A stretch of DNA of 64,000 bases, taken from positions 1-64,000 of the forward strand of contig JAFGKY010000114.1 in assembly GCA_016928305.1 (NCBI GenBank), written 5' to 3'. The position numbers were made by a program, and so were the translations under genes. Source of the stretch: Bacteroidales bacterium (GTDB lineage Bacteria; Bacteroidota; Bacteroidia; Bacteroidales; UBA10428). Below are positions 1-64,000 of the stretch, one piece after another. Under the pieces are notes generated by a model. That model saw only the letters and a program-made list of their open reading frames with translations, searched no databases and was not told where the DNA came from. Position 1 is the stretch's first letter, and every line of letters starts with the position of its first letter.

Positions 1-1560
1 GATGGTGAAGTTGGCAGGGACAAGGGTAAGTGCCACATCTTCCGGCGTAGACAAGGTAACCTGACCGGTGATGACCGGCGGATCGTTCACCTCTGTTACC
101 GTAATGGGGATGGATTCCGAATCAGTTCCTCCGTTGCCGTCATCGGAGGCAATGGATACCGATGCACTTCCGGTAAAATTCAGTGTTCCTTTGAAATAAG
201 CATTGTTGAGAGCAGCATTGATATTGACAAGTGTGCCTATGTAAGAGAGTGAGGCAGTTCCGCTGCCTGATCCCGTCAGTCCGGTGGTGGTTGAAAGGGT
301 GAAGGTGCCGTTGGTTACAGTGATGGTGATGGATTGATTATCGTTATCAGCATCGCTGATAGAGATCAGGTTGCTGTTGGCAACATTGAATACAAGGTTG
401 ACATCTTCGGCAACAGTCTGGTCTTCGGGAACGGTGATAACTGGATTATCGTTTTCTGCTGTGAGGGTATATTCCGCATTATCTTCTGCATAAGCCCCAT
501 ATGGATCAGTTGCTCTGAAAGTAATGGTTTCACTTCCATTCCAGTTCACATCTGTTGCAGCAATGGTGGCTATATGTGTTGCAGGATCGATAGTAACGGT
601 CAGATTTGAGTTGCCGCTGTAAGTCCATGTAATCGATTCATCCGGATCCTGCGGATCAGAAACATATGCATCCAGTGTAACAGTAAAAGAACTTCCTTCC
701 GTATCTGAGTCATCGGGAATATCTGACAATAAAGGAATTGAAAAGTTATAGTTTTCCATGGCTGTATAACAGGAAGCCGCCATTTTAACATATCCCGATG
801 CAGCCGGGTGATATAAATCGATCATATCCCCTCCGTCGGCCTGATAACGATAATCAATGCCGGCCCCTGTTTCCATGTTAACCAGGACAATGCTGTCATT
901 TGTTCTGGAAGCTACCAAAGCATCAAGAAGTGTGTTATAGTAAGATGTTGGTGCATGATTACCGCTTGGATCTGTTCCCGCCCTGTTTATAATCCGGGCT
1001 AGGAAAACCGGAACGATTTTTCCGGAAGTTAACTCGTACACATCAACCAAATCAAGAATTTCCTCAACATCAGCAGCAAAACTAAGTGCCGAATCATTGT
1101 TCGACAGGTTGTTTGTACCAATATGAAGAATGACAACATCCGGATTGTAATATTCAAGATAGTTCTGATTGCAGGCGGGTAATACGCAAACGGGAGAACC
1201 GCTGCGATAATCTAATCCTGTTTGAAGCAGGAGCAGAAGTTGTTTGGTCGTTATGCCCGGGAATCCTGCATGGTCTGTATAATCGGTAGGAGTGGTTGGC
1301 AGACAACTGGCTCCTGAGTTTTCGCTTCCAACAAAATCAAAATCATAGCCGGCAGAAAGCAAATCCTGGTAAAGCTTACACCGATATGAAATCCGTTCGC
1401 TTGTGTCTCTTGTATCACCCGTATAATCGTCGAAGGTGATTGAATTACCCAGGGGCATTATCTTCAGGGGTGCTTGCGGGTATGCCTGAGCCATAATAAC
1501 GATAAGCAAAGGAAAGAAGACTTTCATGCGTCCGGGTAACAACAACAGGGTAGCTTTCAT
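1..1560 (-). CDS. SGNH/GDSL-type hydrolase with C-terminal cadherin/Ig-like repeats, secreted; 3' part truncated by window edge
   Basis: Hand translation of the minus strand from ATG at 1560 (alternative ATG at 1527) is open to position 1: signal peptide (..VFFPLLIVIMAQAYPQ), block I KIMPLGNSITFDD, block III LHIGTNNLSNND, block V DLYHPAASGY, then repeats ending EVNDPPVITG. Not in the ORF track, presumably because no stop lies in the window. Confidence 0.85.
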   Translation of the reverse strand, partial: MKATLLLLPGRMKVFFPLLIVIMAQAYPQAPLKIMPLGNSITFDDYTGDTRDTSERISYRCKLYQDLLSAGYDFDFVGSENSGASCLPTTPTDYTDHAGFPGITTKQLLLLLQTGLDYRSGSPVCVLPACNQNYLEYYNPDVVILHIGTNNLSNNDSALSFAADVEEILDLVDVYELTSGKIVPVFLARIINRAGTDPSGNHAPTSYYNTLLDALVASRTNDSIVLVNMETGAGIDYRYQADGGDMIDLYHPAASGYVKMAASCYTAMENYNFSIPLLSDIPDDSDTEGSSFTVTLDAYVSDPQDPDESITWTYSGNSNLTVTIDPATHIATIAATDVNWNGSETITFRATDPYGAYAEDNAEYTLTAENDNPVITVPEDQTVAEDVNLVFNVANSNLISISDADNDNQSITITVTNGTFTLSTTTGLTGSGSGTASLSYIGTLVNINAALNNAYFKGTLNFTGSASVSIASDDGNGGTDSESIPITVTEVNDPPVITGQVTLSTPEDVALTLVPANFTI

Positions 1561-1809
1561 GGCAGGGCGATTTTAGGTTGGAATAATCAGTATATCACAA
1601 TGAAGCCTCCATTTATTTATTGTAAAGATATAAAATATGAATAAATATTAAATTGGATCAGAACTCCTTTCAGAAGTCCCGGTATCAGTAATTAATGTTC
1701 ATACAACCATTAAAAATCCCCTGTTGAGATCCTCAGTGTATCAACAGGTTGATAAAGGCTATGTGAGATTTCGAACTGCCTGATTCTCATAATATACCAT
1801 GACAGTCTA

Positions 1810-4800
1810 CTATCGGGAAATCACCAGTTTTTGCAGTCCGATAAACTGATTATCGGATGTAATCCGTATGAAATAAAATCCATTCGGACAATCATCCATA
1901 GTTACTGCATATTGATTGGTACCGGGGAATAATTCTTTAGTCATAACCAGTTTTCCGTTGATATCGAAAAGGTCGATCCTGGCTTCTTTATTAAGCGTTT
2001 CATCAAATCTGAGGCAGGCTTCATTGTATACGGGATTTGGAAAGACTATGAAGCCGTTGCTGCTGTTACTGAGATGAATGGTATTATCTTTCTTGATACC
2101 CACGTGAAGATCGTATTTATCAATGGCTGCCTGGTAGACTTCCCGGGTTGATTCGTCCTGGATAAATGCTACGACCCTTATCTCATCGGTATTATATGTA
2201 TATTTCAGATTCCAGTTCTTGTTGATGACTACAGGATTCATTTCCGGATCCCAGTTGTTGGTGTATGAGGTACTGGAAAGTATCGTTTTCAATACACTTT
2301 CGAACAAGGTATCTCCGTTTGCCCCGGTTTCATCGGTCACCATCCGTTCAATAACGGCAATATGCAATGTTACCTGCTTATCCATAATCACCTCCAGGGG
2401 TCTGAACTCAACGATTACATTCAGGGAGTTATTTTGCAAAGTCGAGGTTATGTCCAGGCTGAATTTTGGTTTCAGCAGGGATTGTTTCTTCACAAATGTG
2501 GCTATGTCTTCATCAATATATTCAAATCTGAATTCGCCGGTTGTTCCCCCATTGAGGATGGACATCGGAACCGAGGTTAACTGATAAAATAATACGCGTG
2601 TACCCGGATCCACTTTGTTATGTTCATTAAAAGGATCAACACCCGGGAAGGAGGTGTGATACTGGATGTCAATAATATCCCAGGGGTTGAGGTTGGCAAG
2701 CGCATCCAGTGCTGAATCAGCCGACCGGGAGGTGAGGTCACTGGCATTGGTAAAATGTTCAATCAGAGAAATTTTGGAACGTTCAAGGATTTCCATATTG
2801 TCAAATGCGAAGCCATGGGTTCCTATGGCTGTTCCATCAGAGCCGTATGCTAAACGGAACTGGACGTTTTGCTTACCTTTCAGTTCATCAATACTGTGTC
2901 TTGCGGAAACGTATTTGCTATCCTGTTTTTGTGACCAACCAATAGGCTGCCCACCCGGATTTCCGGATATCTTATAATTGAGGTACCAGTTGATCCCGTC
3001 ATCCAGATCACCGATATTCTTCCATGATGTCATATCGTCGGACTTATATTGTAAAACGGCACCATCGCGTTCTTCTTCAAAATACCTCCATATATCGAAT
3101 TTAATCATAGGTTTTTTGATCCCATCGAAATCAAAGCATGGCGAAGTTATCCAGGATTGTTCCAGGGGAGCCCGGCCTGTTTCCTTATCCTTTGTAATGT
3201 CGGTCCACCATGCATATTCCCCCCTGGCAGCACCATTAAACCCTTTGCCGTATGCGTCGGGTTGTGGCAAACTAAGGTTCCATGAGTTAACAGCAGATAT
3301 ATCCTCATTATTGTCTTTAATCCATCCGGGTGCTCCACTTTCAAATCCTTCAAAATAAGATGCTCCTTCCACCAATGAATGCGTGGGTTTTAAAGGCAGG
3401 GTTTTTATGATTGTATCCGTGCAACCTTTGTTTGTGGTGACCATAAGTTCCACATCGTAATTATCCGGTTCAGTAAATGTATATTCAGCATTTTCTGTGT
3501 TGAAAGTGCTGTAGGTTATGCCGTTAAAAATTTTCCATTGGTACTGGGTAATGACACCTTCATTAAACCCTGACTCATTGGTAAATTCAATTTTCTTTCC
3601 TTCATGGAAACATTCACTATTCCATGAGAAATCAGCAGTAGGTTTGTCACCGAAGTAAAATGTAATCTCACGTTCACTGCTGCATCCTTGTATAGTGGTT
3701 GCCGTCAGTTTTACATCCCTTCTTTCGGCCTTTTTATAAAGATGTTTCGGATTTTTGAGGGTAGAATAATTGTCACCTCCGCTTGCCTGGTCATCATCGA
3801 AGTACCATAACCACGCCTGGATCGGATCCGTTGAAGTGGTCAGGTTGATAAATGCCGTGGAATCTGTGATGCCAGCGTAAATACATGTATCTCCAACGGT
3901 GAAATTGGTATTGGGAACATCGTATATGGTTAACGCTTTGAAAATCCTGTTATAGCATCCTTTCGGTGCTGTGAATGTATAGAAGACAGTATCCGGACTC
4001 GATTGTGCCAACTGTGGATTATAATAGAATCCTGAAATAATATTGCCGGTGACAGCCGGGCCTGTAAAAACACCTTCGAGGGGATTTGCTGTCAGCTTTA
4101 CCTGATCATTATCATGGCAGAATGAAACATAATCGAAATTAACAAATTCCAGATCAGGAACAAACTCAACTTCAAAACGTTCCTGGACACTAAACGGCAT
4201 TCCTTCATCGTAATATTCATAGGTTACGGTATAGTATCCTCCGTTCAATTGTGACGGGTCAATCGTAGCGGTGTTATCACCATTGTCAACCAGGCCTGTT
4301 TCTGCACTGATGGTAAATGTGCCAATAACGTTTGCAATATTGTTAGCGACAATAGTAAAGCATGAATCATTGGAACAAAATAGTTTCTTCGTATCGTTTT
4401 CAGGGAATGTGATTTCGGCATTGGCAGACATCACGGTAACGATGGCTGTGTCATATCCGTAACATCCTGTCGCAGGATCGCGGAATGAATATATAAAGGT
4501 ATGTACACCAATTCCATAGTAATAGGGAGAGAAGTAGTTCGTATCATTGATTTCCCATAAAGGAGGAGTAAAAGAGCCGTTTTCAGGATTGCCGAATACC
4601 GGAATTAAACTTTTATCGTCTTTATTATAGGCGGGTACAAGTCCTGAAATAGTTACTACCGGCGCAGGTGTGACGGTTACCTGGGCATTGCCCGAAACGG
4701 TTCCATTACAGTATTTGTCCGAAACGCTTACCAGGGTATAGGTGCCTTCCTGGATTACCGGTATAAACCGGGGTGAAGATGTGACATTTTCTATGGTGGA

Positions 4801-7800
4801 AGGAACTTCGGTGCCACGGTGGTAACTGAATGTCCATGGAGCAGCACCGGTAAGTGTTACCCGGAGATTCGCTTCAGTATGTTCGCAAATGGAGCCGGTT
4901 CCCGAAATCGTTGCTGTAGGAACCGCATAGTGCACTACGGTAGCTGTTCCTGATACACAACCGTTTCTGATCTGGTCAGTGACTTCAGACAGGGTATAGA
5001 TACCATTACCAACAACTTTTAATGCATAATCTGATTCTAAAATATCATCGATCGTTTCTACATATATACCGTTGCGCAAATAAGTTATACTGAATGGCGC
5101 TATTCCGGTAAGCTGCACCCGAAGGGTTGCCGTATCACCCGGACATGTGGTGTCCACACCGGAAAGCACAGCTTTGGGAGAGGTTATTTCAGTTATTACA
5201 GCTGTTCCGGAACCGGTGGTATCGCCCGTACAAAATTGATCGTAAAGACTGGCTACCGTATAGTTACCTGTTTTGCTGACATTGATGTCAAACGGATCTG
5301 CAGTGATATCCGTATAGGTTGTGTCATCCTCATTCCTCATCAAAACAAAGGTCCACGGAGCTGTACCTGTGAAATCCAGGGTAAGGCGAGTGGTAACATC
5401 CGGACATATAAAGGCAGAACCGGTTAATTTTACAGTCGTTGCAGGACGTACGGTAATGGTGGCTGAACCGTAAACAAGACCTTCGGTATAATTCAGATCG
5501 GCTACGTTAATAACGGTATAGGTACCGGCAATGCTGGTAAAAAAACTATACGGAGATTCGGAGATGCCTGAAATTACAGTGTCTCTCGGCAGGGGACCAC
5601 CGGTTCTTTGGATTGTGATTGTCCAAGCAGGTTCACCGGTGAGATCTACCTCAATGGTATCTTTCTGATAGGAACAAATAATGCCTCCTCCGCTTATAGT
5701 GGCAGTTGGAACATAACTGATTGTGCGGGTCTGGATATTGCTATAGGCTGTACCATCAGATACACGGAACTCCACTGTTCTCGGAGTGGTATTTGGATTG
5801 TCCGGATTAATATTCTCATACTGCACACTTCTCAGGGCGGTCCGGTAATTTGCCAATGATGCCGTACCGATAAGTGACAATACACCTGAACCTGTATTAT
5901 AGTTTCCATTAATACCATTTGCGTTGGTATACCTTAACCTGTCCTCTGCACTTTGGCGGTTGGTGATGGTAACAGTGGCTGAAGCAAGGGTGACATTATC
6001 GGTATCGGATACGGATATTGTGGAGGTAATATTTGCAGGGCCTGAACCGGCTATATAGGACAGCGGTGTTTCTTCAATACCCGATAATACAGGTGCATCG
6101 TTAACCGGTATTACGGTTATATCCCGGGTCAGGGTGTTGCTGGGATCATCCCCGTCGTTAACCGTGAAAGATACGGTACGGGTTAACGCGGAAGGGTTCT
6201 CGCTTGTATTCTGATAGCGAACGTTACGCAATGCAGTGCGGTAATTGGCCAACAGTGAATGGCCGGATAAGGAAAGCATGCCTGTGGTCTGATTCCATAT
6301 GCCTGTTATACCATTGGCACTTGTAAAAGAAAGCGTGTCCTCTCCGTTCTGGTAATTAGTGGTAATCTGAACGGTGGCTGATTCAAGGTGAGTATCGTCA
6401 TCATCACTGATATCCAGGGTTGCTGTTATAGTTGTTGGTGCGGCATTTTCGGTGTATGCCAGCGGGGCTGTTTCAAGGTTACTTAATTCAGGAGGATCGT
6501 TAAGGGAACCCACAACAATGTTTCTTGACTGTAGGTTGCTGTTTTCGATACCATCGTTTACCCGGAAGGTAATCGTTCGTGTGGTGGCCGTGGGATTTTC
6601 GCTGGTATTTTCGTATTTCACATTCCGAAGGGCAGCCTGATAGTTTGCAACCAGTGAATTACCTGTTAGAGCCAGTGTACCTGTTCCAGGATACCAGGTA
6701 CCTGTTATACCATTAGCATTGGTAAATAATAAAGTGTCTTCACCGGATTGATAACCCGGACCAATAACAACAGTTGCCGATTGAAGGTTGGTATTATCAA
6801 CATCAGCCACAGAAAGCGTTGCAGTGATATTCACTGCCCCGTCACCTTCACTATAAGCAAGATTTGAGGTTTCAATGCCCGATAATAAGGGGGCATCGTC
6901 CACCGGGGTAACCGTAATATTGCGGGTTTCTGTATTGCTGTTTGCATCTCCGTCATATACTGTAAACGATACCGTACGTACCTGGGTAGTAGGATTGTCA
7001 CTGGTGTCCTGGTAAGAAACGTTCCTCAATGCCGTGATATAGTTGTCCAGGGTGGTTGAACCCGTGAGATTAAGTCTGCCACTGGCCGGAATCCAGGTCC
7101 CTGTGATATATGGGGTATTGGTAAAAGCAAGGATGTCCTGCCCGTACTGGTAATTTGAACTGATCCGGACAACAGCCGATTCAATATTTGTATCGTCTGC
7201 ATCGGTAATAGTTATCAGATCCGATATGTCCACAGCAGGATTATCTTCAGTATAGGAAAGTACAGAGCCTTCAAGGTTATCCAGAATCGGGGCATCGTTT
7301 ACCGCCATAATGGTGATGGTAAAGGGTAAAGTATTGCTGTCATCGTCACCGTCGTTTACTAAAAAAGAGACGGTACGCTGCAACGTTGAAGGATTATCAC
7401 TGGTATTCTGGTAGGTAACGCTTCTCAGTACTGTTCGATAAATAGTCAGACTGGCAGATCCGGACAAGTAAAGAGTACCATCTTCGACTTCAAAATAACC
7501 GGAAACGCCTCCGGTACTTGTGAAGGCAAGGGAATCACAGTCTATCTGATAACCTGAAGTTATGGACACAGTGGCCGATTCCATATTTACATCATCGACA
7601 TCGGTAACTGTGATAGAATTCGTAATTTGAACAGGGTCATCACCTTCGGTGTAATTGATTGAAGTTGAACTGATAGCTGCCAGCACGGGTGGGTTATTTA
7701 CAGGTGTAACTGTAATATCACGGGATACAGTATTGCTGTAATATAAACCATCATAAACAGTAAAAGATACGATTCGTTTTACAGATGAAGGATTTTCACT

Positions 7801-8175
7801 TGTATTCCGGTAAGTAATGCTTCTAAGGGTTGCCTGATAGTTTTCAATACTGGCAATTCCGCTGAGACTAAGAATTCCGGTGCCGGCATTCCATGAACCG
7901 GATATGCCCCCATAGCCGGTAAATGTTAGAACATCTTCGGTACTCTGACAATTTGTTACTGTTATGGTAGCCGATACCAGGTTGCCGTCACCATCCTTAA
8001 CAGTGATGGAACCGGTTATCTGAACGGCACCGTCGCCTTCGGTGTAACTAAGTGCAGAAGATTCAATATCACCTAATTCCGGGGCCACCTGTGCATAGCT
8101 CCCAACAGAAAATGACAGGGTGAAAAGGAAAAGCAATGAATACAGCCTGGGTATCCGCAATAGTGTGACTTTCAT
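1810..8175 (-). CDS. Giant secreted multi-repeat surface protein (6 cadherin-like repeats, about 4 smaller Ig-like repeats, PKD-like region, Omp28-like domain, T9SS type A sorting domain)
   Basis: 2121-aa ORF; signal peptide; repeats of form YTEGDGAVxITxxITVxDxDxxxxxSATVxI...VNDAPVL; C-terminus VFPNPVYNEACLRFDE...NGFYFIRITSDNQFIGLQKLVISR typical of a T9SS CTD. Confidence 0.9.
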   Translation of the reverse strand: MKVTLLRIPRLYSLLFLFTLSFSVGSYAQVAPELGDIESSALSYTEGDGAVQITGSITVKDGDGNLVSATITVTNCQSTEDVLTFTGYGGISGSWNAGTGILSLSGIASIENYQATLRSITYRNTSENPSSVKRIVSFTVYDGLYYSNTVSRDITVTPVNNPPVLAAISSTSINYTEGDDPVQITNSITVTDVDDVNMESATVSITSGYQIDCDSLAFTSTGGVSGYFEVEDGTLYLSGSASLTIYRTVLRSVTYQNTSDNPSTLQRTVSFLVNDGDDDSNTLPFTITIMAVNDAPILDNLEGSVLSYTEDNPAVDISDLITITDADDTNIESAVVRISSNYQYGQDILAFTNTPYITGTWIPASGRLNLTGSTTLDNYITALRNVSYQDTSDNPTTQVRTVSFTVYDGDANSNTETRNITVTPVDDAPLLSGIETSNLAYSEGDGAVNITATLSVADVDNTNLQSATVVIGPGYQSGEDTLLFTNANGITGTWYPGTGTLALTGNSLVANYQAALRNVKYENTSENPTATTRTITFRVNDGIENSNLQSRNIVVGSLNDPPELSNLETAPLAYTENAAPTTITATLDISDDDDTHLESATVQITTNYQNGEDTLSFTSANGITGIWNQTTGMLSLSGHSLLANYRTALRNVRYQNTSENPSALTRTVSFTVNDGDDPSNTLTRDITVIPVNDAPVLSGIEETPLSYIAGSGPANITSTISVSDTDNVTLASATVTITNRQSAEDRLRYTNANGINGNYNTGSGVLSLIGTASLANYRTALRSVQYENINPDNPNTTPRTVEFRVSDGTAYSNIQTRTISYVPTATISGGGIICSYQKDTIEVDLTGEPAWTITIQRTGGPLPRDTVISGISESPYSFFTSIAGTYTVINVADLNYTEGLVYGSATITVRPATTVKLTGSAFICPDVTTRLTLDFTGTAPWTFVLMRNEDDTTYTDITADPFDINVSKTGNYTVASLYDQFCTGDTTGSGTAVITEITSPKAVLSGVDTTCPGDTATLRVQLTGIAPFSITYLRNGIYVETIDDILESDYALKVVGNGIYTLSEVTDQIRNGCVSGTATVVHYAVPTATISGTGSICEHTEANLRVTLTGAAPWTFSYHRGTEVPSTIENVTSSPRFIPVIQEGTYTLVSVSDKYCNGTVSGNAQVTVTPAPVVTISGLVPAYNKDDKSLIPVFGNPENGSFTPPLWEINDTNYFSPYYYGIGVHTFIYSFRDPATGCYGYDTAIVTVMSANAEITFPENDTKKLFCSNDSCFTIVANNIANVIGTFTISAETGLVDNGDNTATIDPSQLNGGYYTVTYEYYDEGMPFSVQERFEVEFVPDLEFVNFDYVSFCHDNDQVKLTANPLEGVFTGPAVTGNIISGFYYNPQLAQSSPDTVFYTFTAPKGCYNRIFKALTIYDVPNTNFTVGDTCIYAGITDSTAFINLTTSTDPIQAWLWYFDDDQASGGDNYSTLKNPKHLYKKAERRDVKLTATTIQGCSSEREITFYFGDKPTADFSWNSECFHEGKKIEFTNESGFNEGVITQYQWKIFNGITYSTFNTENAEYTFTEPDNYDVELMVTTNKGCTDTIIKTLPLKPTHSLVEGASYFEGFESGAPGWIKDNNEDISAVNSWNLSLPQPDAYGKGFNGAARGEYAWWTDITKDKETGRAPLEQSWITSPCFDFDGIKKPMIKFDIWRYFEEERDGAVLQYKSDDMTSWKNIGDLDDGINWYLNYKISGNPGGQPIGWSQKQDSKYVSARHSIDELKGKQNVQFRLAYGSDGTAIGTHGFAFDNMEILERSKISLIEHFTNASDLTSRSADSALDALANLNPWDIIDIQYHTSFPGVDPFNEHNKVDPGTRVLFYQLTSVPMSILNGGTTGEFRFEYIDEDIATFVKKQSLLKPKFSLDITSTLQNNSLNVIVEFRPLEVIMDKQVTLHIAVIERMVTDETGANGDTLFESVLKTILSSTSYTNNWDPEMNPVVINKNWNLKYTYNTDEIRVVAFIQDESTREVYQAAIDKYDLHVGIKKDNTIHLSNSSNGFIVFPNPVYNEACLRFDETLNKEARIDLFDINGKLVMTKELFPGTNQYAVTMDDCPNGFYFIRITSDNQFIGLQKLVISR
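4650..5705 (-). repeat. About four tandem protein repeats of roughly 85-90 aa, second repeat class
   Basis: Recurring pattern (A/V)xISGxGxIC....L.V.LTGxAPWTxxxxR...GxYTVxxVxDxxCxGxxxGxAxVTV; boundaries approximate. Confidence 0.7.
5706..8085 (-). repeat. Six tandem protein repeats of about 132 aa (cadherin-like)
   Basis: Units begin APELGDIESSALSYTEGDG, PPVLAAISSTSINYTEGDD, APILDNLEGSVLSYTEDNP, APLLSGIETSNLAYSEGDG, PPELSNLETAPLAYTENAA, APVLSGIEETPLSYIAGSG; boundaries approximate. Confidence 0.85.
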
Positions 8176-8419
8176 ACCGGTATTATTTTACATTGTAAAA
8201 CGATTCAAAAAAATACGTCATCCGTTGTATCCAGACAAAAAACAAATCCGGAAATAATTCAGAATTTGTTTCTGTCACCCCATCAGGGCAACACATGAAT
8301 TTATATTTGGTAAAAGTACAAAAATGATGTGTACAATGTAACCAGAATTTGATGAACGGCTCCGAATATAATTTGAATACCCGTTTTTACGGAAGGAAAA
8401 ACCTGCTTCAGGGAGAATA

Positions 8420-9640
8420 TCAGAATTTTCCTCCGGCTTTGGTTTTGATAAATGTCATGCTGCTGAAGTTGTTGCTCAGGTTAGTGCCGGAAATAATAAA
8501 ACCTCCGTCGGATGAAAAGCCAAATGACTGGCTTTCCATTTGACTTGACCCGCCAATCGTCATGTATTGCTGACTTTCATCCTCTAATGTAGAGGTAATA
8601 ATAGAAATAATACTGGTCTTGTCACCATTTGACCAGGTTGACAAAATATGAATTTTGTTGTCTTCAGACTGTATGCAGGTACCTTTGTCAACACCTGAAT
8701 TATTAAAGCTCCTGGTCCATTCCCTTTCATATCGTACCTTATTATCATCAGCGTATACTTTTTTAATTTTATAAAGGAGGACGTCTGTTTCTCCTGCAAT
8801 ATCAGAAGTGGTACCGCAAATTAAGTAAGTGTTATCAGTAAATACTGTTAATGAAATGGCTTCTTCGTTTGCATTGTTTTCTGACTCTTCCCATGCTTCT
8901 GCCCTATAATCGTTAGTTATGAGTCGTATAAAGGAATGTTTAACGGGAAAAGATGAGTTAAAAAAATTTGAGATGCCGGCCACCAGCCAGCCATCATCGA
9001 TACGTTGTACATAGCTTGCTTCGTCAACATCCGTAGGCCCCCCAATTTTTATAGGTTGGTATGAGTTTATCTGATTGCCTTTTTGATCCACCATATATAT
9101 CCATATTTGTTTGGACATACCGGATAAGTCGGTCACGGTTGAATATCCAGCCATCATAATATCCCCGTTTTCGTTCAGATCGAACCATTTTCCTTCATCA
9201 TCCTTATTTTCTCCACCATCATAAGATTTTGTCCAAATGGTATCTCCCAGGTGATCCGTACGGATCAGCCAGATATCCTTATCATTGGTTCCTGTTGTTT
9301 TCTGTGTGGAACCAAGTATTATAAATCCTCCGCCGGAAGCAGGTTTAATACAATACCCCCGGTCATCTTTTGATTTTCCGATGAGTTTGGCCGATTGAAC
9401 CGAATTTCCATAGGCATCGGTGATGATCAGACAGATCTCCCATCCCTGTAATTCAGTTTTGGTATTACCCAGGAATGCGTATCCTCCGTCACTAATTTCA
9501 CATACGCCTGCACCTTCATTAACCTGGTTGAATGCATAGTATTTTATGAATGATTCAGATTGTTCAGTGCTGATATTATAATTATCACATGAAAACAACA
9601 AGGGTGTCAGGATTATTGCAGTATGTATGTAGCCTTTCAT
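8420..9640 (-). CDS. Lipoprotein with predicted beta-propeller-like repeats
   Basis: N-term MKGYIHTAIILTPLLFSCDN (lipobox LFSC); repeated DGGYAFLGNT / GGGFIILGST / DGGFIISGTN motifs. Confidence 0.75.
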   Translation of the reverse strand: MKGYIHTAIILTPLLFSCDNYNISTEQSESFIKYYAFNQVNEGAGVCEISDGGYAFLGNTKTELQGWEICLIITDAYGNSVQSAKLIGKSKDDRGYCIKPASGGGFIILGSTQKTTGTNDKDIWLIRTDHLGDTIWTKSYDGGENKDDEGKWFDLNENGDIMMAGYSTVTDLSGMSKQIWIYMVDQKGNQINSYQPIKIGGPTDVDEASYVQRIDDGWLVAGISNFFNSSFPVKHSFIRLITNDYRAEAWEESENNANEEAISLTVFTDNTYLICGTTSDIAGETDVLLYKIKKVYADDNKVRYEREWTRSFNNSGVDKGTCIQSEDNKIHILSTWSNGDKTSIISIITSTLEDESQQYMTIGGSSQMESQSFGFSSDGGFIISGTNLSNNFSSMTFIKTKAGGKF

Positions 9641-9644
9641 TGTG

Positions 9645-10715
9645 TTACTTTTGTTTTTTCGGACTGTAAAATGAAAAATAATAGCCTATCGATAAAGTGA
9701 AGGTATGAAGGCTGAAATCATCATCCTGGTATTTATACTGGCTTAATGCATAGGTATTTTCAAAACGCTTATCAGGCAGGACAATATTATTGATCCCGAA
9801 ATTATACTGAAGATCAACAGCCAGAAATCCCCTCGGGATTTTATAATGCAATCCCATTCCTGCTATTGCGCTATAATACAGGGAATTACGATAATCTTTC
9901 AGATCTGTGCTTTCACCTGTGGAAGGTTGTTTGTTAATGGTACTGGAGGGGGTACCGGAAATCGTAAGTATATAATTAACGGATGCTCCGGCACGGAGGA
10001 AATAAAGCAATTTTCCGTTGTTAATCTCATAGAGGACCGAAACAGGGAAAGTAATTTTTTGCAGTTTTTCCTTAAAGGTATAAGCTTCCTTGTATACTGT
10101 CCCGTCTTCTCTTGGAATCGTATTTTCATCCGTAAAAGAATATTGATGCTGGGCAAAATGCAGTTCCATGTTGAGCATCAGCCGTTTTCCAAGATACCTT
10201 CCTGCTCCTATGCCTGCCTGATATCCCGTACCGGAAGCATTGCTTAATTCGGTGGTATGTTTATCCAGCATTGAATAAGGTTTTATAATGCGGGGATTGG
10301 TAAGGTTGATCCCGGCTATCAGACCAAACGAAAATTCGGATGTAGTACGATACGATTCGAAGAGATGAATAAACTCCACCGGATCATTCGGCATGATCTC
10401 ATATTCGGGATATTTCTTCAGGAACTCAGTCATGGTCCTTTCTGCGTCAAACTGATTGTCATCGAACAGATAGGCCAATATAAGCAATTTGTAAGCTTCA
10501 ATTTTTTGTGTACGGGTAAAGCCTTCCTGCATGCAGGAAGCGAGCATTTTGGGAATTTCGTCGATCATACCGAGGTCATAAAGATTTCTGGCTTCCTGCA
10601 ATGTTTTAGAGCAATCTTTTTGTGCCTGCGAAGACAGGGAAATACCAATAAACAACAGTACCAACAGGTACCCGGAAAAGTTTTTTGTAAATGAGGATTT
10701 GGTTAACAGGGGCAT
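9645..10715 (-). CDS. PorT-like outer membrane beta-barrel protein with N-terminal helical (TPR-like) segment
   Basis: Signal peptide, KDCSKTLQEARNLYDLGMIDEIP helical segment, then alternating aromatic strands ending FTLSIGYYFSFYS. Confidence 0.75.
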   Translation of the reverse strand: MPLLTKSSFTKNFSGYLLVLLFIGISLSSQAQKDCSKTLQEARNLYDLGMIDEIPKMLASCMQEGFTRTQKIEAYKLLILAYLFDDNQFDAERTMTEFLKKYPEYEIMPNDPVEFIHLFESYRTTSEFSFGLIAGINLTNPRIIKPYSMLDKHTTELSNASGTGYQAGIGAGRYLGKRLMLNMELHFAQHQYSFTDENTIPREDGTVYKEAYTFKEKLQKITFPVSVLYEINNGKLLYFLRAGASVNYILTISGTPSSTINKQPSTGESTDLKDYRNSLYYSAIAGMGLHYKIPRGFLAVDLQYNFGINNIVLPDKRFENTYALSQYKYQDDDFSLHTFTLSIGYYFSFYSPKKQK

Positions 10716-10727
10716 TATCGTTGGGTA

Positions 10728-13700
10728 TTATTTATTTTTACATGTTTTACGGTATTCAATATCAGGACTGACATAGTTTTCCCATTCACGCTGTGTAAAA
10801 TTCCTTTCGAGTTTTGAGCACAGGATATCTGCCATTTGATCTGCATAGACCGGCCAAACATAAATATAATTCGTTTTGGACAGATCACTCTGGTTGGCTG
10901 AAGATACAAGAAACCTGCCGTCGGGGCTGAAAGAAACGGAAAGAACAAAGTTATCGCCGTGTTCTTTTAGCACTACCGGTTTGTTATTCAGGTTATTGGC
11001 ATCCCAGATTCGCAATGATTTGTCGGTACTTGCAGTTGCTATTTGCCGGTCATCCGGGCTGAATTCCAAATCCATAATGGGGGCAGCATGTGCGGCAACC
11101 GTTCGGATAATTGTATTTGTTCTTGCATCCATTATTCGCATGGTTCCGTTTTTATCTCCAAAAGCAATTTTTGATCCGCTGCTATTGAAAGTTATGGCAT
11201 GGATTTTATTCCCGTCAGACTGGAACAGGATGGTCTTTTCCGTGTTGTCGATATTCCAGCGTATAACTTTTCCATCATCTGTTCCAACAACGATAAACCT
11301 TCCGCCAGGTGATACAGAAAGACAGCGGATTTTACTATCCGCTTTAACAAATAAGGAGTTGGTTCCTGCAATCAGATCCCAGTAAATTATGGTGTTATCC
11401 GTACTTGATGAAAAAAGGCCTTTGTTATCACTGGTAAATTCAAGTGCTTCAATCCATCCTTTATGACCTTCAAGATAAGCAGGTGCAGTATTCGATTGAT
11501 TAAGGTTAAACAATTGTATGCCTGTGGTTGTAGTTCCACATGCCAGCCAGCGTCCGTTTTTACTGATGGAAAGACTGCGGTTGATGAAATTATTATCGAT
11601 CAGTGTACGGAATGATTTTGAATTACCGGTCAGATCCCATCGAAGGATTTTACCATCGCTTCCGGAACTATAAAAGACGTTGGTATTTCCGACGAAGGCA
11701 AGGGACCGGATAGCTCCTTCATGGCCGTGCAAACCATTGTAATTCTTACCATTAAAGGCAACCATGGCGGCATACAGGGCGTTGTAAACATCGGGTTGAT
11801 TTACCTGGCCTTCATAGTCTCTATTGAATATATAGGATTGCAGGGCAAGCAATCCGGTAAGATTTTTATCTTCAACCTGAAGGGCTTTAGATGCCATGGC
11901 TTGTGATATTGATAGCATCCGTTTTTGTGCAGCCAGCATTTTTTCGCGGTCGGATTGAGTTTTTTGTTGTATGGCAGTTTCAGCGGTTTGCTCAGCCTGT
12001 GTCTTCTCCTGCAGAAATCTTTCACTGCGCTTTGCAGCTGCATCGGCTTGCTGAACTGCCAGTAACTTTTCTTTCTCAAAAAGCTGTGACTGGAATAATG
12101 CCTGAGCCTTTTCACGGTCGGCAGAATCTGCAATAAGCTGTGCCAGCAAAGCCTCTACCTCAGCCCTGTCGGCTTTGGCATCGGACAGGATTCTCAGGCT
12201 ATCGGCTTCGCGTTTCCGGTATTCAGCTTCATCCCTTTGATATTGAGCTTCTATGCTCTGTTCGATGGCTTTTTGACGTTGTGTAAGGGCAAAAACAACA
12301 AGAAACGAAAGAACCACGGCTGCCAGAAGCGCATATACTGCTAATTTTCGGGTTCGGTTCAATTCAAGCCGTTGTATTTTCACTTTGTTTTGTTCTTCCT
12401 GCAGGTATTTCTTTTCACTTGAATCAAGAAATACCATTACTTTTTCAAATGCAGGATTGTATTTTTTTGCCCAGGCGAGGGTAGGATTTTGGGTTTTTTT
12501 CCAGTTCAGTGCCAGGTGCAGATCCGGAGGCCTCCAGAGACCTGTTTTACCAAGCTGGAATTGAGACGATGCTTCGGCCAGGCGCAGGTACATCTGAACC
12601 GATGAGAATTCTTCATCCACCCAGGTTTTCAGTTTATCCCAGATTCGCATCAGGCTCTCGTGCGAAATATCAATCACGGTTTCACTGTCGATGGGTGTTC
12701 CTTCAACCGGAGTAAGAAAGGAACGCCCTTTGGCACGGAATCTTTCCACTACCTCTATGACGCTGGCATCGGGGACCTTTGCAATTTCAGCCAGGTAGCG
12801 GACAGTAGCAGGGTGGCGGGTGCCTTTATTGTCTGTGCCTTTTTCCGTAAGGCATTTAAAAATACTCTTGCAAACGCGTTTCCCATCGTCGGAAAGCTCG
12901 TCAAAAGCTTCATTTGCATGCATCGAAAGGGCGTTTTCAACCTTTCCGGCTGCTTCGTAATCTCTCATTTTTATGGGAACAGCAGGATCGTTATTATGTG
13001 CCCAACATTCCCAGGTACGCATCATGGCATGCTGCAATACCGGCAACTGGTCAGATTTGTCCTCAATGGAGTTTAGAATGTGATGCAGTAACTGCGAATC
13101 GATTTCCGCTCCTCCAACGGCTAACGGACCAAGAACTGCTTCACGAAAATCATCGCGGGTCATCTGCGGGATAAGGAAATTGCTTTTGTTGATAAGCTTT
13201 GTGAGTTCCTGAAACTGCGAACATTCACCGATAAAATCGCTGCGCATGGTAAGCACTACATATATCGGATATCCTTTTTGCCGGATGGCATTCACAAGAA
13301 GTTTGATATAGGCCTCTGTTTCATTTATGGCCGTATTGTCTTTCCGGCTTTCCTTGAACCGGAATAACTCTTCAAACTGGTCGATGATCAATAAAATATT
13401 TTCGTTTTCCGGTATCTTCATTTGCCGGATTGCATCAACCAGACCAAATGAACTTCGCCTGAGAACCGATAACAATATTTGCTTGCGGATAAAAACATCG
13501 TCATGAACGAGCTCGTGTTGTTCGTTTTTGGCAAGTGCTTCGGCAAGATTTTCAATGGGGCTGTTTCCGGGTCTTACAGCTATAATTTTCCAGTACGATC
13601 CGGTATTGGTTATAAAGCCCCCATACAGGGTCGGAATCAGTCCGCAATAAATCAACGATGATTTTCCGCTTCCCGATGCACCGGTAACGGCAGCAAAATG

Positions 13701-13853
13701 ATTTCTGGCCAGGTGTTCAAGTACGATTTCACTTTGCCCTTCCCTGCCAAAGAACAAATGACTCTCTTCCACGGTAAAAGGCCTTAATCCGGGGAAAGGA
13801 TTGGTAATGGATAAAGTTCCTGTTTTAATATGCCGTGTTACGTTTTCAGTCAT
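10728..13853 (-). CDS. STAND-type NTPase (nSTAND1-like) with single TM, coiled coil and C-terminal WD40 repeats
   Basis: NPFPGLRPFTVEESHLFFGREGQ, Walker A GASGSGKSSLI, Walker B ILLIIDQFEELFRF, VVLTMRSDFIGECSQF; TM LAVYALLAAVVLSFLVVFALT; WD40 units such as GHEGAIRSLAF..RWDL, GHKGWIEALEFTSD..IYWDL, AHAAPIMDLEFSPD..LRIWD. Confidence 0.88.
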   Translation of the reverse strand: MTENVTRHIKTGTLSITNPFPGLRPFTVEESHLFFGREGQSEIVLEHLARNHFAAVTGASGSGKSSLIYCGLIPTLYGGFITNTGSYWKIIAVRPGNSPIENLAEALAKNEQHELVHDDVFIRKQILLSVLRRSSFGLVDAIRQMKIPENENILLIIDQFEELFRFKESRKDNTAINETEAYIKLLVNAIRQKGYPIYVVLTMRSDFIGECSQFQELTKLINKSNFLIPQMTRDDFREAVLGPLAVGGAEIDSQLLHHILNSIEDKSDQLPVLQHAMMRTWECWAHNNDPAVPIKMRDYEAAGKVENALSMHANEAFDELSDDGKRVCKSIFKCLTEKGTDNKGTRHPATVRYLAEIAKVPDASVIEVVERFRAKGRSFLTPVEGTPIDSETVIDISHESLMRIWDKLKTWVDEEFSSVQMYLRLAEASSQFQLGKTGLWRPPDLHLALNWKKTQNPTLAWAKKYNPAFEKVMVFLDSSEKKYLQEEQNKVKIQRLELNRTRKLAVYALLAAVVLSFLVVFALTQRQKAIEQSIEAQYQRDEAEYRKREADSLRILSDAKADRAEVEALLAQLIADSADREKAQALFQSQLFEKEKLLAVQQADAAAKRSERFLQEKTQAEQTAETAIQQKTQSDREKMLAAQKRMLSISQAMASKALQVEDKNLTGLLALQSYIFNRDYEGQVNQPDVYNALYAAMVAFNGKNYNGLHGHEGAIRSLAFVGNTNVFYSSGSDGKILRWDLTGNSKSFRTLIDNNFINRSLSISKNGRWLACGTTTTGIQLFNLNQSNTAPAYLEGHKGWIEALEFTSDNKGLFSSSTDNTIIYWDLIAGTNSLFVKADSKIRCLSVSPGGRFIVVGTDDGKVIRWNIDNTEKTILFQSDGNKIHAITFNSSGSKIAFGDKNGTMRIMDARTNTIIRTVAAHAAPIMDLEFSPDDRQIATASTDKSLRIWDANNLNNKPVVLKEHGDNFVLSVSFSPDGRFLVSSANQSDLSKTNYIYVWPVYADQMADILCSKLERNFTQREWENYVSPDIEYRKTCKNK

Positions 13854-15310
13854 TTTTTAATAATCTGATCCAGAAAATGATGTATGGCCGTATTGTTAAT
13901 TTCTTCATTCCAGATCACCGTGACATTGCGTAAAAATAATAAAGATTTATCAGTTGTTTTTTGCGGTGAAAAAATTCCGATGGCTTTAAAAGGTTTTTCT
14001 TTACCAAATCCGGGTACTTTGACAAGATCCCGTATTTTGCTGTTCAACCATTCCATGGAGCTATTACCTTTATAAATAATAACGGCATCCACTTTTTTTA
14101 ATGTTTTAACATGATCGGTAATGGACAAATATTCTTTTCCGGCAGTATCCGCGGTAATGATCCTGAATCCACGATTCTGAATGAGAGCAACATATTCCTG
14201 TAATTTTTGTTTTTCCGGCTCTTCGTGAAGGAAGTACAACGAATAGCCCGGTTCTGCATGAGTCTCATGTAAATTGGATATTTCATTCAATTTATTGTTC
14301 ACAAGGGTTTTGAACACCTCGAGGGGGGCTTCTATGATTTCAGTCCTTTCCTGCGTTTCATCACGCTTCATCCGTTTCAGGTACAGTGACTGTCGTTGAT
14401 CGGTGGTTTTCAGATCACTGGGTATCCAAATGATCTGGTAAGGTTTGTTTCGGTTTTCTTTGGATTCTATAAATTCTTTAACCACACGGGCTTGAAAATC
14501 AATCAATGAATATTTGGCATTTTTTATAAAATCTCCGTAAAAAGCTCCCATCATATGAATAGCCACCACGGATTGCTTCAGATTATCCTCCATAATAGTC
14601 CGGGCATGTTCGCTATCATTGGGTATTGTCAAAACCGGGAGTACTTTATATCCCAGATGCCGTAACTCACGTTTCAGAATGTCGCGGTTTTCCTGCTGAT
14701 CAAAACTGGTCTCTGCCAGAAAGATAGCATTGTTATCAGCGATGTGGCTTTTTGTCTTATTCTGGTCTTTTAGCTCATGCAGGGAGTTATAGATATCATA
14801 GGCCAGGTCAATCAGTTTTGACCAGAACTTATCATCCGGCAATTGATTCTCCTGTAGCTGAAAGCTAACGGGTTTTTTACTATAGCGGTTAATCTCAAAA
14901 AAATTATACTGGAGCTCGGATTTCAGTGAATCAGGTTCTTCACCTTCACGAAGGGGAAGAGTTAGTATTTTAAAGATCCTGTTGTTGGTTTTATCGGCTC
15001 CGGAAGCATGATACACGGCTTCATAAATGTTATTCAGTTCCTTTAAATAAGAATCTGATTTAACATCTTCAGGAGTAACAATCGCAACAAACACACCGGT
15101 TTTCTTAAAAATATCAACCGGATCTTCATTCATTAATTGCTGCCGGGTTCGCAAATCGTCATGCAAAAGTATGGTTGGTTTCTCATCAAATAAACGCTGC
15201 AATACAACATGCAAATGATGACAAAACTGCTGCACCCAGGGATTCACTTGCTGATTGTCCCGATTTGAAACGGCTTCGTAACTGATAAATATGTCATACT
15301 CAAAATTCAT
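13850..15310 (-). CDS. TIR-like domain protein with additional DUF4062/TIR-like segments
   Basis: MNFEYDIFISYEAV start typical of TIR; ...GVFVAIVTPEDVKSDSYLKEL; second segment NNAIFLAETSFDQQENRDILKRELRHLGYKVLPV; third segment GYSLYFLHEEPEKQKLQEYVALIQNRGFRIIT. The stop overlaps the NTPase start (ATGA, 13850-13853). Confidence 0.75.
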   Translation of the reverse strand: MNFEYDIFISYEAVSNRDNQQVNPWVQQFCHHLHVVLQRLFDEKPTILLHDDLRTRQQLMNEDPVDIFKKTGVFVAIVTPEDVKSDSYLKELNNIYEAVYHASGADKTNNRIFKILTLPLREGEEPDSLKSELQYNFFEINRYSKKPVSFQLQENQLPDDKFWSKLIDLAYDIYNSLHELKDQNKTKSHIADNNAIFLAETSFDQQENRDILKRELRHLGYKVLPVLTIPNDSEHARTIMEDNLKQSVVAIHMMGAFYGDFIKNAKYSLIDFQARVVKEFIESKENRNKPYQIIWIPSDLKTTDQRQSLYLKRMKRDETQERTEIIEAPLEVFKTLVNNKLNEISNLHETHAEPGYSLYFLHEEPEKQKLQEYVALIQNRGFRIITADTAGKEYLSITDHVKTLKKVDAVIIYKGNSSMEWLNSKIRDLVKVPGFGKEKPFKAIGIFSPQKTTDKSLLFLRNVTVIWNEEINNTAIHHFLDQIIKK

Positions 15311-15319
15311 AGAATCGTT

Positions 15320-18300
15320 TTACGCTGGTGATTCTTCTATTAACTCAAATAACAACTTCCGGAAATCAAGGTTGTCAAAAGCCAGATTATTTAACATTTC
15401 CAGATCAAGGCTGAAAAAAGTAAGATCGGTAACAGCCCTGAAAGAAAATGCTTCATATACAGAGAAAATATCGCTGTAAATTATATCATTTTTACTAAAT
15501 GTAAATACTTTATTGGCGGAATTCCTGATTTCTACCTTTCCGGCCTGAATAACAATCAATGGATAATGAACATCATTTTTCTTGATCAGTAGCTGGTCAT
15601 TGGACGATAAATTATTCAAATCCAAATGCTTGGAAATTTCCAGTAATATATCTTCATGAATGGTTTTGCATTTTTTAACGTCCTTCAAAAACCGGATCCT
15701 GTCAATGAGCAGGTACGGGACTTTCCGGTTTGTAGCCCGTTCAAGGGAATTCTGTATTTCCAAAACCGCAGTGGGATCAAGGCGTGGGAAAACTGAATTT
15801 AGATATCCGGGTTCAATTTGTTCAATAACATACGAGGCCGATTCGCGGAATACTCTGTCGGGGTGAAATAACATAGCTATTAATTCCTGGCTGATATGAG
15901 GATGTCTTATCTTGAGCAGGCTGAAAATGGCACATACTTTTGTATAATAGGAAAGTGCATTGAAATCACGTATAATTATCTCATTAATAAGGTCTTCAGG
16001 ATCTTTTTTTTCGGTCTGGAAAAAATATTCAAGCTGCTTAACCCTGCTGCTGATTGAAAGATTCTCCACCACCGGGAAAAATACCTGTTTGATTTCCTCA
16101 TTTAAAATCTGATCAAGCATCTCGATGGCAAAACTGATATCGGTATCATTGCCTTCTGAAAGCAAATTACGGATATTATTGATTGAGGCAGTATTATAAG
16201 CCAACGCCAGTAATTGGAATAATGTGTCATAATTGTCTTTAATTTCCGATTCAAAGGCTTCATGCAGCAACGGAAATTTTCTTGATTTATTCAGTACCTG
16301 ATAAACAGAATAATTCCATGCCATAACAGTAATCAGGCGTATTATGCTGTTTAATATACGGTTTAGATTGGTTGGCGTAGCCTGGAATTTTGCTTCACGC
16401 AAGGAAAATATAGCCTGGCGTGTGAGATATCGGTTCTGGTTTTCTATTTTGGTCAACAGCAGATCAATGGCTTTAGGACTTCCGATTTTGCCATAGATTC
16501 TGATAATCCTTGAGAGCAAGGTGTTATCAGCATCCGGCTGAAGAAAGACCTGTTCAAGGCTCTCAAGAGCCGGGTCTCCGATTTTAATAAGGGCTTCAAA
16601 AGCAAACTGATAATAACCGGGTGTGGACAGATAGCCAATCAGGACATGACTGTGTTCGGCGCAATTCAGACGGGCCATCGCTCTGATTGCTGAAATTTTA
16701 ACTTCAGGTTCAATATCCCTTGAAAGGCTCATCACAATATCATTCCAATCCATTTTCCCCGATGTACCCGCAATTTCTGCTGCTAATATCCGGTCATTGA
16801 TATTATGGGAGTTTGATAAAAGGGTCAGTGTTTCCTTGTCTTGACCGAAGCTTAGCTTTGTTTCAAAGCGATTCATTATACGTCGAGCCAGTGTATGGGC
16901 TTCCTTATTCTGGGTCTCTTTGAGTGAGGGTGCTTCTTTTAATACCGGTAAAGCATTAAGTACAGAGTATTCATCGATCTTTTCAAGAAGGTACTTTTTT
17001 ATTTCAAAGGAGCTCGAAGCTAATAAACCGATCAGATGTTTCTCATGCTGTATAGGTTCAATACGTTCAAATAACGACAGGGCAGTTATCACCTTTTTTG
17101 GATCAACATGATTGATCAGGCTATGTGCCTTTTCATCTGTACTTGTTAATTCATGTTCTATCAGTCTTATATTTGATTTCAGCCGTCTGATCCCTTCAAT
17201 AAGAGCTTTTTGATAGGCTTTTATCAGTTTTATCGCAACCACAAGCCATGCAATTGAAAGCAGCAGTATTAAAAAGTTCTGAAACAACTCGTTTTTCAGT
17301 CCGATATAAAGAAATCCAAGCAAAAGAAGTCCTGCAATTCCTATTCCGGTCATTCGCAAGGTACCGTCAATACGGGGAATAATAACGTTATGGAAACGAA
17401 TATCGAGAGTACGGAACAAAACCTTTAATGAGGGCCCTTCAATGGCATCGCGTGTAATCTGATAACCTATTTTTACCATGGTGATCATAAGGAAAACATA
17501 GGTGAAACGGGTAAGGGTTGCCGATGATCCTCCCAGAAAGTTTACAAGAAGTAAAGCAATTGTTGCCAGTCCGATACCAGCCGGGATTAATACAAGGCTG
17601 TAAGGAGAATCATAAGAATATAGTATTTTGCGGATCAGGGATTTTTCAACAAAATAAACCACGATTATCATTACACCCATGAAAAAAGCCAGGAATTTCG
17701 AAAAACCAACCAGTTTGGGATATGTTAAACTGGCCAAAGAAATGAACTGAAAATGAACTAAATATGCAATAATAGTAGACAGAATGACAAAGGCTACTAA
17801 CAGCAGTGTATATCGTGTATAGAACATTTCAATAAATTTCGAGCGAATCGGATTCAATTTTTTCAGCGGATGATACAAAACCGGAGAAAAACGATGAACT
17901 ACATTCATGATTAGCTGCAATCCTGCTATAATTACCATAAAACCAATACATGCCAGCAACATCAGATCCCGATCCCATGTAAAATAGAACAAGGCAACCA
18001 GCAGAAAAGATGCCACTATCATACCACTTATCTGAAATGCTCTGATATAAGGATATAACCTGCGGCTTTGTGCCGGTGTGTATATGTTTCGCATCGATCG
18101 CCAGAACACCAGCAAGGTAATAACGGTAACCGGAAACATCAATGAAAGTGGTACCATAAGGGATATTCCATAGATCGAAACGCTGCTGATGGGTTCGTAA
18201 AAATACACTGCGCTAATTGCCAACAATATAACAAGATAATTTGCCAGGATAAAAAACCTGAAATCGAGCCGGTTTGAAAAGAATACATAAAATAACATAT

Positions 18301-18499
18301 AGACTAAGCCCAGGAATCCTGAAATAACAAGAGTAATAGGAATCATACTGCTGTTGTGTGATTGAAAGAAAATAACATGTGCACCGATATCAAATGTTAC
18401 CAGGAACGCTCCTGTAAAGAGGGCCTGTATGCAAGAAAGAAAAAAGATAAAAAATTCGCTGGCTTTCAAATCTGCTTTATTTGGGAACGGGATTTTCAT
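15320..18499 (-). CDS. ATP/ADP-translocase-like MFS membrane protein with HEAT repeats and degenerate cyclic-nucleotide-binding-like C-terminus
   Basis: About 12 hydrophobic segments in the N-terminal half; HEAT-like helical repeats (VKISAIRAMARLNCAEHSHVLIGYL..); C-term VIQAGKVEIRNSANKVFTFSKNDII..FSFRAVTDLTFFSLD. Confidence 0.7.
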   Translation of the reverse strand: MKIPFPNKADLKASEFFIFFLSCIQALFTGAFLVTFDIGAHVIFFQSHNSSMIPITLVISGFLGLVYMLFYVFFSNRLDFRFFILANYLVILLAISAVYFYEPISSVSIYGISLMVPLSLMFPVTVITLLVFWRSMRNIYTPAQSRRLYPYIRAFQISGMIVASFLLVALFYFTWDRDLMLLACIGFMVIIAGLQLIMNVVHRFSPVLYHPLKKLNPIRSKFIEMFYTRYTLLLVAFVILSTIIAYLVHFQFISLASLTYPKLVGFSKFLAFFMGVMIIVVYFVEKSLIRKILYSYDSPYSLVLIPAGIGLATIALLLVNFLGGSSATLTRFTYVFLMITMVKIGYQITRDAIEGPSLKVLFRTLDIRFHNVIIPRIDGTLRMTGIGIAGLLLLGFLYIGLKNELFQNFLILLLSIAWLVVAIKLIKAYQKALIEGIRRLKSNIRLIEHELTSTDEKAHSLINHVDPKKVITALSLFERIEPIQHEKHLIGLLASSSFEIKKYLLEKIDEYSVLNALPVLKEAPSLKETQNKEAHTLARRIMNRFETKLSFGQDKETLTLLSNSHNINDRILAAEIAGTSGKMDWNDIVMSLSRDIEPEVKISAIRAMARLNCAEHSHVLIGYLSTPGYYQFAFEALIKIGDPALESLEQVFLQPDADNTLLSRIIRIYGKIGSPKAIDLLLTKIENQNRYLTRQAIFSLREAKFQATPTNLNRILNSIIRLITVMAWNYSVYQVLNKSRKFPLLHEAFESEIKDNYDTLFQLLALAYNTASINNIRNLLSEGNDTDISFAIEMLDQILNEEIKQVFFPVVENLSISSRVKQLEYFFQTEKKDPEDLINEIIIRDFNALSYYTKVCAIFSLLKIRHPHISQELIAMLFHPDRVFRESASYVIEQIEPGYLNSVFPRLDPTAVLEIQNSLERATNRKVPYLLIDRIRFLKDVKKCKTIHEDILLEISKHLDLNNLSSNDQLLIKKNDVHYPLIVIQAGKVEIRNSANKVFTFSKNDIIYSDIFSVYEAFSFRAVTDLTFFSLDLEMLNNLAFDNLDFRKLLFELIEESPA

Positions 18500-18686
18500 T
18501 TATGCAAGAAAAAGTCTGATGAAAATACATTGAAAACTAAAATCCTAAAACCCGTAAAATTAAGAAATTATTAGAGTAAATCAAGATTTTATATGGAAGG
18601 CTATTGTACATTCATCCCATATAAACGCTTTCTGATAAAGATTTTTACAACAAGATTCCATTTTTCTTCCTGATTATTAAAAAAAG

Positions 18687-19277
18687 TTAAATCTTCTTTT
18701 CATTTCTTAATTGCCTGCATATATCTTCGACTTCGGTCTTGTTTCCTTCGATGACAAATCGTGCCCTGCAGTAATGATGTTCGCAACGACGACGCAAATC
18801 AGCCACATAAGCCCGAAGCTCTTCTTCCGTTCTTCCTTTCACAACAGGCCGATGACCTATGGTAGCTTGTAATCGTGATACCAGTGTTTCGTCATCCACC
18901 TTTAAATATATTATATCGCCATATTTTTCCATCAGGCTCATGTTGTCGCTGTGACAGGGTAAACCACCGCCTGTAGAAACAAGAATATTATCGCTTTGTA
19001 TGACTTGCATAAGCGCTTCCCGTTCTTTGCGTCTGAATTCCTCTTCTCCGGCATTCAGAAAAATTTCCGGGATAGTTTTGCCCGCTTGTTGTTCAAGGAA
19101 TTCATCAAGATCTACAAATGCAAGATTCAGACGTTCAGCCAGTTTTCTCCCCAGGGTAGTTTTACCACTGCTTTTGTATCCGATGATAAACAGTCTCAAA
19201 TAAAAAAGATTTATAGCGTACAAAGATAATCGCAATGTGTGGATTATGGCAATCAGTTTCTGGCTCCGTTGTAACAC
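18687..19277 (-). CDS. aroK: Shikimate kinase (probable true start TTG near 19200)
   Basis: [61 protein letters not shown]. Confidence 0.93.
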
Positions 19278-19340
19278 ACCCGTTGTTTTATTTCATTTTG
19301 CTCAAAAAGAATATCTTTACAAAAATTTTTCTTATTACCA

Positions 19341-21068
19341 ATGAATCCCTTTGAATTAAGCGAACAGGAAGAAATACGCAGGCAAACGCTGGAAGAACTT
19401 AAGAAACTTGGCATTGATCCTTATCCTGCGTCAGCTTTTCCGGTTAATACAAACACCCGTGAGATAATTGAAAACTATTCGGCTGATAAAAGCAATTTCA
19501 GCGATGTGTGGATTGCAGGGCGGTTAATGAGTAAACGCATTATGGGCAGTGCCTCTTTCGCGGAAATCCAGGATGAAAAGGGAAGGATTCAAATTTATCT
19601 CAAAAGAGATGATTTGTGCCAGGGAGAGGACAAAACCCTGTATAATATTGTTTTTAAGAGATTGCTTGATATTGGTGATTTTATTGGTGTCAGGGGATAT
19701 GTTTTCATTACCCGGATGGGTGAAATATCAATTCATGTTAACCATTTGAAACTATTAAGCAAATCACTCAAACCACTTCCCATTGTTAAAGAGAAGGACG
19801 GAGTTGTTTATGATGCTGTTACCGATCCGGAATTCAGGTATCGGCAACGTTATGTCGACCTGATTGTGAATCCTTCCATAAAAGAGGTTTTCAGGATGCG
19901 TACAAAGCTAATCAACTCCATGCGTCAACTGTTTGATTCCAGGGGGTATCTTGAAGTTGAAACACCTGTTCTCCAGGCTATCCCCGGCGGTGCTGCTGCT
20001 CGTCCCTTTATCACACATCACAATACGCTGGATATTCCACTTTACCTCAGGATAGCCAACGAACTGTATTTGAAAAGACTTATTGTAGGTGGTTTCGAAG
20101 GCGTTTATGAATTTTCCAAGGATTTTCGGAACGAAGGCATGGACAGGACTCACAATCCTGAATTCACCGTTTTGGAAATTTATGTAGCCTATAAGGATTA
20201 TCTGTGGATGATGGATTTCGTGGAGGAGATGATTGAAAAAGTCGCTCTTGACTTGCATGGAACAACTAAAATTCCTTATGGCAAACAGATCATTGATTTT
20301 TCCAGACCCTTTAAGCGGATGTCCATGGTTGATGCTATTAAACAGTATACGGGTGTAAATGTCAGGGATATGCGTGAAGAACAATTGCGAACTGTCAGCC
20401 GGAACTTTGATATAGAAACCGATGCAACCATGGGTACCGGAAAACTGATCGACAAACTTTTCGGTGAAAAGGTGGAGCCTCATCTGATACAACCTGTATT
20501 CATTATGGATTATCCGCTTGAAATGTCACCACTTTGCAAGAAGCATCGGACGGATCCTGGCCTCACTGAACGGTTTGAGCTCATCGTTAACGGAAAGGAA
20601 TTATGCAATGCCTATTCGGAGTTAAATGATCCCCTTGATCAGCGGGAACGATTCCAGGAACAGTTGCGCCTTGCGGAAAAAGGCGATGACGAGGCTATGT
20701 ATATCGATCAGGATTTCCTGCGAGCCCTGGAATATGGTATGCCACCTACATCCGGACTGGGAGTTGGAATCGACCGGCTTACTATGATCATGACAAATCA
20801 GCCCAGCATACAGGATGTTTTGTTTTTTCCGCAGATGCGCCCAGAAAGAACAGAACAACCCGACAATAAAGAGAAATTTATGACATCGGGAATTCCGGAA
20901 CAATGGTATCCAGTGTTACAGCAATTAGGTTATAACACCATTGAGAAAATACGAAAAATTGAAAAACCCGGAAAACTTCATCAGGAAATATGTGGTTTTA
21001 ATAAGAAAAACAAGCTAAACCTGCAAAATCCCTCACCGGAAGAAGTCATCCGTTGGATTTCCGGATAA
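19341..21068 (+). CDS. lysS: Lysine--tRNA ligase (class II)
   Basis: Full-length Lys[74 protein letters not shown]. Confidence 0.97.
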
Positions 21069-21197
21069 AAAGCCGCTGAAGGGATAATAGAAAATATTTG
21101 AAAAACCTGCTCCGATCGGGTTCTATAAAAATAACTCAGGATACCGTCATTAAAAAATATAGCCTGGAAATATACTTGATAATAAGGCGGTTTACCA

Positions 21198-21229
21198 TAT
21201 TGCTTTGTTACAGTTAATGCCGTATATTT
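21198..21229 (+). promoter_or_regulatory. Candidate Bacteroidota-type promoter (-33 TTG / -7 TATATTTG)
   Basis: TTG at 21199-21201, 20 nt spacer, TATATTTG at 21222-21229, 24 nt before the ATG of the DoxX-like gene. Confidence 0.5.
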
Positions 21230-21253
21230 GGTATAAACCAAAAACCAGGTGAT

Positions 21254-21625
21254 ATGAAATCATTGACCTTTGTCGGCCGAATAATCTTTGCAGTACCGTT
21301 TGTTATATTCGGCGTATTTCATTTCCTGAATGCAAAGAGTATGGCTGATACCATGCTGCAGGGCTGGCCGGTAAATACGGTGCTGGTATATATCTCAGGG
21401 CTGGCACTTATTTTAACCGGAGTAAGCATTATGTTCAATCTTTATGCACGTCTGGCCAGCATATTACTGGCAGCGTTGCTGCTTATCTTTATTCTGACGC
21501 TTCATATCAAAGGCATTGGATCACCGGATGTAATCGTTAAACAACTTTCCATGACAGCACTTCTCAAAGACATGGGCTTGATGGGTGCAGCTCTGACTTA
21601 TGCAGGAATACTGGGGAAAGGATAA
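21254..21625 (+). CDS. DoxX family membrane protein
   Basis: Four-TM small protein, RIIFAVPFVIFGVFHFLNAKSMADTM.. Confidence 0.8.
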   Translation: MKSLTFVGRIIFAVPFVIFGVFHFLNAKSMADTMLQGWPVNTVLVYISGLALILTGVSIMFNLYARLASILLAALLLIFILTLHIKGIGSPDVIVKQLSMTALLKDMGLMGAALTYAGILGKG

Positions 21626-21724
21626 GAGAAATAGGAGAAAAAAACTTAGAGTTCCTAGCCAACTTGTTGTCGCCGGTTGTTTATTAACCATGAGTAAAAA
21701 GTTATAAGCCAGAAGCAACATTAA

Positions 21725-22243
21725 ATGAATAATCTGATAAGATATATTCTTGGGTACATCCTGGGGATATCTGTCTTTGCTGTACTGATACCTTTAGGAA
21801 TGGTGGAACTGTCAAAGCTGGATCCTTTAATACAATCGGGATTATCAGCGTGTTTGTTTGTTCGTATCCTGGTCTCGCTGCCCTTTTTTATTACCGGACT
21901 GGGTTTTATGATCTGGTCGAACATATACTTATTCCGGGTGGGAAAGGGAGGTCCGGCAGATGGCTTTAATATTGCTATAAGTCCCCGCACAAAGAAACTG
22001 GTCGTAACCGGGCCCTATCGCTATAGTCGAAATCCGATGGTATTCGGAGCTTTTACAGTCTACTTTTCAATCGGATTATTCCTGTTATCTGTCCTCTGCG
22101 TGGTTATTCTTGTCGTCTTTATCGGCTTTGCAGTTAAATATTTAAGGATGACTGAGGAGAAAAGACTGCTGAAGGATTTTGGTGAACAATACAGGGAATA
22201 TAAAAGCAACGTGCCCATGATCTTTCCAAAAATAAAAAAGTAA
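21725..22243 (+). CDS. Isoprenylcysteine carboxylmethyltransferase/PEMT-like membrane methyltransferase
   Basis: VTGPYRYSRNPMVFGAFTVYFSIGL...EEKRLLKDFGEQYREYKSNVPMIFP. Confidence 0.85.
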   Translation: MNNLIRYILGYILGISVFAVLIPLGMVELSKLDPLIQSGLSACLFVRILVSLPFFITGLGFMIWSNIYLFRVGKGGPADGFNIAISPRTKKLVVTGPYRYSRNPMVFGAFTVYFSIGLFLLSVLCVVILVVFIGFAVKYLRMTEEKRLLKDFGEQYREYKSNVPMIFPKIKK

Positions 22244-22322
22244 GAATTCCTGGTACTGTTGACACAGGGTTGACACACCATTATACTATATTTTCGAGTT
22301 AGGCGCAAGTTAAAAAAATACG

Positions 22323-22359
22323 TTGCATAATACGGACAAAATATCTATATTTGTACGTA
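22323..22359 (+). promoter_or_regulatory. Candidate promoter with overlapping inverted-repeat operator of the toxin-antitoxin pair
   Basis: TTG (22323-22325), 20 nt, TATATTTG (22346-22353); inverted repeat TACGGACAAA (22331-22340) / TTTGTACGTA (22350-22359), 9/10 matching. Confidence 0.55.
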
Positions 22360-22373
22360 TTAAAAACTTTTTT

Positions 22374-22631
22374 ATGGATTCAAAATTAACATTGAAACTG
22401 GATAAATTTGTGATAGACAAGGCAAAAGACTATGCTTCGACACACAAAAGGAGTCTTTCTCGAATAATTGAATCTTATCTGAGATCTTTAATCAATAAGA
22501 ACAAGAAAGAGAATAATGATGATATTGAGATATCTCCTTTTGTAAAAAGTATAGCTACAGGTGTCAAAATTCCCGATGATTTCGATATCAAAAAGGAATA
22601 TGGCGATCACTTAACACAAAAGTATCAATGA
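22374..22631 (+). CDS. Antitoxin (DUF6364-like) of PIN-domain TA pair
   Basis: MDSKLTLKLDKFVIDKAKDYASTHKRSLSRIIESYLRSL; overlaps the downstream PIN gene by ATGA. Confidence 0.85.
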   Translation: MDSKLTLKLDKFVIDKAKDYASTHKRSLSRIIESYLRSLINKNKKENNDDIEISPFVKSIATGVKIPDDFDIKKEYGDHLTQKYQ

Positions 22632-23050
22632 TTGCCAAATTATTCATTGATACAAACATAATGATGGACCTTTTAGGAGAAAGGATTCCACATTATGACG
22701 CGGCGGCAAAAATTGCCACATTAGCAGATAAGGGAAAAGTTAAAATCATAGTAGCAGCCTTTTCATATCCGACAATATATTATTTGTTAAGTAAGTTCGA
22801 AAATCCTGAAAAGGTTAAAGAAAAGCTACGGAAATTTAAGATTATTTCAGAAATTTCAGATTTAGATGAAATTGTAATAGAAAAAGGGTTGGCATCAAGT
22901 TTCATTGATTTTGAGGATGCTTTGCAATACCATTGTGCACTAAAAGCAGATTGCGATATCCTGATAACTCGAAATGCAAAAGATTTTAAAGGAGCTTCGA
23001 TTCCAGTAATGTCCTGTGAAGAATTTCTTTATAGTTTAAAAAATAAATAA
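22628..23050 (+). CDS. PIN domain toxin (VapC-like ribonuclease)
   Basis: KLFIDTNIMMDLLGERIPHYDAA ... SSFIDFEDALQYHCALKADCDILITRNAKDF. Confidence 0.9.
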   Translation: MIAKLFIDTNIMMDLLGERIPHYDAAAKIATLADKGKVKIIVAAFSYPTIYYLLSKFENPEKVKEKLRKFKIISEISDLDEIVIEKGLASSFIDFEDALQYHCALKADCDILITRNAKDFKGASIPVMSCEEFLYSLKNK

Positions 23051-23100
23051 CCTACGCAAACGATATTGTATTATTAATCTATTAATAAACTGAACCGTAT

Positions 23101-23586
23101 ATGACAACAAAAACAAATTCAAATGCCGAGTGCTGCCCCGAATTCAATCCTGAACCATGGGATGACAAAGTGTGGGACTGGGATAAGAAGAAATTTGTCA
23201 GGGATCACGTTTTCACATTTTTCAATATACCGCTGAACTTTGGCAAAGTAATGAGAAAGCTTGATGAAAAGGTCAGAAAAGCCGATGCCACAATACCGGA
23301 CTGGCTTTGTTTATCCGATCACACATCGGGGTGGAATATGGATGTCTATCTTGCTGTGGACAAGGAAATACCGGAAGCTGAGAATACAACATTGAGTGGA
23401 AAATTTTACAGCAAAGTGTATGAAGGGCCTTACAGCGAGACTGGTAAATGGTGCAAGGACTTTGAGGCTTTCGCTAAATCAAAAGGATTGGAAATAAAAA
23501 AATGGTTTATGTGGTATACAACCTGTCCGAAATGTGCTAAAAAATACGGGAAGAATTATGTGGCTATAATTTCTCGGGTGGAATGA
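23101..23586 (+). CDS. GyrI-like small-molecule-binding domain protein
   Basis: KVYEGPYSETGKWCKDFEAFAKSKGLEIKKWFMWYTTCPKCAKKYGKNYVAIISRV. Confidence 0.6.
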   Translation: MTTKTNSNAECCPEFNPEPWDDKVWDWDKKKFVRDHVFTFFNIPLNFGKVMRKLDEKVRKADATIPDWLCLSDHTSGWNMDVYLAVDKEIPEAENTTLSGKFYSKVYEGPYSETGKWCKDFEAFAKSKGLEIKKWFMWYTTCPKCAKKYGKNYVAIISRVE

Positions 23587-23685
23587 ATGGTTGGATACAA
23601 GGCGGGGAATGAGACCAGGAGAAACTACAAAAAATACAGCATATATCGAATACTATTTTAATTTTTAACAAAATAATACAGCATA

Positions 23686-24117
23686 ATGTCGGAAAAAGAA
23701 AAATTCATTTTGTCAGATCCGTCAATTGTACCCAACAATAAATATATTTCTTCAATAATTGGTGATAAAAGCCGTTTATGGGAAAACATTATGAATCATG
23801 TGCATGAAAACTATGAGGACATTTCTGAAGTATGGAAATTTTATAATGACGGGAAGCAATGGTTTTTCAGGGTTATTCAAAAGAAAAAGACACTATTTTG
23901 GATTGGGGTGTTGAAGGACACCTTCAGGGTAACATTTTATTTCGGGGATAAAGCGGAACCACTGATTGAAGGAAGCAGTTTGCCGGAATCCATTAAAAAC
24001 AACTTTAAGTCGGCAAAGCATTTTGGAAAGATCAGAGGAATATCGATTAAAATGACAAAGGACAGGGATGTTGAATATGTGCTTAAATTAACAGCTTTAA
24101 AATCTACTTTAAAATAG
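23686..24117 (+). CDS. DUF3788-like protein
   Basis: IIGDKSRLWENIMNHVHENYEDISEVWKFYNDGKQWFFRVIQKKKTLFWIGVLKDTFRVTFYFGDKAE. Confidence 0.65.
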   Translation: MSEKEKFILSDPSIVPNNKYISSIIGDKSRLWENIMNHVHENYEDISEVWKFYNDGKQWFFRVIQKKKTLFWIGVLKDTFRVTFYFGDKAEPLIEGSSLPESIKNNFKSAKHFGKIRGISIKMTKDRDVEYVLKLTALKSTLK

Positions 24118-24156
24118 TTTTTAATGAGGAACTATATTCAGGAGCCTGCTGGCGAA

Positions 24157-24175
24157 CCTGCCTGCTGCAGGCAGG
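24157..24175. repeat. Perfect inverted repeat CCTGCCTG-CTG-CAGGCAGG
   Basis: 8-bp stem, 3-nt spacer, read directly. Confidence 0.8.
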
Positions 24176-24360
24176 CTGAATAATGGTTGCCGAACTTAGC
24201 GACGGTGACAATCGGAGCGACCTCACGAATACAGTGAGTAATTATCCCAATAGCCCCGCCTGAACGATGTCAGTCGGGCAGGAAAGCGCATCGGGATAGG
24301 GTTAATTGGCTTCGCGGAGCTCTCCGGATTTTTATCGGGATCGTTTCCCCGCCGCTTGCA

Positions 24361-24600
24361 GCGGATTTATTTTCAGTATTTGGTTTTTTGGGAAACTGTG
24401 ATAAGGATGATAAGAAACCAGACCGTTACGAGGGACTAAACGCTACAATGTACGATGCAGCATAGGCGTTTATTTACAATCCCACACAAGCAAACTGTGA
24501 GGCTTATAAAGATGCAATTCGGGATTATCTTAACGGTTGCTCACGGATAGTGACTGCCGAGAGGGCACGCCTGGAGGCAGAAGATGATGGTTACCTTAAG
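24361..24600 (+). pseudogene. Degraded lipoprotein gene remnant
   Basis: Frame from 24361: ADLFSVFGFLGNCDKDDKKPDRYEGLNATMYDAA*AFIYNPTQANCEAYKDAIRDYLNGCSRIVTAERARLEAEDDG; lipobox-like FLGNC, in-frame TAG at 24463-24465, no clear start. Confidence 0.6.
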
Positions 24601-25745
24601 AAGTATGCCAGTGTTATTCCCAGGAAGTTGGCTGTGGCATAACCTATAATGCCTATCGTTATTCCCGAGAGTATAATTTCTTTGTTCCGGAGTGCGTTTG
24701 CAACAGTTGGTACAAAAGGTGGTGAAAAAATAAAGGCGGTTGAAGCAATAATGGTAGTATCGGTATCAATTTTAAAAATCCTGGAAAACAGTACGAGGAA
24801 GAAAAGGGACCCGAAAACTACTATAGCAACAAAGGCTGCCATGTACAGTGATTTTGTGGTAAACATGCTGAAATTGGCAAAAGAGCCTACTACAATGCAA
24901 AAGATCACGATAAGATACATACCACTCTGAAAGGTCTTCTTTATTTTATTGACAGCCGGTATAAGAGACAGGAAAATGGATATAGCTGTAATGCCTACGA
25001 TCATACCGGCAGTCTGATAATCAGCCGGGAAGAATTGCTTTAGGAACAGAGAAATCCCTACAACTGCCCCCGAAAGCAATAATGCCAATAGCAGCGGCAG
25101 GATAATTCTTTTATTATGGATACCTCTAAAGGAATCCCAACCGTCAAAGTCATCCATTTCATTTTCCAGTGAAATCTTTGAATCCATTGGCTTAAAGGGA
25201 ATCAATGCCTTTCCGAGAACTTTCTGCGCTATGGTAATCAGGAAAAAGAAATAAGGGATACAGATCAGTATATCATATGCATTTACAAGGATAAATGTTT
25301 CTTCATCAACATTCAGTGCAACTTTAATAGCTGCCATATTCGCCGTTGCACCGATATAAACTCCTGCCATGAGTCCGGAGACTTTCCAGGATTCCGTTAT
25401 GATATCTTTTAGAAAATAGTTACCAATTACGATGATCAGCAATACGGAAATTATGCCGAGCAGGACCGCCAATCCCGTTTTTAAAGCCAGGCGCGACCAT
25501 TGCCTGATGTTAATTGAAAACAACAGTAGTGGTAGCGCCAGTGCAATGGTTACGGATGTGAAGTTTTCCTGCATGGATTTCATCTCCGGCTTTATCAATC
25601 CGATATTACTCAGAATGATCCCCAGCACATAGGCCAGTCCCACTGTTCCAAATTTGTTAAGCCATACTGATTTTTTACATCCGTACAACAGCATTAGTGG
25701 GCCCAGGATGTAGATCACACCAACTACCAAGGTGTCCATTCTCAT
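24591..25745 (-). CDS. DUF819 family membrane protein
   Basis: Polytopic protein with KFGTVGLAYVLGIILSNIGL.., ..IGATANMAAIKVALNVDEE.., ..ASTAFIFSPPFVPTVANALRNKEIILSGITIGIIGYATANFLGI. Confidence 0.85.
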   Translation of the reverse strand: MRMDTLVVGVIYILGPLMLLYGCKKSVWLNKFGTVGLAYVLGIILSNIGLIKPEMKSMQENFTSVTIALALPLLLFSINIRQWSRLALKTGLAVLLGIISVLLIIVIGNYFLKDIITESWKVSGLMAGVYIGATANMAAIKVALNVDEETFILVNAYDILICIPYFFFLITIAQKVLGKALIPFKPMDSKISLENEMDDFDGWDSFRGIHNKRIILPLLLALLLSGAVVGISLFLKQFFPADYQTAGMIVGITAISIFLSLIPAVNKIKKTFQSGMYLIVIFCIVVGSFANFSMFTTKSLYMAAFVAIVVFGSLFFLVLFSRIFKIDTDTTIIASTAFIFSPPFVPTVANALRNKEIILSGITIGIIGYATANFLGITLAYFLR

Positions 25746-25849
25746 AGTGTAAAGCCGCGAAAATAGGCAAAATTAAAGGACATTCACAATAATTCATTCA
25801 AAATGCGTATTTTTATCATTGAGCTGATTCGAAAACAAATTGACTAAGC

Positions 25850-26227
25850 GTGATAAAATGGTATTTTGACCGGGAAAGAGCATTTGTCGAAGTGACTTAT
25901 ACAGGTGATATTACCTGTGACCAGGTTCAGGAATATCTGGATGCGTTGGGCAGAGCAGAAGGACTTCCAGTCCGGCTTTGTATTCTGAGCGATATGACCG
26001 AAGCCAATAACAGGCCTTTGTTCAAATCCAGGAAGACATCAAAGATGATGAATGATATTAAATAAAGAGTGGCTAAATATGAATTGGTCAGGGAAGCAAT
26101 TATGCATAGCAATCCCATTAACATGGCTTTTGCATACCTTTATATTAGGTTTTTTTCAACCACGAAAAATTATAAGATTAAAGTATTTAGCACAAGGGCT
26201 GCAGCAATGGAATGGTTAGGTATATGA
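25850..26227 (+). pseudogene. SpoIIAA/STAS-like small protein interrupted by one in-frame TAA
   Basis: ORF 25850-26065 (..SRKTSKMMNDIK*) continues in the same frame after TAA at 26063-26065 as RVAKYELVREAIMHSNPINMAFAYLYIRFFSTTKNYKIKVFSTRAAAMEWLGI*. Confidence 0.65.
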
Positions 26228-27582
26228 ATTCAGTGACTTTCAAAAATAAAACCATTTTTATGATCAGAGAAATGTTTGGTAAAAATTTCCTTCTATCATT
26301 CCGGATTATTCTACTTAGCCAGGTTCTTTTCGCAGGCCTGAATGCTCAGCAGCATACCGATACATTAAAAGGCAGGAACTTGTATCGTCCGGACAGGTTA
26401 AAATCCAAAGACACCCTATTCATACCGGCTACACCTGTTCAGCCGGCACAAATTACCGGTGATTCTCTTGATATACGGGCAGCATTTATGCGTGACTCAC
26501 TATTGGCACGGGAGCAATTTATCCGTGATTCTTTGCTGGCACGAGAACAGTTTGTGAAGGATTCCATTCAGCGCAGGCAGCGGATCCTGGATTCACTCAG
26601 CTTTTTGAAAAAAGAACTCCCTGTTTTGCTGGATGCCTATCTTAAGACAGTTAAAGAAGATATTATTATAAAGAATAATGAAATCAGGATTATTGGAGAT
26701 TCTGTTCTGGGTGATTATAATTATGTGATCCTTACATTCAACCTGACAGAACCCTTTACACCATGGAAGGTTAACCACAGTCTGACCGGTAAATCGGTTA
26801 AATTCCATATTGATAGCACAATTCAAAAAATAACCTCCGTTCAGACTCCGTTTATAAAGTGCTCGTTTACTTACAGCAATAAAAACAATATATTGGTAAT
26901 AAATGAGCTGAATGCAATTCAGAACGACCGGTGGGGTCAGTTTTATAAGACACCCATTGACTCGGTATTTTTTGACCATCTTCAGCGGGTAGTTAAAATT
27001 AAAAGATACATTCAGTTTTACAGGGTGGTCAATAATACCCAAAGGGGAGCACCTCTTTTTTTAAATCTGTCTCAGGTAAAGCAATATGAATACGGACCTG
27101 ACAATCAAATTAAGCAATACCAGGTTGTTAATTTCTGCGATCGTTGGAAGGCATATGAAACCAACAAAGTATGTTTTATCATGACCTACACTTTTACAAA
27201 ACAAAACAATACATACCTGCTTGTCCGTCATAATGACCCACCTAACAGTTATGCCGACGGTACCTATACTTTCGAATTCGATGACAGGGAGAACCTGAAA
27301 AGTGTTTCGTTTCATAACCTGAGCAACACTGAAAACTGGCAACGGATTATTGAACTGAATAAAGATGGTTATGTTAACTGTTATGTCGATAAAAAGAAGG
27401 ATATGGTAACGCAGTCCTTATGCATGATCTATCACTTGAACGAACCGAATGCAAAATACCCGGTGGAAAAAATCACTACAGTCTATGAAGAAGACGGCGT
27501 CAGTTACTTTCAACGCAACAATACTACCGGGTTAAGCCGTATGAGAGATAAAATGACAATGGAATGGGGCCCGTGGAATTAG
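26212..27582 (+). CDS. Hypothetical secreted protein with short RDSLLAREQF-type repeats
   Basis: Signal peptide-like FLLSFRIILLSQVLFAGLNAQQ; probably starts at an internal Met. Confidence 0.7.
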   Translation: MVRYMNSVTFKNKTIFMIREMFGKNFLLSFRIILLSQVLFAGLNAQQHTDTLKGRNLYRPDRLKSKDTLFIPATPVQPAQITGDSLDIRAAFMRDSLLAREQFIRDSLLAREQFVKDSIQRRQRILDSLSFLKKELPVLLDAYLKTVKEDIIIKNNEIRIIGDSVLGDYNYVILTFNLTEPFTPWKVNHSLTGKSVKFHIDSTIQKITSVQTPFIKCSFTYSNKNNILVINELNAIQNDRWGQFYKTPIDSVFFDHLQRVVKIKRYIQFYRVVNNTQRGAPLFLNLSQVKQYEYGPDNQIKQYQVVNFCDRWKAYETNKVCFIMTYTFTKQNNTYLLVRHNDPPNSYADGTYTFEFDDRENLKSVSFHNLSNTENWQRIIELNKDGYVNCYVDKKKDMVTQSLCMIYHLNEPNAKYPVEKITTVYEEDGVSYFQRNNTTGLSRMRDKMTMEWGPWN

Positions 27583-27625
27583 GGGAGGGAGTTATTAATT
27601 GTTAATGGTTAATTGAAAAAAATTC

Positions 27626-27648
27626 AGTAGTTAGTAGACAGTAGTTAG
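27626..27648. repeat. Copy A of a 23-bp dispersed inverted repeat (partner 57287-57309)
   Basis: agtagttagtagacagtagttag; 22/23 identical to the reverse complement of 57287-57309. Confidence 0.7.
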
Positions 27649-27690
27649 TAGTTAGTAATGCGAATGAAGAGTTAATCATTATTTTATTTT

Positions 27691-27753
27691 GCCCGGAGGG
27701 CATAGAGTTTTGTAGAAAGAATAAGCATTGCAGAAAATTTACCCCGGAGGGGT
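27691..27753. repeat. Pair of short GC-rich palindromes in AT-rich intergenic DNA
   Basis: gcccggagggc (27691-27701) and accccggaggggt (27741-27753). Confidence 0.7.
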
Positions 27754-27834
27754 TAAAGTATTGTTATTTATTTGATTTTGTATTTGCATCCTATTAATTC
27801 AATATAATTCTTAATGGTTAATTATAAGCTGCTC

Positions 27835-28728
27835 TTACTTGATCATAAGTTTTACCATTGAATCGTCCGATTTCAGCAGGTAAAGGCCTTTTGCAAGTCC
27901 GGATACATTGAAATCCATGTTTCTGCTTGTCACATTGTACTGTATTACTTCCTGTCCCGCAAGGTTTACGATCTGTATATTTTTTGACTCGATATTGGCA
28001 ACAGTTATTTTACCGGATGCTGGATTCGGGTAGACTAACAGTCTCCCGGGGAATGTATGATCGTAAAGAGGAGTACCCGGACCTTTTAAACTCACGTCAT
28101 CAACGAAGACCTCAAAAGTATAGCCGTTAGCTCCTTCATCATATATGCCCATCCTGAATCCGACATAAACGACCAAATCGCCGGATCCTTCAAATATAAA
28201 GGGATTGGTGCCATTAGCAATGCAGGCATCTTGCAGGAAAGTGCCATCAAATTCATCCGTTAAGCATTCGCTGGGCACCCAGTTATTGGATTTCCATCCC
28301 CCGAGAAAAATAGCTCCCTGCGCCGTTCCATAGTCAGATCCTACGGCAGGTTCATTGGGTCCTGCATACGCTTCGAACCAGTAATTATTAGTCCTTACAT
28401 CCTTGTAAGCCAGATCGAATGCATAAGACACTCCGCCCTGCAAGGTAACTTGCTGGTAAAACATAAAATTAGTAAGTTTTCCATCGCCTGTTCCGGTGTT
28501 TGTTCCAGTAACGTGCAGGCAACCCCCTGCACCGGCCATGGGTTTTTCGGCAGTGTAATTAAACTCATAAGTAACCGTATTATCTGCCCCCTGGTTCAGT
28601 GCACAGGTTTTCCATGCATCAGCATTTTCCATATTCACACCGACAAGCATTTCCTGAGCATAGGATAGAGTTGAAAAAATAAACATTGTGCTCAGCACTA
28701 CTAGGATAAAATCACAATTTTTTTTCAT
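27835..28728 (-). CDS. Secreted carbohydrate-binding-like protein with T9SS type A sorting domain
   Basis: Signal peptide; LLVYPNPASGKITVANIESKNIQIVNLAGQEV..GLAKGLYLLKSDDSMVKLMIK C-terminus. Confidence 0.8.
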   Translation of the reverse strand: MKKNCDFILVVLSTMFIFSTLSYAQEMLVGVNMENADAWKTCALNQGADNTVTYEFNYTAEKPMAGAGGCLHVTGTNTGTGDGKLTNFMFYQQVTLQGGVSYAFDLAYKDVRTNNYWFEAYAGPNEPAVGSDYGTAQGAIFLGGWKSNNWVPSECLTDEFDGTFLQDACIANGTNPFIFEGSGDLVVYVGFRMGIYDEGANGYTFEVFVDDVSLKGPGTPLYDHTFPGRLLVYPNPASGKITVANIESKNIQIVNLAGQEVIQYNVTSRNMDFNVSGLAKGLYLLKSDDSMVKLMIK

Positions 28729-28964
28729 ATTGCAATGGTTTTAACAGTAAGCAGTAATATTTTCTTACAAGTATTATAACCATGAAAAAATTGAAAGGTT
28801 CTAAAAGTTAGAAATAAATTGTTTATCAGCATAACAAAATCTGATAATTAATTTTCATTTAAATCCCGTATTTTATATTTTATCCAAGCCGGTTGATATA
28901 GATAGATGAATCAGATGGGAATTGACAATACCATACAGTATTACTGACTGGTCAGGGTAAAAAA

Positions 28965-28989
28965 AGACGCTCCTGCATCGGGAGCGTCT
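28965..28989 (-). terminator. Rho-independent terminator downstream of the SIS-domain gene
   Basis: Minus strand AGACGCTCC-CGATGCA-GGAGCGTCT followed by a T run; 9-bp perfect stem. Confidence 0.85.
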
Positions 28990-29049
28990 GAAATATAAGT
29001 TGCACAGAGCTGAATCGAAACTGAGATCAGTTCTTGTATGATATAAAAA

Positions 29050-30066
29050 TCAACCTATCAACTCGTTCCCGACCTTACGTGCACGCTCAGGCTTGTCAAG
29101 ATTAATGCCGATGGCCAGGCCGATCTCGACCAACAGGTTCCATCCGGCACTTAAGAATACATAAGGTTTCATTTCTCCGGCTGATGGGACACGAATCGTT
29201 GTGAAGGGTGTATCACGGTCAGCAATGGCAACCACCTTAAGACCAACACCTTGAACAAGCACTTCCTGAAATTTTTCGATTTCGTCATCGATAGGATCGA
29301 CAACAAATACGATATCCTCTTTATCCATCACTTCTTCAATACCATGAACGGCATAGGTGCCTTCCAGAAAATCCGATTTTTTACGGGTGATCTCGTTGGT
29401 CTTGAGTGTCAATTCCTCAGCTACTCCATCATTGTATCCTGCAAAATAGATGGTGGGAGCTTTGGCAGCACATGTCACAACATCACCGGGAATAGGCATG
29501 GTAAGTGCCTGTTCAATTAATGACGGCAAGGCCGAACATTCGGTGGTTTTATCAATACCCCGCATATGCCAGAGTATGGATTCATAAAAAAGGGTTTGTT
29601 CAATAACACTTTTTGTGGCGGCTACCGCCTGTTCCCATCCGCAGTTTAAGACAAATGTCTGCCTGCATTCTTTTTCAAGCAGGGTATCTTTATTGGCAGT
29701 CAGGGCAAAACGATTTTCATTGCCGATGGCAGCAAGCTTCTTGGCAAGCAAAACGACTTCCTTGGTACGTCCTGAATTGGATGCACAAAAAACCGCAAAC
29801 TTCGAGAGATCATATTGCGATGACTGACGGGAGCCGTCGGTGGATATTGAAAGATTGAGTCCCCATGTCAGGGCTTTACGAATGGCATTCTTGGCAGGAA
29901 AGATACGACTTGATCCTTCACCTGTAAGCAACAGCTTTCCTACAGATTTTATTGTGCCGGCAACACCTTTGGTCTGATCGGATTTGAAGTTTTTAACAAC
30001 GTCAACTGTTTGCATCATTTCCTGGACAAGAGCATACTTCGAATAATTCGGATCTTTTAGATTCAT
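29050..30066 (-). CDS. SIS domain sugar isomerase/deglycase-like protein
   Basis: AVFCASNSGRTKEVVLLAKKLAAIGNENRFALT; LEGTYAVHGIEEVMDKEDIVFVV. Confidence 0.85.
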   Translation of the reverse strand: MNLKDPNYSKYALVQEMMQTVDVVKNFKSDQTKGVAGTIKSVGKLLLTGEGSSRIFPAKNAIRKALTWGLNLSISTDGSRQSSQYDLSKFAVFCASNSGRTKEVVLLAKKLAAIGNENRFALTANKDTLLEKECRQTFVLNCGWEQAVAATKSVIEQTLFYESILWHMRGIDKTTECSALPSLIEQALTMPIPGDVVTCAAKAPTIYFAGYNDGVAEELTLKTNEITRKKSDFLEGTYAVHGIEEVMDKEDIVFVVDPIDDEIEKFQEVLVQGVGLKVVAIADRDTPFTTIRVPSAGEMKPYVFLSAGWNLLVEIGLAIGINLDKPERARKVGNELIG

Positions 30067-30163
30067 GGTGCTATTCCTTTCTTGAAGTTTTATTATTAAT
30101 TATTTATACTGGTTTATCGCTCCGATGGGATTCTGAATATCCGATCGGAGCTGTTACGATATA

Positions 30164-32368
30164 CTATTTTTTGTTCCTCAAAGTTTTCACGAGTTTTTTC
30201 AGGTCTTCAGTTTCCTTTTTTACCTGGATAATAAAACTGTTTTCATCAATCGTTCCGATGGCAGCTTTCATTTCATCAGGATTACGGAAAGTAGCCTGCC
30301 GGTATGGATTATCATAATCCTTTTTACGCGAAATATAAACCTGATCACAGATGTATTGCTGGATCTCTACTGCCTTATCCAAAGCTGACTTCCAGTGTTT
30401 TTCCGTAAGCTTGTCTGTACCCGTTATTTCACAGAGAATGGCATAGGCATGTTTTTGCTTGTCGCGGGGATATTTATTCCATAGCTTATCATAACGCGTA
30501 TGTATATCTTTCCAGGATTTGAATTTACCTGTGCCGATTTCAGTGCGAAGCTTGTCAATATCCTTTTTTTGCATGATCTGTCCTCCCAAATTAATCCATT
30601 CCTGCTGACGCCTTCCTTTAAGATCATCATGCATCGATGCAAGTGTTGCTTTCGGATTTGCTGTAATGTATGCCAGTATATTCTTAACCGCATAGTGATG
30701 TAACATATCTCCGTAAGCATGATAAGCCTGGTATGTTTTTAAAATCATTACTTTTCTCTTGGAGTTTTCCATATTCTCTCCCACTATTTCCAGGTTGTTA
30801 ACATCGCTCTCTCTACCCGATAAAAGCTTATGTCCCAATGCCAACAGTTCGTTCTGGTTTTTTGCTTTTCCGGATTGTTCTTTTTGCATCAGGCTGGCTT
30901 TAGCTGTCCATATTTCGAGCAACCGGCGAGCGTAGATCACTTCTTCGATGGTGTCGGGAGCAAAGGTCTCAAATTCAATGTTTTGAACCTTTCTGAAACG
31001 TTTATCCCGGTTCTGGAATTTCCAGGAATTGCGGGCCAGCGCATACATGTTATAGAGCCACCAGAATGCCGGTATGACTTCGAGTTGATTCTTGTATACG
31101 TTGTTATTTAACAGCGAAAAAGGTAATGGAATATCAAGTTCTGCTGGGTAATCAGATTTTGAAAGTAATATAAAAGAAGCAAAGCGGCATGAGTGTTTAA
31201 CGCTGGTGCATAAGCCGGGCCAGAATCCCCGTCCGGCCTGAATTTCGTTGTCATTAGCACGGCTGTTATGGTTTGAACCTATTGTTGCTCCGGCGGCCAT
31301 ATTGCTTTGTCCCATAACGACTGATGCAATAAGAAAGGAATTATTGTGATGCTGCTCGTGTGCCGGAAAGATTAGATTGTTCAATACTTCACAACAGGAG
31401 ATGGTGGAATTATCGCCCAGAAATGAGTTTATCAGCCGGGCTCCGTATTTCAGGTTTGAATTATTACCCAGAATAAATTTAACCGCCTTGCACCCATAAA
31501 AAATGTGGCAGCCATAACCGATGATCCCGTTTACCAGTTCTACTCCTTCTCCGATCTGGGTAGGTTCTTCACCGGAGGAATTTATGGTGAGGTTTTTTAT
31601 CTTATTGGCTCCTTTAATATAACAATAGGATCCTATCTTTACATCTTTCAGAATGAGTGAATTCTTGATCACGCAATGGCTGCCTGTAGTTCCGTAAAAC
31701 CCGCGCCGGCTATCAATGCTGTTCTGTGTTATCTTTTTGAGATTTGCCTGTAAGGCTTTATCATCAACATACTTAGCCCATAGAAAGGCATCAGCCGTGA
31801 TCATGCCATCGAAAGGGAGAACTCTCCTGCAACCCGTTTCGTTCATAACATCGAGCCAGGTGCGAATATTTTCAGGTTCACCTTCCTTCAGAATTCCATT
31901 GCCAAACTTGGCATGGTCGGTTGTATGCATCTCATCAATATTAAACAGGATGCTGTGGTCACCAATAATGTAATGAGCCAGGTAGTGAACGTCATGGATG
32001 GCCACATCATCACCAATATCACAGGAAATAATAGTACTGTTCGTAATTCCTGCAGGCATTCTCAGATCATGATGCTGTAAAATAACATTACGCACACATC
32101 CGATCCTGACAAGTCCATAAAACCGCGTATTCTTAATCTGATACGGATCAAACGGATCGGTAACCAATATTTCATCCCAATTATCAGCTGTATTGTCGTT
32201 TTTTACCAGTGCTTCAACCTCATCGGATTGCAAATGCCTCCAACCGGCTTTTGGATGACGGATTTGTAAGTTTCGCTGGTAATACTCATCTTTTCCTTTG
32301 GGAAGATATTCCGCGGGAATAAAATTTTTACCCATGTTTTCCGGGGGTAAAATCAATACTTTATCCAT
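30164..32368 (-). CDS. DUF4954 family protein (left-handed beta-helix, nucleotidyltransferase-like)
   Basis: LbH-type hexapeptide-like region (IISCDIGDDVAIHDVHYLAHYIIGDHSIL..); GQSNMAAGATIGSNHNSRANDNEIQAGRGFWPGL. Confidence 0.85.
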   Translation of the reverse strand: MDKVLILPPENMGKNFIPAEYLPKGKDEYYQRNLQIRHPKAGWRHLQSDEVEALVKNDNTADNWDEILVTDPFDPYQIKNTRFYGLVRIGCVRNVILQHHDLRMPAGITNSTIISCDIGDDVAIHDVHYLAHYIIGDHSILFNIDEMHTTDHAKFGNGILKEGEPENIRTWLDVMNETGCRRVLPFDGMITADAFLWAKYVDDKALQANLKKITQNSIDSRRGFYGTTGSHCVIKNSLILKDVKIGSYCYIKGANKIKNLTINSSGEEPTQIGEGVELVNGIIGYGCHIFYGCKAVKFILGNNSNLKYGARLINSFLGDNSTISCCEVLNNLIFPAHEQHHNNSFLIASVVMGQSNMAAGATIGSNHNSRANDNEIQAGRGFWPGLCTSVKHSCRFASFILLSKSDYPAELDIPLPFSLLNNNVYKNQLEVIPAFWWLYNMYALARNSWKFQNRDKRFRKVQNIEFETFAPDTIEEVIYARRLLEIWTAKASLMQKEQSGKAKNQNELLALGHKLLSGRESDVNNLEIVGENMENSKRKVMILKTYQAYHAYGDMLHHYAVKNILAYITANPKATLASMHDDLKGRRQQEWINLGGQIMQKKDIDKLRTEIGTGKFKSWKDIHTRYDKLWNKYPRDKQKHAYAILCEITGTDKLTEKHWKSALDKAVEIQQYICDQVYISRKKDYDNPYRQATFRNPDEMKAAIGTIDENSFIIQVKKETEDLKKLVKTLRNKK

Positions 32369-32493
32369 TTTATTGTATTTTACTGAATTTTTATCTTAAG
32401 GGTTTTCAAAGGTAAAATATTTCGAATTATCCCAAAATCGTAAATAAGACTATTTTTAAAAGCATTGCAGGTTTAAGTGAAATACGTATGGAC

Positions 32494-34149
32494 TTACAAC
32501 GTAATCAGGATAAGTGCCTGTGCAAGAATGATGCGCAGGAACATGGTAAACGGATATACGGTAGCGTAAGTTGTTGCCTGGGCATGAACAGGAGCAAGAC
32601 TGTTTGCGAATTCCAGTGCCGGAGGATCCGTCATGGCCCCGGCAAGAATACCGCATATTTTCAGGTAATTGTAATTAAGCAGTCGTGCAACAATAGAGAA
32701 AAGCAAGACCGGTACGACTGTAATTACAGCCCCATAAAGCAACCAACGATAACCACCATTAGCAATGGTTTCTGTAAATTGACCACCCGATGAAAGACCT
32801 ACACAAGCCAGGAAAAGAATGATCCCCAGCTCACGGATCATCATATTAGCTCCGGGAGTCATATAAAAGTCAAAGCTTTTAAAGCGTCTCTGATGTCCCA
32901 ATAAGATTGCTATCAGCAATGGGCCTCCTGCCAGTCCCAGTTTCGCCGGAGCAGGTAATCCGGGGATGAAAATGGGAATGCTGCCAACGATAATACCCAA
33001 AAATATGCCTATAAAAATCGGAATTGTATTCGGATGTGCAAGTTCCTGAACCGAATTTCCAAGTTCATTCCGGATTTCCGGCAAAAGTTCACGTTTCCCA
33101 ACAATTCTCACGGTATCGCCAAATTCAACAGTTGTACCATGGGTGGGTAATATTTCAATACCAGCCCTGAATATGCGGGTGATATTTGCTTCGTAACGAC
33201 GATAGATACCGATCTGTTCAATGGTTTTTCCGGCGTATTTGCGATTGGTCACCAGCACATGGAACATAGCCAAATCTCCGGATATCTGCCGCTTATCTGC
33301 AACTTTAACGGTTCCCATTTTCATGTTCAGGTTTTCAATATGGTTGATGGCAGAAATACCGATAATCACATCTCCCTTTTGCAATACTTCTTCTTCACGT
33401 GCAACGATATATTTCCCATTCCGTTCAATGCGTGAAATAACCAATTCTGTGTCAATTACTCTTTTGATATAACGAATTTTCTGTCCGAATAAATTAGGAT
33501 TGGTTATGGCAATTTCTATCGTTTCCAGTTTTTGCTGGGTAAGGGATAACTGGTTTTGATATTCTTTTACTTCATGACTAATGCTGATCCGGAACATTAT
33601 CCGAATGAGAATCATGGTTAAAATAATACCGATTACACCAAAAGGGTAGGCCACCGCATATCCCATGCCTGAAACAGCAACATCGTCGGGTTTTCCAAGG
33701 TCGGCAAGAACCTGCTGGGCTGCACCGAGGCCGGGCGTATTGGTCACAGCACCGCTCATGATGCCGGTGATAACGGCAGGTGGAATGCCACCTAACAGAT
33801 AAAACAGATAGGCTGTTATGAATCCAGCCAGTACAATGCCTGAGGCAAACAGGTTCAGCGTAAGCCCCTCCTTCCGGAAGGCATTGAAGAAACGCGGGCC
33901 GACGTCAATACCAATTGCATAAACAAACAGGATAAGCCCGAATTCACGCACAAATTGCAGGATTTCAGGATTTGCTCTGGCTCCCAGGTGGGCCACCAGC
34001 AGTCCTGCAAAGAGCACTCCCGCAATTCCCAGTTTCATGCTTTTGAACCGTATCTTCCCTGCCAGCACTCCAATGAAAGCAGTCAGGCTGATATAAAACA
34101 ATGCGGTTGCTATTCCGGTGCCTGTTAACAGGTTTCTGAATATTTCCAT
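32494..34149 (-). CDS. AspT/YidE-type putative transporter with two RCK_C (TrkA-C) domains
   Basis: GIDVGPRFFNAFRKEGL, SGAVTNTPGLGAAQQ, two TrkA-C-like segments, LFLACVGLSSGGQF, AGAMTDPPALEFAN. Confidence 0.92.
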   Translation of the reverse strand: MEIFRNLLTGTGIATALFYISLTAFIGVLAGKIRFKSMKLGIAGVLFAGLLVAHLGARANPEILQFVREFGLILFVYAIGIDVGPRFFNAFRKEGLTLNLFASGIVLAGFITAYLFYLLGGIPPAVITGIMSGAVTNTPGLGAAQQVLADLGKPDDVAVSGMGYAVAYPFGVIGIILTMILIRIMFRISISHEVKEYQNQLSLTQQKLETIEIAITNPNLFGQKIRYIKRVIDTELVISRIERNGKYIVAREEEVLQKGDVIIGISAINHIENLNMKMGTVKVADKRQISGDLAMFHVLVTNRKYAGKTIEQIGIYRRYEANITRIFRAGIEILPTHGTTVEFGDTVRIVGKRELLPEIRNELGNSVQELAHPNTIPIFIGIFLGIIVGSIPIFIPGLPAPAKLGLAGGPLLIAILLGHQRRFKSFDFYMTPGANMMIRELGIILFLACVGLSSGGQFTETIANGGYRWLLYGAVITVVPVLLFSIVARLLNYNYLKICGILAGAMTDPPALEFANSLAPVHAQATTYATVYPFTMFLRIILAQALILITL

Positions 34150-34696
34150 ATCGTAACTTACGTATATGTCTCCCCTAATATAATACCAATCCGGAACATA
34201 AAAAATGAGAATTCTGTTATGATTTCTCTGTTGTTAATTCTATAATTCGTTTTAGTGCGATATAGGCATTTTTTGTATTGAGAAAAACTTTATCCCCCGA
34301 GTCAAGCCTGAGCACCTGAACCTTTTAAGCATGATACACAATGTATTCGTTCCAGCCCGACCTTATGCAATCCTGTTCATTGATTGGTTAATTCACAAAA
34401 ACAGCTTATATTTGAACACGTAATATACACGCCATCATCATGAAAATTACTGCGCGCGTTTAAGCCATAGGATCCCTATCGGGGCAGGAAACACTCAACA
34501 CTGAAATTCAGCATTCGGTTACTGTTTCATTCTTGCATCGGCATAATCAACCGTTTATGCCTCTAGTCAATCGGTCTTATATTAGATTTTTAATGATACT
34601 ACGGTTCTTTTCCGTAAGTAAATTGGTCAATAGTTTTAAATGATATACAAATGGCAGACAACAGGTTTGCGTCATCAGAAGATAAATGGAAATAAT

Positions 34697-35935
34697 ATGA
34701 ACAACTGGAAGAAAGTTTTTGCCATCCTATGGACCGGCCAGCTGTTTTCAACCTTAAGCAGCATGGCTGTCGGTTATGCCGTGATTTTCTGGCTGAGTAT
34801 AAAAACAGGTTCAGCCGAAGTGTTGGCCTTTGCCACCATTGCAGCCATGCTTCCGCAGCTTTTACTCGGGCTTTTCACCGGTGTGCTGATTGACCGGTGG
34901 GATAGGAGGCTGACCATGATTATTGCCGATACATTCATTGCCATGTGTACGGCAGTCATTGCCCTGCTTTTTTATCTGGATAAGGTGGAACTGGGGCATA
35001 TTTACCTGCTGCTTGCACTTCGGTCGGTTGGCAGTGCATTTCATATGCCCGCTATACAGGCTTCCATACCGCTGCTTGTGCCTCGTTCTGAGCTAATGCG
35101 TGTTGCCGGGTTCAACCAGGTTATTCATTCTGTCGGATCCATTGCCGGTCCGGCTTTTGCCGCACTGCTGATAACCGCTTTCGACATGACCTATGTGTTG
35201 CTGTTCGACGTTTTGGGAGCTGCCTTTGCGGTGACTTCACTGCTGCTGGTAAGTATTCCAAACCCTGAGAGGAAAGAAGGAGAGCATGTTCCCGATATTT
35301 TCAGGGAAATGAAGGAAGGGTTAAAGGAAATATATGGAAAGCCGGGTTTGTTATGGCTTTTCATATTTGTGGTGCTGGCTGGCTTTTTTATCATGCCGGT
35401 GGCGGTTTTGTTTCCGTTGATGACGTTAAACCATTTTGGAGGAGGTACATATCAGATGAGCCTGATTGAGGTTGCATGGGGCCTGGGAATGTTACTGGGG
35501 GGTGCAATAATGGGAGTTCTGAAGCTGAGAACCGATAAGATCATTCTGATTAATACCATGTATATAATACTGGGATTCACATTTGCTTTGTCGGGATTTC
35601 TACCCTCAACAGGATTCCTGTTCTTCATTGCCCTTACCTTCATCGGTGGGATCTCGGGAGCCATTTATTCCGGGGCATTCACGGTTGTCATGCAAACCAT
35701 CGTTGAACCCTCTGCCCTGGGCAGGGTATTTTCAATCCATGGCAGTGTTACCATGATACCCGCAATGATAGGCTTGCTGCAAATTGGTTTTATTGCTGAT
35801 TATATCGGGATTACTACTACTTTTATCATTGCCGGTGTTGCCCTTGGCCTCATCGGAATCGTATCCTTTTTGGTGTCGCCTATACGTACGTTGAGTACAC
35901 CCTTTCGGGATGGGGGTACCCTGTCAGGGTGGTAA
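34697..35935 (+). CDS. MFS transporter (MFS_3/efflux type)
   Basis: Twelve hydrophobic segments; LLGLFTGVLIDRWDRRLTMIIAD; ORF track start 34640, preferred start MNNWKKVFAILWTGQLFS. Confidence 0.88.
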   Translation: MNNWKKVFAILWTGQLFSTLSSMAVGYAVIFWLSIKTGSAEVLAFATIAAMLPQLLLGLFTGVLIDRWDRRLTMIIADTFIAMCTAVIALLFYLDKVELGHIYLLLALRSVGSAFHMPAIQASIPLLVPRSELMRVAGFNQVIHSVGSIAGPAFAALLITAFDMTYVLLFDVLGAAFAVTSLLLVSIPNPERKEGEHVPDIFREMKEGLKEIYGKPGLLWLFIFVVLAGFFIMPVAVLFPLMTLNHFGGGTYQMSLIEVAWGLGMLLGGAIMGVLKLRTDKIILINTMYIILGFTFALSGFLPSTGFLFFIALTFIGGISGAIYSGAFTVVMQTIVEPSALGRVFSIHGSVTMIPAMIGLLQIGFIADYIGITTTFIIAGVALGLIGIVSFLVSPIRTLSTPFRDGGTLSGW

Positions 35936-36053
35936 GGGAGGTAACAGGGTCTAAGAATGAGAAATGGTGGTGATCAGGATTTTCTATTTTAGAGAAATAA
36001 CCTTACATTTTCCAAGGATTGAAACAAGGAGTTTTTACTAAAAATTGCTTAAT

Positions 36054-37085
36054 GCCATGCGAAAGCAAAACCAGGAGATTACCGATAAGAATATCATTGA
36101 AGAAATACTGTCATTTTCAGCAATCTGCAGGATTGCCATGATGGATGACGATGTGCCCTATCTTTTACCCTTCAATTACGGTTATCACGATAACTGCATC
36201 TATATTCACTCTGCGCCTGAAGGCAAAAAGATCGACCTGATCCGGAAAAACAACAGGGTTTGTTTTGAGATCGAACAAACAGCCCGGATTATTAAGAGCG
36301 AGAAAGCATGCAAATGGGCAACTCTCTACCGTTCGGTTGTAGGTTATGGCAATGTGGAGATTATATCGGAATTCAATGAAAAGCAGAAAGGGCTCGAAAT
36401 TATCATGGCCCATAATGGGGCTATTGAAAATATGGAATTTGAACGAAAACAAATTGAAGCTGTCGTTTTACTGAAATTGAAGATCGATAAAATTACGGGT
36501 AAGCAATCCGGTAATTGGAACAAATACGAAAATGCAACCGATTATTCCGTTGAAACTGAAAGACTTTTTCTGAAGGAAATCACATGGGGTGATTTGGAAA
36601 ATATTTACAGGCTTCATACACTGCCCGAAACCGATGAATATAATACGCTGGGAATATTAAAAAATACCGAAGAGGCAAGAAATGTAATGCAACCCGCCAT
36701 TGAAGATAAATTCAACGATGTACGAAAAAAAATACTATGGACGGTTACAAGAAAAGACACGGGTGCTTTTATCGGGGAAGCCGGTATGAGCTTATCAGCC
36801 GACCGGTTTAAGCTGGGGGAGATATTTTACAATATCCTGCCGGAACAATGGAATAAAGGGTATGGCACTGAAACCGCCAGGGCGCTGATCAGATTTGGTT
36901 TTGAAAAACTGCATTTGCATAAGATTGAAGCCGGTGTGGCCACAGAAAATGTCCGGTCGATCAGGGTGCTTGAAAAAGCCGGCATGCAAAGAGAAGGACT
37001 GAGAAGGAAAATATTGCCGATCAGGGGGGTATGGAAAGACAATTATCATTATGCGATTGTTGAGGATGATCCGGTGCGTTACTAA
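36054..37085 (+). CDS. Fusion of NimA-like pyridoxamine 5'-phosphate oxidase family domain with GNAT acetyltransferase
   Basis: N-terminal ICRIAMMDDDVPYLLPFNYGYHDNCIYIHSAPEGKKIDLIRKNNRVCFEI; C-terminal TERLFLKEITWGDLENIYRL..NKGYGTETARALIRFGFEKLHLHKIEAGVATENVRSIRVLEKAGMQREG. Confidence 0.88.
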   Translation, partial: AMRKQNQEITDKNIIEEILSFSAICRIAMMDDDVPYLLPFNYGYHDNCIYIHSAPEGKKIDLIRKNNRVCFEIEQTARIIKSEKACKWATLYRSVVGYGNVEIISEFNEKQKGLEIIMAHNGAIENMEFERKQIEAVVLLKLKIDKITGKQSGNWNKYENATDYSVETERLFLKEITWGDLENIYRLHTLPETDEYNTLGILKNTEEARNVMQPAIEDKFNDVRKKILWTVTRKDTGAFIGEAGMSLSADRFKLGEIFYNILPEQWNKGYGTETARALIRFGFEKLHLHKIEAGVATENVRSIRVLEKAGMQREGLRRKILPIRGVWKDNYHYAIVEDDPVRY

Positions 37086-37307
37086 CGTTGTGTCAACTCC
37101 TATCAGCTGCTCGGCTCCGCCGAGTGACAGGATGAAACGAATTTTCTTTATTGTACAAATCAAGTTATTTATAATAGGTAAAAAAGGCAGTAACCTAAGC
37201 GAGGGCAGTTTCTTAGCAAAGCAGGAAAATGGCCGGGAATATTGTAAATTCCTATAGGGATCATAAATACTGGATTTATAGCCACCTTTGTCTAAGTATC
37301 ATCAATT

Positions 37308-39419
37308 CTATTTGGAAGGATCAAACATCCACAAATCAATGCAGTCAGCTTTCAAGTCTTCCGAACCATAATCCGATATCCCTCCGCAGATAAAACCTTT
37401 ACCACCACTTTCGCATCCACCTGCTGCAAATCTTTTCTGACCCGGGAAACCGATTGCGGTCCATATATCTTTATCAGGATCATATTTGTAAAACTCCTGT
37501 GTTCCCTCATTAAACCAACCCAAACCGGTGTATAAATATCCGTTAAGCGAAAATCCGATTATGTTTTCAGTCGATCCGGGCATAGGTGCTTTTATTCTCC
37601 AGGTGTTAGTCTCAGGGTTATATTGCCGCAATTCCGGAGAGTACTGAGGTTTTATAATATATCCAAATTGGTTCACGCTGAAACCGTATAAAATACTGAT
37701 TTCTGAGTATTGATTATACGGAAGTTTGCCAATGGAATCCCAACTGTCCGATTTATAGTCGTAGCGCCATAGATCCAGGAACTTCTCGAAGGCATAATCC
37801 TCAATGCCCAGGCCGCCACCAATGTATGCTCTGTCACCTATAACAAAACCGAAAGCACCATACCTTTTCTTTTTTGAAAAACTTGATTTCTGTGTCCACT
37901 GGTTTTCTTCCGGGCTATATTCCCAGACTTCCTCTGAATAATTGTTATTCCCGGCTTGACCAAAGCAGACATAAATTCTGCTGTTGATAACAAATGAAGT
38001 GGTTAATACCCTTCCATGATCCGGAAAACTCGCCTTTTCTGTCCATTGATTCAATTCAGGATCAAATTCCCACAAATCAGCAAGAAGAGTTGTATTATCC
38101 GGTACACCAAGTAATTCTGTATTTCCAAGACCAAAATACAGTTTTCCTTGTAATCCATGGGCAATGGGATATACCCTTGGAGAGCCCGGAAAATCTGCCA
38201 TTCTTGTCCAACGGCTTCGGTATTCAAAAGTAAAGCAGGATTGCGATAAAGCTGTTTGTCCGGCAACCTCAACGATGATCCTGAAAGAATCAATAACCGA
38301 TACTTCCGGAAGGCCTATCAAATCACCAGGTATAAGTATCGTAAGCTCATTTCTGCTTGCATTGAGGACTTCAGCTCTTTTATCTTTAAAAAAGACTGCA
38401 TTACAGGATGGTATATGGCTGAAATTAACGCCGGTAATAGTAACCGTTATGCCTGTATTCTCTGCCTTGGCAGGAGAAAAAGATGAAATGACCGGAGGAA
38501 GTAAACTGAACTTTTCCTGAAACGACAGTTTAAAGGTTCCTAAGTTTAATGAGACAACCGGATCCGGTGATTGAATATCGGAAGGTACGACGCATTTAAT
38601 TAAATCATCTTTTGCCTCGATAATTTCCGCAATGCTGTTATTAAAGTTGACTTTGAAATAATCATGGTTACAGGGAAGATTTTTACCAGTGATTATGATT
38701 GTGTCTCCAAATGTTCCTGTTTTTGGGTAATAGTCTGTTAAAGATGTTTTCTGCAATGCAAATAATTGTTTTGCCCGAGCTGTATTACCGAATATTGAAA
38801 CAGAAATGATGCTGCTATCTTTTTGCAGCCTTTCAGGTACAAGAACTGTAAGTGTTGTACCAGTGGATCTCAATACACGTGCAACAAGGGTATCAAATTT
38901 AACTGAGTTGGATTGTCCCAGGCTGAACCCGTTGCCATAGATAGTCACTGAATCCAGTATTTTGCCGGTCAATGGTGAGAAATCCTTAATAAATGGAGCA
39001 CTACTGCCCATACTGTGAAAAGATACCTGTTTCCCATACACCATATAACGATCGGAATGTATAAATGCTTTAACGAAATAATCTTTCCCCTTTTTCAGGG
39101 TAGTTTTAATAACAAGGCTGAATTTACCGGTAGATGCATTCTCCTGAATTACAGCTTTCTCGGCATATTCGAATGAAGGTTCTTCGATTGTATCCCAGAC
39201 AAATCCGTATTCTTCAATAATTGCATTTCCCTTAAAGGTTATTTCGGCATTGAAGGTGGCACCATCATCCGAAATCTTTGTTACTTCCAGGGTGTTCACC
39301 CTTGGGAAATCCCTTGAGGTAATCTCTTCTTTCTGACAATCGATAATGAACAGAAAGCTTAAGAAAAGGATCGCTGGAAAATTATAATAGGCTTTTTTCA
39401 TTGTATGGTTTAAAAACAA
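37308..39419 (-). CDS. Lipoprotein with IPT/TIG domains and Kelch-type propeller
   Basis: ISSFSPAKAENTGITVTITGVNFSHIP (IPT/TIG), Kelch motifs (LWEFDPELNQWTEKASFPDHGR; VWEYSPEENQWTQKSSF). Confidence 0.85.
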   Translation of the reverse strand: MFLNHTMKKAYYNFPAILFLSFLFIIDCQKEEITSRDFPRVNTLEVTKISDDGATFNAEITFKGNAIIEEYGFVWDTIEEPSFEYAEKAVIQENASTGKFSLVIKTTLKKGKDYFVKAFIHSDRYMVYGKQVSFHSMGSSAPFIKDFSPLTGKILDSVTIYGNGFSLGQSNSVKFDTLVARVLRSTGTTLTVLVPERLQKDSSIISVSIFGNTARAKQLFALQKTSLTDYYPKTGTFGDTIIITGKNLPCNHDYFKVNFNNSIAEIIEAKDDLIKCVVPSDIQSPDPVVSLNLGTFKLSFQEKFSLLPPVISSFSPAKAENTGITVTITGVNFSHIPSCNAVFFKDKRAEVLNASRNELTILIPGDLIGLPEVSVIDSFRIIVEVAGQTALSQSCFTFEYRSRWTRMADFPGSPRVYPIAHGLQGKLYFGLGNTELLGVPDNTTLLADLWEFDPELNQWTEKASFPDHGRVLTTSFVINSRIYVCFGQAGNNNYSEEVWEYSPEENQWTQKSSFSKKKRYGAFGFVIGDRAYIGGGLGIEDYAFEKFLDLWRYDYKSDSWDSIGKLPYNQYSEISILYGFSVNQFGYIIKPQYSPELRQYNPETNTWRIKAPMPGSTENIIGFSLNGYLYTGLGWFNEGTQEFYKYDPDKDIWTAIGFPGQKRFAAGGCESGGKGFICGGISDYGSEDLKADCIDLWMFDPSK

Positions 39420-40630
39420 ACACCGCCTTTTATTCCTATATTCTGTATTCTTGAAAAGGTTTCTGTCCTTTTTTCTGAAATGTAATTATAGTGAAGGGCG
39501 AAAAAAATATATCGTTTATTATTCCAGTAATAGTTTACCCCAAGGGTACCACTTCCACAAATTGAAATCTTATCCAGCGGAATGTCATGAAACTCATTCG
39601 TGTATACCATGTCTTTTAGTTCAAGTTCAGAAACACGTCTTGAGCTGTTCTTTATAATTGAATGTATGCCTCCTCCAATGGATGCTGTGGGCCTGAATTT
39701 TCCTTTCGGGTATGTATATTTCAAAGAAATCAGATTTTTAAGAAACAAGGCATGAATATGATAATCGATATGCTCAATAAAAGCTGTTTCCGTGATCTTG
39801 TGATAGCCATAGAAATAATATTTCCCGGCCTCGGCCTCGAATTGCAAGGTAATTTTTTCATTAACACTGGGAATCATTGTATTAAGTATGAGTCCAAGAG
39901 AAGGATTAAAGCTGTATTCAAAATCGAGTGGGGAATATGTTTCATCCATAAAATATCTAATCCAAGAAATATTGTAACCTACAAATGGAGTAATTCTTAT
40001 CGTGATTAACGATAACTTCTTTTCATAAACAATGCATTCTTCATCCTTGCAAATGTATGAATGGTAATCCTTTACTATGTTTATCAAGGATTTGTGTGTT
40101 AATTTCGCATTATTGACTTTCCTTTGGATTTCATTGCAGTCACGAAAAGTGGCTTTCAGAATTCCAATATGACGGTTGGATCTCATAACAAACTTTCGCT
40201 CGTCTTCAAGAAAAATTTCCTTTTCTTCGTTGGTCAGTTCAAGAATTCTTCCATCATCTTTCTCAATCAGGTAATGATCACTCCAGGAATCTTTATAATA
40301 ATATAAATTTGCTATTCCATCCACCAGAAATTCAATGAATCTGGTAATACTTAGGTTATTTATCTGAATTGTCCTGGATATGTAGTATTTACCTTCAATA
40401 AACCAATAAGCCCTGATATCGCCGGGTTTATAAGTTACAATTTTCGATTTTTCATCTGCTTTGTACACGCATGAATTTGAGTTTTTTATATCTCCCCTGT
40501 AATCGATCAGCCCACTCAGGGTATCACCCGAATTTGAAATAATATAACCGGGTTTAAAATTGGATTGTGAGAAGGATTTCTGTAAGGTGAGAAATGCAAT
40601 CAGGATAAAAACTATTCTTATTGTCCTCAT
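39410..40630 (-). CDS. Outer membrane beta-barrel protein (paralogue of 42396-43553)
   Basis: Signal peptide; GYIISNSGDTLSGLIDYRGDIKNSNSCVYKADEKSKIVTYKPGDIRAYWFIEGKYYISR; barrel-like C-terminus; stop region overlaps the downstream start. Confidence 0.7.
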   Translation of the reverse strand: MRTIRIVFILIAFLTLQKSFSQSNFKPGYIISNSGDTLSGLIDYRGDIKNSNSCVYKADEKSKIVTYKPGDIRAYWFIEGKYYISRTIQINNLSITRFIEFLVDGIANLYYYKDSWSDHYLIEKDDGRILELTNEEKEIFLEDERKFVMRSNRHIGILKATFRDCNEIQRKVNNAKLTHKSLINIVKDYHSYICKDEECIVYEKKLSLITIRITPFVGYNISWIRYFMDETYSPLDFEYSFNPSLGLILNTMIPSVNEKITLQFEAEAGKYYFYGYHKITETAFIEHIDYHIHALFLKNLISLKYTYPKGKFRPTASIGGGIHSIIKNSSRRVSELELKDMVYTNEFHDIPLDKISICGSGTLGVNYYWNNKRYIFFALHYNYISEKRTETFSRIQNIGIKGGVCF

Positions 40631-40690
40631 CTTTTGTTATACATTATGTAATTAGTAGGATTATTAATTCTCAAACGATGTTTGTAAATA

Positions 40691-42391
40691 TTACGGAATA
40701 AAATAGTAGAAAAAACCTTCATCATTATTATAAACTCCTTGACTTCCTATGTATCCTTTGTTGTCTATAACAAATAAGATATCAGGGAAAAAATATCCGG
40801 GAATAACATACAGTTTTAGCCAAAAATCGGTTTCGGGATCATATTCATATATATTGCTTACTTCATTCTCGTATAGCCAGGCGTAACCTTTTAAATCATT
40901 TGAAAATAAGAGATGCCAACTATTTTCAGGACAATTATCTTTTTGCATCCAGGTATCATTCAGACTGTCATATTCCCATAAATCTCCATAATAGTTAGAT
41001 ATATAGGCTTTTGTATTAATAACGAACGAATTAAAAAGCACTGTAGTAATTGCGGGACAAACATTAAGTTCTGTCCAGGAATCATCATCAGGATTATACC
41101 TCCAGACATAGTTATAAATTCCAACCACAACAAATCCCTTGCCATCAATGGAAAATCCTGTGCAGGTATAAAAAATTGCCGGCAGATTTTTCAGTTGTTT
41201 CCATGTGTCTGTTAACGGATCGTATTCCCACATGTCCTGTTTGTAATAGGGATCATTCCCTCCACCTGCTCCAATGTATGCTTTTTCATTTATGATGAAA
41301 ACAAAAGGATTACTGCGATAGTTGCCTGGGAAATTGCTTTTTTGATTCCATGAATCATTAATGGAATTATATTGATACAGGGAATTATCGAGTAAAACAT
41401 AGCCGTATTGATTAATACTGAATGAACAGGATACATAAAAATAATCATTAAGGGGCAGGTCAGCCAAAGAAACTTTCCACCAGCTTTGTTTCATGGTGAA
41501 GCCTTGCGTATAGCCATAATGCTTTTCACCGAAGGAAACAGAAATATTGACCATTTCATCCGATTGATCTATTTTACCGGTGGGAGGGACAAAAACAATC
41601 ATTTTATTTTCCTCTATGGAATAAACGGTTGCCAGACTATTACCAAAGCTTATTTCACAAGGTTGTCCATTGACAATCAGGTACTCTCCTTCAATAGTCA
41701 CAAGATCTCCCGGTTTACCTTCCATGGGATACACCGATACTATTTTAGGTCCCAGAATGGTATAATGGCTTTCAGATGTATCGGATTTTCCGAGTACGCT
41801 TACAATGATCGGATAATCTCCGTAATTACTCACTTGCGGTGATGTAATTATAATCTCATTTGTGTCCGACCTCACCACGGTGCAGGGTATATCTCCCAGT
41901 CTCACCAGGTTTCTTTCATTCAGGCGACTGAAATTCCTTCCGGTTATGGTAATTTCTGTGCCATCAAGTCCGGAAGCCGGAGAAAAGGAAAGAATCTCAG
42001 GAGGTGAACTGCCTTTACTCAGGAATGATTCTTCATTTGCATAAACAAGGTATGCAGAGGACCGGATATATGCTCTTACATAATACGTAACATCCTTTTC
42101 CAGATCGGAGGTAATTTTGCATGTATAGGGCCCGGTTGCAGGCATATAGTCCAATTCCGCTTTAAAATCATCTACCGTCGGTGAATGATCAATACTCCAT
42201 ACAAAACCGCATTCCAGGATACTGTAATCGCCAACATTTGTTATGGTGGCATTCAGGACTGCCCCTGAATTGTCGGTAACAATATTCTGTGTATAAAGAA
42301 TGGGGAAATCTTTTGACCTGTTGTCCGATCCATTTTCACAGCCTATTACCAGGCAGGCGGTTAAGGAAACCAGGAACAATTGATTTTTCAT
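40691..42391 (-). CDS. Lipoprotein with IPT/TIG domains and Kelch-type propeller (paralogue of 37308-39419)
   Basis: SFSPASGLDGTEITITGRNFSRLNERNLVRLG; MWEYDPLTDTWKQLKNLPA; LWEYDSLNDTWMQKDNCPE. Confidence 0.85.
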   Translation of the reverse strand: MKNQLFLVSLTACLVIGCENGSDNRSKDFPILYTQNIVTDNSGAVLNATITNVGDYSILECGFVWSIDHSPTVDDFKAELDYMPATGPYTCKITSDLEKDVTYYVRAYIRSSAYLVYANEESFLSKGSSPPEILSFSPASGLDGTEITITGRNFSRLNERNLVRLGDIPCTVVRSDTNEIIITSPQVSNYGDYPIIVSVLGKSDTSESHYTILGPKIVSVYPMEGKPGDLVTIEGEYLIVNGQPCEISFGNSLATVYSIEENKMIVFVPPTGKIDQSDEMVNISVSFGEKHYGYTQGFTMKQSWWKVSLADLPLNDYFYVSCSFSINQYGYVLLDNSLYQYNSINDSWNQKSNFPGNYRSNPFVFIINEKAYIGAGGGNDPYYKQDMWEYDPLTDTWKQLKNLPAIFYTCTGFSIDGKGFVVVGIYNYVWRYNPDDDSWTELNVCPAITTVLFNSFVINTKAYISNYYGDLWEYDSLNDTWMQKDNCPENSWHLLFSNDLKGYAWLYENEVSNIYEYDPETDFWLKLYVIPGYFFPDILFVIDNKGYIGSQGVYNNDEGFFYYFIP

Positions 42392-42395
42392 AGGA

Positions 42396-43553
42396 TCAGA
42401 AGTTAACGCCGGATAAGATGAAGAATGAATTTAGGAGAACTAGCTCCCGGCTGAAAATACTGTATGTTTTTGAATACCGGATCTCAACAGAAATGGAATT
42501 CTTCGGGCTTAAATTGAATTGCATTCCGAAACCTGCTGTCAATCCGGCCTGATGCCTTATGGTTAACAGATCATAAGCAGGCTTGTTTAATTCAATAATA
42601 TTCTGGTTGAAAATGGCTGTATATCCGTGCGAATCACTTTTCAGATGAAATGAATAGATACCACCGGCACTGACAAAAGGACGGTAATTGATAAAAGGAC
42701 AGGTATACCGGAAAAAAACAGGCAGGTTCAAATAATTTGTTTCGACGGTCAGGTCAACATCACTGTATTCGCTTCGCCTGTTGTATGAAAATGCATTCCG
42801 TGCATAATAAAGCTCAGCATGCAATGAAAAATAACTTACCGAAACCGGCTTATCGATAAACAAGCCGATAATAAAACCTCCGTCGTATTTAAAATCCAGT
42901 TGCTGTGAATAATCTTCGATTGTAATATCATAAATTGAACGGTAAATATATTCCGGAGAAGCGGATATCCGGGTTATTCCGTATCCTGCAATTGCACCGT
43001 ACCGGAATCGGGGGAAAGGTTTATGTCGGCAGTTGTTGTACCAGGTAGCATATTTTTGCATTGAAAGCTTGGTATAGGTTACATATTTCAGTTGATCGGA
43101 CATGAATTTGCATTCACCTGAATAAGTCATAAGTGATTCATGAAAACCTGTGGTTTTGTTCAGACTGTCATTCTTACTTATTTCAATCATTTGTCCGCTT
43201 TCTTTTTCAAGAAAGAATTTGCTCCCGTTTTTATCCTTATAGTAATACAGAGTTAAGTTTCCTTTACTTAATCTTTCAAGGAAAACCTTTTTTTCAACCT
43301 GGTCTAACGTAATAATCCTTGCAATATATACCTTATCATCTTTAAAACCGTATTCGTCAACTTCATAAGGGGTATAGGTTATTATTCTGTCCTTCACTTT
43401 TATCTGGCAAGACCTGGCATTTTGCACGAGTCCTCCATCAAGCATTTGAACGCCAACTGTCATGGTGCTATCCTTGACATAATAGCCTTTTTGTCCGACG
43501 ATGACAGTTGAAGGTATGAAAAGCAGTAACAGAGATATTAATCTATTGCTCAT
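42396..43553 (-). CDS. Outer membrane beta-barrel protein (paralogue of 39410-40630)
   Basis: KVKDRIITYTPYEVDEYGFKDDKVYIARIITLDQVEKKVFLERLSKGNLTLYYYKDK; barrel-like C-terminus. Confidence 0.7.
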   Translation of the reverse strand: MSNRLISLLLLFIPSTVIVGQKGYYVKDSTMTVGVQMLDGGLVQNARSCQIKVKDRIITYTPYEVDEYGFKDDKVYIARIITLDQVEKKVFLERLSKGNLTLYYYKDKNGSKFFLEKESGQMIEISKNDSLNKTTGFHESLMTYSGECKFMSDQLKYVTYTKLSMQKYATWYNNCRHKPFPRFRYGAIAGYGITRISASPEYIYRSIYDITIEDYSQQLDFKYDGGFIIGLFIDKPVSVSYFSLHAELYYARNAFSYNRRSEYSDVDLTVETNYLNLPVFFRYTCPFINYRPFVSAGGIYSFHLKSDSHGYTAIFNQNIIELNKPAYDLLTIRHQAGLTAGFGMQFNLSPKNSISVEIRYSKTYSIFSRELVLLNSFFILSGVNF

Positions 43554-43674
43554 AACAGGATTTTTATCACTATCTGAAAACAGAATAGAAATTATTATAT
43601 CAGGATATCACCTATTAAATAAACTGAACCAAATATACAATTATTTTATTTTGTTAATATTTGTTTCTGTTATT

Positions 43675-45183
43675 TTAATGAGGTTCAGTTTTGCTCATTC
43701 GTGTTGCTCCCGACAAAGCATCAATATCCACACTTTCATCAAAGGAGACCGGTCTGGCCGGAGTCCGGGTAATCAAATTCTTGATTTGCCGGGGTGTCAG
43801 TTCGATTTTATCACTTATAAATTCAGGCCGGTTAAAATTCAAAACATAATCGTTATAAAATTCCGGATCTTTCTGTGGTAAAACAAAAGGCTTGTCAATC
43901 CCTCCGGTCTTATTTATGTGACAGAACCACGGTCGTGAAAAGGTATTATCATCGCGTTTACTTACGAACATGATCCATCGCCCGTTTTCCGACCATACAG
44001 GATAACTCTCCACATAATCTGAATTAACAGGCAGGTTGTGATATTCTTTCGATTCCAGGTCCATGATATAAATGTCGGATTCTTTATTATAAATGGTAAA
44101 GTATCCGTAATCGGCCATGCAGAAGAGTAAGTACCGCCCATCGGGTGATACACGGGGGAAGGATATACTTTTGCCGGTTTCCCTGGCCGTAAGCAATGTA
44201 TCGGATTTTCCCCATTTCATAGTTTGGTAGTCAAACGGGATTCGCAACAGATCGTATTGAATGTTCCTGTAATCGGTTGAATCAAAACCGTTTCCTGAAA
44301 TGTAAAATAAATACCGGCCATCGGGTGACCAGGATGGTACGTTTTCCAGCCTTTTTGTTGATAAAGCAGGACATGTTGTGATCATGTTTCTTTCCACATC
44401 AAGCAATATAATATCTGATGCCCTGTCCTGGACAACCTCATATTTATCGGTCTGTGCAAAAAACTGTTGATGGATCAGATTCACGGAATAAGCAATGTAT
44501 TTCCCCGAAGGGTGCCATGAGGGATAAACTCCTCCCGACATGGTATAGGTTGTTTTTGTATTGACAAACGACAATTCCCCGTTCCCACTGATCACCGTGC
44601 CGGGGAATGTTTTGCGCATGTGCAGTGACATTTGTCCGGGATTGAAATTGGCAAACGAATGACAATTCATGCAATTATTTCTGGCAATTGTGTTGATCAT
44701 AACCGGTGATTCATCGAAATTTTCGAGGCATCGCTGGTAAATACCCATTTCACTCCATAATATGTTCGCGGGAGCAATTTTCCTGTAAACAATATAAGGT
44801 GAAATGGAATCGGATGAAACACGAAGGATTATCGGATCATATCGCTTCCATTGTCCTTTATTCCCGGCATATAGATGAAATAAAATGCTTGTATCTTTAT
44901 TCATTGCTAACATATGCTTCCATTGGTTAAGCGGAATGTTGAAACCTCCCTTCCTTGAACGGAGAAAAAGATCTTTGCCTTGTGTGGTTTCTATTTTCAG
45001 GATGAATACCCTGCCTTTTTCTTTTAGGGTGAAATTCAACGGTGCGATATTGCATGGAATAGTAATGCCGGCATAATCAGGACTGATTTTTGGCATCACG
45101 TCAATTCTTTCTGCTTCGGGCAGATGGTTGCAGGAAAATAATAAGGGTAGTATCCATAAAAAGAATAAGCTTCTTTTTGTCAT
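43675..45183 (-). CDS. TolB/PD40-type propeller lipoprotein with CxxCH motif
   Basis: Lipobox LLFSC; ARNNCMNCHSFANF; PD40 motifs YPSWHPSGKYIAYSVN, VPSWSPDGRYLFYIS, FPRVSPDGRYLLFCMA, YPVWSENGRWIMFVS. Confidence 0.85.
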   Translation of the reverse strand: MTKRSLFFLWILPLLFSCNHLPEAERIDVMPKISPDYAGITIPCNIAPLNFTLKEKGRVFILKIETTQGKDLFLRSRKGGFNIPLNQWKHMLAMNKDTSILFHLYAGNKGQWKRYDPIILRVSSDSISPYIVYRKIAPANILWSEMGIYQRCLENFDESPVMINTIARNNCMNCHSFANFNPGQMSLHMRKTFPGTVISGNGELSFVNTKTTYTMSGGVYPSWHPSGKYIAYSVNLIHQQFFAQTDKYEVVQDRASDIILLDVERNMITTCPALSTKRLENVPSWSPDGRYLFYISGNGFDSTDYRNIQYDLLRIPFDYQTMKWGKSDTLLTARETGKSISFPRVSPDGRYLLFCMADYGYFTIYNKESDIYIMDLESKEYHNLPVNSDYVESYPVWSENGRWIMFVSKRDDNTFSRPWFCHINKTGGIDKPFVLPQKDPEFYNDYVLNFNRPEFISDKIELTPRQIKNLITRTPARPVSFDESVDIDALSGATRMSKTEPH

Positions 45184-45186
45184 TGG

Positions 45187-47034
45187 CTAATATTTTTCAC
45201 TGTATGATCCAGGATTTTTAACGGATGATTTCAACGGTCTGCTGTATAAGTAATAATACCAGTACGTCTGTCTGAACTTATTCAGTGATCTTTTGGCAGC
45301 CGACGGATTACCTTTATACCGGCCAAAAAGAATACCTGAAAATGCATTAAAATTTTGTTGTATGGCTTCGTCTATGGTGTACCCCAACGCATCATTGAAA
45401 ACAGTAATTCCTTTTGTAGCCTGATACATCAAAATTGCTTCCTGACAAGACCGGGGGAGTTTGGCATAGCCCATGCTTTTAAACCGGGGAAGAGATGCAA
45501 GCACCTCACCGGGCCTGTTGGCTAATAAATTGTAAGCGATTAAATATTCAAATGCCATTTTATTCGAAAGACTGTCAGTGGCAAGAAATTTCAGATTATC
45601 GTATGGATCTTCGATAGCTGTGAAAAAATCAGTTGCAGGATTCATTTGCCTGAGCCTCCCAAGCTCGGGATCTTTCTTCACGCAATCGTCGCAATACAAA
45701 TACCTGCGATACTTTTTAGCCCATGCCCTTGTAACGGATGAGGATTCGAGGATATTCAGATACTTTTCTGACGTTTTATATTGTCCGGTTATTATATAAG
45801 ATTTTACAAGACGTTCAAGTATGCGGGGCTGTATGCCGAAAACCGTCAATGCTTCGTTGGCCCAATGCCTCGCTTCATTTATCAATCCCATATCATAGTA
45901 AATATCGCTCAGGGGTATGGTAATTGAAGCGTCCGTCGGGCTTTGAACGATCAATGCTTCCTGGCGCCAGACCTGAGGATAAAAAAACATGTAATCCAGT
46001 ATTATTCCTTTCTGGTACAGGGCTCTGTTTACCAACGAAAGAACGGGCTTTTTCTGGACAATCTCAATATCAGCTGTGTGCAGCAATTCATCCCATTTAT
46101 TTTCGTATGCCAACCGGTCTATACGGATTAATATTTTATAATCCGGCTTATAAGTTATTTTAAAAGTAACAAAAAACAGTAAAGGCAGGAATACTATAAA
46201 ATTAATATAGATCAGCCGTTGTGTGTCGCCACGAGCATTCAGCAGCATTCCGGAGTAATAACTGAGCAACAAAACAATAAAAATAAGTCCGGATGTTGCA
46301 TTGATGATGACCGGTATTATTTCTCTGCCTCCTGTTATAAAATGACCACTGTATGCTTCCCACAGGGATGAATATCGCTGGTCAGAAAGGTACCAAAGAA
46401 CGGGGATAGAAAGAACAATGGCAAGGAACAGAATAGCCTTTACATATTTTTTTTTGTATACGGGTAATGCCAGTGTACCCGCCAGAAACACAGTAAGACC
46501 AGCGCTATCGGTTAAATAATAAACAAGAAAGGCCAGCCATAAATAGGCTATATATTGATAGGCTTTTTTCAGGTTAAGTTTTTGGTATATCACTGCAAAG
46601 CCAAGAGCAACCGTAAAAGCAACAGAGATATCCGGAGTAAACTGGTAACTTCCATGTCCTGCAATCAAAGGAATTACTGCTAACGTAAGGGGAACAGGAA
46701 TGAAAGCATCCGGAATACGTTCCTTAATTAATTGGTATACGAAGAAACACCAGATGCCAGTTTGCAGTAAAACCAGCAATATTGCAACGATTGTATTTCC
46801 ATAAAACTGAAAAATAAAAAGTCCGGTATAATCCGAAATTCCTCCGGCATACGAAAGGTAATATTTGAAAAAACTGAAATTGTTACCAAAGAATGGCTGG
46901 TGCATATGACAGGCAAGGCTCGGATCGACTTTTACAAAGAAATATACCAGCAATGTGACAGCGATAAAAAAGAAAAATGTATTTCCAGCGTTGACAGGTA
47001 TCTTTTTTAGCATAGCCGGCATAGATAACAACAA
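45187..47034 (-). CDS. DUF6057-like polytopic membrane protein with C-terminal TPR-like region
   Basis: N-terminal TM array followed by soluble helical region (EARHWANEALTVFGIQPRILERLVKSYIITGQYKTSEKYLNILE). Confidence 0.75.
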   Translation of the reverse strand: MLLSMPAMLKKIPVNAGNTFFFFIAVTLLVYFFVKVDPSLACHMHQPFFGNNFSFFKYYLSYAGGISDYTGLFIFQFYGNTIVAILLVLLQTGIWCFFVYQLIKERIPDAFIPVPLTLAVIPLIAGHGSYQFTPDISVAFTVALGFAVIYQKLNLKKAYQYIAYLWLAFLVYYLTDSAGLTVFLAGTLALPVYKKKYVKAILFLAIVLSIPVLWYLSDQRYSSLWEAYSGHFITGGREIIPVIINATSGLIFIVLLLSYYSGMLLNARGDTQRLIYINFIVFLPLLFFVTFKITYKPDYKILIRIDRLAYENKWDELLHTADIEIVQKKPVLSLVNRALYQKGIILDYMFFYPQVWRQEALIVQSPTDASITIPLSDIYYDMGLINEARHWANEALTVFGIQPRILERLVKSYIITGQYKTSEKYLNILESSSVTRAWAKKYRRYLYCDDCVKKDPELGRLRQMNPATDFFTAIEDPYDNLKFLATDSLSNKMAFEYLIAYNLLANRPGEVLASLPRFKSMGYAKLPRSCQEAILMYQATKGITVFNDALGYTIDEAIQQNFNAFSGILFGRYKGNPSAAKRSLNKFRQTYWYYYLYSRPLKSSVKNPGSYSEKY

Positions 47035-47130
47035 TTAAGTAACAAATATAGGGATTTTAAGGTTGACTTAGCTGACATCCGGTGGGACCCGTACTAATCA
47101 TGAAGTTTTAGTTACAGAGCTGAAAAACCG

Positions 47131-48189
47131 ATGATTCGTATCTATAAAATCAAGTTGAAGCATAATGGTCAATTTTCTACCTTTGCTGTTCTGACATACC
47201 AGCCGTCAGATTTCATAATGGATAAACAGGAAGCCGTTAAATACATGAATTCATTGGGCAGGGGACGGATACCTTTCCTTTTTGTTATTGATTTTGAGAT
47301 GAAAGCCATCCGGTTTTTTCTTCTGGATCAAAAGCTTCCCCCGACGGTATTGTTTGACTTCCCTTCCATTGGAAACATCGGTTCCAGGCAAAAAAAGAAA
47401 GCCTGTTTTACTTTCCGTAAATATCCTGTTAGCTTCGCGAAATATAACAATGCATTTAAGGCCATACAAAAACACATACAACACGGCAATACGTTTTTAG
47501 TCAACCTCACTTTTCCAACACGTATTGAAACCAGCCTGACACTTCGGGAGATCTTTTTTCAAGCCACGGCAAAGTACAGGATTCTTGTTGATGATGCGTT
47601 TGTATGTTTTTCTCCGGAGACATTTGTAACTATAACCGGCGACACCATTTTCACCTATCCGATGAAGGGGACAGTGGATGCTTCTGTTCATGAACCGGAG
47701 AAGAAAATCCTGTCGGATGAGAAAGAGACGGCTGAACACAGCACCATCGTGGATCTTCTGAGGAATGACCTGAGTATGATAGCCACATCCGTGAAAGTGA
47801 ACCGGTTCCGGTACATCGACCGGATACACACACACGAGGGGGAATTGTTGCAGGTTTCATCGGAAATCAGCGGCAAATTGCCAAGGGGGTTTCGATTGAA
47901 GCTGGGCGAAATCTTCTTTGCTCTGTTGCCGGCAGGTTCGATTACCGGTGCCCCCAAAGAAAAAACAGTTGCCATCATCCGTGAGGCTGAGAAAACAGAC
48001 CGGGGTTATTATACCGGTGTTTGCGGCATTTTTGACGGAAACAACCTGGACAGTGCAGTGATGATCCGTTTTATCGAAATGAAAAATGAAACGATGTTCT
48101 TCCGCAGCGGAGGGGGAATTACCTTTTTAAGTAATGCCAGGGCAGAATATAAAGAACTTAAGGATAAAGTATATGTGCCAATTGCTTGA
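47131..48189 (+). CDS. pabB: Aminodeoxychorismate synthase component I
   Basis: YPMKGTVDAS..KETAEHSTIVDLLRNDLSMIA..SGKLP..LLPAGSITGAPKEKTVAIIREAE..GYYTGVCGIFDG. Confidence 0.92.
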   Translation: MIRIYKIKLKHNGQFSTFAVLTYQPSDFIMDKQEAVKYMNSLGRGRIPFLFVIDFEMKAIRFFLLDQKLPPTVLFDFPSIGNIGSRQKKKACFTFRKYPVSFAKYNNAFKAIQKHIQHGNTFLVNLTFPTRIETSLTLREIFFQATAKYRILVDDAFVCFSPETFVTITGDTIFTYPMKGTVDASVHEPEKKILSDEKETAEHSTIVDLLRNDLSMIATSVKVNRFRYIDRIHTHEGELLQVSSEISGKLPRGFRLKLGEIFFALLPAGSITGAPKEKTVAIIREAEKTDRGYYTGVCGIFDGNNLDSAVMIRFIEMKNETMFFRSGGGITFLSNARAEYKELKDKVYVPIA

Positions 48190-48778
48190 AACAATAAAAG
48201 TGAAGCATAAGAGGCTTATGCAGGTTGCTTACCATAACAACCGTGTTAATGATTCACGCAAGGCTTTGTTCGGGTTAAGCCGGGAATGGGATCTGTCAGA
48301 GATCATTCATATGCCGGATCTTGATCCTGATCTTATATATCGTTGCCGGCTTCTTTATGCAAGAGAAGTTAACAGCATTGAGTTCGTACCTTATGTCAGG
48401 CGAAATATTCAAAATTTGTATGTCGTCGATTGCGGTGATTTCGATTATTCATTCAAATATGCAGAGAGGAGTGTATTCGAAAAGCTGAAGGCAATTGTTC
48501 CTGATCCGGAGGTGGCTGATATTTTGCTGATCAAAAACGGTTTGATTACCGATACTTCTTTTTCAAACATCATTCTGTATGATGGGTTGCGCTGGTATAC
48601 ACCGGCTATCCCACTACTGAAAGGAACTAAACGCGAATACTATATAGATAAGGAAATGATCTTTCCACGGGATATCCGGTTGGATGATCTTCACCTGTAT
48701 AAAAAGCTAAGACTGATCAATGCCATGCTTGATTGGGATGAAGGAGAAGATATCCCTATTGAACATATTATACAATGA
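48173..48778 (+). CDS. Class IV aminotransferase, probable aminodeoxychorismate lyase
   Basis: HNNRVNDSRKALFG...LLIKNGLITDTSFSNIILYDGLRWYTPAIPLLKGTKREYYID; ATG at 48173 overlaps pabB by 17 bp. Confidence 0.82.
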   Translation: MCQLLETIKVKHKRLMQVAYHNNRVNDSRKALFGLSREWDLSEIIHMPDLDPDLIYRCRLLYAREVNSIEFVPYVRRNIQNLYVVDCGDFDYSFKYAERSVFEKLKAIVPDPEVADILLIKNGLITDTSFSNIILYDGLRWYTPAIPLLKGTKREYYIDKEMIFPRDIRLDDLHLYKKLRLINAMLDWDEGEDIPIEHIIQ

Positions 48779-48825
48779 AATGAAAAAAGAAAAGTCATAA
48801 ACCAACCGGCAAGGGCCAGAATGGT

Positions 48826-49227
48826 TCATTCTGCCCTGCTCATTACCATCTTGCCGTGCGAAACTCCTTTAATAGCCAGTATTTTATCAGATAATTCGGT
48901 TAACCGGTTTGCAATACCCTTTATGGCAATAATTTCGAGACAGATGTTATGACTCAGGTGAAAATGCTGAACGGATAAAATTACATCGTGGTAATCATGT
49001 TGTATATCATTTGATTTAGCCGTTATATCCCGCTTATGGTGATCATAGACGATAATAATGGCCCCGGCAACAACATTATTACACTGCCATTTCTTTTCAA
49101 CCAGGCTTTTTTCGATCAAGGCCCGGATAGCCTGGGAACGATTGGGGTATTTGTTCTCTTTTACAAAAGCATCCAGGGCTTTTAATAAATTCTCTTCCAG
49201 GCTGACTCCAAAACGACTTACGGACAT
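48826..49227 (-). CDS. nikR: Nickel-responsive regulator NikR
   Basis: MSVSRFGVSLEENLLKALDAFVKENKYPNRSQAIRALIEKSL RHH domain; HDYHDVILSVQHFHLSHNICLEIIAIKG preserves the His/His/His/Cys metal-site pattern; ORF track start 49389 is too long. Confidence 0.93.
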   Translation of the reverse strand: MSVSRFGVSLEENLLKALDAFVKENKYPNRSQAIRALIEKSLVEKKWQCNNVVAGAIIIVYDHHKRDITAKSNDIQHDYHDVILSVQHFHLSHNICLEIIAIKGIANRLTELSDKILAIKGVSHGKMVMSRAE

Positions 49228-49286
49228 GGCGATATTTTTTATTTGAATTGTGTAATAAAAGTAATCATACAATACGAAACGGCATC

Positions 49287-51620
49287 TTATTTCACCGGGT
49301 CGCCGTATAGTATTCCTCGGCCGTGTGTTCCAACATAAACTCTTCCATGGATTTTCGGATCTCCTGTAATGTGGAAAAGCATTCCCCATTGATGCTGATC
49401 ATCGTTGATGTGTATCCAATGCTTTGCCATATCGTCAGAACGAAAAATACCTCTTATTCCGTTAACGATACCAATCAGGTACAAGGATGAATAATCGTTT
49501 TCCGTGAGCCCCTTCCCAAATCCGAAAGCATGAATTTCCTGAACGCTTTCTGATTTTATAAAAGTCTCACCTGTATCCGTTGAGTGAAACAGTCCGTCAA
49601 AGGCGGCGATCCACAGATCTCCTTCTTTACCCGGTGCCGCATAAATGCGGTCCTGTCCGCCGCGCCAGTCACCCCGATTAAGCTTTGATTGTGGCAATCC
49701 TCCGGGCAGGTTCATTTCCTTTTCAGAAAAAGAGGCTCCCCCGTTTGTGCTGATGAATAGTTTTCCGCTGAAGAGATCTATACCATAAAATCTTTCGGGA
49801 TTTACCCGGTCGGCTATTACCCGTGTGTTGTCGGGGATGCCCTGGCATTCAGCCCAGGTTATTCCGCTACCATGTGTATAATAAACCGGCATCGGTTTCG
49901 ATGTGCTGCCCGGAAAAAAACCCCTGCGGACCGGATCAGGCGACCAGATCCAGGTTTTGCCGTCAGCAGAAACAGCAATATGTCCAAGCCTGCTTTCGGG
50001 ATGAGGTAAGGAGGCAGCCGGTTGCCATGTTATGCCCCCGTTGGTGGAATAACCGATATTTTTCCCTCTGTTATAATTGGTTGCCATTCCTACCCTTACA
50101 ATGATATCGGGATTATTTTCAGCGCAGGCCACACTATTGGTATTGCCAAACCGGGGATTGTCAAAATTTCCTTCAGCAGACGGTTTATCCAGATTCCAAT
50201 GCACAAAACCACCATAATCTCCGATGGCGGATATCAAATGTGCACCTTTGGGAGGGCTGAGCAGTTCGAGCGCAACGGTTTCTTCAATGCCTGTACTCAT
50301 AACGCTCCAGGTTGTCGGTTTGCCGGCATCGGCATCGGTCAGATTAAATGTTTCATAACCGCCAAAACCCGTGGTGAACATGGCATGATCGGGATCACCA
50401 GGATCGATTTCAATATCAAACAGCCAGTGGATCGATGTGCGTTCGGTATACGGAGCCAGGGAATAATCAAACGTACCACCGCCACCGAAAATCGTTGTCC
50501 ATGTTCTTCCTCCATCGGTGCTTCGGAAGATATCCTCGCCACCTGCGCTGTCCCAACGTCCGTATGAACTTACGATAAGGGCCCGGGGATTCTGTGAGTC
50601 GACAGAAACCGCTGCATAGCCAAAGGCTTCACCGGCGGCCGTATCAGGTGTATCCGGTGTGATCTCAGTCCATTCCTTATTGTTTGTATTATATTTCCAA
50701 ACTGCGCCATCACGCATACGGGAAGGACCGGGAGAGCTTCCATACGTTTGATACAGGGTGCCGTCAGATGCCAGTACTGCATGTGTGGGTCGATATTGAG
50801 TGGGCTGACCGTAAACAGGATTCCATGTCTGCCCTGCATCGGTGCTGCAAAATAAATTATTACGGTCAAGCAGGGATACGCCTGCATATATAACCGAACA
50901 TGCCTTATCAGCCGACCCACTATGGGAATCAAAAATAACAAAAACAATGCCGCAGCCCTGGTTAAACCATTGCCAGAAACGGAGACTGTCTTCATTATGA
51001 ATATGGGAGGGCGGATTTTCAGCAATGTCCGGGAAGGTTTCAACACAACTCCAGGATATCCCGCCGTCGGTGCTTTTCCACAAACCTGCCTTCCGTGTGC
51101 CCAGGTAAATGATGTTGCCGTCATACGGATCAACCGCCATCCGTTCACCGTTGCCACGCCCGTTTTCGTTAGCTCCCATCTTGAACGGCACATCGGTTCG
51201 CCGGAAGGTTCTGCCTCTATCATGCGATCGGAGAACAGCCCCATTGGGGGTACGGTCGTTGGTGTATGTACCGCATGCAAGATAAACGCGGTCTGGATCG
51301 GATGGATCAAGCGCAATACTTTCCACTCCCATCAGGTTGGCATCGTCGTATGACAACCAGTCTAGCAAGGGTTCCCACCTCATCGTTTCCGGGTTTCGGC
51401 GATAGGCCCCACCCATATCTGTGCGGCAGTAACAGACCCCCCTCGCGGTTGGATGAAAAATAATACCGTCGACAAATCCGCCTCCGACGATTTGAACATT
51501 CTTCCATTCATAGGGCATAGATGAGATCTCCTGAGGCCTGTCATGTTGGGCTTCTGAGGTACTTTGAATAATTGCAGTAAGCAAAACGACCAGACAGACT
51601 GTCATTAAAATTCGGTTCAT
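49287..51620 (-). CDS. GH74-type glycoside hydrolase (xyloglucanase-like), secreted
   Basis: Signal peptide; VQIVGGGFVDGIIFHPTARGVCYCRTDMGGAYRRNPETMRWEPLLDW; LYGTRKAGLW-type motif YLGTRKAGLWKSTDGGISW; ISAIGDYGGFVHWNLD. Confidence 0.88.
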   Translation of the reverse strand: MNRILMTVCLVVLLTAIIQSTSEAQHDRPQEISSMPYEWKNVQIVGGGFVDGIIFHPTARGVCYCRTDMGGAYRRNPETMRWEPLLDWLSYDDANLMGVESIALDPSDPDRVYLACGTYTNDRTPNGAVLRSHDRGRTFRRTDVPFKMGANENGRGNGERMAVDPYDGNIIYLGTRKAGLWKSTDGGISWSCVETFPDIAENPPSHIHNEDSLRFWQWFNQGCGIVFVIFDSHSGSADKACSVIYAGVSLLDRNNLFCSTDAGQTWNPVYGQPTQYRPTHAVLASDGTLYQTYGSSPGPSRMRDGAVWKYNTNNKEWTEITPDTPDTAAGEAFGYAAVSVDSQNPRALIVSSYGRWDSAGGEDIFRSTDGGRTWTTIFGGGGTFDYSLAPYTERTSIHWLFDIEIDPGDPDHAMFTTGFGGYETFNLTDADAGKPTTWSVMSTGIEETVALELLSPPKGAHLISAIGDYGGFVHWNLDKPSAEGNFDNPRFGNTNSVACAENNPDIIVRVGMATNYNRGKNIGYSTNGGITWQPAASLPHPESRLGHIAVSADGKTWIWSPDPVRRGFFPGSTSKPMPVYYTHGSGITWAECQGIPDNTRVIADRVNPERFYGIDLFSGKLFISTNGGASFSEKEMNLPGGLPQSKLNRGDWRGGQDRIYAAPGKEGDLWIAAFDGLFHSTDTGETFIKSESVQEIHAFGFGKGLTENDYSSLYLIGIVNGIRGIFRSDDMAKHWIHINDDQHQWGMLFHITGDPKIHGRVYVGTHGRGILYGDPVK

Positions 51621-51772
51621 TGCAAATTTCTTTTGAATTGAATGCTAAAATAATGCTAATATATCTATTATAATTTACCGCAAGGTTTGACAAAAGTAAA
51701 ATTCAGAATGTAATTTGCATTAATCACACGAATACTGACTACTGATTCCATTTTTGGCCTGCAATTTGCGGA

Positions 51773-52117
51773 TTGAAAAATATGAAAAGATATTTAGCGA
51801 TACTTGTTTTGCTTTCTGCATTCATTTCAGTATCAGGACAGAAAGTTTTTTCCGTAAGGTATGAGAACCAGGCAGATGTGAAAGTTTTTGTGGTTAACTA
51901 TGAAAATCAGGCTGATTTAAAAGTATATAAGGTCAAATACGAAAATCAGGCCGGGGACAATGACGGGAAATGGTTTTTTACAAAATATGAAAACCAGGCC
52001 CAAAAAAAGATCTATTTTGTACGGTATGAAAACCAGGCCGATTTGAAATTTTTTTTTGTTGATTATGAAAATCAGGCGGGATGGAATAAAATGGAGAAGA
52101 TATACCTGATGTATTAG
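51773..52117 (+). CDS. DUF6150-like small secreted protein made of six YENQA repeats
   Basis: Signal peptide then VRYENQADV/VNYENQADL/VKYENQAGD/TKYENQAQK/VRYENQADL/VDYENQAGW. Confidence 0.85.
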   Translation: MKNMKRYLAILVLLSAFISVSGQKVFSVRYENQADVKVFVVNYENQADLKVYKVKYENQAGDNDGKWFFTKYENQAQKKIYFVRYENQADLKFFFVDYENQAGWNKMEKIYLMY

Positions 52118-52274
52118 GTGTTCAGCCTCTCACCGATTGTTTTGAGCTGATGCAATGCAGCGGCACATCCATTTTCAATTTCAGGAATGCATAAACATTA
52201 TGCAGGTTATTCTGCAGGGTGCAGAATAATTACTTGTTCAGCGACTATTTATATAGTATTCCTCTACTTGTGTT

Positions 52275-53249
52275 TTATACATAGTTATTCTCCCGGAACC
52301 ATGCCAGGGTATCGGATAGAGTTTCCGTGAAAGGCCTGGGATTATGATCCAGGGCCAGCCTGGCCTTTTCGTGAGAAATATTTTTATTTCCATTTTTGAG
52401 GGCATGCAGTGAAACAGAAGTATATAAAGGTTCTTTTTTGCGGATAACAGCGTGTAAATTTAAGAATGGGGTTCCAAGCTGCGCTACCCAGGTAGGTAAT
52501 TCCAACCATGGTGTTTTATGTCCGCCCAGTTTTTCAATCTCACAGGCCAAAGTCTTCACACTTTGCCAGCTGCCTCCTACCAGATAACATTCTCCGGGAA
52601 TACCAAGGTCAACAGAACGGATTGCGGCTTTACATACATCTCGAACGTCAACCCAATCGTAACCACCGGGTATCAACGCCGGAATTTGTCCCTTGTATAA
52701 TCTTATGATAGCATTGCCTGTCAGTGATGGTTTGTAATCAAAAGGACCTAAAACTGCAGTCGGATTAATTACAATTATTTCAAGATCTTTTGATGAAGCT
52801 TTCATCATAAGATCCTGACTCAGGGCCTTTGAACGATCATAAGAAAAACTGCTGTCAACAGCTAATTTACGGGTTTCGTTAAGTTCAACATCAAGGGGTT
52901 CATGCCGGAAGGCATGTATTGAACTGAAATGAATGATCTTCCTGACTCCGGTGGATTTTGCTGCTTTGATGAGGGTTGCGCAACCGTCGAAATTTATTTT
53001 TTTGCACAGTGGATCATTTTTCCGTATGCTGATGTAAGCTGCCAGGTGAAATACAATTTCACATCCCGAGCATAGATTACTAAGGTCGGTTTCACTGGTG
53101 ACGTCACCTTTGATGAATTCCACCTTCATACCATCCAGGGCTTTTTTGTCGTTGTGCACCAGCGCTTTCACTTCGTGACCCTGATCAGTCAGCATTCGGC
53201 ACAACGTATTACCAATATGTCCGGAAGTTCCGGTAACTGCAATTTTCAT
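52275..53249 (-). CDS. NAD-dependent epimerase/dehydratase family protein
   Basis: MKIAVTGTSGHIGNTLCRML (Rossmann), VFHLAAYISI, FSYDRSKALSQDLM (YxxxK). Confidence 0.92.
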   Translation of the reverse strand: MKIAVTGTSGHIGNTLCRMLTDQGHEVKALVHNDKKALDGMKVEFIKGDVTSETDLSNLCSGCEIVFHLAAYISIRKNDPLCKKINFDGCATLIKAAKSTGVRKIIHFSSIHAFRHEPLDVELNETRKLAVDSSFSYDRSKALSQDLMMKASSKDLEIIVINPTAVLGPFDYKPSLTGNAIIRLYKGQIPALIPGGYDWVDVRDVCKAAIRSVDLGIPGECYLVGGSWQSVKTLACEIEKLGGHKTPWLELPTWVAQLGTPFLNLHAVIRKKEPLYTSVSLHALKNGNKNISHEKARLALDHNPRPFTETLSDTLAWFRENNYV

Positions 53250-53872
53250 AATTTGATAGGTTAACCGGTCTAAAAGTAATAAAATCCCGATAAGTTGCAA
53301 TACATAAGTCCAGGTTCCGTCATGCGAATATAAATAGCTGGATCAAACGGATTATTTGATATAATGCTTTTCTATGGACAGCTTATTCTTTATACATCCT
53401 GTTTCCCGATATTGCTGACTCAATAAAAGAATCAGAGGAATAATTGAAAAAAAAAGAGCTGAATAAACCATACACATAGAGCCCAGGGTGCCATACAGGG
53501 TCACCAATTCAACATGGGAAGATGAGTGGCGAGCCAATCAGCGATTAAAAGATGATGCTGAAGTAAGAATATTATGGAGGCAGGGCAGCAACATGGATAA
53601 TGCCGGTAGCTATATTGATTTCTCTCACGGTAAAAGGAGAAAGAAATGATTTCTGAAATAATTATGAGGAAATACCTTGTGTGATCTTACTTTAATGTAT
53701 TTCTAAAAGCTGCCATACACATTCCTCCTTGTTTTTACGGGTGAGGCCATAAAATTCAAGCCCTGGTTCACCCGGTGGTTGTAAACTTAAATATAGTGAA
53801 CATAACTTCTTCTACTTGGGGTATTGAAAACAATTTCTTATATTTCTCTTATTAAAATTTTATAACATAAAC

Positions 53873-55639
53873 GTGGAGAGAACGTTTGATTTACTCAGCC
53901 GGTACAAAGAACTCTTTGCAAAAGAAGATGCTCTCTGCTGCAAGCAGAAGGGTGTTTGGGTGAAATACAGTTCACAGGATTATGTTGAAACATCCCATAA
54001 TTTCAGTTACGGTCTTCTTGAACTGGGATTGAAAAAGGGTAATAAAATACTGACCGTATCGAATAACCGTCCCGAATGGAATTTTGCGGATATGGGAATG
54101 GCCATGATCGGGGTCATTCATGTACCGGCGTTTACTTCCCTCAGTGCTGCTGAATATCAATATATTATTAACCACAGCGAGGCAAACCTTATCCTTGTAT
54201 CCGATATAAAATTGTATAAGGTCGTGAGTTCTGCCGTTGCAGCATGCGACCGGCCTGTACCGGTTTTTTCTTTCGATGAGATCGATGGAGTAAAAAACTG
54301 GAAACATATTATTGAAACCGGAAAGCTTAACTCACGGAAACACAGCCAGACTGTCGAAACAATAAAAAGCACCATTCTTCCTGATGACTTTGCCTCCCTT
54401 ATCTATACATCGGGGACAACCGGAAGAGCCAAAGGTGTTATGCTCACCCACCGGAACATGGTAAGCAACTTCCTGGCAGCAGCTTTCGTCTTTAACTTGA
54501 AACCGGAAGACAGGTATCTCAGCATATTACCGCTTTGCCATGTAGGCGGCAGGCTTGGGAATTACCAGACTCAGTACAGCGGAGCCAGCATTTATTATGC
54601 AGAGAACATGGGAACAATAGCTGCAAACCTTGATGAAATTAAGGCCGATGGTTTTGACGCCGTTCCCAGGGTGATTGAAAAATTTTATGACGGCATCATT
54701 GCAAAAGGCAATAAACTTAATGGTATAAAGAAAAAGTTGTTTTTCTGGGCTGTAGCTCTCGGATTGAAATTTAAGCCTTTTGGCGAAAACGGATGGTTGT
54801 ATGACAGAAAGCTGAGAATTGCCGATAAGCTGATCTTCAGCAAATGGAGACAGGCATTGGGAGGCAATGTGAGAATAGTCGGGTGTGGCGGCGCCAGCCT
54901 GCAGGCAAGGCTTGAACGGTTGTTCTGGGCTGCCGGCATTAAAATAATCAACATGTACGGCCTTACCGAGACCTCCCCGATTATCACCATCAACAGAACG
55001 GAAAAAGGAAATGTAAAGCTTGGTTCAGTGGGAGCCGTAATAGAGGGGGTTGAAATTAAAATTGCTGATGACGGAGAAATATTATGCAAGGGCCCCAATG
55101 TGACTCCTGGTTATTATAAAGATCCGGAACTCACAAATCAGGCCTTTGACCAGGATGGCTGGTTCCATACAGGAGATATAGGACATATCGAAGATGGGAA
55201 GTTCCTTATGGTGACGGACAGGAAAAAAGAGATTTTCAAACTTTCAAATGGTAAATTCATCGCTCCTCAGGTGATTGAAAATGTTTTTAAAGAATCACCC
55301 ATTATTGACCAGATTATGGTAATCGGTGAGCATGAAAAATTCGCAAGTGCTTTGATATCTCCCAATTTTAGATATTTCGACAGTTGGAAAACCTCCAACG
55401 GACTCACATGTTCAAATAACCAGGAACTTATTGTGCAACCTGCTGTTCAATCACTCTTTTCCGCTGAAATTGATAACCTGAACAAAAGACTGAGCCCTCC
55501 TGAAAGACTGAACCGTTTCAGGCTGGTGCATGACGAATGGACACCGGCAACAGGGGAATTATCACCCACCCTGAAACTCAAGCGGCAGTTTATCAATAAT
55601 AAATACAAGGACCTTATTGAACAGATTTATATGAAATAA
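53873..55639 (+). CDS. AMP-dependent synthetase/ligase (long-chain acyl-CoA synthetase-like), GTG start
   Basis: LIYTSGTTGRAKGVMLTHRNM, NMYGLTETSPIITIN, DGWFHTGDIGHIEDGKFLMVTDRKKEIFKLSNGKFIAPQVIEN. Confidence 0.95.
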   Translation: MERTFDLLSRYKELFAKEDALCCKQKGVWVKYSSQDYVETSHNFSYGLLELGLKKGNKILTVSNNRPEWNFADMGMAMIGVIHVPAFTSLSAAEYQYIINHSEANLILVSDIKLYKVVSSAVAACDRPVPVFSFDEIDGVKNWKHIIETGKLNSRKHSQTVETIKSTILPDDFASLIYTSGTTGRAKGVMLTHRNMVSNFLAAAFVFNLKPEDRYLSILPLCHVGGRLGNYQTQYSGASIYYAENMGTIAANLDEIKADGFDAVPRVIEKFYDGIIAKGNKLNGIKKKLFFWAVALGLKFKPFGENGWLYDRKLRIADKLIFSKWRQALGGNVRIVGCGGASLQARLERLFWAAGIKIINMYGLTETSPIITINRTEKGNVKLGSVGAVIEGVEIKIADDGEILCKGPNVTPGYYKDPELTNQAFDQDGWFHTGDIGHIEDGKFLMVTDRKKEIFKLSNGKFIAPQVIENVFKESPIIDQIMVIGEHEKFASALISPNFRYFDSWKTSNGLTCSNNQELIVQPAVQSLFSAEIDNLNKRLSPPERLNRFRLVHDEWTPATGELSPTLKLKRQFINNKYKDLIEQIYMK

Positions 55640-55640
55640 A

Positions 55641-56816
55641 ATGCATCTCCATAAAGTAGCCGACCGCAAAACAGAGAAGATGTTTCTTGATACCGCCCGT
55701 GTCATCTATAAAAATGATAAAACCTGGGTATGCCCTCTTGATAACGATATTAAGGGAGTATTCGATCCCAAAAGAAATACCTATTTTAAACACGGCATCA
55801 TTGAAAGATGGGTGCTGACTGATGATAATAATAAACTGATCGGCCGGATTGCTGCTTTTATCGATTTCAACCTGGCAAATTCTTTCGAACAGCCTACGGG
55901 AGGTATCGGTTTTTTTGAATGCATTGATGATAAAAATGCTGCATTTCTGCTTTTCGATACAGCAAGAGAGTGGCTGAAAGAAAAAGGTATGGAAGCTATG
56001 GATGGTCCTATTAATTTTGGAGAGACAGATAAATACTGGGGCCTGCTGGTTAACGGATACACTCATCCTTCATTCGATGTCCCGTATAATCCTCCCTATT
56101 ACCAGATTCTATTTGAGTCTTATGGTTTTCAGGTGTATTACAAAATGGAAGGTTTTCATCTTGACATAACAAGGTCTTTGCCGGAAAGATTATCGAAAAT
56201 TGCCGAACGTATACTCAGTCAACCGGGATATGAATTCCGGCATTTTACATGGAAAGAAGAGGAAAAATTAACGATCGATTTTGCCGAAGTATTCAATGAA
56301 GCATGGGCCTCATTCAAAAAGAATTTTGAACCGCTGGAACCAGCGTATATAAGGGCAACTTTAAAAAAGGCCAAACCTATTGTTGATGAGGAATTCATTT
56401 GGTTAGCTTATTATGATGGAAAACCGATCGGGATCTATCTCATGTTCCCTGACCTGAATATGATATTGAAACATTTACATGGAAAACTGGGTCTGTTTGA
56501 TATGCTTAAGTTTCTTTGGTTAAAAAGAAGAAACACAATGACAAGGGCAAAGGCTCTTCTGATGGGCGTCATACCGAAGTACCAGAACCGCGGCATCGAG
56601 TCGGCGTTCATCCATAAACTGCAGGAGGTTTTTGGGCATAAACCGCACTACACCGAAATTGAATTCTCATGGGTTGCGGATTTCAATCCCAGGATGAGAA
56701 AGATATTCATCGCTGTGGGTTGTGTGCCGGTAAAGGATTACGTTACCTACAGGTACTTGTTTGACAGGTCCAAAGAATTCAAGCGGTATCCTATTCCGGA
56801 TATTGGGAGGGAATAG
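55641..56816 (+). CDS. GNAT-like N-acetyltransferase-fold protein
   Basis: Starts 2 bp after the acyl-CoA ligase; GAMEAMDGPINFGETDKYWGLL-like region, C-terminal LMGVIPKYQNRGIESAFIHKLQEVF. Confidence 0.7.
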   Translation: MHLHKVADRKTEKMFLDTARVIYKNDKTWVCPLDNDIKGVFDPKRNTYFKHGIIERWVLTDDNNKLIGRIAAFIDFNLANSFEQPTGGIGFFECIDDKNAAFLLFDTAREWLKEKGMEAMDGPINFGETDKYWGLLVNGYTHPSFDVPYNPPYYQILFESYGFQVYYKMEGFHLDITRSLPERLSKIAERILSQPGYEFRHFTWKEEEKLTIDFAEVFNEAWASFKKNFEPLEPAYIRATLKKAKPIVDEEFIWLAYYDGKPIGIYLMFPDLNMILKHLHGKLGLFDMLKFLWLKRRNTMTRAKALLMGVIPKYQNRGIESAFIHKLQEVFGHKPHYTEIEFSWVADFNPRMRKIFIAVGCVPVKDYVTYRYLFDRSKEFKRYPIPDIGRE

Positions 56817-56910
56817 AATTGAGAACCGAGAACCAAGAATCAAGACAAAAGAATAAAGAACAAAGATTTAAGATCGAAGATTGAAGATCAAAGATTAAAG
56901 ATTAAAGATT

Positions 56911-56941
56911 AAAGATCAAAGTGTCCAGTTATCAATAAATA
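56911..56941 (+). repeat. 31-bp exact direct repeat, copy 1
   Basis: aaagatcaaagtgtccagttatcaataaata; copy 2 at 57198-57228. Confidence 0.9.
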
Positions 56942-57118
56942 GTATTGAATAAAGATAAAATGAGGTAATTTTAAAGCCTAAGTAATGCATGCATACACTT
57001 GATTATATGATATTTGCGATTTTGTTATAAAATAGACGGAAGAAGGTAATCGGTATTTATTAACCTGTGAAGTATTATTGAAAAGTGACAGGGTGTAGCA
57101 AACCATACCCGGCGATCT

Positions 57119-57179
57119 CCTCACCCCCGGCTCTTCGAGCTACCCCCTCTCCAAATTGGAGAGGGGGCAGGGGGTGAGG
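57119..57179. repeat. Long hairpin-forming intergenic element
   Basis: Outer inverted repeat CCTCACCCCC (57119-57128)/GGGGGTGAGG (57170-57179); inner CCCCCTCTCCAA (57133-57144)/TTGGAGAGGGGG (57146-57157). Confidence 0.85.
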
Positions 57180-57197
57180 TTTCGGATACCGAAGTTG

Positions 57198-57228
57198 AAA
57201 GATCAAAGTGTCCAGTTATCAATAAATA
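57198..57228 (+). repeat. 31-bp exact direct repeat, copy 2
   Basis: Identical to 56911-56941. Confidence 0.9.
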
Positions 57229-57286
57229 AAGATCTAAAAACAAGAAACCAGAAACCAGAAACCAAGACTAGACCGAATACTCTCTA

Positions 57287-57309
57287 CTAGCTACTGTCTA
57301 CTAACTACT
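57287..57309. repeat. Copy B of the 23-bp dispersed inverted repeat (partner 27626-27648)
   Basis: ctagctactgtctactaactact; reverse complement matches copy A at 22/23. Confidence 0.7.
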
Positions 57310-57314
57310 TCTTC

Positions 57315-58757
57315 ATGAAATACGACATCATCATAATAGGCGCCGGCCTTGGCGGTTTGACCGCAGGTGCCAAACTTGCCAGGGAGGGAAAGAAGGTGCT
57401 TGTCATTGAACAGCACGACCGGCCCGGCGGATGTGCGACAACTTTTAAACGTCGCAACTTCACCCTGGAAGTGGGCCTTCACGAGTTACACGGTCCTTCT
57501 CCGACCGAATTAAAATCGAAGATCTTTAATGAACTTGATGTATTTGATCACGTGAAGTTTGTCCGGGTCCCTGAATTCTACCGGTTTATCAATGACCGTT
57601 ATGATGTTACTGTACCCCATGAACCTGAAACAGCTATTGAGAGATTGACCGGTTTATTCCCGCAGGAAACGGATGGCATTAAAGCTTATTTCGATCAGCT
57701 GCTGAATCCCAGGAAAAAGGGTGCTGAAATGGAAGGACTGGATAAGAGCGTCGGAGATTTTCTCGATTCCATCATCAGGGACGAAGATCTGAAACTTATC
57801 CTGCTTGGCAACCTCGGTTATTTTCATGATGATCCATATTCTCTTTCAATGGCCTATTACACCATAGCCCAGGGAAGTTATTTCAAAGGCGGAGCAAGCT
57901 ATATTAAGGGCGGGTCACAAAATCTTTCGGACTATCTTGCGGATTATATCAGGAATCACAACGGAGAAGTTTTGCTAAACCATATGGTGACCGGAATTAA
58001 AGCGGACAACAATAAGATAACAGGTGTACAGTATAAAAGAAAAAATGACTTTGCTTCGGACTATATGGAGGTTCATGCTGATGATATTATTGCCAATGCT
58101 GCAATACCGAATATCACAGATCTTTTGCCCGTGGAGATGGGAATGAAACTGAAGAATTCACTTAATAATAAAAAAATCGGGACATCCCTGCTGACAATAT
58201 ATTTTGGATTCAGTAAACCACTTAAGGAATTAGGCAACTCTCATTATTCAACATTCGTATTTGATAGTTCCATCCGGTCACAAGCCGACATCCTCAGTAA
58301 TAACATGAGTGATTTTTCAAAGCGGATATTCACCTTTATCGATTACAGTCGGATTGATTCTGGTCTGGCTCCTGAGGGTAAAGGTACAGGTGTTATATGT
58401 TGTATCGATTATATTAAAGACTGGGAAGATCTGGATAAAAAGGAGTATTACGCTAAAAAAGAGCAGGTGGCTTCGGTTTTTATCGAACGGCTCGAAAAGC
58501 TGATCCCGGGAATAAAAGATGTCACTGAATACGTTGAGATGGCAACATCCGTTACTGTCAAACGATATACCCTTAATCCATCAGGAGCTGTTTATGGTTT
58601 TGCACAAACACCTTCAGGAACTCCGGTTGATGTTTCCGGTTTGCCGGATAATCTCCACTTTGCTTCTGCCTGGGGAAAAACAGGAGGCGGCTTCTCAGGT
58701 GCTATCTATGGAGGTTATTTGTGCGCTGTTAATCTGTTACGAAAAAACCGGGGATAG
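57315..58757 (+). CDS. CrtI/CRTISO/retinol-saturase-like FAD-dependent oxidoreductase
   Basis: MKYDIIIIGAGLGGLTAGAKLAREGKKVLVIEQHDRPGGCATTFKRRNFTLEVGLHEL; KGGSQNLSDYLADYIRNHNGEVLLNHMVTGI. Confidence 0.92.
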   Translation: MKYDIIIIGAGLGGLTAGAKLAREGKKVLVIEQHDRPGGCATTFKRRNFTLEVGLHELHGPSPTELKSKIFNELDVFDHVKFVRVPEFYRFINDRYDVTVPHEPETAIERLTGLFPQETDGIKAYFDQLLNPRKKGAEMEGLDKSVGDFLDSIIRDEDLKLILLGNLGYFHDDPYSLSMAYYTIAQGSYFKGGASYIKGGSQNLSDYLADYIRNHNGEVLLNHMVTGIKADNNKITGVQYKRKNDFASDYMEVHADDIIANAAIPNITDLLPVEMGMKLKNSLNNKKIGTSLLTIYFGFSKPLKELGNSHYSTFVFDSSIRSQADILSNNMSDFSKRIFTFIDYSRIDSGLAPEGKGTGVICCIDYIKDWEDLDKKEYYAKKEQVASVFIERLEKLIPGIKDVTEYVEMATSVTVKRYTLNPSGAVYGFAQTPSGTPVDVSGLPDNLHFASAWGKTGGGFSGAIYGGYLCAVNLLRKNRG

Positions 58758-58777
58758 TATACCTTTTGTTTTTTATG

Positions 58778-59485
58778 TCATTCTTTTTCTTTCTCTTTTA
58801 TATCCAGTTCATCAGCAGTTTGTAATAATCTGCGGGTGTCATTAATATTAATAAAGAACAAAATGACACAGATGATGCCTACTGAATATATGATTGAACC
58901 CGGGATAATTACCTCGGTGGCCAGTATAGCAGAAATAAGGATTCTTGCTTCTGTAGGTCCCATGATTCCGGCATCGATAGAATATTTACCGGTGATTTTG
59001 TACCTCAAAATGGCGATGATCATTTCCCAGCTGTACATGACAACAAAACCATAACCAAGCAGCTCCCAGATTCCTTTGGAATAAACCAGATATCCGCATC
59101 CGATAAGAATGATACCCATCCAGTCGAAGGTAATGTCAAGCACAAATCCATACCATTTCCGTGCTTTATTCCTGAAGTATGCAATCCTTCCATCCAGTGA
59201 GTCTCCAAACCAGCTTATCATAAATCCTATTATACCCAGTAAAAGAAAACTTCTGTGCAGGTATGTTGCCAGGATAAAACTGACAAAGACGATAATACTG
59301 CCGAAGAAGCCGATAGCAGTGAGCATATTGGAACTAACCCAGGAAGGGATGCGTTGAACGAGGAAAACAATTGCTCTTTGTTCGGGTTTTCTGAGCAGAT
59401 TGGTTCTTGTCCTGTCTCCGGTAATGGATTCCAGTGCTGCCCTGTTTGTCGCGGATAAATCGGATTGCTCATGGGTATGTGTCAT
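58778..59485 (-). CDS. CDP-alcohol phosphatidyltransferase family protein
   Basis: Membrane protein with FGDSLDGRIAYFRNKARKWYGFVLDITFDW (D-x2-D-G-x2-A-R-type variant). Confidence 0.75.
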   Translation of the reverse strand: MTHTHEQSDLSATNRAALESITGDRTRTNLLRKPEQRAIVFLVQRIPSWVSSNMLTAIGFFGSIIVFVSFILATYLHRSFLLLGIIGFMISWFGDSLDGRIAYFRNKARKWYGFVLDITFDWMGIILIGCGYLVYSKGIWELLGYGFVVMYSWEMIIAILRYKITGKYSIDAGIMGPTEARILISAILATEVIIPGSIIYSVGIICVILFFININDTRRLLQTADELDIKEKEKE

Positions 59486-59562
59486 GGGTTTCTCCTTTTA
59501 ATCAAATCCGTTGAAATCGATATTTTTCTGTGCATTCATGGGTGGAACCTTCCGTTTTCCTC

Positions 59563-60447
59563 TCAGGCCAATTTGATCTTTGGTTGCTGCTCCTGGAAGT
59601 TTATCATATTACGCGGTATAAAGGTATCCGGTTTTGGCATATCATAGATGATCTTGCGCAAAAACGCACCCAGCGATGCGCTGTCGGGATAGCGTTTCTG
59701 TTCTTCAACCGATATGATGTTGCCGATTCCTATCCGGGGTTCCTGTTTCCTTTTATTGAATACCTCACGGGGCATTCTCAGTAAACGGATCCTTGAATGA
59801 ATCAGACCAAGAAAGTAAAAAAAGGCTGAATTCTTATCAAAAAAGCGGATCGGGAGGATCGGGACCTTTACCGAATGGATCAGATGGAGAATGCTTTTCT
59901 GCCAGCTGCGGTCTCTCACACGAAAGTTCTTTAAGCGGAAATCGGAAACAGCCCCCGATGGGAAAAAGCCTACAGGATGTCCATACGAAAGATGCGTCAG
60001 CGTTTCACGGATGCCATGGATGCTTGTAACGGAAATACTTTCTTTTTTATTGCCGACAGGTGTGACAGCAATAAAATTCTCCTTCATGGTCTTGACAAGG
60101 GCAAGAATGCGGTTCACCATTAATTTGTAATCGGGACGGAACCTGGCCATCAGATCGATGAGCATGATCCCGTCCAGACCGCCGTAAGGGTGGTTGGATA
60201 CCGTGATAAAAGCTCCTTTAGGCAGGTGATTCAGTCGTTCGGCATTGCCGATGACATAATTAACGCCGAAATCATTTAATAATCCTTCAGTAAACCGTGC
60301 ACCGGTATAACTTCCGGAACGATCATACACCTGGTTCACCTTATCCAGCGCCATCATCCGGATGATAAACTCAGCAAGCCGGTGTCCCCATTCTCCTCTG
60401 AAAATGGGGGACAGGGCCTCGAAGTCTTTTGCGTCAATTACTTTCAT
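59563..60447 (-). CDS. Lysophospholipid acyltransferase family protein
   Basis: GAFITVSNHPYGGLDGIMLIDLM (NHxxxxxD-type variant NHPYGGLD), VGFFPSGAVSDF. Confidence 0.82.
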   Translation of the reverse strand: MKVIDAKDFEALSPIFRGEWGHRLAEFIIRMMALDKVNQVYDRSGSYTGARFTEGLLNDFGVNYVIGNAERLNHLPKGAFITVSNHPYGGLDGIMLIDLMARFRPDYKLMVNRILALVKTMKENFIAVTPVGNKKESISVTSIHGIRETLTHLSYGHPVGFFPSGAVSDFRLKNFRVRDRSWQKSILHLIHSVKVPILPIRFFDKNSAFFYFLGLIHSRIRLLRMPREVFNKRKQEPRIGIGNIISVEEQKRYPDSASLGAFLRKIIYDMPKPDTFIPRNMINFQEQQPKIKLA

Positions 60448-60700
60448 TGTTTAATTCAAAATTAACAATATTTTATTTGGTCTTCATGCAGGTCTTTTGT
60501 AAAATGAGAATTTCCTTTTCCGGAATACACAATAATTGAACCCGCGTTTTATCAAGTCGACCGATTATAAGTTATGAATCCCGGTACATTTGGTTCGCAG
60601 ACGGCAGTACCACAAACCATGATATTGCTATGGATATTTGAAAAAAACGTTAGAGAATTATGTATACCTTTATATTTGGTATAATATGAAAATGAATAGC

Positions 60701-63700
60701 ATGAATAAAAAAAAGCCTTCTGCAATTCTTATATTTTTCTTTTTCATTTGCGGAGTAATTGAGCTTTCTGCCCAGCAGGTTAAATTTACACATTACTCAA
60801 TAAGGGAAGGGATTTCGCAGAGCGTAATCCTTTGTATTTTCCAGGATTCTGAAGGATTTATATGGTTTGGAACTCAAAATGGATTGAATAAATTCGACGG
60901 TTATACTTTTGAGAAGTATTATAATGATCCTTTTGACAGTACGACCATTTCAAGTAATTGGATATTTGATATCACCGAAGACGCTGATGGTTATCTGTGG
61001 ATAGGAACAAAAAGGGGTTTAAATAAATACGATAAAAAAACGGGTTGCTTTACATTGATAAATCACCTCCTTCCCGGTACAATGATTAATGATGTATTTG
61101 TATATGGATTAACTTCGGGTGACTCATGCATTTATATCAACACACCCCCCGCTTTATCGGTATTTAACTATAAAACAGGAAACCTTGAGACATATAATAA
61201 TCAGTTTGATTACGAAGGAGCTCTATTTGATATCGGATATCCCATATTGCGAAGTAGTGATGGATTGCTTTGGATTGGTTCCAGACAGGGTCTGAGCTGC
61301 TTTGATCCCGTAAGAAAGACATTTCAAAATTTCGTTCATCATGAAAAAGATCCTAATGCGATTAGCCATAACCATATTACAGCTTTGTATGAAAATAAAT
61401 CAGGGAGTATTCTTGTTGGGACTGAAGATGGTTATAATATCTATAACAAGAAAACAAAACAGTTTAACCGTTGGTATAAAGACAATAAGAACAATAACAG
61501 TATAAGCAATAATCGTATCAGGTCGGTAATGCAGGATTACAAGGGAGCTATTTGGATAGGTACGGAAGAGGGGGGACTGAATAAGGTGACTTTATACAAT
61601 CAGAAGGGATCGGCCGATTTTGTCCATTTTGCAACTGTCCCGGACAATCCTGGTTATATAAGTAATGATATTGTTTATTGTCTCTATGAAGACAAGTCAC
61701 ATAATTTATGGATCGGGACAATTGCAGGAATGGATAAACTGGATCTGAAAGAAAAAAAATTCAATCATTATAAGAAAACGGATAATCCGGCTTCAGTTGA
61801 TCTTCTTGATAACGTCGTTGGATCGATCTATAAAGATGCTGAGGGAAAACTATGGATTGGCAACTGGAACAAAGGATTGAATATATATGACCGGAAAACC
61901 AATGAGGTTCTGCATTATTCTTCTTCGTTCAAAGGGAGAATGAACCTTCCCGGTAATAATGTGCACGTGATTTTTAAGGACAGCAGATCCCTGATCTGGG
62001 TGGGCACCCGAAACGGGGTTAGCATATTTAACCGTGAAACAAGATCCTTTATCCCTTTTCAGGATTATTTCGGAGTTGAAGATTCGGGATACTTCGACAG
62101 CAACCGGGTATATTGTATCCTTGAGGATTCTGAAGGCAAACTATGGATTGGAACGGGGAACGGTATATTCATTATGGATCCCCGGACGAAAAATACAATG
62201 GTAATTCAGGCTGAGCATACAACACGTCTTGCCATAAGCAGTAATCTCGTTTATTCGTTGCTTGAGGATCGCGACAGGTATATATGGATTGCTACTTCCA
62301 GTGGCCTTGACCGATATGTTCCGGAAGAAAATACAATGTACCATTATTATCGCAATTCCCGGTCGAGTAATACTTTGTGTGATAACTATACGATATCACT
62401 TTGCGAGGATTTTACCGGAAATATCTGGATTGGTACAAGCACAGGAGTCAGCAAGTTCAATAAGACTGATTCAACGTATACCTGCTATACAATGAAAGAA
62501 GGCCTTCCCAGTAATATCATCTATGGTATTATTGAGGATAATCATCACGATCTTTGGTTTGCTACCGGGAATGGTCTTGCCCGGTATAATGCTGATCTGG
62601 GAACAATACGACCCTATACCCTGGAGGAAGGAGTTCAGGGAATGGAATTCAATATTAACGCTATGTTTAAGGGGGATGACGGAGAATTGTTTTTCGGCTG
62701 TATAGACGGATTTATTTCTTTTTTCCCGGATTCACTGAAAGACAACCCTTATCTTCCTCCTTTAAAAATCACTTCATTTGAAAAAGAAAACAACGGGATA
62801 AAATCAAGAATGAGTGTGTATAACGATATGATAAAGTTGTCTTACCGGGATTATTCTTTTACCATCGAATTTTCAGCCCTCGATTATTCAGCCCCGCTTA
62901 AGAACCAATATGCATACCAGCTGGAACCTTTATCGGACAAATGGATAGATATTGGTAACAGACGGTTTGTGCATTTTACGAATCTGCCTCCCGGTAACTA
63001 TATATTCAGGGTAAAAGGCACAAATAACGATGGCATCTGGAGCAATTCGGTTGCCAGCATTACTATTAACATCGCGCCTCCGTGGTGGAAAAGCAAATAT
63101 GCCCTGGTATCCTATATCCTATTTGCAACCATGGCTGTTATATTCACTATCAGATGGAGGTTGACAAAGCTGGTTAAAGAGAAAAAATTGCTGGAACAGA
63201 AGGTACAGGAACGGACCGAAGAAATTGTCCGGCAAAAAGACAAGCTGAATGAACTGAATTCCACCAAAGACAAATTCTTTTCCATATTGGCCCATGACCT
63301 TAAAGGTCCGTTTTCAAGCTTGTATTCAGTGAGTGAGGTGCTCACCGGGAATTATGATAACATGGAGGAACCGGAAAAACGGACCGGATTGAATAAAATT
63401 CACAAGCTGGCAGAGTTGATTTATAAGCTGCTGGAAAATCTTTTGACCTGGTCAAGATCTCAACGGGGAGGTATGGAATTCTCCCCGGTAAAATTCAGCC
63501 TTTCAAGGCTTGTAGAAGTCAATGTCAATCTGCACAAGGTTGCTGCCAAAGAAAAACAGATCGAGCTCAGGAATCATGTAAAAGATGATGTTTTTGTTTT
63601 TGGTGATTCAGAGATGATCAATTCGGTGATTCGAAACCTGATCAGTAATGCTGTAAAATATACTCCCGGAAATAAAACAGTTGAGGTAGATTTTAAAGAG

Positions 63701-63949
63701 CAGCCGGGATTATGTGAGGTATTGGTAAAGGATCAGGGGGTGGGCATTTCGCATGAGAATATGCAGAAATTATTTCGTATTGATGTAAAATACAAGACCA
63801 CCGGCACGGCAGGTGAAGCAGGGACCGGTTTGGGATTGGTGCTTTGCAGGGAATTTGTGGAAAAGAACGGAGGAAAGATCTGGTGTGAAAGCCAGGAGAA
63901 TGTCGGAACGATCTTCCATTTTACCATTCCCCGGGAAGGGATTTCATGA
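60701..63949 (+). CDS. Two-component-regulator-propeller sensor histidine kinase with Y_Y_Y domain
   Basis: Repeated LWIGT(R/G/E)xGL(N/S) propeller motifs, Y_Y_Y region (YQLEPLSDKWIDIGNRRFVHFTNLPPGNYIFRVKGTNNDGIWS), FSILAHDLKGPFSSL His box, N-box NLISNAVKYTPGN, GTGLGLVLCREFVEKNGGKI. ORF track start 60638; MNKKKPSAI start at 60701 preferred. Confidence 0.93.
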   Translation: MNKKKPSAILIFFFFICGVIELSAQQVKFTHYSIREGISQSVILCIFQDSEGFIWFGTQNGLNKFDGYTFEKYYNDPFDSTTISSNWIFDITEDADGYLWIGTKRGLNKYDKKTGCFTLINHLLPGTMINDVFVYGLTSGDSCIYINTPPALSVFNYKTGNLETYNNQFDYEGALFDIGYPILRSSDGLLWIGSRQGLSCFDPVRKTFQNFVHHEKDPNAISHNHITALYENKSGSILVGTEDGYNIYNKKTKQFNRWYKDNKNNNSISNNRIRSVMQDYKGAIWIGTEEGGLNKVTLYNQKGSADFVHFATVPDNPGYISNDIVYCLYEDKSHNLWIGTIAGMDKLDLKEKKFNHYKKTDNPASVDLLDNVVGSIYKDAEGKLWIGNWNKGLNIYDRKTNEVLHYSSSFKGRMNLPGNNVHVIFKDSRSLIWVGTRNGVSIFNRETRSFIPFQDYFGVEDSGYFDSNRVYCILEDSEGKLWIGTGNGIFIMDPRTKNTMVIQAEHTTRLAISSNLVYSLLEDRDRYIWIATSSGLDRYVPEENTMYHYYRNSRSSNTLCDNYTISLCEDFTGNIWIGTSTGVSKFNKTDSTYTCYTMKEGLPSNIIYGIIEDNHHDLWFATGNGLARYNADLGTIRPYTLEEGVQGMEFNINAMFKGDDGELFFGCIDGFISFFPDSLKDNPYLPPLKITSFEKENNGIKSRMSVYNDMIKLSYRDYSFTIEFSALDYSAPLKNQYAYQLEPLSDKWIDIGNRRFVHFTNLPPGNYIFRVKGTNNDGIWSNSVASITINIAPPWWKSKYALVSYILFATMAVIFTIRWRLTKLVKEKKLLEQKVQERTEEIVRQKDKLNELNSTKDKFFSILAHDLKGPFSSLYSVSEVLTGNYDNMEEPEKRTGLNKIHKLAELIYKLLENLLTWSRSQRGGMEFSPVKFSLSRLVEVNVNLHKVAAKEKQIELRNHVKDDVFVFGDSEMINSVIRNLISNAVKYTPGNKTVEVDFKEQPGLCEVLVKDQGVGISHENMQKLFRIDVKYKTTGTAGEAGTGLGLVLCREFVEKNGGKIWCESQENVGTIFHFTIPREGIS

Positions 63950-64000
63950 AACCTGATCCGTGGAATCATTTAAAATCATCCGCTGTCAGGCAATTCTTCA

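Follow-up and report, generated by a model that had tools for sequence, protein, structure and literature searches.

The 64,000-nucleotide stretch of DNA analysed here (the window) carries a conserved Bacteroidota gene cluster, apparently undescribed so far, that may well be a trans-envelope signalling relay, a reading given slightly better than even chances. The literature search covered open-access papers only and found no description of the cluster, which is weak evidence of absence. The genes and their layout are real and ancient, and we infer the function of the cluster from sequence alone.

Gene content and organisation

Five intact minus-strand open reading frames lie consecutively with gaps, in order, of 9, -4, 12 and 4 bp, exactly as an earlier sequence-only reading had described. 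The gap between the propeller lipoprotein gene and the following giant open reading frame was also present, at 244 bp and not the 245 bp given there. The features of the cluster are as follows.

15320..18499, minus strand: 1059-aa fusion of an NTT-like MFS transporter with HEAT repeats and, at its C terminus, a CNB-fold domain
17210..18499, minus strand: NTT-like membrane part, about residues 1-430 (profile match to 9j3j; TLC Pfam match in relatives)
15323..15697, minus strand: CNB-fold domain without a recognisable phosphate-binding cassette (profile match; no GE...R motif)
13850..15310, minus strand: triple TIR/DUF4062-like protein (486 aa; 4 bp overlap with the STAND gene)
14321..14734, minus strand: middle (DUF4062-like) TIR-fold unit, with Gln 273 at the catalytic-Glu position
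10728..13853, minus strand: nSTAND1 NTPase, single transmembrane helix, helical stalk and seven-bladed WD40 propeller (1041 aa)
12555..13799, minus strand: nSTAND1 NTPase domain with Walker A (Pfam PF20703, 6e-93)
12288..12344, minus strand: transmembrane helix of the STAND protein, residues 504-522, with a positive N-flank (in 23/23 homologues)
11883..12287, minus strand: helical stalk of the STAND protein, residues 523-657, predicted periplasmic (AlphaFold2 helices, partly of low confidence)
10845..11750, minus strand: WD40 propeller, predicted periplasmic (Pfam, model and fold matches)
9645..10715, minus strand: beta-barrel protein of the outer membrane, carrying a signal peptide and a TPR-like domain at its N terminus (356 aa; OMP_b-brl_2, 2e-14)
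10338..10622, minus strand: TPR-like N-terminal domain of the barrel ('dock' domain), common to TonB-dependent receptors and kinase-linked barrels
8420..9640, minus strand: beta-propeller lipoprotein (406 aa; CylK propeller, 5e-35; lipobox)
1810..8175, minus strand: giant T9SS-exported surface protein with Ig/PKD-type repeats and Por_Secre_tail (2121 aa; PF18962, 1.3e-14)

Promoter and terminator counts in the region were close to the means of shuffled sequence and therefore give no operon boundary.

Conservation and gene order

Judged by gene order, the genes are an inherited unit. Across the order-wide sample, the TIR-like gene directly precedes the STAND gene in all 23 loci, and the barrel and then the propeller genes come next after STAND in every evaluable case. 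The unit was also found in a second family of the class, and synteny is retained there and at protein identities of approximately 20-30%. An arrangement kept across families excludes chance, and the neighbourhood comparison thus upholds the earlier proposal that the genes belong together. Gene distances are correlated (Mantel r 0.76-0.90, p 0.001), as plain co-inheritance would also lead one to expect. The distribution is patchy (24/246 genomes of the order), and a scan of genome contigs returned only three close relatives.

Membership is less strict at the other end of the cluster. The MFS-HEAT-CNB gene adjoins the TIR-like gene, or a SpoIIE gene, in 17 of 22 evaluable homologous loci and is not adjacent in the remaining 5/22, while the TIR-like gene is missing from some otherwise complete clusters (L052, L055). 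In most relatives a sensor-HAMP-SpoIIE phosphatase, with invariant PP2C aspartates, lies between the MFS and TIR-like genes; it is absent in the lineage of the window. Relocation within the window genome was rejected, given that a search there recovered only PP2C-domain paralogues and no full-length sensor relative. Sister clusters of different make-up keep the STAND, barrel and NTT genes together and carry histidine-kinase or SpoIIE partners. The non-adjacent MFS genes, together with the absence of SpoIIE and TIR-like genes from some lineages, indicate that the make-up of the output arm varies.

The giant T9SS surface protein, on the evidence of its gene position, is also a member of the unit. 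Other loci have an equivalent gene behind the propeller gene, mostly after a short gap (about 3-72 bp), but G117 lacks it, as does the second copy in G130. Por_Secre_tail, the C-terminal sorting domain, was detected in the window giant and in 10/10 homologous giants tested, which together with the signal peptide marks them as T9SS substrates, and SprA is present in the window genome. Both the giant as a member and the SpoIIE phosphatase of most relatives lie beyond the cluster as originally delimited.

Predicted proteins of the cluster

Most domain assignments of the sequence-only reading were retained, namely MFS-HEAT-CNB, STAND-WD40, barrel and propeller lipoprotein. Its proposal that the module spans the envelope is likewise supported.

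The STAND protein of the window matches both nSTAND1 (at 6e-93) and WD40 in Pfam and is thus an nSTAND1 member. Walker A is kept in 22/23 STAND homologues and the single transmembrane helix in every one of the 23. Approximately 135 helical residues separate this helix from the WD40 propeller; AlphaFold2 places helices at residues 469-558 and 565-657, giving a long helix followed by WD40, with low confidence in the stalk around residues 516-578. Apaf-1 is among the fold matches. The positively charged N-flank of the transmembrane helix, under the positive-inside rule, puts the WD40 domain outside the cytoplasm, and hydropathy and charge together predict a periplasmic propeller. The usual cytoplasmic location of WD40 proteins counts against this topology. 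SPOR-like tails follow WD40 in L032 (E 0.011) and L035 (E 0.0035), both below the Pfam cut-off.

The TIR assignment stands less directly. The window protein has no TIR match of its own and only a DUF4062 match (3e-4) in Pfam, but TIR matches occur in 12/24 homologues, and the structure model suggests three tandem TIR/flavodoxin-like alpha/beta units with the TIR domains of MyD88, SNC1 and RUN1 as fold matches; on homologue matches and model together, the protein is assigned the TIR fold. Sequence alignment of the 24 homologues placed E at the catalytic-Glu position in 11/24 for domain 1, Q in 22/24 for domain 2 and K in 21/24 for domain 3. With the catalytic Glu conserved in none of the three units, the suggestion of a TIR NADase effector acting on NAD+ is not supported, the gene also being absent in L052 and L055. 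The triple-TIR protein may be more of an adaptor than an enzyme. The dN/dS of its gene is about 0.11.

The suggested nucleotide-translocase-like partner is supported, as positions 93-425 of the MFS family profile match the chloroplast ADP/ATP carrier 9j3j (E 4e-17). HEAT_2 was found in the same protein at 2.8e-10 (Pfam), and the C-terminal part matches the CNB domains of cGMP-kinase and PycTIR by profile, which completes the NTT-HEAT-cNBD architecture. The conserved phosphate-binding GE...R motif is absent from the CNB of 18 aligned homologues, and a role as cNMP sensor was rejected on this ground.

Signal peptides were found in homologues of the OMP_b-brl_2 barrel, and a lipobox in all homologues of the propeller lipoprotein. 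The N-terminal TPR-like domain of the barrel (about 95 residues) stays in place where a TonB-dependent receptor replaces the barrel. At a threshold of 60 bits or more, this dock domain was located in 13 new phylum-wide loci, always after a STAND-WD40 gene (9) or a transmembrane Ser/Thr-kinase-PEGA gene (4).

Proposed trans-envelope relay

In the relay proposed here, the barrel would receive reports on the state of the surface (contact, ligand, load or damage) from the giant and the propeller lipoprotein, both at the outer membrane. The periplasmic TPR-like domain of the barrel would then dock on the WD40 propeller that caps the stalk. Docking would release the cytoplasmic STAND NTPase to assemble with the triple-TIR protein, which would serve as an adaptor scaffold and not as an NADase. 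Output would leave by way of the NTT-like membrane protein with its HEAT and CNB parts, and also by the SpoIIE phosphatase in lineages that have one. We infer the direction of signalling.

A broader and distinctly tentative proposal is that these loci represent a new class of whole-envelope transduction, in which differing barrels share one periplasmic dock domain and are partnered by a membrane-anchored STAND-WD40 switch or a membrane-anchored Ser/Thr kinase-PEGA protein; an apoptosome-like STAND/TIR assembly within the cell would thereby respond to a giant adhesin on the outside. STAND switches are usually viewed as sensors within the cytoplasm. Should the topology and docking prove true, Bacteroidota would be able to connect such switches to the surface through both membranes, T9SS adhesins providing the input. 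Uncharacterised NTT-HEAT-CNB proteins would gain a testable context (signalling complex versus plain nucleotide uptake), and the unnamed periplasmic domain would mark other outer-membrane receptors with inner-membrane signalling partners.

Alternative explanations

The relay may instead run outward: the STAND protein would use ATP in the cytoplasm and pass force or conformational change along its stalk, and the barrel and lipoprotein at the far end would anchor or display the giant. Such an export, assembly or retention machine would suit the T9SS-tailed giant so often encoded just after the propeller, the conserved Walker A NTPase and the fact that every gene faces the envelope. It is nevertheless rather unlikely, as the SpoIIE/HAMP partner and the histidine-kinase or SpoIIE genes of sister clusters are regulators and not secretion parts, and the kinase-PEGA versions of the same dock domain point to signalling. 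The T9SS occurs in 232/246 genomes of the order and the cluster in few, so the cluster is not a general part of that system; a T9SS core component was rejected on the same grounds.

A conflict role, one of those suggested by the sequence-only reading, would have the barrel and surface protein sense phage or rival bacteria and a TIR effector kill or arrest the cell. TIR, STAND and WD40 modules do recur in bacterial conflict systems (PMC7159879, PMC8195603), and the patchy distribution would fit, but the degenerate catalytic positions and dispensable TIR-like gene make this role improbable. The window cluster also has lysS and a shikimate kinase gene as neighbours, a housekeeping neighbourhood, and was matched in none of 50,697 phage and 72,556 plasmid records. 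PADLOC complete-system models gave no match, only generic WD40/HEAT/P-loop matches; this agrees with the earlier remark that the layout fits no recognised defence system and, with the lack of phage or plasmid copies in those records, speaks against a known one.

That the genes are merely co-inherited neighbours around a metabolic NTT-type nucleotide transporter is very improbable, since synteny persists at such low identity and in a second family and sister clusters do not separate the STAND, barrel and NTT genes, even though NTT-HEAT-cNBD fusions are common without the cluster (PMC5381601), many of them in genomes without the TIR-like gene.

Comparison with known systems

The trans-envelope relay has partial counterparts among known systems. 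STAND-WD40 switches, such as Apaf-1 and the bacterial nSTAND1 conflict proteins (PMC8195603), share the NTPase and seven-bladed WD40, but here a transmembrane helix and long stalk separate the two, and a periplasmic WD40 is predicted. The TIR fold is common to TIR NADase effectors and to adaptors such as MyD88, whereas the cluster protein has three tandem units in which the catalytic Glu is not conserved.

In FecA-FecR-FecI, an outer-membrane barrel has a periplasmic N-terminal domain that faces a single-pass inner-membrane protein. A comparable barrel/inner-membrane geometry may apply here, judging from conserved gene pairing and predicted topology, with a STAND NTPase (or Ser/Thr kinase) in the place of the anti-sigma factor. 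No anti-sigma/sigma factor pair occurs among the cluster genes. PorE/PG1058 is another envelope protein of Bacteroidota that combines TPR and WD40-type parts and is linked to the T9SS (PMC5053529). PorE itself is a T9SS component associated with the outer membrane and is not known to carry a STAND NTPase.

Finally, NTT-HEAT-cNBD fusions are reported from many bacteria, have no characterised function and are the same three-part protein as in the cluster (Major et al. 2017, PMC5381601). Cyclic AMP-controlled ATP uptake was proposed by those authors (PMC5381601), but the CNB domain here is without the phosphate-binding motif, and the gene sits within a STAND/barrel/T9SS cluster.

Locus and conservation

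The sequence-only reading had described five consecutive minus-strand genes, and this layout (8420-18499) was reproduced with intact open reading frames and gaps of 9, -4, 12 and 4 bp. The gap that it reported before the gene of the T9SS-exported giant is present, measuring 244 bp rather than 245 bp. Open reading frames are mechanical calls, the compared genomes are mostly draft assemblies, and contamination of the window's genome is 6.8%.

Flanking features of the five-gene cluster
1810-8175, minus strand: giant ORF
18687-19277: shikimate-kinase gene, upstream of the cluster
19341-21068, opposite strand to the cluster: lysyl-tRNA-synthetase-like gene, upstream, named from its translation

A small VapBC-like pair (putative antitoxin and PIN-domain toxin; 22323-23050, plus strand) was read from translation only.

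Relatives of the TIR-like protein were found in 24 of the order's 246 genomes, and 23 loci (fetched as sets of 20 and 3) were compared for gene order. The STAND gene directly follows the TIR-like gene in all 23, and the barrel and propeller genes come next wherever the contig extends that far. Of 22 loci that could be evaluated, 17 have the MFS-HEAT-CNB gene next upstream; in three of the others (L064, L065, L067) this gene is placed elsewhere in the genome. Outside the order, among 396 phylum genomes sampled, gene order is kept in three genomes from one family of the same class (L081-L083). Pairwise distances of the five cluster proteins correlate (r 0.76-0.90), as joint inheritance predicts. 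At L040 (13322-14319), an Xre-RES toxin-antitoxin pair separates the STAND gene from the barrel gene, with the rest of the cluster intact.

The STAND protein and its putative outer-membrane and surface partners

The 1041-aa protein comprises nSTAND1 (6e-93) and WD40. One hydrophobic segment (residues ~495-527) occurs in 23/23 homologues, its N-flank positively charged in nearly all. AlphaFold2 predicted a helix at 469-657 with one break, followed by a 7-bladed WD40, with low confidence at 516-578; a 135-residue helix would be ~200 angstroms long, approximately the width of the periplasm. SPOR-type domains bind peptidoglycan, and the homologues in L032 and L035 terminate in a SPOR-like domain scoring below the Pfam cut-off, which is a hint only. 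Together, the segment, its charged flank, the helix/WD40 model and these ends place the WD40, by prediction, in the periplasm.

OMP_b-brl_2 identifies the 356-aa protein as a barrel. Positions ~2-122 of its profile, the region of the putative docking domain, match the N-termini of TonB-dependent receptors in sister clusters, the remaining stretches giving noise-level scores against these receptors. No Pfam family was named for this region, and its nearest PDB neighbours are TPR proteins with insignificant E-values. The docking-domain profile was searched in the order, where matches overlap partly with the training loci, and in the phylum, which provided the independent test. Among 13 new phylum loci at >=60 bits, a STAND-WD40 gene lies directly upstream in nine, and a Ser/Thr kinase-TM-PEGA gene takes its place in four, three of which also hold a PP2C phosphatase gene. 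Neither partner type was found within 1.5 kb of matches below 60 bits, which may not be true members. This kinase arrangement, in which a transmembrane Ser/Thr kinase with PEGA repeats adjoins an outer-membrane protein bearing the docking domain, is seen at L164, L165, L166 and L167; three of them have a PP2C phosphatase gene close by.

The 406-aa protein has a lipobox and a beta-propeller fold (CylK, 5e-35). Downstream of its gene comes that of the giant, which, like the SpoIIE protein described below, counts as a further member of the unit beyond the five genes. The giants encoded in relatives span ~1600-3600 aa; none is present in G117 or at the second of the G130 copies. At many loci 3-72 bp separate the propeller gene from the giant gene. 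Por_Secre_tail scored above cut-off in 10/10 giant C-termini tested and likewise in the window giant, and SprA is present in the window genome.

The sister clusters, reached through the MFS search, contain STAND, TonB-dependent receptor, enzyme (in several, formyltransferase-like or HMGL-like) and MFS-HEAT-CNB genes, and a regulator that is a Reg_prop/Y_Y_Y histidine kinase or a Y_Y_Y-SpoIIE protein. Their barrels with the docking domain are TonB-dependent receptors where checked.

Sister clusters (STAND-WD40, docking-domain barrel and MFS-HEAT-CNB)
L054, L057, L058, L059, L068, L069, L070, L170, L171

Predicted cytoplasmic and putative control components

The window 486-aa protein itself matches DUF4062 only, marginally; among its homologues, DUF4062 (16/24), TIR_2 (12/24) and TIR (5/24) were matched. 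Its predicted structure (pLDDT 81) has three consecutive alpha/beta units, and TIR domains from MyD88, SNC1 and RUN1 are among its fold matches, with weak E-values. The presumptive catalytic-Glu position, assigned by sequence alignment, holds E in 11/24 homologues for unit 1, Q in 22/24 for unit 2 and K in 21/24 for unit 3; even the close relative L049 has lost the glutamate of unit 1. The gene is missing from two clusters complete in all else (L052, L055). Its dN/dS between the window and L048 is ~0.11, with dS near saturation. The TIR-like domains are probably structural or interaction modules.

TIR and STAND genes also recur in another conserved arrangement, where a gene for a TIR+DUF4062 protein precedes a tandem pair of 1351-aa nSTAND1-type genes; two families are represented, with at least three genomes between them.

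Second TIR/STAND arrangement (Pfam nSTAND1 confirmed for one L084 gene)
L084: 8609-18357
L086: 1409-11005
L087: 9247-18976

The 1059-aa protein contains HEAT repeats, and a profile of its family gave matches to a chloroplast ADP/ATP carrier (9j3j, E 4e-17) and to the CNB domains of cGMP kinases. The GE...R cassette is absent in 18/18 homologues, and the CNB domain too is probably a structural or interaction module.

Most relatives encode, between the MFS and TIR-like genes, a 650-690 aa protein in which a sensor region at the N-terminus is joined to HAMP and SpoIIE/PP2C domains; its PP2C aspartates are invariant in 15 members. No full-length relative was found in the window genome, its genus and family mates or several other lineages; thus it was lost in these lineages or never gained there. 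At L041 (3857-6364), the SpoIIE gene is flanked by one for a HAMP histidine kinase that has part of the SpoIIE profile in common, which suggests sensor duplication with output-domain exchange. Certain families of the order show a huge expansion of SpoIIE-type phosphatases, with 47-82 matches in each of the genomes G192, G089, G163 and G055.

Proposed function and comparison with known systems

The best-supported reading, favoured by a slight balance of probability, is that the cluster serves signalling as a relay across the envelope; the static architecture is the stronger part and is likely correct. The giant and propeller lipoprotein would form the surface end and act on the barrel, whose docking domain would contact the WD40 and, through the stalk, the STAND NTPase. 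The NTPase would then engage a TIR-fold adaptor, and NTT-HEAT-CNB together with SpoIIE would make up a putative output or control arm.

The main rival, a machine presenting or retaining the giant, is rather unlikely. A defence system, the conflict role entertained in the sequence-only reading, is improbable, and this analysis yielded no positive evidence for it.

The open-access papers searched contained no description of this cluster, nor of any pairing between a STAND protein and an outer-membrane barrel. NTT-HEAT-cNBD proteins were reported in 2017, with no function given (PMC5381601), and nSTAND1 was named in the context of conflict systems (PMC8195603).
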